Part shown: in pieces, positions 1-64,000 of the stretch
Position numbering within the stretch: the stretch's first letter is position 1
How the letters are laid out: every line of letters starts with the position of its first letter
Source of the DNA: Turritopsis dohrnii
Taxonomy: Eukaryota > Cnidaria > Hydrozoa > Anthoathecata > Oceaniidae
Length of the DNA: 64,000 nt
Direction: 5' to 3'
Assembly (NCBI GenBank): GCA_027922465.2
Contig: BQMF02000474.1
Span: 248,001-312,000, forward strand
Made by a program: the position numbers and the translations under genes
Notes under the pieces: model-generated
Database searches by the model: none
The model's input: only the letters and a program-made list of their open reading frames with translations
Told to the model about the DNA's origin: nothing

Positions 1-3947
<3,947 letters not shown>

Positions 3948-4754
3948 CTATTTTTTCCAAAACATAAGAATTTGACCAATATCTTTCAGCCGTCCCGAAA
4001 CAGTTTTAGGAGTGGTTTCACTATCGCTTTTCTGCAGCCTTTCTGCAAGTGCATCAGCTTCAAGTTCTTGAAATATCAAATCCCTTCGTTCTAACTCACG
4101 CTTTGGAACAGACATAGGTATATTCATTTCTTTCATGATCTCCTCATGGAAATGCAACAAAGATGGCGTGTAAGTATACTGCTGCACAACATCAGCTTTC
4201 GTGTCATACTCTCCTTCCTTAACAGCATCGCGCGACTTCCAATCTGTCCTTTCACCAGGCGGTTTGGGAATTACTCGACCACTATCTAAACATACTCGAA
4301 CACGTTTACCTTCTTCGTTGAAACGTATGGAGGCATCAGTCCCTCTTCCTGTGAAAGGATCCACTAATTTCACTTCAGAGTAATGTAAAGGTTCTTCGTT
4401 GAGAATAAAACCTGGGGTACCATCACCCATATTTTCGACAAACTGTTCAGACAGGTTTAATCCTTCGATTTTAATTTGGTTTTTTTTACGGGCAACAGCG
4501 CGGACTTTACCCTGCTTTCCCATGTCAGACCCAGTCATTATTTCAACCAAATCACCCCTGATGATAGGCCATTCTTTGTAGGGCGTAATCTTTGGAATTT
4601 GACTAGGGTTACGGGCTTTAACAACCCTCACATTTCCACGATGCTTTTTCGTTTCCCACTCAGCATGTCTAAATGGAGCTGGTCTTGGTGGATGGGGAGA
4701 CCAAACTTTGTTGGGTTTGGCAAAATATTTTTCTAGACGAGGAACACGTGGCAT
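3948..4754 (-). CDS. mrpl24: Mitochondrial large-subunit ribosomal protein uL24m
   Basis: Single open frame of 268 residues without visible introns. It encodes a KOW-type rRNA-binding segment at about residues 65-100 (RGDLVEIMTGSDMGKQGKV), then VKLVDPFTGR and a GKRVRVCLDSGRVIPKP block that match the animal MRPL24 pattern closely. The N terminus is basic and proline-rich, as expected for a mitochondrial import signal. The protein is about 50 residues longer than the vertebrate form, mostly at the C terminus. uL24m is an early assembly protein of the mitoribosome large subunit. It lies on the same strand as the kinase gene, about 450 bp upstream of it, with no sign of co-regulation. Confidence 0.9.
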   Translation of the reverse strand: MPRVPRLEKYFAKPNKVWSPHPPRPAPFRHAEWETKKHRGNVRVVKARNPSQIPKITPYKEWPIIRGDLVEIMTGSDMGKQGKVRAVARKKNQIKIEGLNLSEQFVENMGDGTPGFILNEEPLHYSEVKLVDPFTGRGTDASIRFNEEGKRVRVCLDSGRVIPKPPGERTDWKSRDAVKEGEYDTKADVVQQYTYTPSLLHFHEEIMKEMNIPMSVPKRELERRDLIFQELEADALAERLQKSDSETTPKTVSGRLKDIGQILMFWKK

Positions 4755-5091
4755 GTCAATCTAAAATGAATGATTTTAAGAATTACATACATAATGGTGA
4801 GACACTATTTAGAACTAATATCCCAATGAGTGTTTTTAATTTCCAAAACCATGTAGTGTTCCAATGTTCCTAACCCTAATTAATTGTATGTAAATAGAAG
4901 ACAGGTATACAATACTTATGCTTATAGCAATGACAAACTATGACTTCAAACAAAATTGGGACAAAAACAAACAAATCAACTTTTATATATTATTGGTTTA
5001 TTGGTTAGTTTTAACCTGAAATTGATTGGCACCATCTTTAGTTATCTTACCATTTTAACCTGGAATTGACAAGTTGAACTACTTATGTTAT
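4755..5091. other. Upstream flank of uL24m
   Basis: AT-rich sequence upstream of the uL24m start codon, expected to hold its promoter and 5' UTR. No exon or repeated motif was recognised. Confidence 0.4.
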
Positions 5092-5215
5092 GCCCCACTT
5101 TGTAATTTTTGCCCCACTGTAACTTCTGGCCCACTTTGTAATTATGTTGCCCCATTTTGTAATTTTCAAGCTGCACCACCTTGCAATTACTACCTGCTCC
5201 ACTTTGTAAATTTGT
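5092..5215. repeat. Degenerate tandem repeat of GCCCCACTTTGTAATT
   Basis: The phrase GCCCCACTTTGTAATT or a close variant recurs about six times in 120 bp, with drifting spacing (GCCCACTTTGTAATTA, GCCCCATTTTGTAATT, GCTCCACTTTGTAAAT). It looks like an old minisatellite or the subterminal repeat block of an unidentified element. Confidence 0.6.
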
Positions 5216-5274
5216 GATTCTATTTTACCTGTTTGTTTTCCTGATGTCTATAATGTGAAATGACAAGAGCATTC

Positions 5275-5640
5275 CATTTTCTTGCGCATGCTCAGTGAGT
5301 AAGAAAAAAGCTAATTGACTCGCTAATTATCAATTTTTCGGCTTGATTAGTTTACAAGGTGATGGTAGTGCATGCGCAGTAGGAAAACTGCAATTATATC
5401 GATAATCATCAATTTATAGCTGTCGGCTTCATTAGTATGCAAGGTTAAAATGAATATGCTGAAGGTGACCGTATTGTTTTTCAAATCTCATAATGCATGG
5501 GCGGTGGGAAATATGAAATCATCTCGCCCAATTATCAATCTGCAGCTGTCGGCTTTAGTTTACAAAGTAAATCTTCTTGCAAATCTTTTCTCTTTGCATG
5601 AGTGGTCGGTCTTAACATCTTACAAAGTATACATCAAACA
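5275..5640. repeat. Degenerate tandem units of about 100 bp
   Basis: Three to four diverged units share GCATGCGCAGT, CTAATTATCAAT, CTGTCGGCTT and AGTTTACAAGGT in the same order. It is an old satellite-like array. The small open frame over it (5450-5752) follows the repeats and shows no protein features. Confidence 0.5.
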
Positions 5641-5759
5641 GGTAGAATGTAAACACGCAAATAATCTAAACTGTGCATGTGTGCGCTGCGCAAGAATAAA
5701 CCTTCATATTGTTGATTTCTACGATTTTTTTTTCAAGAACAAAACAAGATGACTGGGAT

Positions 5760-6100
5760 GTCGAAAATTTGGCCAAAGCGCATTGTCACATGAAATTTGG
5801 AAAACTTTCCAAAATTGCCCCAAAATTGGCCCAAATTGCCCAACTTTGTTAAAACCTAGTTAGTTAGAAATCAACACCTTCCAATTGTTTTTTGCGTAAA
5901 TTTTTGTGAAATTTGGAGAACTTAGTCCAAATTTGGCCCGAATTGCCAAATTTCGTGAAGTTATACAATGTTTTTGGAAAATAAACAGACTTCCCAGCCA
6001 TTTCCTGAAAAAATTATTTCACCATTGGAAAATTCAGAGTTCCTTTCATCCTGATGTGCAAAAAAGATATTTTCACAAAAGTCAATGATTTTTTCCCTTA
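5760..6100. repeat. Low-complexity CCAAATTGCC-type repeats
   Basis: Two partial copies of an AAATTTGG...CCCAAATTGCC(C)AA(C/A)TTTGT..AA block sit about 130 bp apart. No gene is visible. Confidence 0.4.
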
Positions 6101-6559
6101 CTCACACCTTAAATAAAAATCCGTTATCGGAATTATTACTCCAACAACGAGGTTGAACCTGATTTTTTCTCTCTCCTGAAAATTTTCTAAAAAATACTCG
6201 GTCATACTAAACAACTAAGACAGACCTCATGCCAAAATAATTACTCACAGATAATGAGTGAATGGTTGCTCTGTATTATATTTTTCTAAATTTTTCTTAA
6301 ATTTTATGTTCACTATAAGAGAGGCAAAGTAAAAATCATTAAACAATTTTAACGTCTTTAATGATAAAATAGATTTAAATACTACTACATAAAGCATGAA
6401 ATGTTTAAACGTTAGCTCTTTTAAATTCTTGGATAGTCACATTATGAAATATGGAATCTACCACACGAAAAGGAAAAACTAGCAAAACTTTGTATGAAAT
6501 ACAAAGAAGAGTAATGATAACCATGAGAGTGTTGAAAAATACGATTAAAGGAAGAAAAA

Positions 6560-7480
6560 CGTTACAAAATCTGCAATGTCCTGTGGATTTTTATCAAAGG
6601 CTATAAGAGAAATCTATCCATCACTGAAAGAGAAATCATATGATAGTCCAGAGTTCAAAAAGGCTATTCAACTAGCAAGGTGGAGCTACAATTCATACAT
6701 TGGAGAGAACCAGGACAATTTTGAGCCAGCTCTTAAGAGAAAGAAGCTCTGTCAAATTGGTGGTGGGCAAAAATCTGCTGCTGTGGAGGTAAGTGAGGCA
6801 GGGGTTAAATTTTGTTTAGCTTCTCATATTTTAAGATAAAGAGTGTAGTCTTGTAGAACAACTGTAGAGTGTTGCAATGCAATGAGAAGGAGCAGTGGTA
6901 GGTATTAAAATCCATTAGGCACCAAAAGATTTATACCGCCTGGAAACCATGCTTTCCACCGTTGCAACCAAACAGAAATAACATGTTTTCCCAGAGTAAC
7001 TATGCCCTTTATATAATGGACGATTATTCAGTTCACATTTCCGATGAAGTAAAGAAAGGCCTTTTACATCCTTGCTCTAATTGGTGGTGGTATTACAGGG
7101 GATGTTCAATATAAGGACACACATAATCCATCACAAGTTGAAGAAAAAAATGATGGAGATGCTGCAAGGAAATCCAAATAAAATTCCATCACCTTCAAGA
7201 GATGACATAACTTGCCAGCACTTGGAATTCTCTCGATCTAGATGTTAATGAAGCTCTCAAACAAAAATTCATTACAACTTCTTTTCATGGCTCTGAGGAT
7301 AAAATGGTTAGCGGAAACCTTTATTCATTAGTCTTTCCAGAAATGAATGATTTTCGGCAGCAGCTGCTAAGAAAGCCACCAACAAAAACTTCAAAAGATC
7401 TGACAGCCACTATAACTCCACCAAAAGGTTCAGAAGAAAGACAATCACAGCTGATGATGGTGTAGTACCCCAAAGAGGGA
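6560..7480 (+). pseudogene. Shredded transposase remnant (N- and C-terminal pieces)
   Basis: A piece at 6576-6795 encodes a lysine-rich region with QIGGGQKSAAVEV followed by a GTAAGT. A second piece at about 7150-7440 encodes EALKQKFITTSFHGSEDKMV and SLVFPEMNDFRQQLL. I associate GGG-K-x-A-x-EV and x-GSED-x-x-V...FR-x-x-LL with the two ends of pogo/CENP-B-like DDE transposases, from recall only. The middle catalytic part is missing or unreadable, and frames change several times. It may instead be a relic of a domesticated gene. Confidence 0.35.
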
Positions 7481-7499
7481 ATAGAGGTTTTTCATTCAT

Positions 7500-9003
7500 T
7501 CAAATGTTTTGCAATTGAATGTTGAAAGCAAATTTGATTATAAAGAGAACATTTGATTATAAAGAGAATAAACAGAAGCTTGATCATTTTGAAAATCAAA
7601 GGATGAAAAAACAATTTTCTTTAAAATCTATATAATCATCTACACATTCCAGTAGACATCATCAGAGTCATCACTTGTATGCCCGAAACAATATTTTCAA
7701 AAACATTTGAACCCAAGAAAACGGCTGCTGTAAAGAAAAAACGATTACCCAAAGAAGTGAGTTTAGAATTGAGTTGAGTTTATTTATCAGGTTCACACTT
7801 TCTACAACTAAATACATTTCAAAGCATAATAAATTATATTGACAGCGTTATACACAAAACTAAATTAGTTTCCTTGTCTTTTACCAATTAATTAAAACGA
7901 CCATATTTGCTGAGACATTAATTTTGCTTTTTCTTTTACCTGGGCACTGCAATTATTCATTCATTGTTTGCTTAACTGATTTAGATCAGAGCACAGAGGG
8001 TGACTGTAAAACAATTGCAAGAATGATTTTTTTTAACAAGTTTAACAATAATGATAAAAATAACGACGATGAAATTGACCTGATGTATAAGTCGACACCT
8101 GACTTTAAGCACTAACGTAAAAGAATATCGACTTATACACTGGCAAATACGGTAACAGAGAACCTGATGATAAAAGTCTGATAAACAACAGATATCTCAG
8201 TTTTCAAACTGAGGAGATTTGAGGAGAAACCGACAAAAACAAGATGTTTTTGAGGAGATTTTGAGGAGGAAAATCAAAAATGAAGAGTTTTGAGGATTTT
8301 TGAGGAGGCGTGAACAAGACCTTGAGAAAGACCTTGAGAAACCAAGTATTTTTGACATACTTTCATTGTACAATTGAAATTGTCAAGTCGAAATTTGAGA
8401 AAAGCCCACTTCAGGTCAGCAAAAAAATGCCGTTAATGGAATTTTGATACTTTCCGAATTAACCACCCATTAAACAAATGAATCAAAAGCAAAAAACGCA
8501 GTGTTTTCTTGTTCTCTTCTTTTATCATGTTCATGAAAAAACATGAAATATGTAACAGTCTATTCCTCCTTCACTTATGATTACTGTTTGATATTGCTAA
8601 ATGAGTTTAAAATGATAAAAATTTGTCAAAGAAAGTTTCTGTTGGTGGAATAAAATGGTGAGAAACAGTGTGACAAGCTCTCCTTTGTTGGTTATTACTT
8701 TTATTTTAGACAGTGATGAACACAATTTAGTTTTTCTGTTGGGACCTATTTTCGTTTATTTATTCAGATTTCTTTTCAACATTATCGCTTACCAGATTTT
8801 TTACAATTGAATGATTTTTAGCTTTTCTCTCAATATATTTTATACGCGTCAATTTTTACTAGTACATACACTCTACTGATGTAATTGTCGAAATTTCTAA
8901 AATATGACTTCTATGGTTTACTTATTATCATATTATACACATTGACTGTGTTTTCTTCTGGTTGTGGTACTTAACTTCCATGCTTTGTGATAAAAATGCA
9001 TTA
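7500..9003. other. AT-rich gap with GAGGAG repeats
   Basis: No gene recognised. Around 8200-8310 a motif TTTGAGGAG recurs about six times, similar in style to the subterminal repeat blocks of the GTGAC elements further right, but I could not find matching terminal inverted repeats. Confidence 0.3.
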
Positions 9004-10129
9004 CAGGCCTGGTGGCAAGAGGCCTGCAAGCGCACGCTTTCACACACGCCAAGATTTATTTACGCATGTGGCAATCACACGCCTGGCTTGTAACGACAAG
9101 TGTGATAACAAATGTTTATTTAAAAGACAACAAAAATCTGTCCAAAAATGTTGAAAGTTTTGTTTCGGAAATTGTTCATGTGCTATGATAAATTTTACAA
9201 TAACAGAACGAAACTTTGCTATCATTTCAGAAGTGAGGTCCCTGATCGCTTTGGAATACGGTAGTGGTTTTGAATTAAAAATCAGTGCTCACAAATTTTA
9301 TTTGTTTGGTAGTAGAAAGTCTATGCAGCGAAATTCACTGAGGAATGAAGAAGGAGCTTCGTGCATGCGATTTCTCTTTCTTTTTAACGTTCTTTTAAGT
9401 CACAAAAGTATGCACAAGGTTGCAGTTTCGAAAACATAATAATTTATTTAAAAAAAATAGCCAGCCAGGTGGTGACGAGTTAATGGAACGGAAACGTCTT
9501 TAATTTAATTCAAAAACCATTTGAATTCAAACCAAAACGATGGAGAGTAATACAATTTTTTTTATTTTCAGGTTTTATTTTTCCTCTTTATTAATTGTGA
9601 CCGTCCATGGGAAAAAAAGTACATTTCGTTTTACCGGTAAAATATACCGCTATTTTTACCGGTAAAGATGTAGTATCAATAATTTTAAAGGGAAAAATTT
9701 TCATTATACCGGTAAACTAATTATATTATCGGTAATTACCAGTAAGCAAACTGATCAATACTTTTATCGGTAAATTTACCGGTAAATCTAAATCGATCCA
9801 ATTTTATTGGTAAAGTGTGAACTATGATAGTTTTTAAAACGAGAAAAGAGCTAGCTTTAAGAGCTATTATGTCTAAGTTATAATTTATATAATGGTATTA
9901 TACATTACCGTAGCGTAATAATTTGAAAATCATTTTACCTCTGGGATACTTGAAAGTCGTCAAAGAATTCACATCGAATGTTCAGAAATCGAATGTTTTT
10001 AGATGAATATGCAATGCAAAGAAAATAAACCATCTTCCTGATGTTTTCTTGTTTTTGAAGTAGCATGAAGCCAAATTTTAGCATTTACTTCCCAGGATCT
10101 TTCGACTTAAATATTGTTATTGCAGTAAA

Positions 10130-12142
10130 GGTCTTCAAAAGGTTGTACAAGGAAAATTACGTAGGTTCCATCACTTCATGCTAACACTCTTATGCTCGAC
10201 TGTTGTATGACAATGAGACTTGAACGGACAGAGGAACTACCATTTGTGACTGGTTGAGGGAAAAGGGACCAATCATTTATTTAATGCGTTTAAACTCTAG
10301 TAAAAACGGCAGTTAAACTAGCGTTTAAACAACTTTAAAAACTTTTTAATGTTGCGTTTAAAGGCCAAATTATTATTTAAAGCGCATTTAAACGGGTAGT
10401 TTAAACGGGTTTAAACTAAAAGTTGGCACAATGTTTTAGAAGCTAACGTAAGAATTAAAGAGTATAAGTATTATGCCGTAAGAATTTTGAGATAACTTAC
10501 GTCGTAAGAATTCTAAAATTGTTAAAAATCATCAGAGAGCTCAATCGAATGTTTATAACCATGAACATATCCTATCAGTGTCTAATCTCAAGATTTTATT
10601 TGGGTGTCGTGCTGGGCCATTGACATCATTGGTTTTAAAATTGTTAGTGGCCCGAAGGAAATTTTAATGGCCCGATATTCAATAACACTCTACAATTTCA
10701 TTTGGACACACTTAGAAATGCTTACAAATTAGAAAGAAAGAGCTGAAATTGCAAACACAAACATTATAAAACTCAATTCTCTTTTATATGCGGCCCCCAA
10801 GATCTTTTAAAAAAAATATTAATGACATTGAGGTTTAGGTCTTCAAAAAGTTGTACAAGGAAAATTACGTCGGTTCCATCACTTCATGCTAACACTCTTA
10901 TGCTCGACTGTTGTATGACAATGAGACTCGAACGGACAGAGGAACTACCATTTGGAGCCTTGCCACAGGTTTTCCAACTGTCCATCATCAACATTGACTA
11001 CTGCGAGAAGAGTGCGCACCCATGCAAGCTTTACAGCCAGGACATGGGAGAGTTTTGGAGCCCTGTGTAAACACAGCTTTCAGACAATCTTCCACGTAAA
11101 CCTTATGATGAAAAACGGAAGGAACCAGGTATTATTTTATTTAAACCAAGGTGAGTATTTCAAAAGAGAACTTTTGCAACTCGTCAAGCTGACGTTAAAA
11201 TGTTTTCATTAGTCTCTTCCAACATACACCCATCATACCGTTGAACCTAAAAATATTATCGTAATGAAATTACAGATGTCAATAAAGTTTACCAAAAATG
11301 TTGCGATATGATCATGGAAGGTATATCTCGTGAACGTGAAACGTCTGTTGAAAAAGGAATAAAGGTTTTGTTATTGCTATCGTAGAATATTTTGTCTTAA
11401 GAAGGAAATTGATTAATAATCACAAATATGACAAGTTTGATATTTTCTATCGAAATTTTATATTTCCGAACAAAAAATAAATAATGTTTTCCCCCAAGAG
11501 ATTTACCAAAATAGCAATCCTGTCGAACAACCTAAAATAGAACGGACGGTTTCTATTTATCGTGACTTTCGAACTAACTATTACATCTTTTATCTTCAAA
11601 TGAATGAGAACCAGCAAATCAGTTTATTTTAATACACAACGGGTGCTACCTGTCAATATATACATTTTAGATGTCAGTAAAGTTCCCGGTTTGAATTATT
11701 TTCACGAAGTTCATAAATAACTTCAAATAACATTTTCTGACGTTTCAACTCGTTTTCTTAAAGTTTAAACGTGAATTCAAATTTTGCTCTTCGTTACGAA
11801 GTTCTCATGGAAGAGTTTAAACGGTGTTTACTCGTCTATAGTTTTACCGTTTAAACGCATCATTATTTGGAACAAAAATGTTTAAACGCGTTTAAATGCG
11901 TTTAAACACCAAAATAACTGAGAAATCGAATGGTCCCTTTTCCCTCAACCGGTCACATTTGGAACCTTGCCACAGGTTTTCCGACTGTCCATCAGCAACA
12001 TTGACTACTGCGAGAAGAGTGCGCACCCAGGCAAGCTTTACAGCCAGGACATGGGAGAGTTTTGGAGCCCTGTGTATACACAGCTTTCAGAAAATCTTTC
12101 ACGTAAACCTTATGATGAAAAACTGAAGGAAACAGGTAGTAT
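10130..12142 (+). pseudogene. Captured exon-like sequence, split by the nested element
   Basis: The parts at 10130-10245 and 11957-12142 join across the insertion into one frame that contains LPQVFRLSISNIDYC and SQDMGEFWSPVYTQLSENLS, followed by a GT-like boundary after ETG. A second copy with about 90 percent identity by eye lies uninterrupted at 10837-11130. I do not recognise the protein. It may be part of the transposase of this family or a host exon picked up by an ancestor of it. Stops differ between the two copies. Confidence 0.45.
10246..11956. mobile_element. Nested GTGAC-type element with GTTTAAAC subterminal repeats
   Basis: Ends GTGACTGGTTGAGGGAAAAG and its inverted counterpart CCCTTTTCCCTCAACCGGTCAC are flanked by ATTT on both sides. 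GTTTAAACG-type palindromes crowd both subterminal regions (10290-10420 and 11765-11915). It interrupts an exon-like sequence of its host element and itself carries a second copy of the same sequence (10837-11130). The stretch around 11490-11690 resembles the interior of the 24-28 kb family (ACGGTTTCTATT, GAGAACCAG, GCTACCTGT). Confidence 0.75.
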
Positions 12143-13393
12143 TAATGTTTAAACGAAGGTGAGTATTTCAAAAGAGAACTTTTGCAACTCGTCAAGTCGA
12201 CGTTAAAATGTTTTCATTTGCCTTTTCCCAAATTCACTCTTTATCGGAATATTACCTGAATAAAGTTACAAAAGTCAATAAAGATCACTAAAAACGTTGC
12301 GATATGATTGATTCTTTAAGGACACATCTCCACTTGTTGAAGGTGAAATATCTGTTGAATAAAGATAAGTCTCAGCTGACTTTCCCTGAGGAAAATAAAA
12401 ATAAAAGTTTTCGTCATGGGATTTACAAAAATAACTTTTCGACACATCATCCTTTCTTTTAAAAGATCTTTCAACCTTCTAACTCATGAGCAGGTGATTT
12501 GTTTTATTTCAGAGTTTAATGACGTCAATTACTTCATCACGAATAAAAACAAGAAAGAAACACATTTGAACAACCAACGATTAGGTAATTTATGACTTGA
12601 CCAGGTCTTAAAAATGGCGGAATTAGTATAAAGAAACATTAATATTTTCCAAAACATGTTATCGCTATCGATTAGCCACATTACCTTACGTCGGAGACGC
12701 TACCGGTAAATCTCATTAGGTATTTTTTCACATTACATTACGATACCAGTAATTACCGGTAAAGCAGTAAATTTATCTATAAAAAATTGTAATTACCGGT
12801 AATCGCTAAAAAAAATCTTAAGTTACCGGTAAAATTACCAGTAATTTGCACATATCGGTAAATCGAATGTTCTTTTTTCCCATGGACAGTCACAATTTTT
12901 GAATAAATTTCATTTACCGCCAAATCTTTATATATAGCTAAGATTTTACATTCCGAATTTTCAAAAACATTGTTTTGTTTTATTAATTCATTCTCTGTGA
13001 AAATCTCTTTATTTTTACGTATATGAAACATTTCAAATTTGGCTTGATTATAATAAAGAATGACGATCTTTGCTCTTAACTGGAACAATTGATCGCACAT
13101 CTGTCAAAAATTTACATGAGCACACGCCATAACTGATATCGTCAATTAAGGCGTGCGATGACCACACGGCTGCTAATTTTCTTACGACCAGGCCTGCATT
13201 ACTGTTTGATTAAAAAGGCATTTGGAATTATACTAATTCCCTGTACATATAATACAAGGTTTTTACAGGTCTCAATTTGTGAAAACCTTGTGTAGAAAAA
13301 ATTAAAATATCGAAGTGGAAAGTGTACCCATGTTTTAGAGTTCGAAAAACTAATAAAAATATGTATACAGTATCTGTCACAATATTTCGACTT

Positions 13394-14528
13394 CAGGGGT
13401 TGACAAATCGTGTACGTGCGTACGTGACGTACAAATATTAGGCCTTTTTCGATGTCAACGTACGATTAAAAAACATTACTTGTTCGTGCACGAACGCCAA
13501 CTAGCCATTATTTTGTACGTGAATTTTTTTAGATATTAGGTCGCGTACATTATTTTTTACTTGTTTTGTACGGGAATAAAATGAATGACATTTTCTTTCA
13601 GTACACTGGAAGACGAGTATCTTCCAGGATATTACATTACTCCTAACAATATTCAATGAATTCATTAAACAAATAGATGTTAATGTATTGCAAGGAAAAT
13701 TGTTTGCTCTTCGCTGTTACAAAAAAAACATGACAAAAAACATTATCATTATATTATTGTTAATTACGTGGAGAAGAGCGACGCGATGCGTGCTCATTCT
13801 TTCGTGGCATTGTATAATTGATGAAACATGTTTGTGAAATCAAATGAAAAACAAATCATCCTCATGGCAAAGCAGCTCAACCTGCATTTGTTTTTTACTA
13901 AAAAAAAGGAGCGACTGGTGCATTAACAGGGGCGATGATAAAATAAAAATAAAATATTTAATCAGTGATATCAATATCAAAATTTGAAGAAAAAGTACTT
14001 GAAAATAGACATATTATTTTTGTTAGCAAAGCTCAGTTCAGACCTTCTTATTCCCATAGGCAGTTATTTGTTCGAATTCATTTTTCGTTTCATGAAATTA
14101 TATATAATTAAAAACATTTTTTTTTAACATAACGCATGTTTTTTTTCTACATTTGTTTCTTCTGTTTTTTCAAGCTCTTATAAAAAAACATATGTTAACA
14201 CAGCTCACGGCATGTATAATTCTTTTGTCTTTTAATATATTAATTTGCTTGGTGTTTTACGATTAGACCCTATTTACACCAACTAATTACCACCATAAAA
14301 TCAAACTTTTTCAACCTGTCGATAAAATAGTTGAAATTCTACAAAAGCGAAAGAACGTAAAACTGAATAACAAAACATTGATAATAAACTTTTTGTTGCA
14401 TTAATGTATTTTCATAAGACGTACATATTTTGATTTGAAATATGTACGTTAAAAATGTTTTGCCGTACGTGTAAAAAATATATTTTGTACGTCAACGTAT
14501 GAATGCTGTAGAAATTTGTCAACCCCTG
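13394..14528. mobile_element. hAT-like non-autonomous element, copy 1
   Basis: Ends CAGGGGTTGACAAAT and ATTTGTCAACCCCTG are perfect inverted repeats flanked by GACTT on both sides, again a 5-bp duplication. GTACGT motifs cluster near both ends. No coding capacity was recognised. It lies at the left edge of the tandem duplication; copy 2 lacks the first 26 bp. Confidence 0.65.
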
Positions 14529-15306
14529 GACTTTTGCTAGTCTTTATCACTTACCAAGACGAAATCTTAAAACACGATAAAATTAATAGAAGACAAGAAA
14601 ATACAAGATGAATTTCGAGAAAGAATCAATCAGAAAATAAACAAGATGCACTGACAGGCATAAGGATTTCTGCAAAACCAGCTGAAGCATAAAAAATGAA
14701 AGACTAGTGACATTCTTCAAATTCGAAGATTGAATGACGTCATACGTCATACAACATAACATTTTTGATCACACACTCCCTAGGAATCCATGAAAGCATA
14801 ACTGATATATATATTAGATCAAAAATAGATAAAACAAAAATAGAACTATAACAGTTAATCCCGCTAGAAAGTTTGTCAACTTTTGTTCCCAGGGATGATG
14901 GAAATTTACATTTTAAAAAGTGTAAATAGGACTTAACTAAAAACAACAGAAGCTTTTACATACAAAGAAAAGAAATACGCGTAAGGTGCAAATCGTAACC
15001 ATGGATACACATTTTATATGACAGTTTCTTTAAAAAAGAAACGATGTAAGAGCTAAAAGAGAAAAAAAACACAAACTTTTTTGAAAAAAAAATAATTAAG
15101 AAACAAAGTAAAAGCGAAAAACTCATCAGAAATACTTTGTTTATAACTAACTACGTATCTACCTAATCTAGCTACTAAGCATTCAAAAATATAGCTTTTA
15201 AAAAGTTTAACTATGAACGACTTCGATAAATTTTTCCTAACTGCAAGAGAGCTTTGAACCACAAGATGTTACCAACAACAAAAATCATAAGTTTATAAAG
15301 CTTGGT
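13420..15306. repeat. 1.89-kb direct repeat, copy 1
   Basis: Nearly identical to 15319-17933 after removal of the insertion in that copy (1887 versus 1886 bp). It starts 26 bp inside the hAT-like element and ends at AAGCTTGGT. Only scattered substitutions are seen by eye, so the duplication is recent. Two short minus-strand frames (14740-14946 and 15053-15262) recur in both copies but have no protein features. Confidence 0.9.
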
Positions 15307-15318
15307 AATTGTATAAAA

Positions 15319-17933
15319 GTACGTGACGTACAAATATTAGGCCTTTTTCGATGTCAACGTACGATTAAAAAACATTACTTGTTCGTGCACGAACGCCAAC
15401 TAGCCATTATTTTGTACGTGAATTTTTTTAGATATTAGGTCGCGTACATTATTTTTTACTTGTTTTGTACGGGAATAAAATGAATGACATTTTCTTTCAG
15501 TACACTGGAAGACGAGTATCTTCCAGGATATTACATTACTCCTAACAATATTCAATGAATTCATTAAAGGGAAATTAAGCCTTTACCAAAAACTTTTTAT
15601 ATTAGCTGCAGAAAGGTCTCATTAATCTTCTGTGATCATTAAAAATTATTTTAAATGATAATTATACTCAGTTTTCGTTATTTAGTATCTAACAACGGAC
15701 GCCATTGCAGTGCTCTGAGATGGAAATTTTGACGTCACAGCGCGATCGCTGTTTTTGTAAAGATGACATAAACTGCAATATTTTGTTTTTGTTGATGAAA
15801 GTTATTAAGTTCTTCGTGATATAAAACCTTTATTAAAAAGTATTACGTTTTAGATTTATGGCAGGTATACGTGCGTAAGCGAGTTTTTAAACAAATGTGT
15901 ATATTTTGGATGTATAAAAAATGAAATCTTCGGTAATGACTGTTTACATTTTTCTTGAATCATTGCTGATAAACTTATTTTACATTTATGTTGATGAATG
16001 ATAAATATTTTCGTGTTTATGTTGTTTTTCTACCTTTTCTCGCATCTTTAGAACATAGACGTAAAAAACATGCCATCATGTGCTGCCTACGTCTGATATT
16101 TCTGCAAATGAAATTCGCTCTGTGACGTCATGATATTTATAACGAAAGCTGTTATGGCGATTTAACTAAGTTGTTTTTTTAGCAGTTTTTTTCATTTGGA
16201 ATACCTTTTATACATAAAAAGGTGTTCCTGTAGGATAAATGAAGTATTTCATGCTCAAAATCAGAAAAGAAATTTTAAGGCTTAATTTCCCTTTAAACAA
16301 ATAGATGTTAATGTATTGCAAGGAAAATTGTTTGCTCTTCGCTGTTACAAAAAAAACATGACAAAAAACATTATCATTATATTATTGTTAATTACGTGGA
16401 GAAGAGCGACGCGATGCGTGCTCATTCTTTCGTGGCATTGTATAATTGATGAAACATGTTTGTGAAATCAAATGAAAAACAAATCATCCTCATGGCAAAG
16501 CAGCTCAACCTGCATTTGTTTTTTACTAAAAAAAAGGAGCGACTGGTGCATTAACAGGGGCGATGATAAAATAAAAATAAAATATTTAATCAGTGATATC
16601 AATATCAAAATTTGAAGAAAAAGTACTTGAAAATAGACATATTATTTTTGTTAGCAAAGCTCAGTTCAGACCTTCTTATTCCCATAGGCAGTTATTTGTT
16701 CGAATTCATTTTTCGTTTCATGAAATTATATATAATTAAAAACATTTTTTTTTAACATAACGCATGTTTTTTTTCTACATTTGTTTCTTCTGTTTTTTCA
16801 AGCTCTTATAAAAAAACATATGTTAACACAGCTCACGGCATGTATAATTCTTTTGTCTTTTAATATATTAATTTGCTTGGTGTTTTACGATTAGACCCTA
16901 TTTACACCAACTAATTACCAACATAAAATCAAACTTTTTCAACCTGTCGATAAAATAGTTGAAATTCTACAAAAGCGAAAGAACGTAAAACTGAATAATA
17001 AAACATTGATAATAAACTTTTTGTTGCATTAATGTATTTTCATAAGACGTACATATTTTGATTTGAAATATGTACGTTAAAAATGTTTTGCCGTACGTGT
17101 AAAAAATATATTTTGTACGTCAACGTATGAATGCTGTAGAAATTTGTCAACCCCTGGACTTTTGCTAGTCTTTATCACTTACCAAGACGAAATCTTAAAA
17201 CACGATAAAATTAATAGAAGACAAGAAAATACAAGATGAATTTCGAGAAAGAATCAATCAGAAAATAAACAAGATGCACTGACAGGCATAAGGATTTCTG
17301 CAAAACCAGCTGAAGCATAAAAAATGAAAGACTAGTGACATTCTTCAAATTCGAAGATTGAATGACGTCATACGTCATACAACATAACAATTTTGATCAC
17401 ACACTCCCTAGGAATCCATGAAAGCATAACTGATATATATATTAGATCAAAAATAGATAAAACAAAAATAGAACTATAACAGTTAATCCCGCTAGAAAGT
17501 TTGTCAACTTTCGTTCCCAGGGATGATGGAAATTTACATTTTAAAAAGTGTAAATAGGACTTAACTAAAAACAACAGAAGCTTTTACATACAAAGAAAAG
17601 AAATACGCGTAAGGTGCAAATCGTAACCATGGATACACATTTTATATGACAGTTTCTTTAAAAAAGAAACGATGTAAGAGCTAAAAGAGAAAAAAAACAC
17701 AAACTTTTTCGAAAAAAAAAAATTAAGAAACAAAGTAAAAGCGAAAAACTCATCAGAAATACTTTGTTTAAAACTAACTACGTATCTACCTAATCTAGCT
17801 ACTAAGCATTCAAAAATATAGCTTTTAAAAAGTTTAACTATGAACGACTTCGATAAATTTTTCCTAACTGCAAGAGAGCTTTGAACCACAAGATGTTACC
17901 AACAACAAAAATCATAAGTTTATAAAGCTTGGT
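15319..17933. repeat. 1.89-kb direct repeat, copy 2, interrupted
   Basis: Second copy, separated from copy 1 by 12 bp. It carries a 725-bp MITE plus a duplicated TTAA at 15568-16296. Its hAT-like element has lost its left terminus, which indicates segmental duplication rather than a new transposition. Confidence 0.9.
15568..16292. mobile_element. TTAA-targeting MITE
   Basis: Inverted ends AGGGAAATTAAGCCTT and AAGGCTTAATTTCCCT are flanked by TTAA on both sides. Copy 1 of the direct repeat preserves the empty site with a single TTAA, so boundaries and target duplication are directly proven here. TTAA duplication is typical of piggyBac and Kolobok families; no transposase is present to decide between them. 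Confidence 0.9.
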
Positions 17934-18506
17934 TTCCAATAACAAAAATTTATTGTGCGATCGTCGTGCAACAAATGTTGTGCCACTTGTCGCACGACTT
18001 TTTGTTGCGCCACAGCCTTGTTTCCATTACACGATTTCGCATGGTTTGTTTACAAATGTTTGGCGTGAAATTCAAAATATTATTTCAAATTGGACAAACA
18101 TGTGTTGTTAACTTGTCAGTTGTCTCTTTGTGCAACGATTTTAAGCTTCTTAAAACGTAGAAGAAATATGCAGTGAAAGATAATGCACTCTTCCTGGGTT
18201 TGCAGACTGTTTAAAAGTCGTTCAGTAACAGGAGCATACCACGCACCTTTTTTAGTATCCAAATTTCATGATCGTGAGTTGTTGTTTTTTTATCAATATC
18301 TGAGAATGTCACCTAACATGTTTGAGCACTTGCTATTGCAACTGTAGCGACTGTCGTGGAGATCTTTACGACATTGTTGTGCGACATCAAAAAATGTTGC
18401 ACGAACTTCCACATGTTGCACGACAAGTGTTTCCATTACGTCGTGGGACTGTAGTACAACTGTAGTGCGACGATCGCACGATAAAATTTCTTTATTGGAA
18501 ACCAAG
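17928..18506. mobile_element. MITE with TTGGTTTCCAATAA ends
   Basis: Ends CTTGGTTTCCAATAA and TTATTGGAAACCAAG (one extra T in the right end) are inverted, and the subterminal parts also pair (GCGATCGTCG / CGACGATCGC). Internal GTGCGACA/TGTTGCAC repeats give further fold-back. No clear target duplication was found. The left end coincides with the right boundary of the 1.89-kb duplication. Confidence 0.7.
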
Positions 18507-18739
18507 TTTTACAAGCGATGCTTCGAATTTGGTGGAACTGAAGTTCTCCGTTGTATTTTTAGTGGGAGAAATGTCTGTTTTTTAGTGATTAAGTGGCAAA
18601 ATACTAAAATACTTTATAAAAAATGTTTTGGTAGTTTTCATGTAAATATACGCACGAAATTTAAAAAAACTGCTAGGTTTGGACAGCAGAAAAAAAAAAA
18701 ACAACAGAAAAACAAAGCCGGTTTTAAAGTATTTCTTGC

Positions 18740-20382
18740 TTTCGCAGACATCCAATGAATTAGATGAAAAAACGTGGGCTAGCATAAAACCAATCATTTT
18801 AGATACAGCCGAGGAAAAACTTGGAAAAACCAAATACAAAAAATCGAAAAACTGGAACTGGAAAGAAACCTTCTGAGTAAACAGATCAAAAAGAAATTGA
18901 GAATACAACATGAGTAAAGGATTGATAGACTTGTTGAAGAAGTTGAACAAGTGAAAGATGATGCGAGAATGTTCTCGGCTGTAGAGCGATGAAAACCAAC
19001 AAACAGAAAAACTCGTACATACATGATGACGAAAAGAAGAAAATAACCAACAAACGAGAAATTCACAACAAAGTAAAAGTTTATTTTGAGAATAAGTTTT
19101 ACAAAGATGAAATTCCCGTGATAAGAAAACCGACGAACGAATACCGAATGAAGAAACCAATTACAAAAGAGGAAGTTGACAGATATGCAGCTAAAATGAA
19201 AAATAAGAAAGCCACTGGTTACAATGGAATCGCCGTCGAAATGATTAAATATGCAAACATAGAAAAAGAAATTGCTGACGTATTAACAGGAGCGGTTGGA
19301 TCAAAAGAAGAGATAGATATCGGGAAATCCCTGCTGACTGTGTTACAGAAACCGAACAAAGAAAAGGGCCCGTTATCAAACTTGAGACCAATAAATCTGC
19401 TAGCTGTGATAAGGAAAATTCTCTCAAAAGTTTTGCTCAACCGTATAAAACCTAAAGTCGACAAATAGCTAGCTCCCTCACAAAGCGCGTACAGAGAAGG
19501 CTGAAGCACAAGTGGCCTGGTATGGATGCATAGATGGATATGTGCTAAAGTTCAACGATTCGAAGGATTGAAGATTTATATTACAGGAATCAACATGAGC
19601 TCAGCCTTCGATACCATTCTTAGACAGGAGCTGATAGAAGAAGTAAGAACATTCCTAGATGAAGATGAAATTAGAATCTGCGAAATGCTGCTAAGTGAAA
19701 CGACAATGATGATTAAGGACGAGTTCCTATGTGACATCTTCAACACGAACATAGGATCGCCACAAGGTGATGGAATTAGCGTTATATTCTTTAACATTTA
19801 TTTGGAGAAAGTATTACGAAAAATTAGATTCTTACTACTTATATGATTCAATAGACCTTCGGATCATGACTATGCACCAATATTATCGTTACCAACCAAA
19901 GCCAGTTATGCCGATGACTGTGATTTCATTACAGAAGATGTCGCAGTAAGGAATTTCTCATATATAATACATCAACATGGGGACTTACCCAAAACGACGC
20001 CGACACACTAGATGCCTTTCATCGACAACAGACTAGAAAAGCATGGAATTTTCGTTGGGAAGACAAGATCTCTAATAAACATCTGTACGAAATCACCAAT
20101 ACCAAACCATTGTGCCACAACATCGCTGTTTCCAGATGGAAATTGTTCGGACACGTCTTAAGGATGGATCTTCAAACCCCAGCGCAAAGAAACATGACGT
20201 ATTATTACGAAAATACAGAAAAACGTAAACAGTTCAGAGGAAGACCTCGAACAACAATAGTTAAAACACTAGCTAGAGACATATCAAACCTAAATGTGAA
20301 AGATTCACAGTTGATGCTGTTGAAAACGCTGAACAAATTGGGTGACTTGAATGAAGTGAGATCGATGGCAAAGAACCGATAA
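18740..20382 (+). pseudogene. Dead LINE: reverse transcriptase and C-terminal region
   Basis: Pieces in changing frames read in LINE order. A pre-RT segment (KTWASIKPIILDTAEEKLG) is at 18750-18876. RT motifs 0-2 (KKATGYNGIAVEMIKY, PLSNLRPINLL) are at 18989-19468. RT motifs 3-4 (MSSAFDTI, SPQGDGISV) are at 19526-19846, and a shifted YADDCDF region follows near 19910. The C-terminal block SRWKLFGHVLRM is at 20110-20382. At least three frameshifts or stops destroy it. The endonuclease is missing at the 5' side, as usual for truncated LINE copies. The family is uncertain. Confidence 0.8.
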
Positions 20383-20439
20383 AAAATGGACGAAAATAGT
20401 ATCGTCTATTGACAAAAATTTTCTCTTCTAAATTAAAAC

Positions 20440-22155
20440 AACGTTATTTATTTATTTTTTTTAATGAGTTGCTCCCCAGTAAGGCCGAAGCCACTACTAG
20501 GCAGAAAGCTACAAGATGAGAAAAGGAAGAACAGTTATAAAGACAGAGAAAGTTGGTGGTTAACTTTTGATTTAAAAGATTGCAGATCATACTCAGCAGG
20601 AAAACAACTATGAGGGAGAGAATTCCAGAGGCGAGCAGTCCGAGGGAAAAAGCTAGATGAATAAAAGTTCTTATGGCAAGTTGGGACCTGAACAGTCAAA
20701 GGATGAAAATTCGAAGAGAGGCGAGTGTTCCGAGAAAAAGTCTTAGGAGAAGGAGTCAGATGATGCAAGTCATCTGAACAATGCCCATGAAAGTATTTAT
20801 AGAAAAGAGACAGGGAAGCAACATTTCCCCGATGTGAGAGGGGGTGAAGATTAGCACAAAGATCAGTGCCAACTAAGTTCAATAAGCGCTTCTGAATACG
20901 ATCAAGAAGATGAAGGCAATGAGCAGAAACTCCAGCCCAAAGGTGGCAGCAGCACTCAAGACAAGGGCGAATAGTGGCTTTAAACATGCAAGATAGATTT
21001 AGCCGAAAGTAAGTGACGGACCTGAGAAAGTGAGCCACCCTTCATAGCAGCAGATTTAGCAATGGACTCGATGTAAAAATTCCATGTGAAATTCTTTGTG
21101 AAGGTTAAACCTAAAAGGCGAACCTGAGATGACTCTGTAAGCTCACTTCCATTCATAAGAACAGAAGGAATTATAGGGTCCCTGAAACGATTAATAGAGA
21201 GAAGCTTAGTTTTCGAAGCATTGAAGGAAACCAACCATTTCTGACCCCATTCAACTACTGTCCTAAGATCGTCCTCCAACTCAGCAGCCATTTCAACCTT
21301 ATCAAACAAGTCATTAGTCCTTTCAAAGTATGAGTAAAGAGTAGTGTCGTCAGCGTAGATAGCAAGTTTACTGAGAATACAATCGGGAAGGTCGTTGATG
21401 AGTAAGAGGGTTGAACCAAGGACAGAACCTTGAGGCACCCCTGAATTAATAGAGTAAGAAGAAGACAAATGACCATCGAGAACCACCTTAATACTCCTGC
21501 AACAACACGACTTCAACTTGTGAAGAAGGCCACTGTGCTAAACCTTGTTGAATGCCTTGGAGATGTCAAGAGCAACAGCTCGTGTCTCACCACAAGCATT
21601 GAGGGACTGACATACACGTTCGGAGATGACGGTCAGAGCATCAGCAGTGGAACAACCAGAACAGAAACCATACTGGTGATCAGAGAACAGATGAAGAGAT
21701 TCCAGATGATGGGTGATGGAAGAGTTGATCAATGATTTGAAGACCTTACTTATAATAGAGAGAAGACCAATTAGGACGATAGCATAAGGATCTCTCACCA
21801 GAGTTTTTGAAAACAGGCACAACAGAAGCAATCTTCCAACAAGAAGGAAAACAAGATTCATCGATGCAATTCCTGAATAGCCTACAGAGTATGGGAGGGA
21901 GTTCAGGAGAACGATTACAGGGATTTCGTTGGGACCAGTAGCCTTAGAAGAGTAGAGAGAACTAATAACATCCGAAACCATCTTGGGAGTTATGTTCAGA
22001 GAAGACAAAACCACGTCAGTTCTGGGGTGAATATCGGGCAAAACATGACCAGTATCATCAAAAGTGGAGTCCCTGCTGAACTGTTTAGCAAAGAGCTCCG
22101 CCTTACTAACAGCAGATGTCAACACCTCATGACCATTGAAGAGTGGTGGAATCAA
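20440..22155 (-). pseudogene. Dead CR1/Jockey-group LINE, RT region
   Basis: Three overlapping minus-strand frames (22155-21538, 21516-20980, 21038-20535) read as one reverse transcriptase. They contain SSKATGPNEIP, the end of motif A (VALDISKAF), GVPQGSVLGS, YADDTTLY, and the C-terminal SFFPRTARLWNSLP found in CR1-like elements. Frameshifts near 21530 and 21000, and a disrupted NYRPISLL block near 21760, kill it. The 3' end at about 20440 is followed by an A/T-rich tail. The 5' part with the endonuclease is missing. Confidence 0.85.
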
Positions 22156-22199
22156 AGACTTAGGGATCGTCTCAAAATGTTCGTCGTGTAAAAGAACGA

Positions 22200-24262
22200 A
22201 TTGGGATGAAAATTATCATCCTTTTTGTTTTAATAAACATTTTTTTTCCGATTTTGTTGAAGTGAAATGGACGAATTGGTGAAAATTCGAATTTTCATAA
22301 GGAATGAATTTGGCCGAAATAAGGACGGAATCAGGTCGAATTTAGGTTGAATTATTTGAATTATCATGTATAGCTTCATTTATTTTAACCAACAAACATG
22401 CTTGCTTACAGAAGTTTGTAAAAAACAAATAACATAATTATGTAAGTCAACGACAAATCACATGAAAAAGACAAAAAAAGCTTAGTTCTCTCACAATTTG
22501 TAACAAAAGACCCTCCTCAAAAATCAAAATTATACACAGCAATGATTTGCATGTGGTTTGTTTGACTTGTAATAGTAAAATTAAAGAGACGTGTCTGTCT
22601 TCTCATTATGAGGAGCGCGATCACGCTAGCGCTCGCTATAGCGCTCCTAGAGCTAGCTCAGACGCGCTTTTAATCGCGCACGTAAATAGTCATTGTTAGA
22701 ACTTTTAAAACTTTTTAAAAAAGCTTTTATCACTGAAACATGCTCAACCTATTATATTATTTTCATGCAATTGATAGCAAACATTACTAAGTATATTAAT
22801 TGATCATTCACCAATTTGATGTTGCTAGGGAGAACGACCACCGTTGCTAAGGTAATTTTGAAATACTGTTCGTTATATGAATTCATTTCTTCACCTAACA
22901 AAAGAATATGAAAATATAAGTGGTACCAGTAAGACTCGTTTTCATGTTATTCAGTGAAATTAAAAGGCATCTTAGTTTCCAGCTCCCTTTACCCTTTAAC
23001 CGGGATTTCCACAAAGAGAAACTTGTGTAAAGTTAAAACAACTGTTCAAAAAATGTTTTAATACCCAAATTCGAGTGAAAGGTCGAAAAAAGTGTGTGAC
23101 ATCACGCGCCATGGGATAGTTTAGCAGCGCGATCTGTCACGCTGCTACTGGTTTACATATTGAGAAGACCGGAGTCGAATGATGAAATATTTTTATTTTT
23201 AATTTTGTGTAAACTTTACACATGGAAAGTGAGAAAGACGTTGGCGATTTACAATTATGGCTTGTCAGCCAGGTGTTTTTATCGAGACATCATCTCTAGG
23301 AAGGTTGCCAACCAAAGCTGAAGAAGCCTTCCCCTCCATTAAGCAAGACTGACCCCGTCGGACGCCAACCTGGTATTTTAATGTCTCGGGGATGTTATAG
23401 GGAAGAAAATGTTAGAGGGAAGAAAAAGCGCATTTCCAATTATTCTTCTAAGTCCGATAATTTCAACAACAGCTTAAAATGTAGTATCTCAAAGTGTAGC
23501 ACATAACTACAATGCTAAATTTCCATCTTTCATAACTTTGTTTTTCTCAGATTTCTTTTTCCTTTTTCATAGAAATAGCTCCAATTTCAATATTTTCAAT
23601 TTTTAGATTTGAGACCAGCTGTGTGTTTTTTTTTTTTAATTTTTAAAGGTCAAAAGCTACACTAAGATGGCCCAAGTCCTGTTTCTCTGGTTGAAATGAA
23701 AACCAACATAACTAACTTTCTAAGCTGGCATAATGGGATGAATTACACTTTACTGAATACATCCTTAGTCGATTTTTTGTTGCTTCTTTTCTTAACATTT
23801 CTTGAATATTTATACGAAAATAGCATATCATGCTCTAAGCTTAACATGATGTTGATTCTTATGTCTCACCAAGGACATCAGAACAACTACGACTCTTCTG
23901 GTCCCACCAGGCTCGAACATTTTATACGCTATCATAGTCATTTCTATATTTTCTAATTAAAATTTTCAAATCCCAGATAAAGCAACATTTTGTATGATTT
24001 TTTTGCAAAGGCCTCACATACGATGGCACTTCGCACCCTAACGCCCAAAAGAAGAAATCATATGGGTTCATATAATTTATCACTTACATAATTACATAAT
24101 TCGTGACACTTGACCCTAACTAGCGAAAGTTGAAATATTGTGACAGATATATACTGTGTTTTTTTGTTTTTATATTATTACAACAAATATTTTTACTGAC
24201 TATAATGTTTAATATTATGTATATGGTAATCACAAAAACTTATGTATAATAATATAATATAT
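22200..24262. other. Long non-coding gap
   Basis: No gene recognised. There is a GC-rich palindromic patch around 22612-22680 (AGCGCTCGCTATAGCGCT). Around 23266-23400 there is a pair of GCCAGGTG/CAACCTGG and CGAGACAT/ATGTCTCG arms that may be a decayed fold-back. The 23696-23956 open frame has no domain features. Confidence 0.4.
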
Positions 24263-24266
24263 ATAT

Positions 24267-25793
24267 GTGACGGTTTATGGGAAAAGGATAACAAGTGAAA
24301 AAGCGATTCTTTAAAAGCGATTTATCGCTGCAAAAAAGCGATTCATTAGAAGCGAAAAAGTGATTCTATTGAAGCGAAAAAGTGATTCAAGTGAAGTGAA
24401 AAAGTGATTCACGTGAAGCGAAAAAGTGATTCAGGTGAAGCGAAAAAGCGATTCATGTGAAGCGGAAAAGTGATTTCGAAATCGATTTGGAAGATATATA
24501 ATAATAAGAATAAAAAATGATTCGTAAACAAGAACCAAATGGTGAAAAACGGTATTATAAACTGGCGCAATAATATGAATAGATACAAAAACTAAAAAAA
24601 GATTTTGTTTTTAGACTAAAGGCTGTTTTCCACTTTTGGAAAATTTAATGCGGAAAGAAACGGACGAATACTAGAGAAAGGACGTGATTGGGTCTTTCGC
24701 TAATGTAAACGTAGCTTAATTAATAACCAGAATTTATAACAAAAGAAATATACTTGCATGAGCTGCAAAATATAATTTTAAAGACAAACGTGCGCCAAGA
24801 GAGAAAAAAATATTTTTCGAAAAGAAAATTAATGTAAACAAAAACTTAAAATCGTTGCTATCGCCGTAATAAGATTGTTTACATCGTAGATTCCATGTTT
24901 CATGTATGTGACCATCCAAGGGATTTTGATGTCAAACGATATAAATAAAAAAAGTAATGGTATTTTCTTAGAATATGAAAAGTAGGATTCACCTACTCAC
25001 TACGTTTCGTTCATTCAACGTCTGTGTATGTTTATATTTTTCATATTCCCATGCGCCAGTTTTCGAAGTGGAAAGATAACCGGGAGTATTATATCTAATT
25101 GCTATTTTGCCAAATAAAAATAAAAAGTTCATGAAAAACATTTTTTTCATTGATAAAGATGTCTACACTCTCAAAAGATGTTGTTGTTATCGCGACTTCA
25201 GCATTATTTTGAAAACTCAATGTGACGGATGTATAATTACAGGTAGCACGCGTTAGTGTTTAATACTGAACTGATTACCTGGTTCTTATTCAGTTAGAGA
25301 TTAAGGAAACAACAGTTTGTTCTCAAGTTGCTACAAATAGAAACCGTCTGCTATAATTCTTTTGTGTTTAAGTTGTTCTACCGCTTTTATGTGAAATGAA
25401 CGTGGTTCACATTCACTTTAAGAAAAAAGACAAAAAATGTTTGTTTTAAAGCTATTGCCAATAGGAACTGTCCCTTATGATTCTTTTTTGAGTTGTTCGA
25501 TCGTTATTTTGGTATATTCCTTGGGGGGAATGTTTATCAGAACTTTAATCAACACTTGAGTGAGTGATATAGAATCAAAAAAGCGATTCATTAGAATCGG
25601 AAAAGCGATTCATGTGAAGCGGAAAAGCGATTCATGTGAAGCGGAAAAGTGATTCATGTGAAGCGAAAAAGCGATTCATGTGAAGCGAAAAAGCGATTCA
25701 TGTGAAGCAGAAAAGCGATTCTGTGAAGTAGAAAAGCGATTAAGTGCTTCAAATCACTTTTTCGCTTGTTATCCTTTTCCCATAAACCGTCAC
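24267..25793. mobile_element. GTGAC-type element with AAAGCGATTC repeats, plus orientation
   Basis: Ends GTGACGGTTTATGGGAAAAG and the exact inverted counterpart are flanked by ATAT on both sides. Left (24296-24475) and right (25570-25745) subterminal blocks are runs of GAAAAAGCGATTCATGTGAA-type units with a period near 20 bp. The interior is non-coding. It is the same family as 26158-27888 in the opposite orientation. Confidence 0.85.
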
Positions 25794-25797
25794 ATAT

Positions 25798-26153
25798 ACG
25801 ATTCGATTCGTTTGATTACGATCAACCAAAATATTGTTGATGATAAATTTTGGTTATGTCACACAACAATCCCAAATTCTTTTGTCACCCCTTCACCGAT
25901 ATCACTCCAAAAACCGTCAGTATCCCTACTGGTTCACAAGACATGTTCCATAAAAATGTTTTGTTTGATGCAATGCAATAGTTCTCCCATGATAAAGAAA
26001 AATGTCTGTTAACCTGCTATTATACAATTGTGAGAAAAAGACTTCTCACTGCTTTGTGGTATAACAGTATAAAAATAAAAGTGGGATGCACCACATAGAG
26101 GAGTGGATTAATGATACATGTGTTGTTCTCAACAAACAAAATATTGAGGGTAT
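25798..26153. other. Spacer between the two inverted elements
   Basis: 356 bp of AT-rich sequence between the flanking duplications of the two elements. No gene or repeat was recognised. Confidence 0.5.
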
Positions 26154-26157
26154 AATT

Positions 26158-27888
26158 GTGACGGTTTATGGGAAAAGGATAACAATCGAGAAAGCGATTT
26201 GAATCGCTTAATCGATTAAGCGATTATTTGAAGCTAAAAAGCGATTCTTTAAAATCGATTTTTAGCTTCAAATAATCGCTTTTCCGATTCACATGAATCG
26301 CTTTTCCGATTCACATGAATCGCTTTTCCGATTCACATGAATCGCTTTTCCGATTCACATGAATCGCTTTTTAGATTCTAATGAATCGCTTTTTAGATTC
26401 TAATGAATCGCTTTTCCGATTCCAATGAATCGCTTTTCCGATTCTAATGAATCGCTTTTTTGATTCTATATCACTCACTCACAAGTGTTGATTAAAATTC
26501 TGATAAACATTTCCCCCAAGGAATAAACCAAAATATCGATCGAACAACTCAAAAAAGAATTGTAAGGGACGGTTTCTATTGGTAATAACTTTAAAACAAA
26601 CTTTTTTTTCTTTTTTCTTAAACTGAATGTGAACCATGTTCTGTTATGTGAACAGGGGTGGAACAACTTAAACAAAAAAAAGAATTATAGCAGACGGTTT
26701 CTATTTGTAGCAACTTGAGAACAAACTGTTGTTTATTTTATCTCTTAGTGAATAAGAACCAGGTACTCAGTCATTATTAAACACGAGCGCGTGCTACCTG
26801 TAATTATACATCCGTCACATTGAGTTTTCAAATTAATGCTGAAGTCGCGATAACAACAACATCTTTTGAGTGTGTAGACATCTTTATCAATAAAAAAACT
26901 TTTTATTTTTATTTGGCAAAATAGCAATTAGATATAATACTCCCGGTTATGTTCCAACTTCGAAAACTGGCGCATGGGAATATGAAAAATATAAACATAC
27001 ATACATAGACGTTGAACGAAACGAAACGTAGTAGTAGGTGAATCCTACTTTTCATATTCTAAACAAAATACCGTTACTTTATTTTATTTATATCGTTTGT
27101 TATCACAATCCCTTGGACGGTCACATATATGAAAAATGGAATCTACTATGTAAACAAATAATCTTATTATGGCGATAGCAACGATTTTTAGTTTTTATTT
27201 ACATTTTCTTTTCGAAAAGATTTTTTTTCTCTCTTGGCGCACATCTGTCTATTTGCAGCTCATGCAAGTATATTTCTTTTGTTATAAATTCTGGTTATTA
27301 ATTAAGCTACGTTTACATTAGCGAAAGATCCTATCACGGCTTTCTGTAGTATTCGTCCGTTTCTTTCCGCATTAAATTTTCCAAAAACAGCCTTAAAAAT
27401 AAAAATCTATTTCCAGATGGATGGTGTTTTTGTATCTATTATGTATTATTGCGCCAGTTTTATAATGCCGTTTTTCACCATTTGGTTCTTGTTTATAATT
27501 TGAGGTTTAATACTTCTATTTTATTATGATACATAGAGAATCTACGATGATGAAAATCTTATTAACTTATTAACTTTATTCTTATAATTAACATCACTTC
27601 TGACTTACAAATCGATTTTTTGAAATCGCTTTTCCGATTCAAGTGAATCGCTTTTCCGATTCAAGTGAATCGCTTTTCCGATTCAAGTGAATCGCTTTTC
27701 CGATTCAAGTGAATCGCTTTTTCGATTCTAATGAATCGCTTTTCCGATTCTAGTGAATCGCTTTTCCGATTCAAGTGAATCGATTTCGAAATCGCTTTTC
27801 CGATTATTTTGAATCGATTTTTTGCAGCTAAAAATCGATTTTAAAGAATCGCTTTTTCGATTGTTATCCTTTTCCCATAAACTGTCAC
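26158..27888. mobile_element. GTGAC-type element with GCGATTC repeats, inverted copy
   Basis: Ends GTGACGGTTTATGGGAAAAG and CCTTTTCCCATAAACTGTCAC are flanked by AATT on both sides. Subterminal arrays of GAATCGCTTTTCCGATTC lie at 26180-26465 and 27610-27860. The interior matches the reverse complement of the 24.3-25.8 kb element (for example AGCAGACGGTTTCTATTTGT) with many small differences. Confidence 0.85.
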
Positions 27889-27892
27889 AATT

Positions 27893-28930
27893 AGATTGAC
27901 ATTTTCTAGTTTTTTTAGTTTGTTTATGAATGTTATTGTATTACTATGTATTTATATTTCCTAGCATACCGGTATTCGTTTCGTATACTTTTTTTTTTTT
28001 TTTTTTTTTTTTTTGATTTTTTTTTCTTTTTTAATGCAGGACTCATATTGATAACAGCATTTATTTGTTGAAGTGACAATCCTGTAAATAAATGTTCGTT
28101 TAATAAAAATTATAAATAATAAAATTAGTAGATATATAATATCTTAAAATTATTCAAATTAATTGGGTTTTTTTTATGGGATTAAGTGTGTCAAACATCA
28201 GAGAGACAGATAGCATAAGCAGCAGGTCAGTATATAATTTATATTATTCAAAGAGGACAAACTACTGATTTGAACAGCCATTTTTATACTTAACACACTT
28301 CAACCATTATAATTTTTTTGTAATGTCGTTTACAGACAACATACATTAACATAAGAATAACTTAATAAACAAAAACAGTGCATGCAAAGTAGATAGAGGG
28401 AGGGAACAATAATCTCATAACAAACATTTTAAAGTAATCTATAATATATGGGGGCTTGTTACATAGATTACACAACCAGAGCTTGTAATCAATATGGCAA
28501 GTTAGCTTTAAAACCATATTCAACTAAGGCAATGAGAGAGCCATTTCCTTTGTTTTATTGAGATATGGCTGTCTTAAAGTTAGCGCCTGCCAATTATGAG
28601 TAACGCCCACACGTTTAAATAACACCCAGTTTCCAGAGATAAGATTTTATTCAGAAATCAGTTCCATATAACCATTTAATGCAAAGTTAACATTTGAAAT
28701 TTAGTCTTCACTCCCAAAAAGTGTTAGTGTGGCGAATGTTTTTTTGGTTATGGGAGATCCATCCGAATTAGTTTAGCCATACGATGTGGGAGCGGCGCAG
28801 TCACGAAACGTATTTTAAACAATTCATCAATAATTACGTAAAGCGCGCAGCACCGCAATGTAATTTTCATAAAATCGGTATACAAGGATTTATTATATAT
28901 TTCCCCATAGGGCGAAATCTATATACCTTA
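27893..28930. other. AT-rich gap with a long T tract
   Basis: Contains a T homopolymer of about 25 bp near 27990-28015 followed by further T-rich sequence. No gene or element ends were recognised. Confidence 0.4.
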
Positions 28931-29178
28931 TTATGCAAAATTAACGAATGATAAAATTAACGCGGTTTTATTTTGTCCGCGTTAATTTTATACCCGCGTT
29001 AATTTTGATATTTGTTAATTTAGTCACCCCTTCATTTTTGTGTTCACTAATTTTAACAACCTTAATTTTCTGCAGATAGAAACCCCAAAATCCCCCCCCC
29101 CCCCCAAAAAAAAAAAAAAGGGATAAAAATAAAAACTATTTAGGCGATAAAATGTATTTACTAGCAAAAGAGTCACAG

Positions 29179-29680
29179 TCAATCAGTCAGAACAATACAA
29201 TCATTCCCGCTTTCCTGAACTTCTTCAGATACATCTTCATCGCTGCTATCGACTTCCAAGATTTTGAATTCTTTGAGTAATTCATCTTTGATTTCCTTAG
29301 AATCGTCCATGTAATCGTCGTGGTATAGGATACTGTACGGATTCAATCTTTGATTTAAATATTGCCGAGTACTTTTCACAATTCCATTCAATTTTAACAT
29401 GCATCATGATCTCTAGCCCACCTTGTACAAGGGGAGAAGGCTTATGCTTCTCATCTATCACCTCGCCTGATATTCGTGCACCTTCCAAAATTGCATACCA
29501 TGTATACCTGCTTATTTCCCTAGGAATATGGCCCACAGTAATGGGAGCAATTTTATTAGGAAGCATAACCTTTCCCGCAACAGCAAATCGGTCTTGTTCA
29601 TTACCCATCTCTCGCTTGAAAGAAATCTTTTGACCTTTGAAAGGCTTCCATTTGACAGTTTCTTTATACAACAAGCACAT
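29179..29680 (-). pseudogene. HIRAN-like accessory protein of the transposon
   Basis: The frame at 29680-29297 encodes WKPFKGQKISF, GNEQDRFAV, VGHIPREIS and LVQGGLEI. This is the GN-x-x-D-x-x-AV...G-x-(I/V)PR-x-IS...GGLE pattern of HIRAN-related domains, which in HLTF/Rad5 bind DNA 3' ends. A frameshift near 29350 leads into 29400-29179, an acidic tail (VDSSDEDVSEEVQE). It may be intact apart from that shift. Its role in transposition is unknown; I have seen such ORFs paired with cnidarian transposases, from recall. Confidence 0.6.
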
Positions 29681-29722
29681 ATTTAAGCGTGCTCATCTTT
29701 CATTCTCTTTCATTTGTTGAAG

Positions 29723-31199
29723 ATGAGCCGCCACACAAATCTTCTTTCATACTTTAAGCCTTCGACTAATGGCACCAGTGCTGCTAGAACCGCAAATAAA
29801 GATGTGTTGGAACACTTTACTGAAGAAATGACTGGATTAACTGAAAATGAACTGAAAAACGTTTGTGAGGGGATTTCTGAAGCAGAAGGAAGGCCTAAAA
29901 AGAGGCGAATGGTGTACAAGGAAGGAATAAATGGAGAATAGCTGCGTTTGCCCATCGAAATGGACCAGCGCGTGCGGTAAAGAACCTCACGGAGAGCACA
30001 ATTAAAGGATGGCTCACAAACTATCGTTGCCAAATTAGGAATAAAGTACCAGAAAAACGAATCGTCATCAGTGCAAAACGTGGCAGACCCCTAGCTCTCC
30101 CTGACGAACTTGACTTGAGTTTTTGACGAACTCGACTCGAGTTTTTGGGGCACCTACGTGATGGGGGTAGAAATATTAATCGAACTGTTGTTTATGGTGT
30201 ACTTATGGGATTAATGCGATCAAATCTTCCCAAATATGGTCAGTATTTGGACTTTAATGTATCAAGCGGCTGGGTACGGTATTTGTATAGACGAATGAAT
30301 TTCACACGAAGAATGATTACAACATCGCGGCCAAAGATAAACCGTGCAGTAAGATGCTTGTTTTTGAATGACATCATGGAGACTGTAAGGAAATATGACA
30401 TTCCAGACGAGCTGATAATTAACATAGATCAAACTCCCTAAAAGTATGTGCCAACAGATAACATAACAATGGCAAAAAAGAGAGAGAAACATGTTGCAAA
30501 AAAAGGTGCAACCGATAAAAGGTGTGTCACTGTTAGTCTTTCAGAAACTTTGAAAGGGGATATTCTTCCATTCCAAATCATTACAAAGGGAAAATTTCTA
30601 GATCGTTACCATCTGTGAAATTTCCTGAAGAGTTTTGCCTATCTTTTAATGAAACCCACTGAAGCAATGAAGCTGAAACAATTCGCTTACTGAAAAAGGT
30701 TATCGTCCCTTATGCTGAAACAACAAGAAAAAAGTTGAATTTACCAAATGATGCTAAGGTATTGCTAATTTGGGATGCATTTAAAGCCCAATCGTGTGAT
30801 TTGGTAAAAAAATGCATTGAAGGTCTAAATATCGTGACGGTGATGGTTCCGAAAAATATGACTCACCTACTACAACCCCTCGATTTGACAACCAATACAA
30901 CCTTCAAGCGGAAAGAAAAGATTGCTTTTAGCAATTACTATTCTGTGCGCATCATGGCAGAGTTGCGTGACAACCCTGAAAGAGATGTAACTACGATTGA
31001 CATCGACTTAAAACTTCCAACTCTTAAACCAATGCATGGTAAGCTTATGGGATCGATCTATGAGCACTTTAAGTCAGCAAAAGGGAAGGAAACCATTATG
31101 AATGGGTGGAAAGCTGCTGGTATTTCAGAAGCAGTAGCAGATGCCAGAAATCACAGTATCAGGAGTTGGTTGAACTCATTTGAGACAGAAACTTTGTAA
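29723..31199 (+). pseudogene. Decayed pogo-like DDE transposase
   Basis: Frames at 29723-29941, 29930-30126, 30145-30441, 30441-30620 and 30735-31199 chain together. There is an N-terminal helix-turn-helix region (KWRIAAFAHRNGPARAVKNL), a KRGRP hook, the first catalytic aspartate (INIDQTP), KRCVTVSLSETL, the second aspartate (LLIWDAFKAQ), and MTHLLQPLDLTTN before the C terminus. This is the DDE_1 (pogo/CENP-B/Tigger) layout. A stop after SF at 30125, a stop right after NIDQTP and a frameshift near 30610 inactivate it. Confidence 0.8.
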
Positions 31200-31404
31200 T
31201 TTTTTTAATTTTTATTAAAAGGCTTTAAAGAAAAAATATAAAATCAACAAAAATTCCTTAACCGCGTTTCTCCTCCGATAGGTACAAGTTCAAGAAACCG
31301 CGTTAATTTTGTCCGTTTTAAAGGAAAATGAGTTTTGCACCACGTTAATTTTTTCTTGCGTTAATTTTTTGGCGTTAATTTCATCATTCGTTAATTTTGT
31401 ATAA

Positions 31405-32226
31405 TCTATATATTAATAGCCGATTCTCCGTCTGTTTGTTTGTCTGTCACGCAAAATGGTAGATTAAGTTGTGAGCGAAATTATTTCGTTTTTTGTGTGC
31501 GACGTGAGTTCGAAGCAAATACATTGCAACCCCAATCGAACGTGACTTTTTTTGGCTGATGAACTAATAGGAATAACGTTTTGTTTTTATCATTATTGAT
31601 AGTTTTATATTACACGTTGACTTGGCTTTGAAAACAGTACATCAACTAAATTCAAAGAAACTAACTGATTAAAACATTTTGGACAAAAAGCAGCAGTGGC
31701 AGAACGTGGCAGCATATGTTCGATTTGCCTAACTCTTGCCTGACTGTCTGAGACGGGTGAACTTTTTTTTTGAGAAATCAAAATGTTTAAAAACCGATAG
31801 GTAAAAAAGAGTATCATATAAAAACAAAATGTTTTTTTTTTTGCTTTTCTTTTAATAAATTAATTTCTTCTTTTAATAAGCGTTCTGATCGAACGTTTTT
31901 TTATTCTATTTATTCATTTAGCACGTACCTTTTTTCTCTCCTCCTTGTGAACTTTTTAAGAAGAGAAACCATTTCCCCCTAATTGATTGCACCCATGTTA
32001 GAGCGCGTAACTTTTTTAAAACAAAAGCTAATAAAAAGTTGAAGTTTTCTCTCTCTACCTTTTGAGTTTATTGTTACACTGATAAAAGATTGATTTTACC
32101 AGAGGTTATGACTTCGAATCTGCTTCTGGTTGAACACAAGTTATACGACCCGCTTATAAGGAAATTTGATACAGTGATACAGAGCAGGTGGATATGGGCG
32201 GCGAGCGACGCCGCCTTGGCGGCTAA
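31405..32226 (+). mobile_element. Helitron-type unit H1 (long form)
   Basis: Begins TCTATATATTAATAGCCGAT and ends with the hairpin GGCGGCGAGCGACGCCGCC, a short spacer and CTAA. TC at the 5' end, a GC hairpin about 11 bp before CTRR at the 3' end, and insertion between A and T without duplication are the Helitron hallmarks. It follows the right flank of the pogo-like element directly. Non-coding. Confidence 0.8.
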
Positions 32227-32704
32227 TCTATATATTAATAGCCGATTCTCCGTTTGTTTGTAAGTCACGGAAAATGGTAGATGTGAACTGCGAAAGAGAG
32301 TCAGCAATGTAACATCACACATAAATTATTTCTCTTCTTGTGCGCGACGTCAGTGTGAAACCATTGCATTGAGACCCTAATCGAATGCGACGTTTAGGGA
32401 AAATTATCTCGATAACCAATAGGGATAACTGACGTTTTTTGGGGTCCGCGATACAGGCGATGGGGTGACGAAAAATTTGGGTCTAATTTTTTGCGGGGAC
32501 GGGTCTGTGACGTCATCGAAATATTTGAACGATGACATCTCTGTAACGGTTGATCGTAGCGGAACGATCCCATACATTTTTTTGATCAGTTTTTCGAGCT
32601 CTACAACATAAGAACACTTTCGGTTGCCAATTGCTTAATTTTATTTTTCGTGAAGTCAACCCAGGCTGAACATGGGCGGCGAGCGACGCCGCCTTGGCGG
32701 CTAG
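32227..32704 (+). mobile_element. Helitron-type unit H2 (short form)
   Basis: Same 5' TC start and 3' hairpin-CTAG end as H1. After about 60 bp the interior is different: it contains CCAATAGGGATAACTGACG, TGACGTCAT and CCCATACATTTTTTTGATCA. It is joined head to tail to H1 and H3 with no intervening base. Confidence 0.8.
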
Positions 32705-33550
32705 TCTATATATTAATAGCCGATTCTCTGTCTGTCTGTCTGTTTGTTTGTTTGTTTGTAAGTCACGCAAAATGGTAGATTGAGTTGTGAGCGAAATCAT
32801 TTCTTTTTTTGTGTGCGACGTGAGTTCAGAGCAAATACATTGCAATCCCAATCGAACGTGACTTTTTTTGGCTGATGAACTAATAGGAATAACGTTTCGT
32901 TTTTATTATTATTGTTAGTTTTATATTCCACTTGGCTTTGAAAACAATACATCAACTAAATACAAAGAAACTAACTGATTAAACATTTTGGACAAAAAGC
33001 AGCCGTGGCAGAACGTGATAGCATGTTCGGTTTGCCAGTGTATCCTAACGCTTGCCTGACTGTCTGAGACGGGTAAACTTTTTTTCGAGCAATCAAAATG
33101 TTTAAAAACCGATAGGTAAAATAAGAGTATCATATCAAAACAAAATGTTGTTTTTTTTTGCTTTTCTTTTAATAAATTAATTTCTTCTTTTAATTGTTAA
33201 GCGTTCTGATCGAACGTTTTTTCATTCTATTTATTCATTTAGCACGTGCCTTTTTTCTCTCCTCCGTGTGAACTTTTTAAGAAGAGAAACCATTTCCCCC
33301 TTACGTTTGATAGCACCCATGTTAGAGCGCGTAACTTTTTTTAAAACAAAAGTTAATAAAAAGTTGAAGTTTTCTCTCTATACGTTTTGAGTGTATTGTT
33401 ACACTGATAAAAGATTGGTTTTACCAGAGGTTGTGACTTCGAATCTGCTTCTGGTTGAACAGGCAATTGAACAGGAAATTTGACGTTTATTGATACAGTG
33501 ATAAAGAGCATGTGGACATGGGCGGCGAGCGACGCCGCCTTGGCGGCTAG
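32705..33550 (+). mobile_element. Helitron-type unit H3 (long form)
   Basis: Full-length sister of H1 and H4 with TC start, hairpin and CTAG end. A (TCTG/TTTG)n microsatellite expansion lies near the 5' end. Confidence 0.8.
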
Positions 33551-34402
33551 TCTATATATTAATAGCCGATTCTCTGTCTGTCTGTCTGTTTGTTTGTCTG
33601 TCACGCAAAATGGTAGATTGAGTTGTGAGCGAAATTATTTCTTTTTTTGTGTGCGACGTGAGTTCGAAGGAAATACATTGCAACCCCAATCGAACGTGAC
33701 TTTTTTTGGTGATGAACTAATAGGAATAACGTTTTGTTTTTATCATTATTGTTAGTTTTATATTCCACGTTGACTTTGCTTTGAAAACAGTACATCAACT
33801 AAATACAAAGAAACTAACTGATTAAACATTTTGGACAAAAAGCAGCAGTGGCAGAACGTGGCAGCATATGTTTGGTTTGCCACTAACTCTTACCTGACTG
33901 TCTGAGACGGGTGAACTTTTTTTTTGAGCAATCAAAATGTTTAAAAACCGATAGGTAAAAAAAGAGTATTATATCAAAACAAATTTATTTTTTTATTTTT
34001 TGCTTTTCTCTTAACAAATTAATTTCTTCTTTTAATTGTTAAGCGTTCTGATCGAACGTTTTTTATTCCATTTATTCATTTAGCACGTGCCTTTTTTCTC
34101 CCCTCCGTCGTGATGTTTTTAAGAAGAGAAACTATTTCCCCCTTACGTTTGATAGCACCCATGTTAGAGTGCGTAACTTTTTTAAAACAAGAGCTAATAA
34201 AAAGTTGAAGTTTTCTCTCTATATACTTTGAGTGTATTGTTACACTGATAAAAGATTGGTTTTATCAGAGTTTGTGACTTCGAATCAGCTTCTGGTTGAA
34301 CACAAGTTGTACGAGCCGTTTATAAGGAAATTTGACGTTTATTGATACAGTGATACAGAGCAGGTGAACTTCGGCGACGAGCGACGCCGCCTTGGCGGCT
34401 AG
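33551..34402 (+). mobile_element. Helitron-type unit H4 (long form)
   Basis: Full-length sister of H3. TC start, GACGCCGCC hairpin arm and CTAG end are all present. The minus-strand frames over it are shadows of the repeat. Confidence 0.8.
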
Positions 34403-35100
34403 TCTATATATTAATAGCCGATTCTCTGTCTGTCTGTTTGTTTGTTTGTTTGTTTGTAAGTCACGCAAAATGGTAGATTGAGTTGTGAGCGAAATTATTT
34501 CTTTTTTTGTGTGCGACGTGAGTTCGAAGCAAATACATTGCAACCCCAATCAAACGTGACCTTTTTTGGCTGATGAACTAATAGGAATAACGTTTTGTTT
34601 TTATCATTATTGTTAGTTTTATATTCCACGTTGACTTGGCTTTGAAAACAATACATCAACTAAATACAAAGAAACTAACTGATTAAACATTTTGGACAAA
34701 AAGCAGCAGTGGCAGAACGTGGCAGCATATGTTCGGTTTGCCACTAACTCTTGCCTGACTGTCTGAGACGGGTGAACTTTTTTTTGAGCAATCAAAATGT
34801 TTAGGTAAAAAAAGAGTATCAAATAAAAACAAAATATTTTTATGATTTTTTTTTTTTGCTTTTATAAATTAATTTCTTCTTTTAATTGTTAAGCGTTCTG
34901 ATCGAACATTCTTTTATTCTATTTATTCATTTAGCACGTGCTTTTTTTCTCTCCTCCCGTGTGATCTTTTTTAAAAGAGAAACCATTTTCCTCCTGTTTG
35001 ATAGCACCCATGTTAGAGCGCGTAACTTTTTTAAAACAAAAGCTAATAAAATGTTGAAGTTTTCTCTCTCTACGTTTTGAGTGTATTGTTACACTGATAA

Positions 35101-35872
35101 AGCTTTTTTCACATGCACGTAGCATTTTACGTAAGCTCTTAAGGCTCGTTTCCACTTAAAAAAACTGAGCGAAATGCGGAATATTTCGATGGAAATGTGA
35201 AGTGAGCATGCGCAGTAAGTACAAATTGATTTTTCCTGCGAAATATTTCTCTTCGACGAAAGTTGAAAAAAGTTCAACTTTTTTCCTATCGAAATATTTC
35301 GAATAAAATTCTGACCAATCAGATTGCAGTTTTGTTATTTATTTTTCCCGCTTTTCCCCCCACAAATAAAAAATCATTTGATTTGATTGACATTTGATTT
35401 AAAATTGTTATACTTTTTTAATTTAAGTGGAAAAGGTTTTTTTAAATGAGCGAAATTTTTCGATGGAAAATTTTCTTATTTCGCTGAAGTTTTTTTTAAG
35501 TGGAAACGATGTTGATTCATTCGTTTTCGTAAGGTCTTACGGACATTCATAAGCCCTTACGACAACTTCCTTAAAAACAAAAAAATTTGTTTCTAAGAAA
35601 GCCGTCGTAAGCCTCCGTAAGCCTCAAGAAGAAAAAAATGTTCGAAAAATTAGATTGAGCGTTCGAAATGACGTCTTTTGTTCGAAATTACATCATTTTT
35701 CGCTAGCGATCTACTTCCAAACGTTCCAAATGTTTAATATATTTTTTCATTGCAACAAATGTTTAGTGCATGTGAATGAAAATCTTTGTAAAGACGTTTT
35801 TATTCGTAAGAACTTACGAAGAAAAAGTTCGTAAGGTATTACGGCAAAAACTACGTACATGGGAAAAAAGCT
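35101..35872. mobile_element. PIF/Harbinger-like MITE with a TAA duplication
   Basis: Ends AGCTTTTTTCACATGCACG and the complement of AGCTTTTTTCCCATGTACG are flanked by TAA on both sides, and H3 preserves the empty site with a single TAA. A 3-bp TWA duplication fits PIF/Harbinger. An inner fold-back element with CGTTTCCACTTAAAAAAACT ends lies at 35147-35508, so this is itself nested. Confidence 0.8.
35147..35508. mobile_element. Inner fold-back MITE
   Basis: CGTTTCCACTTAAAAAAACT at the left pairs with AAGTTTTTTTTAAGTGGAAACG at the right. Inner ATTTCGATGGAAA / TTTCGATGGAAAA motifs recur. No clear target duplication was found, so it may be an internal palindrome of the larger MITE. Confidence 0.5.
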
Positions 35873-36026
35873 TAAAAGATTGGTTTTACCAGAGGTTGTG
35901 ACTTCGAATCTGCTTCTGGTTGAGCACAAGTTGTTCGAGCCGTTTATAAAGAAATTTGACGTTTATTGATAGAGTGATGCAGAGCAGGTGGATATGGGCG
36001 GCGAGCAACGCCGCCTTGGCGGCTAG

Positions 36027-36519
36027 TCTATATATTAATAGCCGATTCTCTGTCCGTTTGTCTGTTACGCAAAATGGTAGATGTGAACTGCGAAAGAGAG
36101 TCAGCAATGTAAGATCACACATAAATTATTTCTCTTCTTGTGCGCGACGTCAGTGTGAAACCATTGTATTGAGACCCTAATCGAATGCGACGTTTAGGGA
36201 AAATTATCTCGATAACCAATAGGGATAACTGACGTTTTTTGGGGTCCGCGATACAGGTTATGGGGTGACGAAAAAATTTAGGCCAAATGTTTTTTGCGAC
36301 GGGTGTGTGACGTCATCAAAATCTTTGATCCACGATATTTCCGTAACGGTGCGTCATAGACATATGATCCCATACATTTTCTTGCTCAGAATTTCGATCT
36401 CTACAAGATGGTGACACTTTCTATTGTCAATTCCTTAATTCCATATTTCGTGAACTCTTTGGGAGGTGACACAACGCAGGCTGAACCTGGGCGGCGAGCG
36501 ACGCCGCCTTGGCGGCTAG
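36027..36519 (+). mobile_element. Helitron-type unit H6 (short form)
   Basis: Close sister of H2 with TC start and hairpin-CTAG end. It is the last unit with this terminal pair. Confidence 0.8.
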
Positions 36520-37081
36520 TATATACTAATTCGCGTTGTGCATACCACTTTTATTTTAGAGAGTGACATATTTAGTTTTAATTTACGGTCATCGTCCTCT
36601 TATGTGCGCGTAAAACCACGTAGAGGCGAGAGACACTTTTTTCACGATCATTCCAAAAGCACGTGGCATCATTTGACGTCAGTTTTTTATGAAACCACGG
36701 GGAATCATTGCATTGCATCCCCAATCGAACGCGACGTTTTTGGGTAAATATCTCGAGAACCAATAGGGATAACTGACGTTTTTTAGGCTCTGTGATACGG
36801 GTGATGGAGTGACACAACATTTGGGTCTAAATTTTATTTGGTACTGCGGATATGACGTCATCAAAATCTTTGATCGACGATATCTCTGCAACGGTTGGTC
36901 GTAGCGAAACGATCCCATACACTTTTTTGATCAGTTTTTCAAGGTGTACAACATAGGTACACTTCTGAGTTGCGATTCCATGATTTATTTTTCCGTCACG
37001 GGTTACATACACGGGAATGGTGGATTTGACCTAATATTTTCGAAGTTAAGTTCGGAAAAAAGGTTTTACCCGGGATACTAG
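36520..37081 (+). mobile_element. Helitron-like unit R1 (different ends, shared core)
   Basis: Begins TATATACTAATTCGCG and ends GGGATACTAG. The core carries the same CCAATAGGGATAACTGACG, TGACGTCATCAAAATCTTTG and GATCCCATACA blocks as H2/H6, but the ends are of another type. The expected 3' hairpin is not obvious. Confidence 0.55.
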
Positions 37082-37645
37082 TCTACTTATACTAATTCGC
37101 AATCGTGCATACCACTTTTATTTTAGAGAGTGTTGTGTTTTTTAAAATTTACGGTCAAAATCTTCTTAATCGTGGTCATTTTTTCGTTAGGCCATTGATA
37201 ATTGACAATTAGTATAATAGCACGCGGCGTGAGGTCAGTTATTTTTGTCGTATCACGGGGGAGCCATTGCATTGCATCCCCAATCGAACGCTACGTTTTT
37301 GGGGAAATATCTCGAGAACCAATAGCGATAACTGACGTTTTTTTAGGGTCGGCAACGCGGGTGACGGGGTGATGCAACATTTAGGCGTAAATTTTATTTG
37401 GTACTGCGGATATGACGTCATTAAAATCTTTGATCAATGATATCTCTGCAACGGTTGGGCGTAGTGAAACGATTCCATACATTTTTTTGCTCAGTTTTTC
37501 GAGCTCTAAACAACATCAGTACACTTTCCGGTCCCGATTCCGTAATTAAAATTTTCGTCACGGGTTACACACACGGGAACGCGTCGTATTTCTGGAGATT
37601 CTTTTCGAAATTAAAGTCGTAAAAAACTTTTACGCGAGATACTAG
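37082..37645 (+). mobile_element. Helitron-like unit R2
   Basis: TCTACTTATACTAATTCGC start and GCGAGATACTAG end, joined head to tail to R1 and R3. It is about 85 percent like R1 by eye. Confidence 0.6.
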
Positions 37646-38629
37646 TCTACTTATACTAATCCGCGTGTGTGCATACCACTTTTATTTTAGAGAGTGTTGT
37701 GTTTTTGTTTTTTTAATGGTCGAAATCTTCTTAATCATGGTCATATAGCGGCAGTTCGACCATTGAAGAAACTCTTCCACTGCAATCCATCGATCATTTA
37801 TTTTGACACATGATCAACCTTTCGCCGTTTTTATTGGTTGCCGAAATCGGACAAACTATAGCGACGATGTTCGTTGGGATGAAATCCATTTTCATTAATC
37901 GTTTGACGAACAAATAGGTCTTTACGAAGGTATTATTATAAAACGTTTATTGCTTAACTTTTTGCTTTTCTTTTTTTTTTCTTTTTTAGATTAATAAAAG
38001 AACGTAAGTAAATGTATTATGTTTATTATGTATGTATTATATAAAATCATACTGAAATGGTTTTTATGTGGAAAACGAATAACAAATAACGAGTATACAT
38101 CCAGCACATGTTTCAACGTTTTATTTACTTTGTTTAAGATTAATAAAATAACAGGTAACCAATGTGTATGTATTTGAATGTTTGTTTACGTTTTAGTTAT
38201 GACTATACAGAAGAAAGTGCAGTGAAGAAATGCAGAAAAAAATGATGTTCCTTTACACAGTAACGAATGGTTTTCATTTTAATTTAGTTTTGAAAGATTA
38301 ATTAATTGAGTTATGAATTATGCCTAATAAGTTATTCTATCATTTAGTATGTATCTTAGGATGAAAACTGGATGCTGGATGAAAAGGAACGCGGAACGAA
38401 CGAAATTTGTTTTGGTAACGCGCGCTGTAATTTATTTATTTACAAATCAATTAAAAATGGTTCTTATGGCTGTGGAAATGGGGAACGTGTTATGCAGTCT
38501 TATCTCATCTCAACCATAGTCACAAGAAAAAAACTAGTCCGGAATCAGGGCCGTTTTCGGGCCGTTTCTTATGAATAAGTCGGGTTCCGTGAAAAACTAG
38601 AACCCATGCTTTTTTATGGTGCAAAAAAT
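37646..38629 (+). mobile_element. Helitron-like unit R3 fragment and AT-rich flank
   Basis: Starts TCTACTTATACTAATCCGCG like R2 but diverges after about 120 bp. No matching 3' end was found before 38630. The rest is AT-rich with no recognised gene. Confidence 0.4.
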
Positions 38630-39142
38630 TTGAAGATTACACCAGGGCGCGTAGCGCCTGCAGGGTAATCTATATTTCATGAATGAAAGCGGTACACGAG
38701 CTAATACTGGAGACCCCTCATCTCGCAATAATAAATCTAGAGGTCACGGCCGAGAATGATGCACCCATGTCCCCAGGAGAACGTTCCGGTAATATTTTCC
38801 AGGATAAAACTTTCGTCGAACATAATACCTTAGAAGGAATGCATGGGTGAAAAACACAGAACTACCGGAACGCCCGGCAAAAGGGAAATATAAAAGAGTA
38901 AATGTGAGAGTCAAAAAAGTTTTACTACTGGAAAAATCAAGTTACTATACTAATCTAATATTGATAACCACCGCGATTTCCACGATATCCACGATTTCCG
39001 CCACGGTAGTATCCTGAAAAATGCAAAAAAGACAAGATGAGACAAAGGCGAGGGAGGGTGGGCAGTATTAGCTCGTGTTCCGATTTCATTCATGAAATCT
39101 AGATTACCCTGCAGGCGCTACGCGCCCTGGTGTAATCTTCAA
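38630..39142. mobile_element. Non-autonomous DIRS-like unit with 80-bp inverted repeats
   Basis: 38630-38709 and 39063-39142 are inverted repeats of 80 bp with about four mismatches. Both include the quasi-palindrome AGATTACACCAGGGCGCG...TGCAGGGTAATCT. Positions 38697-38752 also match the inner part of the DIRS terminal repeat (39167-39219). The unit directly abuts the DIRS element and contains one exon-like coding piece (38955-39013). Confidence 0.6.
38955..39013 (-). pseudogene. 3'-terminal exon of an RGG-repeat protein
   Basis: After a splice-acceptor-like TTTTTTGCATTTTTCAG the minus strand encodes GYYRGGNRGYRGNRGGYQY and a TAG stop. RGG/GY tails occur in RNA-binding proteins such as hnRNP/CIRBP types. 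It lies entirely inside the inverted-repeat unit, so it is either a captured host exon or the last exon of a gag-like protein, since the DIRS gag tail is also RG-rich. Confidence 0.5.
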
Positions 39143-39228
39143 TTTCATTTCATGAAATCTACACCGAGCTAATACTGGAGACCCCCCATCTCGCAATAAT
39201 AAATCTAGAGGTCACGGCCTCAACCACC
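39143..39228. repeat. DIRS inverted terminal repeat, recombinase side
   Basis: Pairs with 50327-50412 in inverted orientation. The recombinase stop codon lies only six bases away. Confidence 0.85.
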
Positions 39229-39233
39229 TCTGT

Positions 39234-40568
39234 TCAAAGCCCACTAGTGAGAACACTTTTCTGAAAAACTTGACTGGGATCTTCAATCTGTTTATGATAG
39301 AACCTCTGGAAGGTGGACTCTCCTGACCAAAAAGCTTGCTTTAAAATATCCTCAACAGAAACACCACCGGATTTAGCTTTAGTTGTTGAAGCCGCTCTAG
39401 TTGAGTGTGGTGTAAATTTTGAAACATCAATACCCGCTTCTCTTATCACTTCCTTTAGCCACCTAGATATTGTTGCTTTGGATATTCCCTCATGTGGATT
39501 TATATGACTAACTAAAAGCTGCGTTTCTTTGACATTCCATGCTTCTCTCCTGCTTATGTAGTCATTTAGCGTGACACACGGACACAGGCTTGCCTCCTCA
39601 ATAAATTTGAAAAACTGAACCGGAGGCTTTTGCTTGCCTGGTCGACAAGTCTTGGTGAGTTGTTTAAAATGAAATATATAAAGATTATAATTTTTAGCAT
39701 AGCAATCTGTATGCAAGAAAGAGAGCTCCGAAGCTCTCCCTGCTGATGTCAATGCCAGTAACATTGCTAGTTTTAAAGTCAGAAGTTTGTTTGAGAGCGC
39801 ACTATTATCTGGTAATCCCCGCAAGTATTTGATTACTGTCTCAACATCCCAAATAAAGACACATTTTGGCTGTGGAGGTCTACTATTGAAGACCCCCGTC
39901 ATTAAAGAAGAAACTCTGGGATGGTTTCCTACAGGTGCACCATCAATAGGCTCATGAAATGCTGAAATGGCTGACCTATGGGATCTTATTGTACTAAATT
40001 GTAGGCCTTGATCAAAAAGATGTGCTAAAAATTCCAAAATATCCTCTATAGGGCATCTAATGGGACAAATCTGTCTTTCAGAACACCAGCTATGCCATTT
40101 TCTCCAACCGAGTTGTAATGAGAGACAGTTCCGGGTCTTCTTGAAGCTGAGATAAGAGTGGCAGCTCTCTCTGATATTTTTCTGCCTCCAACGTTTTCCT
40201 GAAACATTCCATGCCAGTAACTTCATATTGTTGTTCAATATCAATGGGTGTAGATTCCCTGCTGGGTTTAATAAAAGATCTTCCCTCCTTGGTAGAATCA
40301 TTGGATTGTTTACTGACATTTCTAGTACCGTTGGAAACCAGGTCTGTGTCTGCCATGCTGGAGTTATCAGAATCATTTCTACCTGCTCCTCCTGTACCTT
40401 TCTTAGGACCCTTTCTATTAGTGAGAAAGGGGGGAAAGCGTATGCGTAATGATGAGTCCATTTTATCTGAAATGCATTTGTTCCCTTGCTGAATGGATCT
40501 ACTGTCCATGACATGTAACATGGAATCTGGTGAGATGCTCGAGAGGCAAAGAGATCTATGTCTGGCAT
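39234..40568 (-). CDS. DIRS tyrosine recombinase region
   Basis: 444-residue open stretch that continues the RT-RNase H frame after one in-frame TGA (40614-40616). It begins with the DIRS linker (PDIDLFASR, WQTQTWFP). The recombinase has an N-terminal SAM-like part (EDILEFLAHLFDQGL, HRSAISAFHEPIDG), the first catalytic Arg in SAGRASELSFL, then HSTRAASTTKA (His-x-x-Arg) and FWSGESTFQRFYHK with the catalytic Tyr. The linker around 40075-40200 shows family-like sequence in all three frames, which suggests compensating small indels. The enzyme would insert a circular or linear DNA copy without target duplication. Confidence 0.85.
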   Translation of the reverse strand: MPDIDLFASRASHQIPCYMSWTVDPFSKGTNAFQIKWTHHYAYAFPPFSLIERVLRKVQEEQVEMILITPAWQTQTWFPTVLEMSVNNPMILPRREDLLLNPAGNLHPLILNNNMKLLAWNVSGKRWRQKNIRESCHSYLSFKKTRNCLSLQLGWRKWHSWCSERQICPIRCPIEDILEFLAHLFDQGLQFSTIRSHRSAISAFHEPIDGAPVGNHPRVSSLMTGVFNSRPPQPKCVFIWDVETVIKYLRGLPDNSALSNKLLTLKLAMLLALTSAGRASELSFLHTDCYAKNYNLYIFHFKQLTKTCRPGKQKPPVQFFKFIEEASLCPCVTLNDYISRREAWNVKETQLLVSHINPHEGISKATISRWLKEVIREAGIDVSKFTPHSTRAASTTKAKSGGVSVEDILKQAFWSGESTFQRFYHKQIEDPSQVFQKSVLTSGL

Positions 40569-40613
40569 TCCCCATGTGTGACAAACTTGTTGAAAAACTG
40601 CTGGAAGAAGTTT

Positions 40614-42371
40614 TCACTCGCTGGAACCTGACAGGTTGTGTCTCGACTTCCAATCTGCTTCTACATTCAAATGACTGGGGATGTATCCTGCAGTAATCGT
40701 GATCTCTTTTTCCATAGCATACTGCCACATCTCCTTGCTTATTTGAACTAAAGTCTCGTTTTTTGTGCCCCCCATTTTCACCAGATAGGAAAGTGCTGTC
40801 ACATTGTCCATCTCTATATGAACTGACAAGCCTTTCTTTTCCTGGAATGTAAATGTTCTCAGTGCCAAATCCACTGCTTTTAACTCCAAAATATTTATGT
40901 GAAGATCTCTCTCTTGCATCGTCCATGGGCCCCCTATCATTTGACCTTGACAAAAAGCTCCCCATCCCTTTTTGGATGCATCTGTGTTGATCTTGTGAAT
41001 TACTAATGGTACTGGGTTTATCAAAGACTTGCCATTGTACAACTCTAGGTTGTTCAGCCACCATTGTAATTCCTCTCTTGCTAACTGTGTTAATGTTATT
41101 GGGGCATCGTAGGAGTTTTTTGTCAACAAGCCTTTGATTTGTTCCTGCTGTAAGAATCTGTACTGAATCGGTGCTGGGAGGACTGCTACCGCTGAGGAAG
41201 AAAGATTTCCTATCAGTTGTGATAGCTCTCTGACAGTCACTTTGTCCTGTGATAGCATTTTCTGACAACGTGATTTTAAATCCACAACCTTCTGTTCTGG
41301 TAATTTGAGTGTCATTGTTATGGTGTCTATTGTTACCCCAAGAAATTCCAGATAATGAGTGGGTTCTAAAACAGACTTTTTCCTGTTTATCAAAAATCCC
41401 AAATTTTGAAAGAGAAAAATCAATGTATCCCTGGCCATCAGAATCTCTTCCTTTGTTCTGGCCATCAGAAGCATATCGTCCAAAAAGACGATTATTCTGA
41501 TCCTCAGTTTTCTCAATAAAGAAATAGGAATTTTTAAAAGTTTCGTAAAAATAAAAGGGGCTTTTGTAAGTCCAAAGCATAGGCACAGAAACTCGTATAG
41601 TTGGCCCTCCCAAATAAACCGAATGTATTTTTTGGAGTGTTTCCCCAAGGGCACTGAAAAATAAGCATCCTTCAGATCCAACTTGCACATGAAATCCCCT
41701 TGGAACAACATTTCTTTCAGAAGATGTAGACCATCCATCTTGAAATGATGATATGGGATGTTCTGATTCAATTTCTTTAGATTTATAACTGGACGATTCC
41801 CCCCGTCCTTTTTTGCAACTATGAATATATTGCTTATAAACTCGCCCTTCACATGGTCTACTTTTTTGATAGCACCTTTTCTCAACATACTGTAGACTTC
41901 CTGGTTTACTAAGGATTTCTCCTCCTGGTTCATTTGAATTGGCTGGGGTAACCTTATTTGCTCCGGTTGACCATAAAAGGGAATTTCGTACCCCTGGACA
42001 ATATTTAGAATGTTCTGATCGCACGTTAATTTTTCCCAATTCGTCAGGAAATGCTGTGTTCTGCCAGCTAGGGGAAGTTTTGGAATTTCCCTTGGAAATA
42101 ACCTCTTTACGATTGGGTGGACATTTGGGAATTCCCCGATGTCCAGTAATTCCACTGAGTTGAGAAAAGGTGTATCTATGAGTGGTTTTAAACATACCTC
42201 TGTTTCCTCTATGATTTCCTCTGAAATTTCCTCTATAGTTTCCTCTTGAGTAGTTGGCAGCTGCCGTAAACATTCCTCGCCCCCTACCTCTTGGGTGAAG
42301 TAAGGGGCCCTTTGGAAAGGGCCGTCTACGAGTGCTCGAAGCACCAGCCGAATCTTTTTTGAGTGTAGCAA
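40614..42371 (-). CDS. DIRS reverse transcriptase and RNase H
   Basis: 585 residues. Acidic N-terminal stretch (EEISEEIIEETE), then RT motifs RPVINLKKLN, CKLDLKDAYFSVPL (motif A), CFGLTKAPFIFTKLL (motif B), FLDDMLLMA (motif C) and EFLGVTID. RNase H starts with INTDASKKGWG, continues ILELKAVDLAL and MDNVTALSYLV, and ends HLNVEADWKSR. It terminates at a TGA two residues after SGS, exactly where the linker to the recombinase should continue. Confidence 0.9.
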   Translation of the reverse strand: MLHSKKIRLVLRALVDGPFQRAPYFTQEVGGEECLRQLPTTQEETIEEISEEIIEETEVCLKPLIDTPFLNSVELLDIGEFPNVHPIVKRLFPREIPKLPLAGRTQHFLTNWEKLTCDQNILNIVQGYEIPFYGQPEQIRLPQPIQMNQEEKSLVNQEVYSMLRKGAIKKVDHVKGEFISNIFIVAKKDGGNRPVINLKKLNQNIPYHHFKMDGLHLLKEMLFQGDFMCKLDLKDAYFSVPLGKHSKKYIRFIWEGQLYEFLCLCFGLTKAPFIFTKLLKIPISLLRKLRIRIIVFLDDMLLMARTKEEILMARDTLIFLFQNLGFLINRKKSVLEPTHYLEFLGVTIDTITMTLKLPEQKVVDLKSRCQKMLSQDKVTVRELSQLIGNLSSSAVAVLPAPIQYRFLQQEQIKGLLTKNSYDAPITLTQLAREELQWWLNNLELYNGKSLINPVPLVIHKINTDASKKGWGAFCQGQMIGGPWTMQERDLHINILELKAVDLALRTFTFQEKKGLSVHIEMDNVTALSYLVKMGGTKNETLVQISKEMWQYAMEKEITITAGYIPSHLNVEADWKSRHNLSGSSE

Positions 42372-42534
42372 AACGTTCCTTGGTTTTACTCTTTACTGAC
42401 AGAGCCTTTGATATCATCTCCTCATAGTTTTTCCCAAAAAGGTCAGTCTGTTTTGTTTCTGAATTAGTATAATATTCAGCCATATCCTTTAAGAACGTAT
42501 CAACTTTTTTCTTTTCTGATAGAAACGCCATCAT
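42270..42534 (-). CDS. DIRS gag C-terminal, RG-rich part
   Basis: Start of a frame open to 40090. Its first 90 or so residues contain TRRRPFPKGPLLHPRGRGRG and a run of RGNYRGNFRGNHRGNRG, an RNA-binding gag tail. Downstream the same frame overlaps RT-RNase H for nearly 590 codons and shows no DIRS gag or RT features, so I end the supported gene near the RT start. Confidence 0.6.
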
Positions 42535-42584
42535 AACATTAAAACGTCGAGCATGGCTACATGAGTGGAACGCCTGTCCAAGTG

Positions 42585-42926
42585 TTAATATAGTTTGATC
42601 AGATTCGACATGTGTTTGATACTCTCAAGGGATTCATCAGTACTTTCACCACTGTTTATGATGCTTGTTTTTTCTTGTTCCATCATAGACCATAATTGCG
42701 TAAGCGGTCCCATCACATAGGAAATTCTCTGCTGAATGGACCACATCATTTTTTTATGGCTTAATGTTAATCTTTTGTCTTGTTCGACGAGCCTCTCACG
42801 AATATGTGAGTCCAAAACAAGCTCTTTCTGTACGTTTTTTGGAATCGGGCATTGTGACATAATTGCCTCTTCCATAATGTGGTTTGATCGAAATTCGTTC
42901 ATATACTTGCAAACAAGTATATGAAC
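42585..42926 (-). pseudogene. DIRS gag central part
   Basis: Minus-strand frame with KYMNEFRSNHIMEEAIMSQ and helical, charged sequence, ending at a stop at 42585 and followed after a frame change by the RG-rich part. Its upstream end is cut at the BEL junction, where a short hairpin (GTTCATATACTTG...CAAGTATATGAAC) and a 49-bp inverted repeat begin. Confidence 0.55.
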
Positions 42927-43053
42927 CAGTGGTTGCAAGTGACTTGTAATCAACCCTTGCTTGACTCCTTACTTCCATCAAGTAGAGTTGAGCTCAATCA
43001 ATGAAAGTAAGGAGTCAAGCAAGGGTTGATTACAAGTCACTTGCAACCACTGG
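42927..43053. repeat. 49-bp inverted repeat at the broken BEL 5' junction
   Basis: CCAGTGGTTGCAAGTGACTT... (42927-42975) is the exact complement of 43005-43053, with a 29-bp spacer. The right arm encodes the start of the BEL frame (RSQARVDYKSLATTG). The left arm is an inverted copy of BEL leader sequence, found where the 5' LTR should be. Confidence 0.85.
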
Positions 43054-44368
43054 TGATCGTGTACAGATGGATCCCAAAACACCAAGCATTACTGAAGATA
43101 AACCCAGTGATGAATCATCAATCAATGCCCTCGTCGTCATGGAGGCGACACTTCAGGATGAGATCTGTGATGTCATGGAAGACAACACCCCTGAAGACAT
43201 ATGTCAATCTGTGGAGCTAATGAAGTCAGCCATCGAAAAGATCGAGAATTTGCGGACGCAGTACCGAGTCAAACACCGTGAGTTGAGATTGGTTTTTGAT
43301 AGTGAGCAGTATGAAACCAAATTTTATAAGCAGTTTCAATCGACTATCGAGAGTATCAGTATGTTCATCAAGACTCTCAAACGCTACATTCAAGAATGTC
43401 ATCAGATTGATAAAAGCTCTGTGAGGATAGTCAATCAACAGAAATCAACTTTCATGTTTGTAGAGATCAGAAGATCCATGACGCACCTTCGCTCCATGTC
43501 TGCATGGAATATCAAGCAGCTTAGCAATGCAGACCTCAAGCAACGACAAAGCCAACTTTCAGACCAATCCAAGGAGTTAAAGTCGATATCCTCCAGCATC
43601 CAAGAACTTATCAGTTTGCAACCTAATGCTGAACAATTCGATAGCCTGAAATCTGAGTATGATATTCTGGTTACCCTAAGGCGAGAGTACGAGAAAGACC
43701 TGATCGAGGAGATAAAGTCAAGGGACATCAATAAACTGGAAATTTTTAACAAAAGTACATTGAACATTCAATTGCCAAAGTTTTCTGGGTTTGATTCAGC
43801 AGTCGATATTTACACGTTCAAGTCGGAGTTTGAAAAGTTATATTCGGACACCGTTCCAGCAAAGTTTCAGCCGGACCTACTCAAGAACAATCACCTCGAC
43901 AAGTATGCTCTTTCACTGGTGAAGAGTATCAACAGCATGGAAGAAATTTGGAAACGCTTGAAGACTGCTTTCGGTGACCGTCAAATGCTGCTCTCAAACA
44001 AACTTTCCGAACTAAACTCAATTGAGATCAAGTCTAAAGATTCGGCCAAAGTTGTTGAATTGTTAGCCAAGGTCATTAACATAATGAATGACCTCATGCT
44101 TCTTGCTGCTACGCACAATTTCGAAAATGAACTTTATTACGGTGATGCTTTCACTCGGGTGTACAATCTAATGGGTGAGGCAAGAATGATGCGGTGGCTT
44201 TCAGTCAGTTGTGAAAGTGCGAAGGAAGGCAAAGAAAAGTGGAAGCAGCTGGTTGAGTTCTTGGAGAAAGAGCTCAAAATTCACCAACAGCGCATTCTCA
44301 TTAAAACCAATTCACCGAGACAGACAAGTGGGAAGAGCCAGTCAGCATTCCAAGCACAGAGTAACTAG
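43001..44368 (+). pseudogene. BEL/Pao gag
   Basis: 455 residues; the natural start may be the ATG at 43070 (MDPKTPS), because upstream codons lie in the inverted repeat. It is helical and charged with a central LPKFSGFDSAVDIYTFKSEF, the DUF1759 gag signature of Pao elements. It ends at a TAG (44366-44368) with the frame continuing beyond it into the zinc-knuckle part CYICGANDH. Confidence 0.85.
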
Positions 44369-47300
44369 CCATCAAACAACAATTCAAATCCGCACACTAG
44401 AGTTCCGCAATCAACCATCTGCTACATATGCGGAGCAAATGACCACATTCAGACAAACGGACCGAGAGGTACTAAACTCACACAGTACTTTGCTTGCAAA
44501 ATGTTCGTTGAGATGACGCCTCATCAAAGATACCAACATCTCAAACAAAAGAATCTTTGCACTCAATGTTTGTTTCCGGGTGCAAAACAAGATCAAGGAA
44601 AACATCAAGACGGTCTATGCCAGTACGATTTTGTTTGCCAGCATCCCAAACACAGCTCAAGCCTAACAAAGAAGCATGTTTTAGTATGTGACGAACACAA
44701 GCATGACCAGATCAACCGCGACATACTGGAACACTACAAGGCTCGATGCATCATCAAACAACCAGTTCAGCCGTATTCAAAGGAAATCAAAATCTTCCAT
44801 GCGTTGGTTGATAGTCGTCAGTCAGCCAACCATGTCAATCAGTCCTCAGAGCATCAAGCTGTTTTCATGCTACAGACTATCAACATCAACAGTCAGTCGT
44901 TCAACCTGTTCTACGATTCAGGTTGCAGCGACTTCATCTGCAGAAGCCAGGCAATTCAAAAGCTTGGTGATCGTTCATTCCAGAAGTTCTCTGGCACCAT
45001 CAAGATGGGTGGTGTTGGAGGAATTGTCAGTCGATCAGAGTACGGAATCTACAGCGTGTCGCTCCCGCTCAGAAATGGAAATGATGCAACCATGACTGGT
45101 GCCTGTCTGGAGAAGATCACAGACACTTTTCCGCTCTATCCACTCAATGGAAAAGTCTATCAAGATCTTCAGGAAGCATACGTCAGTCAACAAAATGATC
45201 CACGTTATCTGCCATCCGTCCCTGCATTTGTCGGTGGGGACACAGACTTCATGATTGGGATAAAGTACTACAGATATTTTCCACGAGTCATCTTCCAATT
45301 ACCATCTGGCCTTACGATTTATGAATCGCAGTTCTTCAATACAGATGGATCATGTGGTGTCATTGGCGGACCGCATGAAGTTTTTAATCACATCAGCAAT
45401 CAAGTATCACCGATCAACTTCATCACAAGTCAACATAAGCTGTTTCAACTTGGTTACCATGTCAACCCTGATCTTCGTCTTCTCGGTTTTGGTGATCAAC
45501 AAACTGATTTTCATGTGTCACAAGATTCAATCATTGAAGAGTCACCTGATCAGCAACTCAGCACTTTTTTTGAAGGAGAACGTGCTGGAAGTGAAATTCT
45601 CCACAGATGCATCAATTGCCGATCGTGCTCATCTTGCAAAAATCAATCAAACGAGATCATAAGCATCCAAGAAGAGATAGAACAAGATCTCATCAACCAA
45701 TCAGTTACCGTTGACATCAAAAACAACATGACAATTGCAACACTTCCGCTCTTAAATGATCCTGTCAACTGGCTCGCTCCAAACCGCAATGTCGCTCTAA
45801 AAGTTTATGCCCAGCAAGTGCGTAAACTTGAAAGGAATCCAAAAGATAAGGAAGACATCATCAACTCCGAAAAGAAGTTACAATCCTTGGGCTACGTCGA
45901 ATTCACAAAGAATCTTCCGAAAGATATTCAAGCATCACTGAGGGACGATCCTATCAAGAACTTCATTCCTTGGAGAGCAGTATGGAAGGAGAATTCAGTA
46001 TCTACTCCTTGCAGGATTGTCTTCGACGCGTCCATGCCCACAGCCTCTGGTCACTCACTCAACGATGTGTTGGCAAAGGGACGTAACAACATGAACAAGT
46101 TGGTTGAAATTTTCATTCGATGGAGGAGTCATCAAGTTTGTTTTCATACTGATGTACAGAAAATGTATAATACTGTTCAGCTGGACCCATCCCATTGGTG
46201 TCTTCAGAGATATCTATGGAGTGATTCATTGGATCCGAATGCACCACCTGAGGAGAAAATCATAATGACGTTGATTTACGGAGTAAAATCTAGCGGGAAT
46301 CAGGCGGAACGTGGTCTGCGTCAAACTGCCTATCTCTTAAAAGACGAGTACCCTGACACATACATAATTATCACCAAAGATATCTACGTTGATGATTGCA
46401 TGTCAGGCTCAAACTCAAAGGAAGCCGCCATGTTAATTGCAGATCAGCTTGAAGTCGTTGTCAACCAAGGTGGTTTCACACTGAAGGGTTTCACTTTCTC
46501 AGGTCAACCTCCACCACCATCCCTATCTGCAGATGGTGAGACCATTTCTGTTGCTGGCCTCAAATGGTATCCTGAAGAGGACAAACTTTCACTTGACGTA
46601 CAAGAACTCAACTTCACCAAGAAGCACCGTGGTCGAAAGTCAAAAGAAGACAAATCAATACCAATCAACCTAACACGCCGTCAATGCGTTTCGAAGGTAG
46701 CCGAAATCTTCGATATTGCTGGACTCATCACGCCTATCGTAGCCACAATGAAGATGGACCTTCACCAGCTTGTGACAAGGAAACTCAATTGGGACGATGT
46801 TCTCCCCGATGAACTCAAGAAGTTATGGACGTCACATTTCGAGATGATGCAAGATATCAATTCAATCAAATTCAACCGTGCTGTCGTCCCATCAAATGCT
46901 GAAAGTCTCAAAATCGGAACACTTGACTTTGCTGATGCCAGCAGAAATCTTGCATGTGCTTCGATATATGCTCGCTTCAAGTTACGAAATTCTGGCTACT
47001 CGTGCCAACTGGTCTTTGCCAGATCGCGTCTTGTTCCTGATGAACTCAGTCAACCGAGAGCTGAGTTATTTGCTGCTTTACTCAACACACATACTGGAGA
47101 AGTTGTGAAGCAAGCATTTGGCTCCAACCACTCATATTCAATGAAATTCACTGATTCACAGATAGCCCTCCATTGGATATGCAAGACCAATCTTCCTCTC
47201 AAGCAATGGGTTCGGAATCGAGTATTGGAAATACACCGGTTTACTTCTATCTCGCAATGGTTCTACATTAAGTCCCAAGACATGATTGCGGATATTGGAA

Positions 47301-49120
47301 CTCGCAGATGTTCATCCCTCCAAGATGTTGATCAAAATTCGATTTGGGTTAATGGGTATGATTGGATGTCTGGGAGTAAAGATCAATTTCCAACACTCAC
47401 AACTGAAGAGATATCACTTAATGCGCAGGATGTTCAGCAGCTCAATAAAGAGCTGAAGGAAGAAGTTATCGATGACTCCAAGTGTCACATCTCCTCAACA
47501 GTTGTTCCAGAAGGAGTCTCCGAAAGGTATAAATACTCTGAATACATTATTGATCCAAATTTCAAAGGTTTTGACAGTGTCGTTAGGATATTGTCTCATG
47601 TCATCAATTTCATCCGACATTGTCAAGAAGCAATCAGAATCAAACATGGTTACAAAATTCCTGAATCTTGTGTCAACGCTCTCACTGAAGCAGAGATGTA
47701 TTTTTTCCGAAAGGCGACAAATGAAGTCAAAGCGTTTGTCAAACCCTCAAAGATTGAACATATATCTCAAGAACAAAATGGCATCCTTTACTACACCGGG
47801 CGAATTCTTCCTACTGACGACATTACAATTCTTGGGAGAACAACTCAAGCCATGAAGGATCTCGTATCAACCTCATTTTATGTTCCAATCATCGACAAAT
47901 TATCACCGATTGCGTATAGTATCGTGATGGATGTACATTGGAACCACCCAACCGCCAGACATTGTGGAATAGAGACAACTTGGCGTTTCGTTCTGCAAAA
48001 AGCCTTCATCGTTGAAGGAAGGTCTCTTGTCAAGTCTGTTCGAAAGAAGTGTCAACGGTGCAGATACATAATGAAGAAGACGCTTGCGGTTTCCATGGGA
48101 CCGCTCTCAGCAGACAACTTGGTCATCGCTCCTTCATTTTATGTCACACAAGCAGATTTGGCCGGTCCTTTCTTATCATTCTCTCAGCACCACAAAAGAA
48201 CAACGATCAAGGTTTGGCTTGCTATCTTTTGCTGTTCAACAACAACCGGGATCAAGATCAAAGTCATGGACGACTATGGTACCTCTGCCTTCTTACAAGC
48301 CTTCACAAGATTTTGCTGCGAAGTTGGCTATCCTTTCAAACTTGTGATCGATGAAGGAAGTCAAATTGTCAAGGGATGCTCATCAATCCAAGTCGACTTC
48401 ACCGATCTGAAGAACAAGTTGCATCAAAGCGCTAAAGTTGGTCTAAAGATTTGCCCTGTCGGTGGGCATAATGTCAATGGTCGTGTGGAAAGGAAGATCA
48501 GAGAGATTCGTCGATCTCTTGAAACGTCAATCCAACACAAGAAGTTATCCCTCCTTCAATGGGAAACAATTTCATCAATTGTTTCCAACTCAATCAACAA
48601 CCTTCCGATCGCTGTTCGTGGTATCAAAGGTGACTTTGAGATGACTGATCTTCTTACACCGAACCGCCTAATGTTAGGAAGAAACAACGAAAGATCACCT
48701 ACTGGAAACTTTCAAGTCACCAATGATTTTGACAAGATGCTTCATTCAAACAAAGAAATCTTCAATGCGTGGTTTGAATGCTGGTTAACATCGCATGTAC
48801 CGAATCTCATGCATCAATCGAAATGGCATGATTCAGACGAAAACCTCGAGCCTGGTGACATAGTCTTGTTTCTGAAACAAGATTCGAGTTTGTGTTCCAC
48901 CTATTAATATGGAATGGTCAAGAGCGTACTGCCCGGTCGAGATGCGAAAGTTCGAAAAGTCGTGGTCACTTATCGAAATGCAAGTGAGGGTACAAATCGT
49001 GAAACAACGCGTTCAGCAAGGTCACTGGTGATGATCAGTCATGTGGATGAAATTGACATTTCTAAAGAACTCTATGATAGAAAGTTTCAATCTCTTTGTG
49101 GGGGAGTGTCACAGCATTAG
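44369..49120 (+). pseudogene. BEL/Pao pol: protease, RT, RNase H, integrase
   Basis: Same frame as gag, open to a TAA at 48905-48907 and then again to 49120. In order: Cys/His knuckles (CYICG...CTQCLFPG); protease with LFYDSGCSDFI (about 44910); RT with RIVFDAS, VQKMYNTVQL and IYVDDCMSG (about 46385); RNase H region with LDFADASR and MKFTDSQIALHW. The integrase has an H2C2 finger (HPTARHCGIETTWR...CQRCR) and a DDE core: TQADLAGPF, VIDEGSQ, NGRVERKIREIR. A C-terminal DUF5641 segment (GDIVLFL) is cut by the TAA and resumes with YGMVKSVLPGRDAKVR. Except for the two stops the coding capacity looks complete. Confidence 0.9.
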
Positions 49121-49496
49121 CTATGGTTTTTCAAATTTTAGATAAATTAGGATTCTTCACATTTTTTACATAAATTATAAATATTTCAATAATTAAAAAT
49201 TTCTCTGTATTTTGTTCTGTATTCTGTCACATATTAATTTATTAATTTATTTACATTTCACATAATCAAAAAATATATAAAAACATTCTGTAATTTATTT
49301 AGGTCATTGTATATATTATCCACTTTGCTTTTTTCTGGTCTTTAAATTATCACTTAGCCTCATAGCCCTTCTAAGTGCAGTCCACTTTCAGTTTCTCTCA
49401 GTTCAAAAAAGACTTTGAAGGGTCAACACCTCAACTGAACTCATCATTCATCACTCATCATTCATCACTCATCATTACACTTCAATTTTCTACACA
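49107..49496 (+). repeat. BEL/Pao 3' LTR
   Basis: Starts TGTCACAGCATTAG after a purine tract and contains a TATATAAAA box-like stretch near 49271. It ends with TCATTCATCACTCATCA repeats and TTTTCTACACA. The end is judged from the CA and the resumption of DIRS-like sequence. Confidence 0.65.
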
Positions 49497-49548
49497 GGCT
49501 AGCTGGTAAGTTTTGTTTTGTTTGTTTGGCCAATTCCTCCTGTAAGAA

Positions 49549-49743
49549 TCAACTATTTGGCGATTCCTCTACAAGTTCAAATCTTGCCTTTTTACAGGGC
49601 GGCTGAACGTCAACGTCATTATCATCAGCAGTTTCCTCAACTTGTGGGTTTTCATTCCTCTGTTCCTCGGCAGAATGTATTTCGTTTAACTCAGCATTTT
49701 CAGACATAGCAGGTAATAACCTACGAGAAATTCGATGGAACAT
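49549..49743 (-). pseudogene. DIRS gag N-terminal fragment
   Basis: 64 residues starting MFHRISRRLLPAMSENAELN with an acidic stretch and CKKARFELVEE. It lies between the DIRS left terminal repeat and the BEL 3' LTR, in the expected place and orientation for the start of gag. It is cut off by the BEL insertion, so the rest of gag resumes near 42926. Confidence 0.55.
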
Positions 49744-49799
49744 ATTTTATTTATTTTATTATTATTATGTATACATGAGCAGTGATTCACTTTATCAAT

Positions 49800-50015
49800 A
49801 TATCCTCCACAAACACAGGGAGTTTAAAAAAAATAAGTCTCCTCAAACACAGGGAGCTTGCGTTTAAATCTCCTCAAACACAGGGAGCTTGTTTTATATA
49901 TGTAGCTTATTTCTTGTCTCCTCAAACCAAGGGAGCTCGCTCATTAAATCTCCTCAAATAAAGGGAGCTTGTCTATTCATTTAACACTATGTCTCCTCAA
50001 ACGAAGGGAGCTCGT
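49800..50015. repeat. Six short repeats in the DIRS leader
   Basis: TCTCCTCAAACACAGGGAGCTTG or a variant (CAAACCAAGGGAGCTCG, CAAATAAAGGGAGCTTG, CAAACGAAGGGAGCTCG, CACAAACACAGGGAGTTT) recurs six times with irregular spacers. It lies between the left terminal repeat and gag, where DIRS transcription starts. Confidence 0.75.
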
Positions 50016-50326
50016 TTATCCACCAATAAGTGGAAAATTCACTGCAGATATCAAATATTTCAGTTTATTTTGTTCCTTCGAATACAAAATTTTCCGCCAT
50101 TATGGCAAAAACGTGTTGTGTATACAAACTTTTATCACGAATATATGAAAGTTAAACACTTGAGTGTGATAAATAAGTTGTTATTAATAGAATACTACTT
50201 AGTAATCAATTACCAAGTCATTGGTTTATCAATTACCAAGATAAATCAGGATTTAAAAAAAAATATTCAAAATACCTTTCTCTAGTTTTGCGTCCTGTTC
50301 GTTTCCGCGAGATGAGAAGAAGAGGG

Positions 50327-50412
50327 GGTGGTTGAAGCCGTGACCTCTAGATTTATTATTGCGAGATGGGGGGTCTCCAGTATTAGCTCGGTGTAGATTT
50401 CATGAAATGAAA
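50327..50412. repeat. DIRS inverted terminal repeat, gag side
   Basis: Inverted match of 39143-39228 with one mismatch (GAAGCCGTGACC versus GAGGCCGTGACC). Confidence 0.85.
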
Positions 50413-50826
50413 CTTTAAATCAGGCTGGAAGCTTTAGATTTTTTGAATTATTTTTCACTTCCTCTGGTCTTCCAGGGGCAAGTTTCACCATATTTGGCTG
50501 TTAAATAAACTCAATGTATCCCTATACTTCGTCTTCCTCGAGGAGACGAAGAGTATAACGAGAATTAGCGATCGAAATGGGTGGATGTTGTGACACAGAG
50601 AGACACAGGATGGTTCGTTGATAACCCTCGAGCAAATAAAGAAAATGAATATACACAATATGTTATGTGAATGTTATTTCGAAGAAGAACAATTGGGAAG
50701 GGGAGTAGGTTCTATCATATGAAATTTTCTTCACTATTTTTATGCATATAGCCAGCTATAGCTAGAAATATATGTATATTATATATATATTCGTTCCAAA
50801 CGCAGCATGAGCAGTTCAAAATGGTA
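50413..50826. other. Spacer between DIRS and the Penelope pair
   Basis: AT-rich sequence. A small self-complementary patch CTTCGTCTTCCTCGAGGAGACGAAG lies near 50527-50551. No gene was recognised. Confidence 0.4.
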
Positions 50827-51373
50827 TAAATGTTCGTAAAAAAAACTACATTTTTATAACAACGTTTCGATTTCTCTTCGTCAGGTTATTTAAAAAAATG
50901 TCTTACAACATGCTTATATAGTAAATCTGTTAAAATACATACGCCCTATTAACAATTAAAAATCATATTTTCATAAAAGAAACTAAATCTTTGATAATAA
51001 AAAAGTAAAAGTAAAAACACTCGGGGGAGAATTAGAATCAGCCACTGAAACGAACATGTTTGCAAGCAAAAACAGAATACACACAGGACACGAAGTGATT
51101 AAAACTTAGAAAGCAGAACGTGCAGAGCATTACTAACAATAAGTAAAATATACCAAAAAATAAGACAAGACGAGAAGCTAAAAAATACAATAAAAACAAC
51201 AAAACAACAAATAAGTTTGGAATAGACTAACTCCTTACACCTCTGACACAACGCTAAAAAGCTGAAGTGCAGACACCTAACATGCGATATACACGCAAAA
51301 AGTGCGTAAAAAAACGGAGGAAGTGCTAGTCTATAATAAAATTACACAAAATTATGTAGGTACATTGCGTTCA

Positions 51374-51874
51374 TTAAGTCCCTGTGGTAAAAATGTTTTT
51401 AATTTGTACTGCCAAAAAGACTCCCTTTCTCGAAGTTGGTTCCCGGTTTTTGATGCGTCCAATAATTTGAAAACTAAAATCTTGAAACCCATTATGTGTG
51501 TTTTGTGTAAAATGTGAAAATAAACCCGCCTGTGGAACAACCCTACCCTGATTAAGTGTACCTGCATTCTTACGTTCACAATACGATTTAAAGTGACTCC
51601 TATAGTTATTAACCCTTAGTCTGAATGGTGTTTTGGTACTACCGATATATTGTTTATTACATGTTTTACACACTAGCCTATAAATCACATATTTTGAATT
51701 GCAGTTAAAATTTCCCCGACGAATAAAATACGTTTTAATAGTTTCACTATCAGTTACGCTATCATTTTCTATCAGTAACTTACAAACCTGACAATTCGAT
51801 TTTTTGCAACATTTGCAGGATCCCCCTTTTTTATCAACTGCAGGTAACTGTGCCCTAACTAAAATATCCTGCAA
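51374..51874 (-). pseudogene. Penelope GIY-YIG endonuclease, left copy, frameshifted
   Basis: Cys-rich linker (CKCCKKSNCQVC) then the nuclease core YVIYRLVCKTCNKQYIGST and FRLRVNNYRSHF. One extra G near 51465 (TTGGACGC against TTGACGC in the sister copy) shifts the frame and replaces the C terminus, so the conserved end is read out of frame. Confidence 0.88.
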
Positions 51875-51931
51875 AGTTTTAGCCCGACGAAAAGATACTA
51901 GAGGAATAGAAGAGAATAGTTTTTTGTGTTC

Positions 51932-52750
51932 CTAATCACATTGTAAAACGACCTGTATTTCCTTAAAAATATTATAAATAACTTTACTTAATGCTGGATG
52001 AAATGTAGTGACAAAAATTTCCCTCCCTCCCACTTTGTCCCGTTCTACCCTGCCCTGCATACTCTCATTTCGATCTAGAGAGACAGTTCTATCAATCTGC
52101 GAATCCACAAGCCCTTTGTTGTATCCTCTTGAGTGGAGCCACTGTTTCAGTTCAGTTATCCTATCTAAAAAAACTTTATCATCCGAACAAATGCGACGTT
52201 TTCTTAAAGCTTGACTAAAAGGAATTCCCTTCTTAGTATGAAAAGGATGACAACTAGAAAAATGAAGATACTGGTGAGTGTCAGTTTCTTTGACAAAAAG
52301 GTCCGTAGAAATACTTTTACCTTCTCTTGTAACTAAAACATCTAAAAATTCAATTGACTTCCGAGAATACTTATATGTAAATTTGATAGTTGGATGTATG
52401 CTATTAAGGTACGTAATAAACTCAATCAATGCTTCCTCACCGTGTTCCCACACTAAAAATATATCATCAATATATCTCCACCAAACCCAGGGTTTCAAAT
52501 GATAGTTGGAGAGCGCCCTTTCCTCGAATTCTCCCATGAATAGGATAGCATATGATGGAGCAAATTTGGTACCAATAGCAGTGCCCTGTTTTTGCCTAAA
52601 TGTTTGAGAGTTGTGTTCAAAAAAATTATTTTTTAGAACAATTTCTGCTAACTTAAGAAGTGATTCTGTGCTGACTGATTTGTCGTCTCTTCCGTTCAAT
52701 GTATCTCTCATAGCCTCCAGAACATCTATATGAGGGATACTAGGGTACAA
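51932..52750 (-). CDS. Penelope-like reverse transcriptase, left copy
   Basis: 272 residues from YPSIPHIDVLEAM; the frame is open further upstream to the truncation (CTIDVVGLYPS). Penelope RT motifs: GTAIGTKFAPSYA, WWRYIDDIFLVWEHG (catalytic DD) and IEFLDVLV. It ends at a TAG after LQCD. The endonuclease domain continues in the same frame after that stop. Confidence 0.9.
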   Translation of the reverse strand: MYPSIPHIDVLEAMRDTLNGRDDKSVSTESLLKLAEIVLKNNFFEHNSQTFRQKQGTAIGTKFAPSYAILFMGEFEERALSNYHLKPWVWWRYIDDIFLVWEHGEEALIEFITYLNSIHPTIKFTYKYSRKSIEFLDVLVTREGKSISTDLFVKETDTHQYLHFSSCHPFHTKKGIPFSQALRKRRICSDDKVFLDRITELKQWLHSRGYNKGLVDSQIDRTVSLDRNESMQGRVERDKVGGREIFVTTFHPALSKVIYNIFKEIQVVLQCD

Positions 52751-52786
52751 TCCTACGACATCAATAGTACAAAGAAGACGACAAAG

Positions 52787-53541
52787 ACGACAAATCAGTC
52801 AGCACAGAATCACTTATTAAGTTAGCAGAAATTGTTCTAAAAAATAATTTTTTTGAACACAACTCTCAAACATTTAGGCAAAAACAGGGCACTGCTATTG
52901 GTACCAAATTTGCTCCATCATATGCTATCCTATTCATGGGAGAATTCGAGGAAAGGGCGCTCTCCAACTATCATTTGAAACCCTGGGTTTGGTGGAGATA
53001 TATTGATGATATATTTTTAGTGTGGGAACACGGTGAGGAAGCATTGATTGAGTTTATTACGTACCTTAATAGCATACATCCAGCTATCAAATTTACATAT
53101 AAGTATTCTCGGAAGTCAATTGAATTTTTAGATGTTTTAGTTACAAGAGAAGGTAAAAGTATTTCTACGGACCTTTTTGTCAAAGAAACTGACACTCACC
53201 AGTATCTTCATTTTTCTAGTTGTCATCCTTTTCATACTAAGAAGGGAATTCCTTTTAGTCAAGCTTTAAGAAAACGTCGCATTTGTTCGGATGATAAAGT
53301 TTTTTTAGATAGGATAACTGAACTGAAACAGTGGCTCCACTCAAGAGGATACAACAAAGGGCTTGTGGATTCGCAGATTGATAGAACTGTCTCTCTAGAT
53401 CGAAATGAGAGTATGCAGGGCAGGGTAGAACGGGACAAAGTGGGAGGGAGGGAAATTTTTATCACTACATTTCATCCAGCATTAAGTAAAGTTATTTATA
53501 ATATTTTTAAGGAAATACAGGTCGTTTTACAATGTGATTAG
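52787..53541 (+). CDS. Penelope-like reverse transcriptase, right copy, 5'-truncated
   Basis: Open from the truncation. It contains GTAIGTKFAPSYAILFMGEF, WWRYIDDIFLVWEHG and FLDVLVTREGK, and ends at the same TAG after LQCD as the left copy. It lacks the N-terminal RT motifs and is not expected to be active. Confidence 0.88.
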
Positions 53542-53598
53542 GAACACAAAAAACTATTCTCTTCTATTCCTCTAGTATCTTTTCGTCGGGCTAAAACT

Positions 53599-54120
53599 TT
53601 GCAGGATATTTTAGTTAGGGCACAGTTACCTGCAGTTGATAAAAAAGGGGGATCCTGCAAATGTTGCAAAAAATTGAATTGTCAGGTTTGTAAGTTACTG
53701 ATAGAAAATGATAGCGTAACTGATAGTGAAACTATTAAAACGTATTTTATTCGTCGGGGAAATTTTAACTGCAATTCAAAATATGTGATTTATAGGCTAG
53801 TGTGTAAAACATGTAATAAACAATATATTGGTAGTACCAAAACACCATTCAGACTAAGGGTTAATAACTATAGGAGTCACTTTAAATCGTATTGTGAACG
53901 TAAGAATGCAGGTACACTTAATCAGGGTAGGGTTGTTCCACAGGCGGGTTTATTTTCACATTTTACACAAAACACACATAATGGGTTTCAAGATTTTAGT
54001 TTTCAAATTATTGACGCATCAAAAACCGAGAACCAACTTCGAGAAAGGGAGTCTTTTTGGCAGTACAAATTAAAAACATTTTTACCACAGGGACTTAATG
54101 AACGCAATGTACCTACATAA
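53599..54120 (+). CDS. Penelope GIY-YIG endonuclease, right copy
   Basis: 173 residues with the intact C terminus (FQIIDASKTENQLRERESFW) that the left copy has lost. Cys linker CKCCKKLNCQVCKLL; GIY-YIG core VIYRLVCKTCNKQYIGST. The frame runs in from the TAG at 53539-53541, so it would need readthrough or a fusion to be made with the RT. Confidence 0.9.
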   Translation: MQDILVRAQLPAVDKKGGSCKCCKKLNCQVCKLLIENDSVTDSETIKTYFIRRGNFNCNSKYVIYRLVCKTCNKQYIGSTKTPFRLRVNNYRSHFKSYCERKNAGTLNQGRVVPQAGLFSHFTQNTHNGFQDFSFQIIDASKTENQLRERESFWQYKLKTFLPQGLNERNVPT

Positions 54121-54644
54121 TTTTGTGTAATTTTATTATAGACTAGCACTTCCTCCGTTTTTTTACGCACTTTTTGCGTGTATATCGCATGTTAGGTGTC
54201 TGCACTTCAGCTTTTTAGCGTTGTGTCAGAGGTGTAAGGAGTTAGTCTATTCCAAACTTATTTGTTGTTTTGTTGTTTTTATTGTATTTTTTAGCTTCTC
54301 GTCTTGTCTTATTTTTTGGTATATTTTACTTATTGTTAGTGATGCTCTGCACGTTCTGCTTTCTAAGTTTTAATCACTTCGTGTCCTGTGTGTATTCTGT
54401 TTTTGCTTGCAAACATGTTCGTTTCAGTGGCTGATTCTAATTCACCCCCGAGTGTTTTTACTTTTACTTTTTTATTATCAAAGATTTAGTTTCTTTTATG
54501 AAAATATGATTTTTAATTGTTAATAGGGCGTATGTATTTTAACAGATTTACTATATAAGCATGTTGTAAGACATTTTTTTAAATAACCTGACGAAGAGAA
54601 ATCGAAACGTTGTTATAAAAATGTAGTTTTTTTACGAACATTTA

Positions 54645-55230
54645 TATTATATATGTATATATTTATTGAACTTCTTATATATAACAGCCACTTTCTAGAC
54701 AAGGCCTTTAGAAAATCAGGTAACTCTATTTCTACAAAGACAAAAATAATGACCATTATCCATTGATCATTCTCGTATTTGTTTAGGTGCTCTACTTACA
54801 AAATTTTACGAAAAGCTTTCTGCAATATACTTTTATAGAATTTTATCATTTTCTATAATTTGATTTACAAGAGTCATTTATTACTTTCAAAGTCTTTTGA
54901 ATAAAATTGTTACAAAATGTTTTAAAAAATATCTAACAAAAATGTATTCCTTTACAAAGTTATATCTATGATAAGCCCATTTCTTCCTGTTTTCCCATAT
55001 GAGAGATAGGAAAGTGCCGATGCTAGCCCAAAATCATATGATTTCGGGAATTTCCCTACTATAGCTAATATTTGTTTTCCTAACGCGATACGAGTTACGA
55101 AACGTGTTATTATAACCACAAATTACTCATAAATGTAAACAATTAAATATCTCATAAAAATGTAGTAAAAAGCAGTTTGTAGTAGTTTCATTTTTATAAC
55201 ATAAATGAGCTAACAATACATATAACATAC
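54645..55230. other. AT-rich gap
   Basis: No gene, repeat or element end recognised. Confidence 0.4.
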
Positions 55231-55231
55231 A

Positions 55232-55306
55232 GATCAGCGTAGTCTAGTGGATAAGAACGCTAACTTGTAACAGCAAGGTCGTGTGTTCGAACCCCACGCA
55301 GTTCGT
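55232..55306 (+). tRNA. tRNA-Thr(UGU)-like sequence, probably a SINE head or pseudo-tRNA
   Basis: A-box-like TAGTCTAGTGGATAAGAACGC and B-box GTGTTCGAACCCCAC lie at tRNA spacing. Between them CTTGTAA forms an anticodon loop with UGU, and AAGGTCGTG matches the variable region of Thr tRNAs. The anticodon stem and the acceptor stem pair poorly, so I judge it to be a tRNA-derived SINE head or a decayed tRNA. The pol III boxes could still be active. Confidence 0.5.
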
Positions 55307-55575
55307 CTGAGAGGAAGTATATATACTTCGGCGGTTGTAGATCTCTCATGTTCTGGTTGTAAAACTTGCATGAGTGCGCACTTCCCCGCAGTTGTGTTGA
55401 ATATATCGCGGAATGGTTAGCATTGTGTCTGGGTGATTTATCACTGTCAGGTTTCTCTGGTCCATAGAGACATTCAGGTTACCGTCATTTCGATCGAAAT
55501 TCAACAAACGCCAGGGCTTAGAAGTGTTAGCATGTATCCACAATGCCGGCTATAATTGCAAACTACATGCGCTGA

Positions 55576-56709
55576 TCAGCGAAATACATACCATATACTA
55601 AACATCGTGGTAATCGCTAAAACCAAAGCTATTTTCTCTTCTTCATGAGATGGGAGTGAATCTGTTTGACTCACTACTCTTTTGTGAACTTCTTTTTGAG
55701 AGCTAGTCACTTTGGGTGAAATATGATGCTCTTGCATAACATTAATCATTTTGTTTCTTCCGAGGCTCAAGTTGTCATTAGATATGAGAATTTTATTATT
55801 ATAACCAGACACTCCCGACTTGATGTTTAGATTCATGTCACTAGGTAACATGTAAATACCTTGTCCAACAGAATAATCAATTTTACTTGAAGCGTAATTT
55901 AAAGTATCTTGATAACGTTTAATGTCATCTTGAATATCAACTCTGCGGTTAACAATGTCTTCAAAGTTGTTCATAAAAACTCTTTGAGCTGTCAAAGCGC
56001 TTGAATTATTACCTAAAATAGAAGAACGAGCTGAGGCTTGCGAACTAAGAACAAGATAAGCATATGCTCTAACACTCTCTGAAATTTTTACAAGACCTGT
56101 TTTTGTAAAGCCTTTAGATTTTTCTATAATCCATCGTGTCCTGGAGTCGTCTGTGAAATAACTCACACCTGGCGTTGGATAGTCTCTACGTCTTTTTTGA
56201 TACGAGCTGTAAAAATATTGCCCTTTGTATTTTTTAGGATCAGAATCGACACCATATTCAGTACAGATTTTTAAGAACTCTTCTTTGTTATAAGGATTAT
56301 CGTATTGGTTGAAACTATCTTCAAAAGGTAGAGGTGTCTGCAGACGCTTAATGATTCGTCTAATATGATAATAGACATGAAAACGATATACTGCTCTAAT
56401 CATAGGAGTAGAGCGACCTTCTTTCAGATGTTCAGAACTGACCCCACAAGCACTTGAAGCACACCAAGTGACAAAATTGAGTTGGGTTTGCCATAATTCA
56501 AATGGTTGTTCCTGCCAAATTTTCATACGTTGATCATTTTCATCCATTTCGTAATTAGTAAATATATTTGGAAAAGTTGCGGGGAAAGAACCGTTCTCAG
56601 AGACAATAATTGTTTGTTTATATAAATCTTTAGCATTCAATATCTGAAGGTATTGCCCTCCATTTGGCTTATAAGCCGCGTTGGGATTATATTTAAAAAT
56701 ATTCTCCAT
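55576..56709 (-). CDS. Virus-element protein with C-terminal membrane anchor, unknown function
   Basis: 377 residues with no recognised domain. Starts MENIFKYNPNAAYKPNGGQY; the middle is rich in aromatic and charged residues (RAVYRFHVYYHIRRIIKRL); the last 18 residues are hydrophobic (ALVLAITTMFSIWYVF), suggesting a tail anchor. It diverges from the penton gene across 39 bp. A palindrome CGCTGATCAGCG overlaps the stop region. The size and the position next to capsid genes fit a minor virion protein, but this is inference. Confidence 0.75.
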   Translation of the reverse strand: MENIFKYNPNAAYKPNGGQYLQILNAKDLYKQTIIVSENGSFPATFPNIFTNYEMDENDQRMKIWQEQPFELWQTQLNFVTWCASSACGVSSEHLKEGRSTPMIRAVYRFHVYYHIRRIIKRLQTPLPFEDSFNQYDNPYNKEEFLKICTEYGVDSDPKKYKGQYFYSSYQKRRRDYPTPGVSYFTDDSRTRWIIEKSKGFTKTGLVKISESVRAYAYLVLSSQASARSSILGNNSSALTAQRVFMNNFEDIVNRRVDIQDDIKRYQDTLNYASSKIDYSVGQGIYMLPSDMNLNIKSGVSGYNNKILISNDNLSLGRNKMINVMQEHHISPKVTSSQKEVHKRVVSQTDSLPSHEEEKIALVLAITTMFSIWYVFR

Positions 56710-56748
56710 TATTATTTAATAATATTATCTTATATTTAATACAAGAAA
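56710..56748. promoter_or_regulatory. 39-bp divergent promoter region
   Basis: Almost pure A/T (TATTATTTAATAATATTATC, TTATATTTAATAC) between the divergent starts at 56709 and 56749. Whatever drives both genes must lie here or inside the coding regions. Confidence 0.5.
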
Positions 56749-57309
56749 ATGTATATCACATTAAATCTCGTAAGGGGTGAGAAGACCATATATCTACCTT
56801 ACTCCATTCGAAATATAGACGGTTCGAAAGAGATCGCATTATTTGAGATATTTGCAGACACCGTCACCTATCAAATCACAACACCGATAACATTGAAAAC
56901 GTCTGACGATGGGAAAGCTGAAAAGTTGGTACCAAAACGAACATTCACGAGTAGGGAATTGAATTCCTTTTTAGCAGGTGCCTTTTTAGAAGGCGATATA
57001 GAAATTAAATCATTAGCCAAATACCCTCAAATAATCAAAACAAATACGCTAGCTAAAATAACCAAAATGAATTTACATCTCTCTGAACTCGACAACACTC
57101 AAAATCTTGAGAATGGAAAGCTAAGTGATATTTTACTAACCGTCCCCATCGCCAAATATAGTGACTTTACACATACTGAGCCTAAAAACCTTCAGTACAA
57201 AAAATTAAAAAATGGTGTATTTCAGTCTCTCACGTTGAGACTGACAGATCAGCATGGGGGTATACTAAGTGAAGATCTGGGTACAACCGTTGTTTTGCAC
57301 ATTCGCTAA
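56749..57309 (+). CDS. Penton-like minor capsid protein (single jelly-roll type)
   Basis: 186 residues, beta-rich. Central LHLSELDNTQNLENGKLSD and C-terminal LKNGVFQSLTLRLTDQHGG...TTVVLHIR fit the penton-type partners of polinton-like capsid proteins as I recall them. It lies 43 bp upstream of the major capsid gene on the same strand. Function rests on position and pattern, not on a search. Confidence 0.65.
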   Translation: MYITLNLVRGEKTIYLPYSIRNIDGSKEIALFEIFADTVTYQITTPITLKTSDDGKAEKLVPKRTFTSRELNSFLAGAFLEGDIEIKSLAKYPQIIKTNTLAKITKMNLHLSELDNTQNLENGKLSDILLTVPIAKYSDFTHTEPKNLQYKKLKNGVFQSLTLRLTDQHGGILSEDLGTTVVLHIR

Positions 57310-57352
57310 AACGAGATAAAAAGTAAAAATTAATTATATATCATAATTTATA

Positions 57353-58669
57353 ATGAAGTATGGAAAGAGGTTAAATCCAGAACATTCACTTAGAACTGCC
57401 CACGGTGTAAAAGGTTCTCGTAAAAAAGTAATTGTCACACACAATCCGAGTGAGATCGATCAAAATCAGCTATTATTGGTTAGGTTTCCAAATTTAGGAA
57501 GTGATGATGTCATTATCCCAGGAACAACGAATCTAAGTTTTGATATTGAACTCGAGTCGAAAGCTGACTCAAAAAGAACATTGGTCAGTAACATTGGAAG
57601 AGCTATCGTTAAAAAGTTGGCTGTCAAGTTCGAAGGTAACGAGATATTGAGTATCGATGACTTTGATCTTTTTGGGTGTTACAGAGATTTATGGTTAACC
57701 AAGTTTGAAAAGAGAAACGCGATAAGACAGGGTATCATCATCGATGATGGGTGTACAGAGAATTGTATGAAATTAAGGATTGGTGCTTCAGATAAAGACA
57801 CCTCTGATGCAGAAGACAAGGCCATTGCTGACACCTATAAAAACAAGTTTGTCATTCCACTCGACTTTGAGATGCTAGATAGTACTATTCCATATTATCA
57901 AGCAGGTTTAGGTAATAGGCTTTGCTACGAGATCACATTTAACGACTATAACCGAGTTATTTATTCTGACCCTCCAGATACTGCCGCAGGTCAAAAACGT
58001 AACCCAGATGGTAAATACAAAATATCTAACATCTCACTTGAATATGAGCTTGTGACACAACCCACGTTGGCTAGACAAATCGCTTCTGAATATCAAAACA
58101 TGGCTTTGCTCTATGATAGGATTTTGCGGCACAGACAAACTAGAGTAAACAAGTCAGACACAACGTGGAATTGGTCATTCAACACACCTGCCAAATCTTT
58201 AAAGGGTATTTTAGTTCTATTTGAAGAAGAAAAATCCTACAAACGAGAAACCTGTAAATTCTACAATCCAAAGATCAAAAAGGTATCAGTCATCGTCGAG
58301 GGTAAGCCTAACCAACGTTTTGCTCAAGGGATGCAGCCGTTTGAACAATACAATGAGATTTGCAAGTATTTTGCTGAAGGAAAACCAAAAGATAATAGCG
58401 TCGGCGAAAACCGAAAGCGCTTGGGATTACATGATGTAAAAGTCTCTGATTACTTGACAAACAAGTATGCTCTATGGTTAGATTTCAGAACAATTGATGA
58501 GAATGCCTTGCATGGGACCGGTCGAAGGATTGAAAATGCGAGTGAAGGTATCACTTTACAGATTGAAAAGACCGCTGAAACTGCAGGAAACTTAAACGCA
58601 TATATATATCTAATCATGGATGCTCTATTAAACATACAAAACGGTCAATTTATGTCTGCAGTATATTAG
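57353..58669 (+). CDS. Major capsid protein, double jelly-roll type
   Basis: 438 residues, beta-rich. Features: an early LVRFPNLGSDDVIIPGTTNLSF strand pair, IGRAIVKKLAVKFEGNEIL, FVIPLDFEMLD, and a late LKGILVLFEEE and NAYIYLIMDALL. The length is in the range of polinton-like major capsid proteins, and the gene sits directly before the packaging ATPase with a 4-bp gap. Two jelly rolls are inferred from length and strand pattern; structure prediction would settle it. Confidence 0.75.
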   Translation: MKYGKRLNPEHSLRTAHGVKGSRKKVIVTHNPSEIDQNQLLLVRFPNLGSDDVIIPGTTNLSFDIELESKADSKRTLVSNIGRAIVKKLAVKFEGNEILSIDDFDLFGCYRDLWLTKFEKRNAIRQGIIIDDGCTENCMKLRIGASDKDTSDAEDKAIADTYKNKFVIPLDFEMLDSTIPYYQAGLGNRLCYEITFNDYNRVIYSDPPDTAAGQKRNPDGKYKISNISLEYELVTQPTLARQIASEYQNMALLYDRILRHRQTRVNKSDTTWNWSFNTPAKSLKGILVLFEEEKSYKRETCKFYNPKIKKVSVIVEGKPNQRFAQGMQPFEQYNEICKYFAEGKPKDNSVGENRKRLGLHDVKVSDYLTNKYALWLDFRTIDENALHGTGRRIENASEGITLQIEKTAETAGNLNAYIYLIMDALLNIQNGQFMSAVY

Positions 58670-58673
58670 TAAA

Positions 58674-59279
58674 ATGAACACACTTTACATGAAAGAACCT
58701 CACACGGCATTATTCGTCGGACCAACATCGTGCGGCAAAACGGATCGTGTCATAAAATTATTAGAAAATGAATACTATGATCACTTTGATTTCATCGTGA
58801 TTATATGTCCCACCTTGAGGTGGAATCAGACTTACAGAGATCGGAAGTGGTTCTGGAATGACGGCTATGTGATTTTAATTGAGCCGGAAGGATCTTTGTA
58901 TGAATATATTAAGAAAATGGACTTTTTCTGTGTCGGATACAAAACCTTATTCCTCATTGACGACATCATAGCTGATGAAAAATTGGACAAAAAGAGAAAC
59001 CCTTTGCTCGAGTTGGCAATTAGCGGCAGACATCGAAATCATTCGCTATGGTTACTTACACAATCATACACTGCTATACCTAAAAATTTACGACGGCAAG
59101 CTAAAATGTTATATGTGTGGTATCCAAAAGATAGAAACGATCTAGCCACCATTCAAGAAGAGAACGATGTCATTGATTCGCAAGAAGAATTGAAAAATGT
59201 CAAGGAAAAACTGAAAGGAGGGAAACACACATGCCTAGTCATGAGAATGGAACACCCAAGAACGCACGTGATTTGTTAA
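58674..59279 (+). CDS. A32/FtsK-HerA-type genome packaging ATPase
   Basis: 201 residues. Walker A GPTSCGKT at 16-23, Walker B LFLIDD at 92-97, and SGRHRNHSLWLLTQSY at about 120-135 as the sensor-like motif. This combination and size are typical of the packaging ATPases of polintons, virophages and poxvirus A32. It would pump the genome into the preformed capsid. The start codon lies 4 bp after the capsid stop, which suggests one late transcript. Confidence 0.88.
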   Translation: MNTLYMKEPHTALFVGPTSCGKTDRVIKLLENEYYDHFDFIVIICPTLRWNQTYRDRKWFWNDGYVILIEPEGSLYEYIKKMDFFCVGYKTLFLIDDIIADEKLDKKRNPLLELAISGRHRNHSLWLLTQSYTAIPKNLRRQAKMLYVWYPKDRNDLATIQEENDVIDSQEELKNVKEKLKGGKHTCLVMRMEHPRTHVIC

Positions 59280-59292
59280 ACAGGTTGATATA

Positions 59293-59317
59293 TTTGTTAC
59301 ATGACTCTTGTAACAAA
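59293..59317. terminator. Hairpin between convergent genes
   Basis: TTTGTTACA and TGTAACAAA form 9-bp arms around a 7-base loop between the ATPase stop (59279) and the stop of the minus-strand gene (59342). A similar GTTACA hairpin lies at the other convergent junction. Confidence 0.5.
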
Positions 59318-59319
59318 AA

Positions 59320-59380
59320 CTATAAGACTGTTATAAGACTACTATAAGACTGTTATAAGACTACTGTAAGAGAATAATTT
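59320..59380. repeat. TATAAGACT repeats
   Basis: TATAAGACT occurs four times (ACTATAAGACTGTTATAAGA, twice), overlapping the 3' end of the PPP1R15-like gene. It is related to the TATAAGA array on that gene's other side. Confidence 0.6.
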
Positions 59381-59587
59381 ACGTCTCAATACAGTATCTA
59401 GAATTTTACCAATATGTTTAATCCTCGATTCAAAGCGTACTCTGTCAACAGCAGCCTCTATCCAGTTACTTCTACGAGATTCACAAGCATAGATATAATG
59501 GACCATTACTTTATCATTAAAAGTAACCCTTTTTGTATCTTGATGGGAAAATATAATATCATCATCTGAGGATTCATCATCAGACAT
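59342..59587 (-). CDS. PPP1R15/GADD34-like PP1-docking protein of the virus element
   Basis: 81 residues. An acidic N terminus (DDESSDDD) leads to KRVTF at 19-23, an RVxF PP1-docking motif, then DKVMVHYIYA. A spaced W42 and DRVRFESRI (48-56) follow. RVxF, a short hydrophobic run, a Trp and an Arg-Phe-x-x-Arg-Ile block is the layout of the PPP1R15 core, where the first part holds PP1 and the second contacts eIF2alpha. HSV-1 ICP34.5 and ASFV DP71L are established viral members that reverse the translation shut-off. Assignment rests on motif order in a short protein. Other PP1-binding proteins share RVxF, so the second block carries the argument. Confidence 0.7.
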   Translation of the reverse strand: MSDDESSDDDIIFSHQDTKRVTFNDKVMVHYIYACESRRSNWIEAAVDRVRFESRIKHIGKILDTVLRRKLFSYSSLITVL

Positions 59588-59649
59588 AATTGTTTAAGTA
59601 AACAATGTTTATTTATTTAACAATGTTAGAATATATTATTAAACATCAT

Positions 59650-59800
59650 CCTCTTATAATTATTTTGTCTTACAAACTTATAAGAAGATAGCAAACTCTT
59701 ATACAGCAAATTTCAACAAAATTATAAGAAGATAGCAAACTCTTATACAGCAAATTTCAACAAACTTATAAGAGAGTATAAGAAAATTATAACAAACACA
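59650..59800. promoter_or_regulatory. TATAAGA array in the divergent intergenic region
   Basis: Two copies of a 44-bp unit (TTATAAGAAGATAGCAAACT...CAAATTTCAACAAA) plus partial ones give at least seven TATAAGA/TCTTATA motifs in both orientations. The array lies between the divergent starts at 59587 and 59806. It is a candidate promoter/enhancer or replication-associated repeat. Confidence 0.5.
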
Positions 59801-59805
59801 ACAAA

Positions 59806-60450
59806 ATGATAGAATATATCAACTTTATATTATTAAGCATACTGCTGATCTCGCTATTTTACTTTTATTTTGTGTTAAAAAAATACCTCTCTCTAATAAA
59901 AATGGCGGAAACAGCGATCAATAATTTAATCAACCAGAGTTATGATGTTCCGGGTAAATTTCCACCTTCAGATGGTAAAAGACAAAAATTACTCGAGTGT
60001 GTCTTAACCGGTAATAGCAAGCTATACTTAGGGAAAATGTACACGGAAGAGCAGATTAACAAACTCAAAGATGAAAAGGTAGAAGAACTTTTTAGTATCT
60101 ATGAAGCTAAACTATCAGGTCAATGGGGGAAATCCTTGGGGAAATCACTCATACGCATTTATTCGAGGGGGGCTTGTACAATGTTAGGAATAGACAATCA
60201 AGAAGCGCTGAGCAATGACTTGGAAGCTGACCCCTCCTTAAACTCTGCTCTTCAAAGATTTGCATGTGGCTTATATTATAAATACGGTCCATTATTAGCA
60301 CCACTCAGTGTTGGACTTATTACCGGGAAGCATTATGTCAATGAAAGATATTTAAATAAATCCGATGATAATATAAATACAGTTGATAATAAAAATGTCA
60401 GAAGAACAGACTCCCATTCAAGTGACAACGAAGAACCCAAAAAAGGTTGA
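59806..60450 (+). CDS. Virus-element protein, possible N-terminal membrane segment
   Basis: 214 residues, not recognised. Residues 6-25 are strongly hydrophobic (NFILLSILLISLFYFYFVL). A second ATG at 59902 (MAETAINN) would give a soluble 182-residue form, so the start is uncertain. The middle is helical (TEEQINKLKDEKVEELFSI), the C terminus hydrophilic. Its end overlaps the next gene by 68 bp. Confidence 0.7.
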   Translation: MIEYINFILLSILLISLFYFYFVLKKYLSLIKMAETAINNLINQSYDVPGKFPPSDGKRQKLLECVLTGNSKLYLGKMYTEEQINKLKDEKVEELFSIYEAKLSGQWGKSLGKSLIRIYSRGACTMLGIDNQEALSNDLEADPSLNSALQRFACGLYYKYGPLLAPLSVGLITGKHYVNERYLNKSDDNINTVDNKNVRRTDSHSSDNEEPKKG

Positions 60451-60739
60451 AGCGGGTAAGAAGTTGGCGGAATACAACCGTAAAAAACGAGAACAATTAA
60501 AACAAGTGTCACCTCAAAAAGAAATGGAGAAGCCTCAGGCTTCTCTCACCAAACCAAATGAACAACCTATGAACTACACCTATGGTGTAGGTGGAATAAT
60601 AGCTCTCGGTTTAGTTGGTGGATTTGCTTATTTTGTGTATAAAAAGAAAGAGCAAATATTACCCCGTGGGTCACCATCCACCCCCCTTCCACAAAAATCT
60701 AAAATACCAGTGAAAATCAATAAACATGAAATGGAATAA
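60383..60739 (+). CDS. Small single-span membrane protein
   Basis: 118 residues; the start is more likely the ATG at 60395 (MSEEQTPI). A basic, helical first half (KKVEAGKKLAEYNRKKREQ), one transmembrane segment (VGGIIALGLVGGFAYFVY) and a proline-rich tail. No family recognised. It overlaps the preceding gene. Confidence 0.65.
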   Translation: MIIKMSEEQTPIQVTTKNPKKVEAGKKLAEYNRKKREQLKQVSPQKEMEKPQASLTKPNEQPMNYTYGVGGIIALGLVGGFAYFVYKKKEQILPRGSPSTPLPQKSKIPVKINKHEME

Positions 60740-60766
60740 AAAGAAAAAAATGTATATATAACAAAC

Positions 60767-61036
60767 ATGGACAAGAAAAGTATCATCAACGATTTATATC
60801 ATGCATCAGTCGTCTGCGTTTTCGCTATCGGCTACTCTATGCTAGGAAAAAAGGTATTAAAAATGACACCTCCCTCTATTCAAAAGTTCGACTTGGAAGA
60901 TATAGGAAAACTAGTTGCCCTTATTGCCGCTAGTGAAGTGACAAAGGACTACTTAATCAAACAAAAGATTTTACCTGAAAATATCAATACATTAAAATAT
61001 AAAATTATCTTTCAAATCATAAAACTAAAAAACTAA
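60767..61036 (+). CDS. Small virus-element protein with a hydrophobic N terminus
   Basis: 89 residues; HASVVCVFAIGYSMLGKKVL may insert in a membrane. The last 17 codons lie in the left arm of a long inverted repeat (60988-61100), so its C terminus was probably shaped by a rearrangement. Confidence 0.6.
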   Translation: MDKKSIINDLYHASVVCVFAIGYSMLGKKVLKMTPPSIQKFDLEDIGKLVALIAASEVTKDYLIKQKILPENINTLKYKIIFQIIKLKN

Positions 61037-61100
61037 AATGAGTACATTTAGTTTTAGTTTTAGTTTTATGATTTGAAAGATAATTTTATATTTTAATGTA
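60988..61100. repeat. Long palindrome spanning a gene end
   Basis: TACATTAAAATATAAAATTA... at 60988-61038 pairs with 61046-61100, with arms of about 51-55 bp, an expanded (AGTTTT)n in the right arm and a spacer of a few bases. It spans the stop codon at 61034-61036. Confidence 0.9.
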
Positions 61101-61183
61101 CCTTGCTCTGGTCTTTTACCTTACCATTGAGCACTCTGCAAACATTGGTTCAACATTGAAAATATCAATATCAATATCTAAAT

Positions 61184-61606
61184 ATGGCTTCTATCGCAAT
61201 GATGTTGGGTGGAGCTTTGGCTAACGCTTTGGCTTTCACAGGATCAAGCTATCTGTTTTCAAGTTTATCCAAAGACAGAATCGATAAGGAAAGAAAACGT
61301 CATGATTTGGCCATAGAAAAATTACAAAAAGCACAGATTGAATGGCAGCAAAAACGACAGGAAAGGATCGATTTCATCAATAAGCAGCTCATGCTCGAAA
61401 AGAAGGCTGATTCAAAATTCGTAGAACTAAATGATGCAATGAGAGAGTACAATAGTGTATTTAGTAATCATCTTGAACCGCTACCACGAGAGCCTGTATT
61501 GAGCGACTTTTATACACCGAGTCATGATCAACATGAAAGGGAATTGGCTTTTATAGCTATGAGTATGCTCGGAATTGGTGGAATTGTGTGGTATTTTGAA
61601 AGATAA
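61184..61606 (+). CDS. Virus-element protein with coiled coil and two hydrophobic ends
   Basis: 140 residues. A glycine/alanine-rich hydrophobic N terminus (MLGGALANALAFTGSSYLF), then a long charged helix (KERKRHDLAIEKLQKAQIEW) continuing through DFINKQL, a short proline-rich part (EPLPREPVLSDFY) and a hydrophobic C terminus (AMSMLGIGGIVWYF). No family name known to me. A virion or membrane scaffold role is possible. Confidence 0.7.
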   Translation: MASIAMMLGGALANALAFTGSSYLFSSLSKDRIDKERKRHDLAIEKLQKAQIEWQQKRQERIDFINKQLMLEKKADSKFVELNDAMREYNSVFSNHLEPLPREPVLSDFYTPSHDQHERELAFIAMSMLGIGGIVWYFER

Positions 61607-61634
61607 AATGTATATTCAATTTGAGTACAAAAAT

Positions 61635-61659
61635 TATGTTACACGTATCGTGTAACATA
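61635..61659. terminator. Perfect hairpin between convergent genes
   Basis: TATGTTACACG and CGTGTAACATA form 11-bp perfect arms around TAT. It lies exactly between the stops at 61606 (plus) and 61677 (minus), where it would act for both strands. Confidence 0.6.
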
Positions 61660-61676
61660 TATACACACTCAGATGG

Positions 61677-62966
61677 TTACCGTCTAGTCACGAGGTACGT
61701 ATAGATCATCCATCCAACCCCTACAATCAGAGCCCATAAATTTTGACTCAACCAACCTACAACTTCTTTTGCTCTAGTGAGTATCCACGATACGATAGAT
61801 CCAATTATTCCTGGTAAAGCTTCTGCCGCTTTAGATGCTAATCTACCTAGAAGTGATGCTAACGCTTTTAGTTTATTTTTTATCCATTCCTTTGCATCGT
61901 CCTTTTTATCACCACCTTTGTCAGGATTTTGTGAAGAGTTTCCAGCTGCTGATGGTAACAAAGCTTCCACAAGGACACCGATAGCCATACCAAACGCTGT
62001 CAGAATGCTAACGATTGTTATACCTTGTTCACGGAATAGTGTTCGTATCCTTTCACCTAATGAGGTATCTTTGTCGAGGACTTTAGCAATGGTTTCTTTG
62101 ATGCTCGTAACTTGACTGTTTAATTTACCTTTGAGAATATCAATGTTCTCTTTCCTAGCTTTCAACTCTTCACGTAATCCATCCATTCTCTCTTCAACCT
62201 CTTTTCGTTGTTCGTCCGTGTATGTTGCATCGTTTTCCATCTCCTCCAACTTGTTTTTCTCTCGATCGATATGCTGTTCTATTCGAACCTTTTTCGCAAC
62301 CTCTTCCTGAAGTCCTCCTCGTATGTTTCTCAGCGCCTTATCCAATCCTAACAACTCTCGCACAGGATATTCAAATAGATCGCCGGTCTGAGTCATTTCA
62401 TGATCGACAGATTGTTGTCTAAGCGTTGAAATTAAATCTTCCGTACTATTTGCAATGTTCCCCGTAATTTCCTCAAGCTCTACATCACTCGATTTTGTGA
62501 TTTTAGATGATGAAGGGAGTTCTTCTTGTATTTTGTTTAACATAACTGCTTGTCGTGCTGTTATTTTACCAATAGGTATATCAAACCCTAATTTACGTAA
62601 CCCCTCCTTACCCAATATATCAGCTATAGTACCGGTAGCCCTTAGTATTCCATCTCTCTTCGTCAATGGATCGCTACTGTCTTTGTAGTATAATTTACCT
62701 TCTCTGATTTCAAACAGATCGGTATGTTTGGAATTAGGTTTTTCCTGATTGAGGCTTTCAGATAATCTATCATACAGCCCTTCAACTAGTTCTTTCAAAA
62801 CTCTAGTATTCAGACTGTGACCACCAAATGATGTTTCTCGGTCACCTGATGTATGTATCTGTGCACCCGTACGATCACCGGTCGGTATGAGAGGAAACAT
62901 CTCATCGGTTGTTTCATCCGTCGTCATCCCATGTTCTCCAAAGGGGTCAATATCAATGTCTGCCAT
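61677..62966 (-). CDS. Large coiled-coil membrane protein of the virus element
   Basis: 429 residues. An acidic N terminus (MADIDIDPFGEHGMTTDETT) is followed by a globular part (KLGFDIPIGKITARQAVML) and a long coiled coil with many E/K heptads (VAKKVRIEQHIDREKNKLEE). Then come a hydrophobic helix (ITIVSILTAFGMAIGVLVEA) and a C-terminal pair of hydrophobic segments ending LIVGVGWMIYTYLVTRR. No domain recognised. The architecture resembles a membrane-anchored fibre or fusion-like scaffold, but nothing in the sequence proves it. Confidence 0.72.
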   Translation of the reverse strand: MADIDIDPFGEHGMTTDETTDEMFPLIPTGDRTGAQIHTSGDRETSFGGHSLNTRVLKELVEGLYDRLSESLNQEKPNSKHTDLFEIREGKLYYKDSSDPLTKRDGILRATGTIADILGKEGLRKLGFDIPIGKITARQAVMLNKIQEELPSSSKITKSSDVELEEITGNIANSTEDLISTLRQQSVDHEMTQTGDLFEYPVRELLGLDKALRNIRGGLQEEVAKKVRIEQHIDREKNKLEEMENDATYTDEQRKEVEERMDGLREELKARKENIDILKGKLNSQVTSIKETIAKVLDKDTSLGERIRTLFREQGITIVSILTAFGMAIGVLVEALLPSAAGNSSQNPDKGGDKKDDAKEWIKNKLKALASLLGRLASKAAEALPGIIGSIVSWILTRAKEVVGWLSQNLWALIVGVGWMIYTYLVTRR

Positions 62967-63025
62967 TTTATTTATTTATTTAGAGGATAATTTATTATTA
63001 ATTATGTTATAACATCCCTTTTAAT

Positions 63026-63754
63026 ATGAGTGTTAAAATTTATCCAAAACTACCCACTGCTCCTGAGGATTTGAATAAGCAGGAAAAGTTTAACGCAAGC
63101 GTAATAAATTCAGAATTTGAAGAGTTGATAAAACTTAAGAACAAGTTTAGCATCAAGCTCGAGAGATACAACAAGGCGATAGAACGATCGATGCTACTAA
63201 ATGCTAGCTCAAGCGCTATAACTATTGGCTCCGGCATCGGTTCAATTGCAACAGGGGCTACTATTATCGGAATACCTATTTCTGCAGGATTAGGTGGTGT
63301 AGCCTTAGCCGGCTCTATATGTACCGGACTTACCACAGCTGTCATCAAAAGATATCAAAAGAAAGTAGAAAAAGTGATAAAATTATATGATATTGTTACA
63401 TCCTCAATTTCTGTCTTCGAAACTAACATAAGTCAGGCGCTGACTGATGGGAGGATCAATTACAAAGAATTCCAGGTTTTGCAGGGAACATATTACAAAG
63501 CTTTAGAAGGACTCAGTTCTACAGATAGAAAGATGGAGACTGAAACCCAAAATCAATTACAAAAAAGTTTGATGATAGAACTCCAAAACCTGAAAAAATC
63601 CATAACCGAAAATGGTTACTATGATGTGTGGTTATGTGTTCCTCAATTTGAAAAAGTGATTAATGAAAATGAAACTTATATAAAGAGATATGATCACAAG
63701 TATATATACAGACAAAAAAGAGACAATGGAATTTCCAACAGTTGCAATATTTGA
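63026..63754 (+). CDS. Glycine-rich membrane-hairpin protein of the virus element
   Basis: 242 residues. Helical flanks (FEELIKLKNKFSIKLERYNK; VEKVIKLYDIVTSSISVFET) surround a glycine/isoleucine-rich hydrophobic hairpin at about 60-105 (GSGIGSIATGATIIGIPISA). This pattern is seen in membrane-inserting proteins, including apolipoprotein-L-like and pore-forming folds, but the resemblance is compositional only. Confidence 0.7.
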   Translation: MSVKIYPKLPTAPEDLNKQEKFNASVINSEFEELIKLKNKFSIKLERYNKAIERSMLLNASSSAITIGSGIGSIATGATIIGIPISAGLGGVALAGSICTGLTTAVIKRYQKKVEKVIKLYDIVTSSISVFETNISQALTDGRINYKEFQVLQGTYYKALEGLSSTDRKMETETQNQLQKSLMIELQNLKKSITENGYYDVWLCVPQFEKVINENETYIKRYDHKYIYRQKRDNGISNSCNI

Positions 63755-64000
63755 ACAAAACATGGAACAAACGATCATAAAGTGGAGAGAGCTACCTGAA
63801 AATGTGATTTATCATGTCAAATCTGTAGGTGAAATAGACACACCTGCATCTGAATTTGGTTCTGGAAAAGCTATGTATGCAAAGGTCCAAGACAGAACAG
63901 GAAATTTATATAAGACATGGTTGCCTGCAAGACTTTGCGTTGAGTTGAAGGATTGTCTCTGGAGTGACAAAAAAGCGTTTATCAGATCGAACGGGCTCAG
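63726..64000 (+). CDS. Unrecognised virus-element ORF, runs off the window
   Basis: The ATG at 63726 overlaps the end of the preceding gene by 29 bp. 91 codons are open to the window edge (starts MEFPTVAIFEQ; contains ELPENVIYHVKSV and KTWLPARLCVEL). It has a small beta-rich look. No family recognised. Confidence 0.6.
   Translation, partial: MEFPTVAIFEQNMEQTIIKWRELPENVIYHVKSVGEIDTPASEFGSGKAMYAKVQDRTGNLYKTWLPARLCVELKDCLWSDKKAFIRSNGL

Follow-up and report, generated by a model that had tools for sequence, protein, structure and literature searches.

We propose that an 81-residue open reading frame (R15) in the hydrozoan Turritopsis dohrnii encodes a minimal PPP1R15-type subunit of protein phosphatase 1 (PP1), which would keep translation going for the capsid-encoding element that carries it and was likely captured from a host as an accessory cassette. 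We give this reading a probability of nearly four in five, with activity on PP1, actin and eIF2-alpha predicted from the resemblance to known family members. R15 lies at 59342-59587 on the minus strand of the window, that is, the whole stretch of 64,000 nucleotides analysed here (contig BQMF02000474.1, positions 248,001 to 312,000). The assignment is based on a PF10488 match, on matches to PDB sequences and on copies picked by way of the neighbouring capsid gene.

In the ORF list of the window the frame is complete from ATG to stop, with 81 codons. Its translation displays KRVTF at residues 19-23, a hydrophobic run at 27-34, R38, W42 and RFESRI at 51-56, so the order and spacing of the PPP1R15 core noticed in a first-pass annotation were found as described. 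A scan of 24736 Pfam models listed PF10488 (PP1c_bdg) as the sole match of R15, even at E 10, with an E-value of 2.2e-6 and 28.0 bits against a gathering score of 26.1. Residues 13-70 cover profile positions 164-225 of 230, and the match reaches past RVxF to the Arg-pocket Arg, the Trp, the Phe, the Ile and the C-terminal leucines; a resemblance confined to RVxF, the first of two refuting outcomes named in the first-pass annotation, was accordingly rejected. Four further R15 copies scored 31.4-34.4 bits; a copy with a long linker, L127, scored 15.3 bits, under the cut-off. Among PDB sequences, phmmer placed PPP1R15B (26.4 bits, E 5.2e-5) and DP71L of African swine fever virus (ASFV; 24.5 bits, E 2.1e-4) at the top. 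As a yardstick, the 45-residue core of human PPP1R15B scored 25.5 bits against DP71L and 24.6 bits against PPP1R15A, and R15 therefore resembles PPP1R15B to much the same degree as accepted family members do; the R15-PPP1R15B alignment is gap-free over 45 residues with 40% identity. The mammalian-type N-terminal membrane and eIF2-gamma-binding region is absent from R15, which consists of the core only. This region does not define the family, since viral and invertebrate members are described as sharing just the core with mammals (PMC10998612). Homology thus supports R15 as a probable minimal member of the PPP1R15 family. A single-sequence search of 5.8 billion proteins with R15 gave one candidate and zero matches, that is, no close relatives from other species by this route. 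PHROGs gave no match to R15, and IMG/VR gave zero confirmed loci with R15, the capsid, a capsid alignment, the ATPase, an alignment of R15 with PPP1R15B or the environmental protein P0131 as query.

The short form of ASFV DP71L is, like R15, a minimal stand-alone PPP1R15 core of similar size with RVxF, Trp, RF..RI and a C-terminal L...L, whereas R15 has an acidic N terminus and a linker that differs by one residue. ASFV infects pigs and ticks and is a large cytoplasmic DNA virus, while the carrier of R15 is a small capsid-encoding element with very many integrated copies. Human PPP1R15A and PPP1R15B, in comparison, exceed 600 residues and have membrane and eIF2-recruiting regions in addition to the core. 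That HSV-1 ICP34.5 and ASFV DP71L are viral homologues of PPP1R15, as the first-pass annotation stated, agrees with the family descriptions, and DP71L is the second-best PDB sequence match of R15. ICP34.5, canarypox 231 of the avipox group and gp036 of the insect virus coGV are viral PPP1R15 cores like R15, likened here by description only. The HSV-1 and canarypox homologues are linked to eIF2-alpha dephosphorylation, and in what these articles say of the HSV-1, avipox and coGV homologues none is described as part of a polinton-like element (PMC4394352, PMC8301327, PMC10807198).

Eight residues of PPP1R15B, namely V641 and F643 (RVxF), Y650 and I652 (phi-phi), R658 (Arg pocket), W662, F672 and I676, are reported as contacts or as sites of mutations that blunt the actin response (PMC4394352). 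Their counterparts in R15 are V21, F23, H30, I32, R38, W42, F52 and I56, with seven of the eight kept; in the phi-phi pair I32 is retained and Y650 is replaced by H30. All of the following features lie on the minus strand. The putative PP1-docking motif RVTF (residues 20-23, 59519-59530) aligns with KVTF of PPP1R15B, V21 and F23 matching V641 and F643 in the gap-free alignment. R38 (59474-59476) corresponds to R658 and W42 (59462-59464) to the invariant Trp, W662 of PPP1R15B and W582 of PPP1R15A; both are invariant in 105 copies, and W42 marks the helix start in the AF2 model. F52-I56 (FESRI, 59420-59434) corresponds to F672-I676, the actin/eIF2-alpha segment, with F52 and I56 again invariant in the 105 copies. 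L63-L67 (LDTVL, 59387-59401) aligns with LSAVL of DP71L, on whose leucines that protein is reported to depend (PMC5346070); L63 and L67 match these leucines, and 76 of the 78 distinct R15 copies have Pro at residue 65. The AF2 model (single chain, 14-row alignment; mean pLDDT 69.7, pTM 0.32) predicts an extended low-confidence N-terminal half followed by one helix at 42-80, with block-mean pLDDT of 77-91 across residues 41-70 and peak confidence at 51-60. Residues 582-619 of PPP1R15A are described as two helices with a sharp turn, wrapping actin and touching eIF2-alpha (PMC8500838). From the Trp onward PPP1R15A is thus helical and R15 is predicted to be so, with two helices and a turn in the former and one helix in the latter.

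The PPP1R15 core of about 70 residues is reported to be necessary and sufficient (PMC10998612), joining PP1 and G-actin and dephosphorylating eIF2-alpha (PMC4394352, PMC8500838, PMC10998612), and viral members are described as acting against translation arrest (PMC5346070, PMC10807198). In R15, the extended N-terminal half with RVTF, I32 and R38 would provide the docking site for host PP1, and G-actin would hold the helical part from W42 onward, so that phospho-eIF2-alpha is presented to PP1; its dephosphorylation during infection by the element, or during its reactivation, would allow translation to continue. We infer that R15 is expressed and that its target is the eIF2-alpha kinase response, with PKR or PERK as the presumed kinase countered. 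An opposing view places substrate recruitment by human PPP1R15B upstream of the core (PMC7615683), and this dispute extends to R15. R15 might also bind PP1 through RVTF and target the phosphatase at a viral protein or a host kinase instead of eIF2-alpha. RVxF is used by many unrelated PP1 regulators, the stretches before and after it differ in length among the small forms described below, and both the PP1-GADD34 holoenzyme and HSV-1 gamma34.5 have been reported to act on TAK1 or IKK as well (PMC10807198). We nevertheless regard such a redirected adaptor as unlikely, as the similarity extends beyond RVxF over the Arg-pocket residue, the Trp and the Phe and Ile of the segment associated with actin and eIF2-alpha.

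R15 is embedded in a series of element genes. On its ATPase side these are a 377-aa protein (55576-56709, minus strand; second copy in L021) and a 186-aa protein (56749-57309, plus strand), both with no family found, the position of the latter suggesting a minor capsid protein; a putative major capsid protein of 438 aa (57353-58669, plus strand); and an A32-type packaging ATPase of 201 aa (58674-59279, plus strand; PF04665 32 bits, over 22.8), which shows purifying selection among copies. R15 is convergent with the ATPase gene, 62 bp separating the two stops, and divergent from P214, a 214-aa protein with an N-terminal hydrophobic segment (59806-60450, plus strand) that served as the neighbour in the empty-site test. 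It lies, as initially noted, between the capsid/ATPase module and a membrane-protein block. Further along, the ORF list and Pfam scan gave a 114-aa protein with a hydrophobic segment (60395-60739), a 140-aa protein (61184-61606) and a 242-aa protein (63026-63754), all on the plus strand, and a coiled-coil-like protein of 429 aa on the minus strand (61677-62966) with weak matches to coiled-coil families only. A perfect 43-nt inverted repeat with a 27-nt loop occupies 60988-61100 at the end of an 89-aa ORF of the element, and the alignment of the window to a second element copy breaks precisely there. This second copy starts about 9.7 kb further along the same contig (window 55002-64000 against L021:829-9666). 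The gene content, including a protein-kinase exon, a mitochondrial/50S-type L24 and a Pao element, suggests an animal-like genome.

The element had been called a polinton-like virus, of which the A32-type ATPase, over its cut-off, is the part that stood; capsid and integrase stayed below threshold and PolB was not seen in the stretch read. The capsid has 3456 homologues, and many of the 120 listed are on very long contigs. Capsid_N was matched in 16 of 18 capsid relatives (best E 0.0012), with the window's own copy at 13.1 bits, below the cut-off of 24. Its AF2 model was poor (pLDDT 46.6) and was left out of the fold search, a capsid profile against PDB sequences gave one match at chance level, and a phage collection searched with the capsid gave zero matches. 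An integrase fragment, a 143-aa frame in L021, reached 17.5 bits for rve against a cut-off of 32.6, and the part of the element that was read (window 53542-64000 and L021; unit of about 9.7 kb) showed no ORF for a protein-primed PolB. We therefore use "polinton-like" loosely. Adintoviruses and Polintons (Mavericks) resemble the element in the packaging ATPase, the weak capsid match and the integrase fragment, and the element departs from them in the PolB ORF, not seen in the unit of about 9.7 kb that was read. In the genome assembly (436 Mb, 891 contigs) the capsid gave 1084 first-look candidates, and 96 of the 97 scored were stop-free. Tandem element copies are also indicated by three R15 places on C746 (25894, 33396 and 40898), spaced exactly 7502 bp. 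Nine of 20 R15 loci (L001-L020) are no more than 15 kb away from a contig end, which would follow from assembly breaks at long element arrays or from a location of copies near chromosome ends.

A genome search with R15 yielded 448 first-look candidates, the best 150 of which were scored and found to be 93-100% identical and stop-free; with PF10488, the best 150 of 413 first-look candidates were scored, all over the cut-off and stop-free. Both lists comprise best-scoring copies and are biased towards intact ones. An unbiased set was provided by 97 capsid places found with a capsid from another source (P0120, 71-72% identical), blind to R15. R15 is present downstream of the capsid in 82 of these 97 copies; absence from all related elements, the second refuting outcome named in the first-pass annotation, was thus not observed. 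At 55 places a listed R15 lies downstream, its lower coordinate and the capsid gene being 654-1197 bp apart, irrespective of strand, while the remaining 42 were judged from slices of 650-1001 bp, 27 with R15 and 15 without. Among the 27, a frameshift seems present in L121 and in L129, the linker of L127 is longer and L124 runs off the slice. P214 follows directly in 13 of the 15 R15-less slices (L095 and L126 have no P214 within the slice), and in eight of these 13 both flanks of the empty site are within the slice. When the ATPase-P214 spacer of the window was compared by blastn with the 15 R15-less slices, the match stopped at about 59317-59368 and resumed at about 59672, leaving a cassette of R15 and its upstream region (59369-59671, left edge varying from about 59318 to 59369) absent from these copies. 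At its left edge are 11/22-bp tandem repeats of the TATAAGAC type (59319-59371), which overlap the last codons of R15, and at its right edge 44-bp tandem repeats (59672-59773), which are expanded in some R15-less copies.

Since R15 occurs in 82 of 97 copies and the empty sites have P214 directly next, R15 belongs to the element as one of its genes and forms an accessory cassette at a site flanked by repeats; its identity as a stray host exon was rejected on the same observations. The uninterrupted viral gene order stated in the first-pass annotation recurs across the relatives as well, with capsid, ATPase, R15 (minus) and P214 kept in order and orientation in the 50 loci for which neighbouring genes were read, except for L015 (deletion) and L013 (no P214 in reach). 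On a P214 tree of 100 rows, 13 of them R15-minus and the plus rows mostly R15-picked, the R15 label needs five changes, two of which are forced by the starred branches. With midpoint rooting, the deepest split of the tree has R15-plus rows on either side, a pattern that fits gain or loss alike. R15 would be gained or lost as a cassette between the two repeat tracts.

Purifying selection across the whole of R15 was considered as an argument for function and failed. ATPase variants in at least two of 50 distinct copies comprised 61 synonymous and 33 nonsynonymous changes (ratio 0.13), R15 variants 6 and 18 (58 distinct; 0.80) and those in R15 residues 17-67 3 and 12 (40 distinct; 1.11). Over three thresholds the ratios were 0.13-0.19, 0.80-0.86 and 0.96-1.25, respectively, after a first-look value of 0.96 for R15 (39 copies). 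As the copies are young, with few synonymous changes in all, this ratio has little power. Individual residues were compared in 105 stop-free near-full R15 copies (78 distinct), with 10 loci set aside for gaps, stops or short matches. The eight residues named above vary at 0/8 positions against 23/37 other core positions (14-58; Fisher p 0.0015), and residues identical to human PPP1R15B at 3/18 against 20/27 (p 1.9e-4). Counting only variants in at least two copies, the figures are 0/8 against 11/37 (p 0.084) and 1/18 against 10/27 (p 0.016). These p-values are generous because the copies are related and mostly R15-picked. The capsid-picked subset (23 distinct R15 stretches) showed the same trend and no significance, with 1/8 against 16/37 (p 0.11) for the named residues and 4/18 against 13/27 (p 0.07) for the PPP1R15B-identical ones. 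Changes in R15 hence avoid functional residues, significantly in the full set and not significantly in the unbiased subset.

These data also bear on whether R15 is a passenger, a fragment of a host PPP1R15 gene that is functionless now. The ratio of 0.8-1.25, the 15 of 97 capsid-picked copies in which R15 was not found and the two frameshifted-looking copies would all fit a passenger. We consider it very unlikely, as none of the 27 sliced capsid-picked copies has an in-frame stop in the matched part, the 150 best-scoring copies of the biased list are all stop-free, R15 occurs on both sides of the deepest P214 split and, in the full set, changes keep away from the functional residues, while the youth of the copies deprives the ratio of much of its weight.

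With regard to the origin of R15 as a minimal PPP1R15-type subunit, a profile search with element copies and the human core gave 14 small proteins: ten with PF10488, which look like vertebrate exons, one human PDB chain, P0131, P0133 and P0134. P0131, with 65 aa on a contig of 1031 bases, led to two findings in the genome. The first is a candidate host PPP1R15 (L134; C11:727442-727759, minus strand), a single place with no near copy in the genome search. It lies within an open frame of 345 aa and reveals TKRV.F, a Trp and DR..F..RI...GK.LEPVL, with 40% identity to R15 over 55 residues and a C-terminal GKxLxxVL that matches R15; in contrast to R15 it has a longer linker, WSYAYK, and its PF10488 score of 17.1 bits is under the cut-off of 26.1. 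A chance resemblance of R15 to the family, built on an RVxF-like string of a kind that is common and in a protein that is short, has a practically negligible probability and was rejected on the E-value of 2.2e-6 across 24736 Pfam models and on PDB sequence matches topped by PPP1R15 and its viral relative, as well as conflicting with the 55-residue alignment to the C11 gene and its matching C terminus.

The second finding is another small PPP1R15-like form at 12 places, 46-49% identical to P0131 and read in L135, L136 and L137. The places are C773:16091-16270(-), C819:71876(+), C76:3424(+), C811:34416(+), C125:293466(-), C108:900842(+), C163:747062(+), C503:275441(-), C741:79078(-), C91:282725(-), C552:81797(+) and C145:491200(-). 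Both copies tested, L135 and L136, are over the PF10488 cut-off, and the C91 copy carries a stop. About 300 bases around one copy held no clear element gene; a 16-residue ATPase-like stretch nearby (E 5.6e-4) was taken as chance. The second form may represent either a family of host genes or another capture by a virus. The longer linker is common to this form (IAWDHAYRK), L127 (IAWDYAYRK), the C11 candidate (TWSYAYK) and P0131 (VWRYAYRK), and L127 is 63-64% identical to the second form, 54% to P0131, 44% to the C11 candidate and 32-34% to the vertebrate-like exons. In a tree of the small PPP1R15 proteins (14 rows, 64 columns), three vertebrate-like exons are set apart, with full support, from the element, host-like and environmental forms; little is resolved inside, and long branches meet. 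The single-place host-like gene, the multi-copy second form and the long-linker copy suggest that the element most likely acquired R15 from an animal PPP1R15 gene, a direction read from sequence comparison, and the simplest reading is that the linker was shortened afterwards in most element copies. The acidic N-terminal block is doubled in L127:35-337(-) and tripled in L071:1458-1787(+), with ESSDDDIIFS repeated, and a similar DIDITFSEDDNDIAFSE stands upstream of the second small form in L138, on the same strand. P0133 (96 aa) and P0134 (111 aa), from other assemblies, have an acidic start, KKVTFSD and RFKRRIEQIH.ILKPVL without the Trp, and may be PP1 adaptors in which the PPP1R15 core has been partly lost.

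We know of no earlier PPP1R15 mimic from this class of elements. Viral PPP1R15 mimics have been described from large DNA viruses (PMC4394352, PMC10807198). Among the matches listed for open-licence papers, no report paired PPP1R15/GADD34 or eIF2 with polinton, Maverick, adintovirus or virophage, and a term search of the main text of one article on adintoviruses (PMC11071296) gave zero occurrences of "GADD34", "ICP34.5" and "phosphatase". If our reading of R15 is true, translation arrest through eIF2-alpha would be a defence worth countering for small polinton-like elements as well, and perhaps in an animal beyond the interferon/PKR setting. PKR is not known outside vertebrates. R15-plus and R15-minus forms side by side, with a possible source gene in the host, offer a natural comparison by which one could test what eIF2-alpha phosphorylation does against such elements. 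A wider scenario, speculative and in our opinion unlikely, is that the integrated stress response is a battleground for an element family of hundreds of copies or more, for which host PPP1R15 was captured, perhaps more than once given the second small form, and swapped as a repeat-bounded cassette, and whose genomic copies may dampen eIF2-alpha phosphorylation in the cells of the host even without infection.

Elsewhere in the window, two direct repeats of 1.64 kb with 99.6% identity (13665-15306 and 16293-17933) reveal a recent duplication. A tyrosine-recombinase retroelement with Phage_integrase at 39234-42534 (minus strand), which we take to be DIRS-type, precedes a Pao-type retroelement with Peptidase_A17 at 43001-48907 (plus strand), and the pieces at 51932-54117 are presumably Penelope-like.
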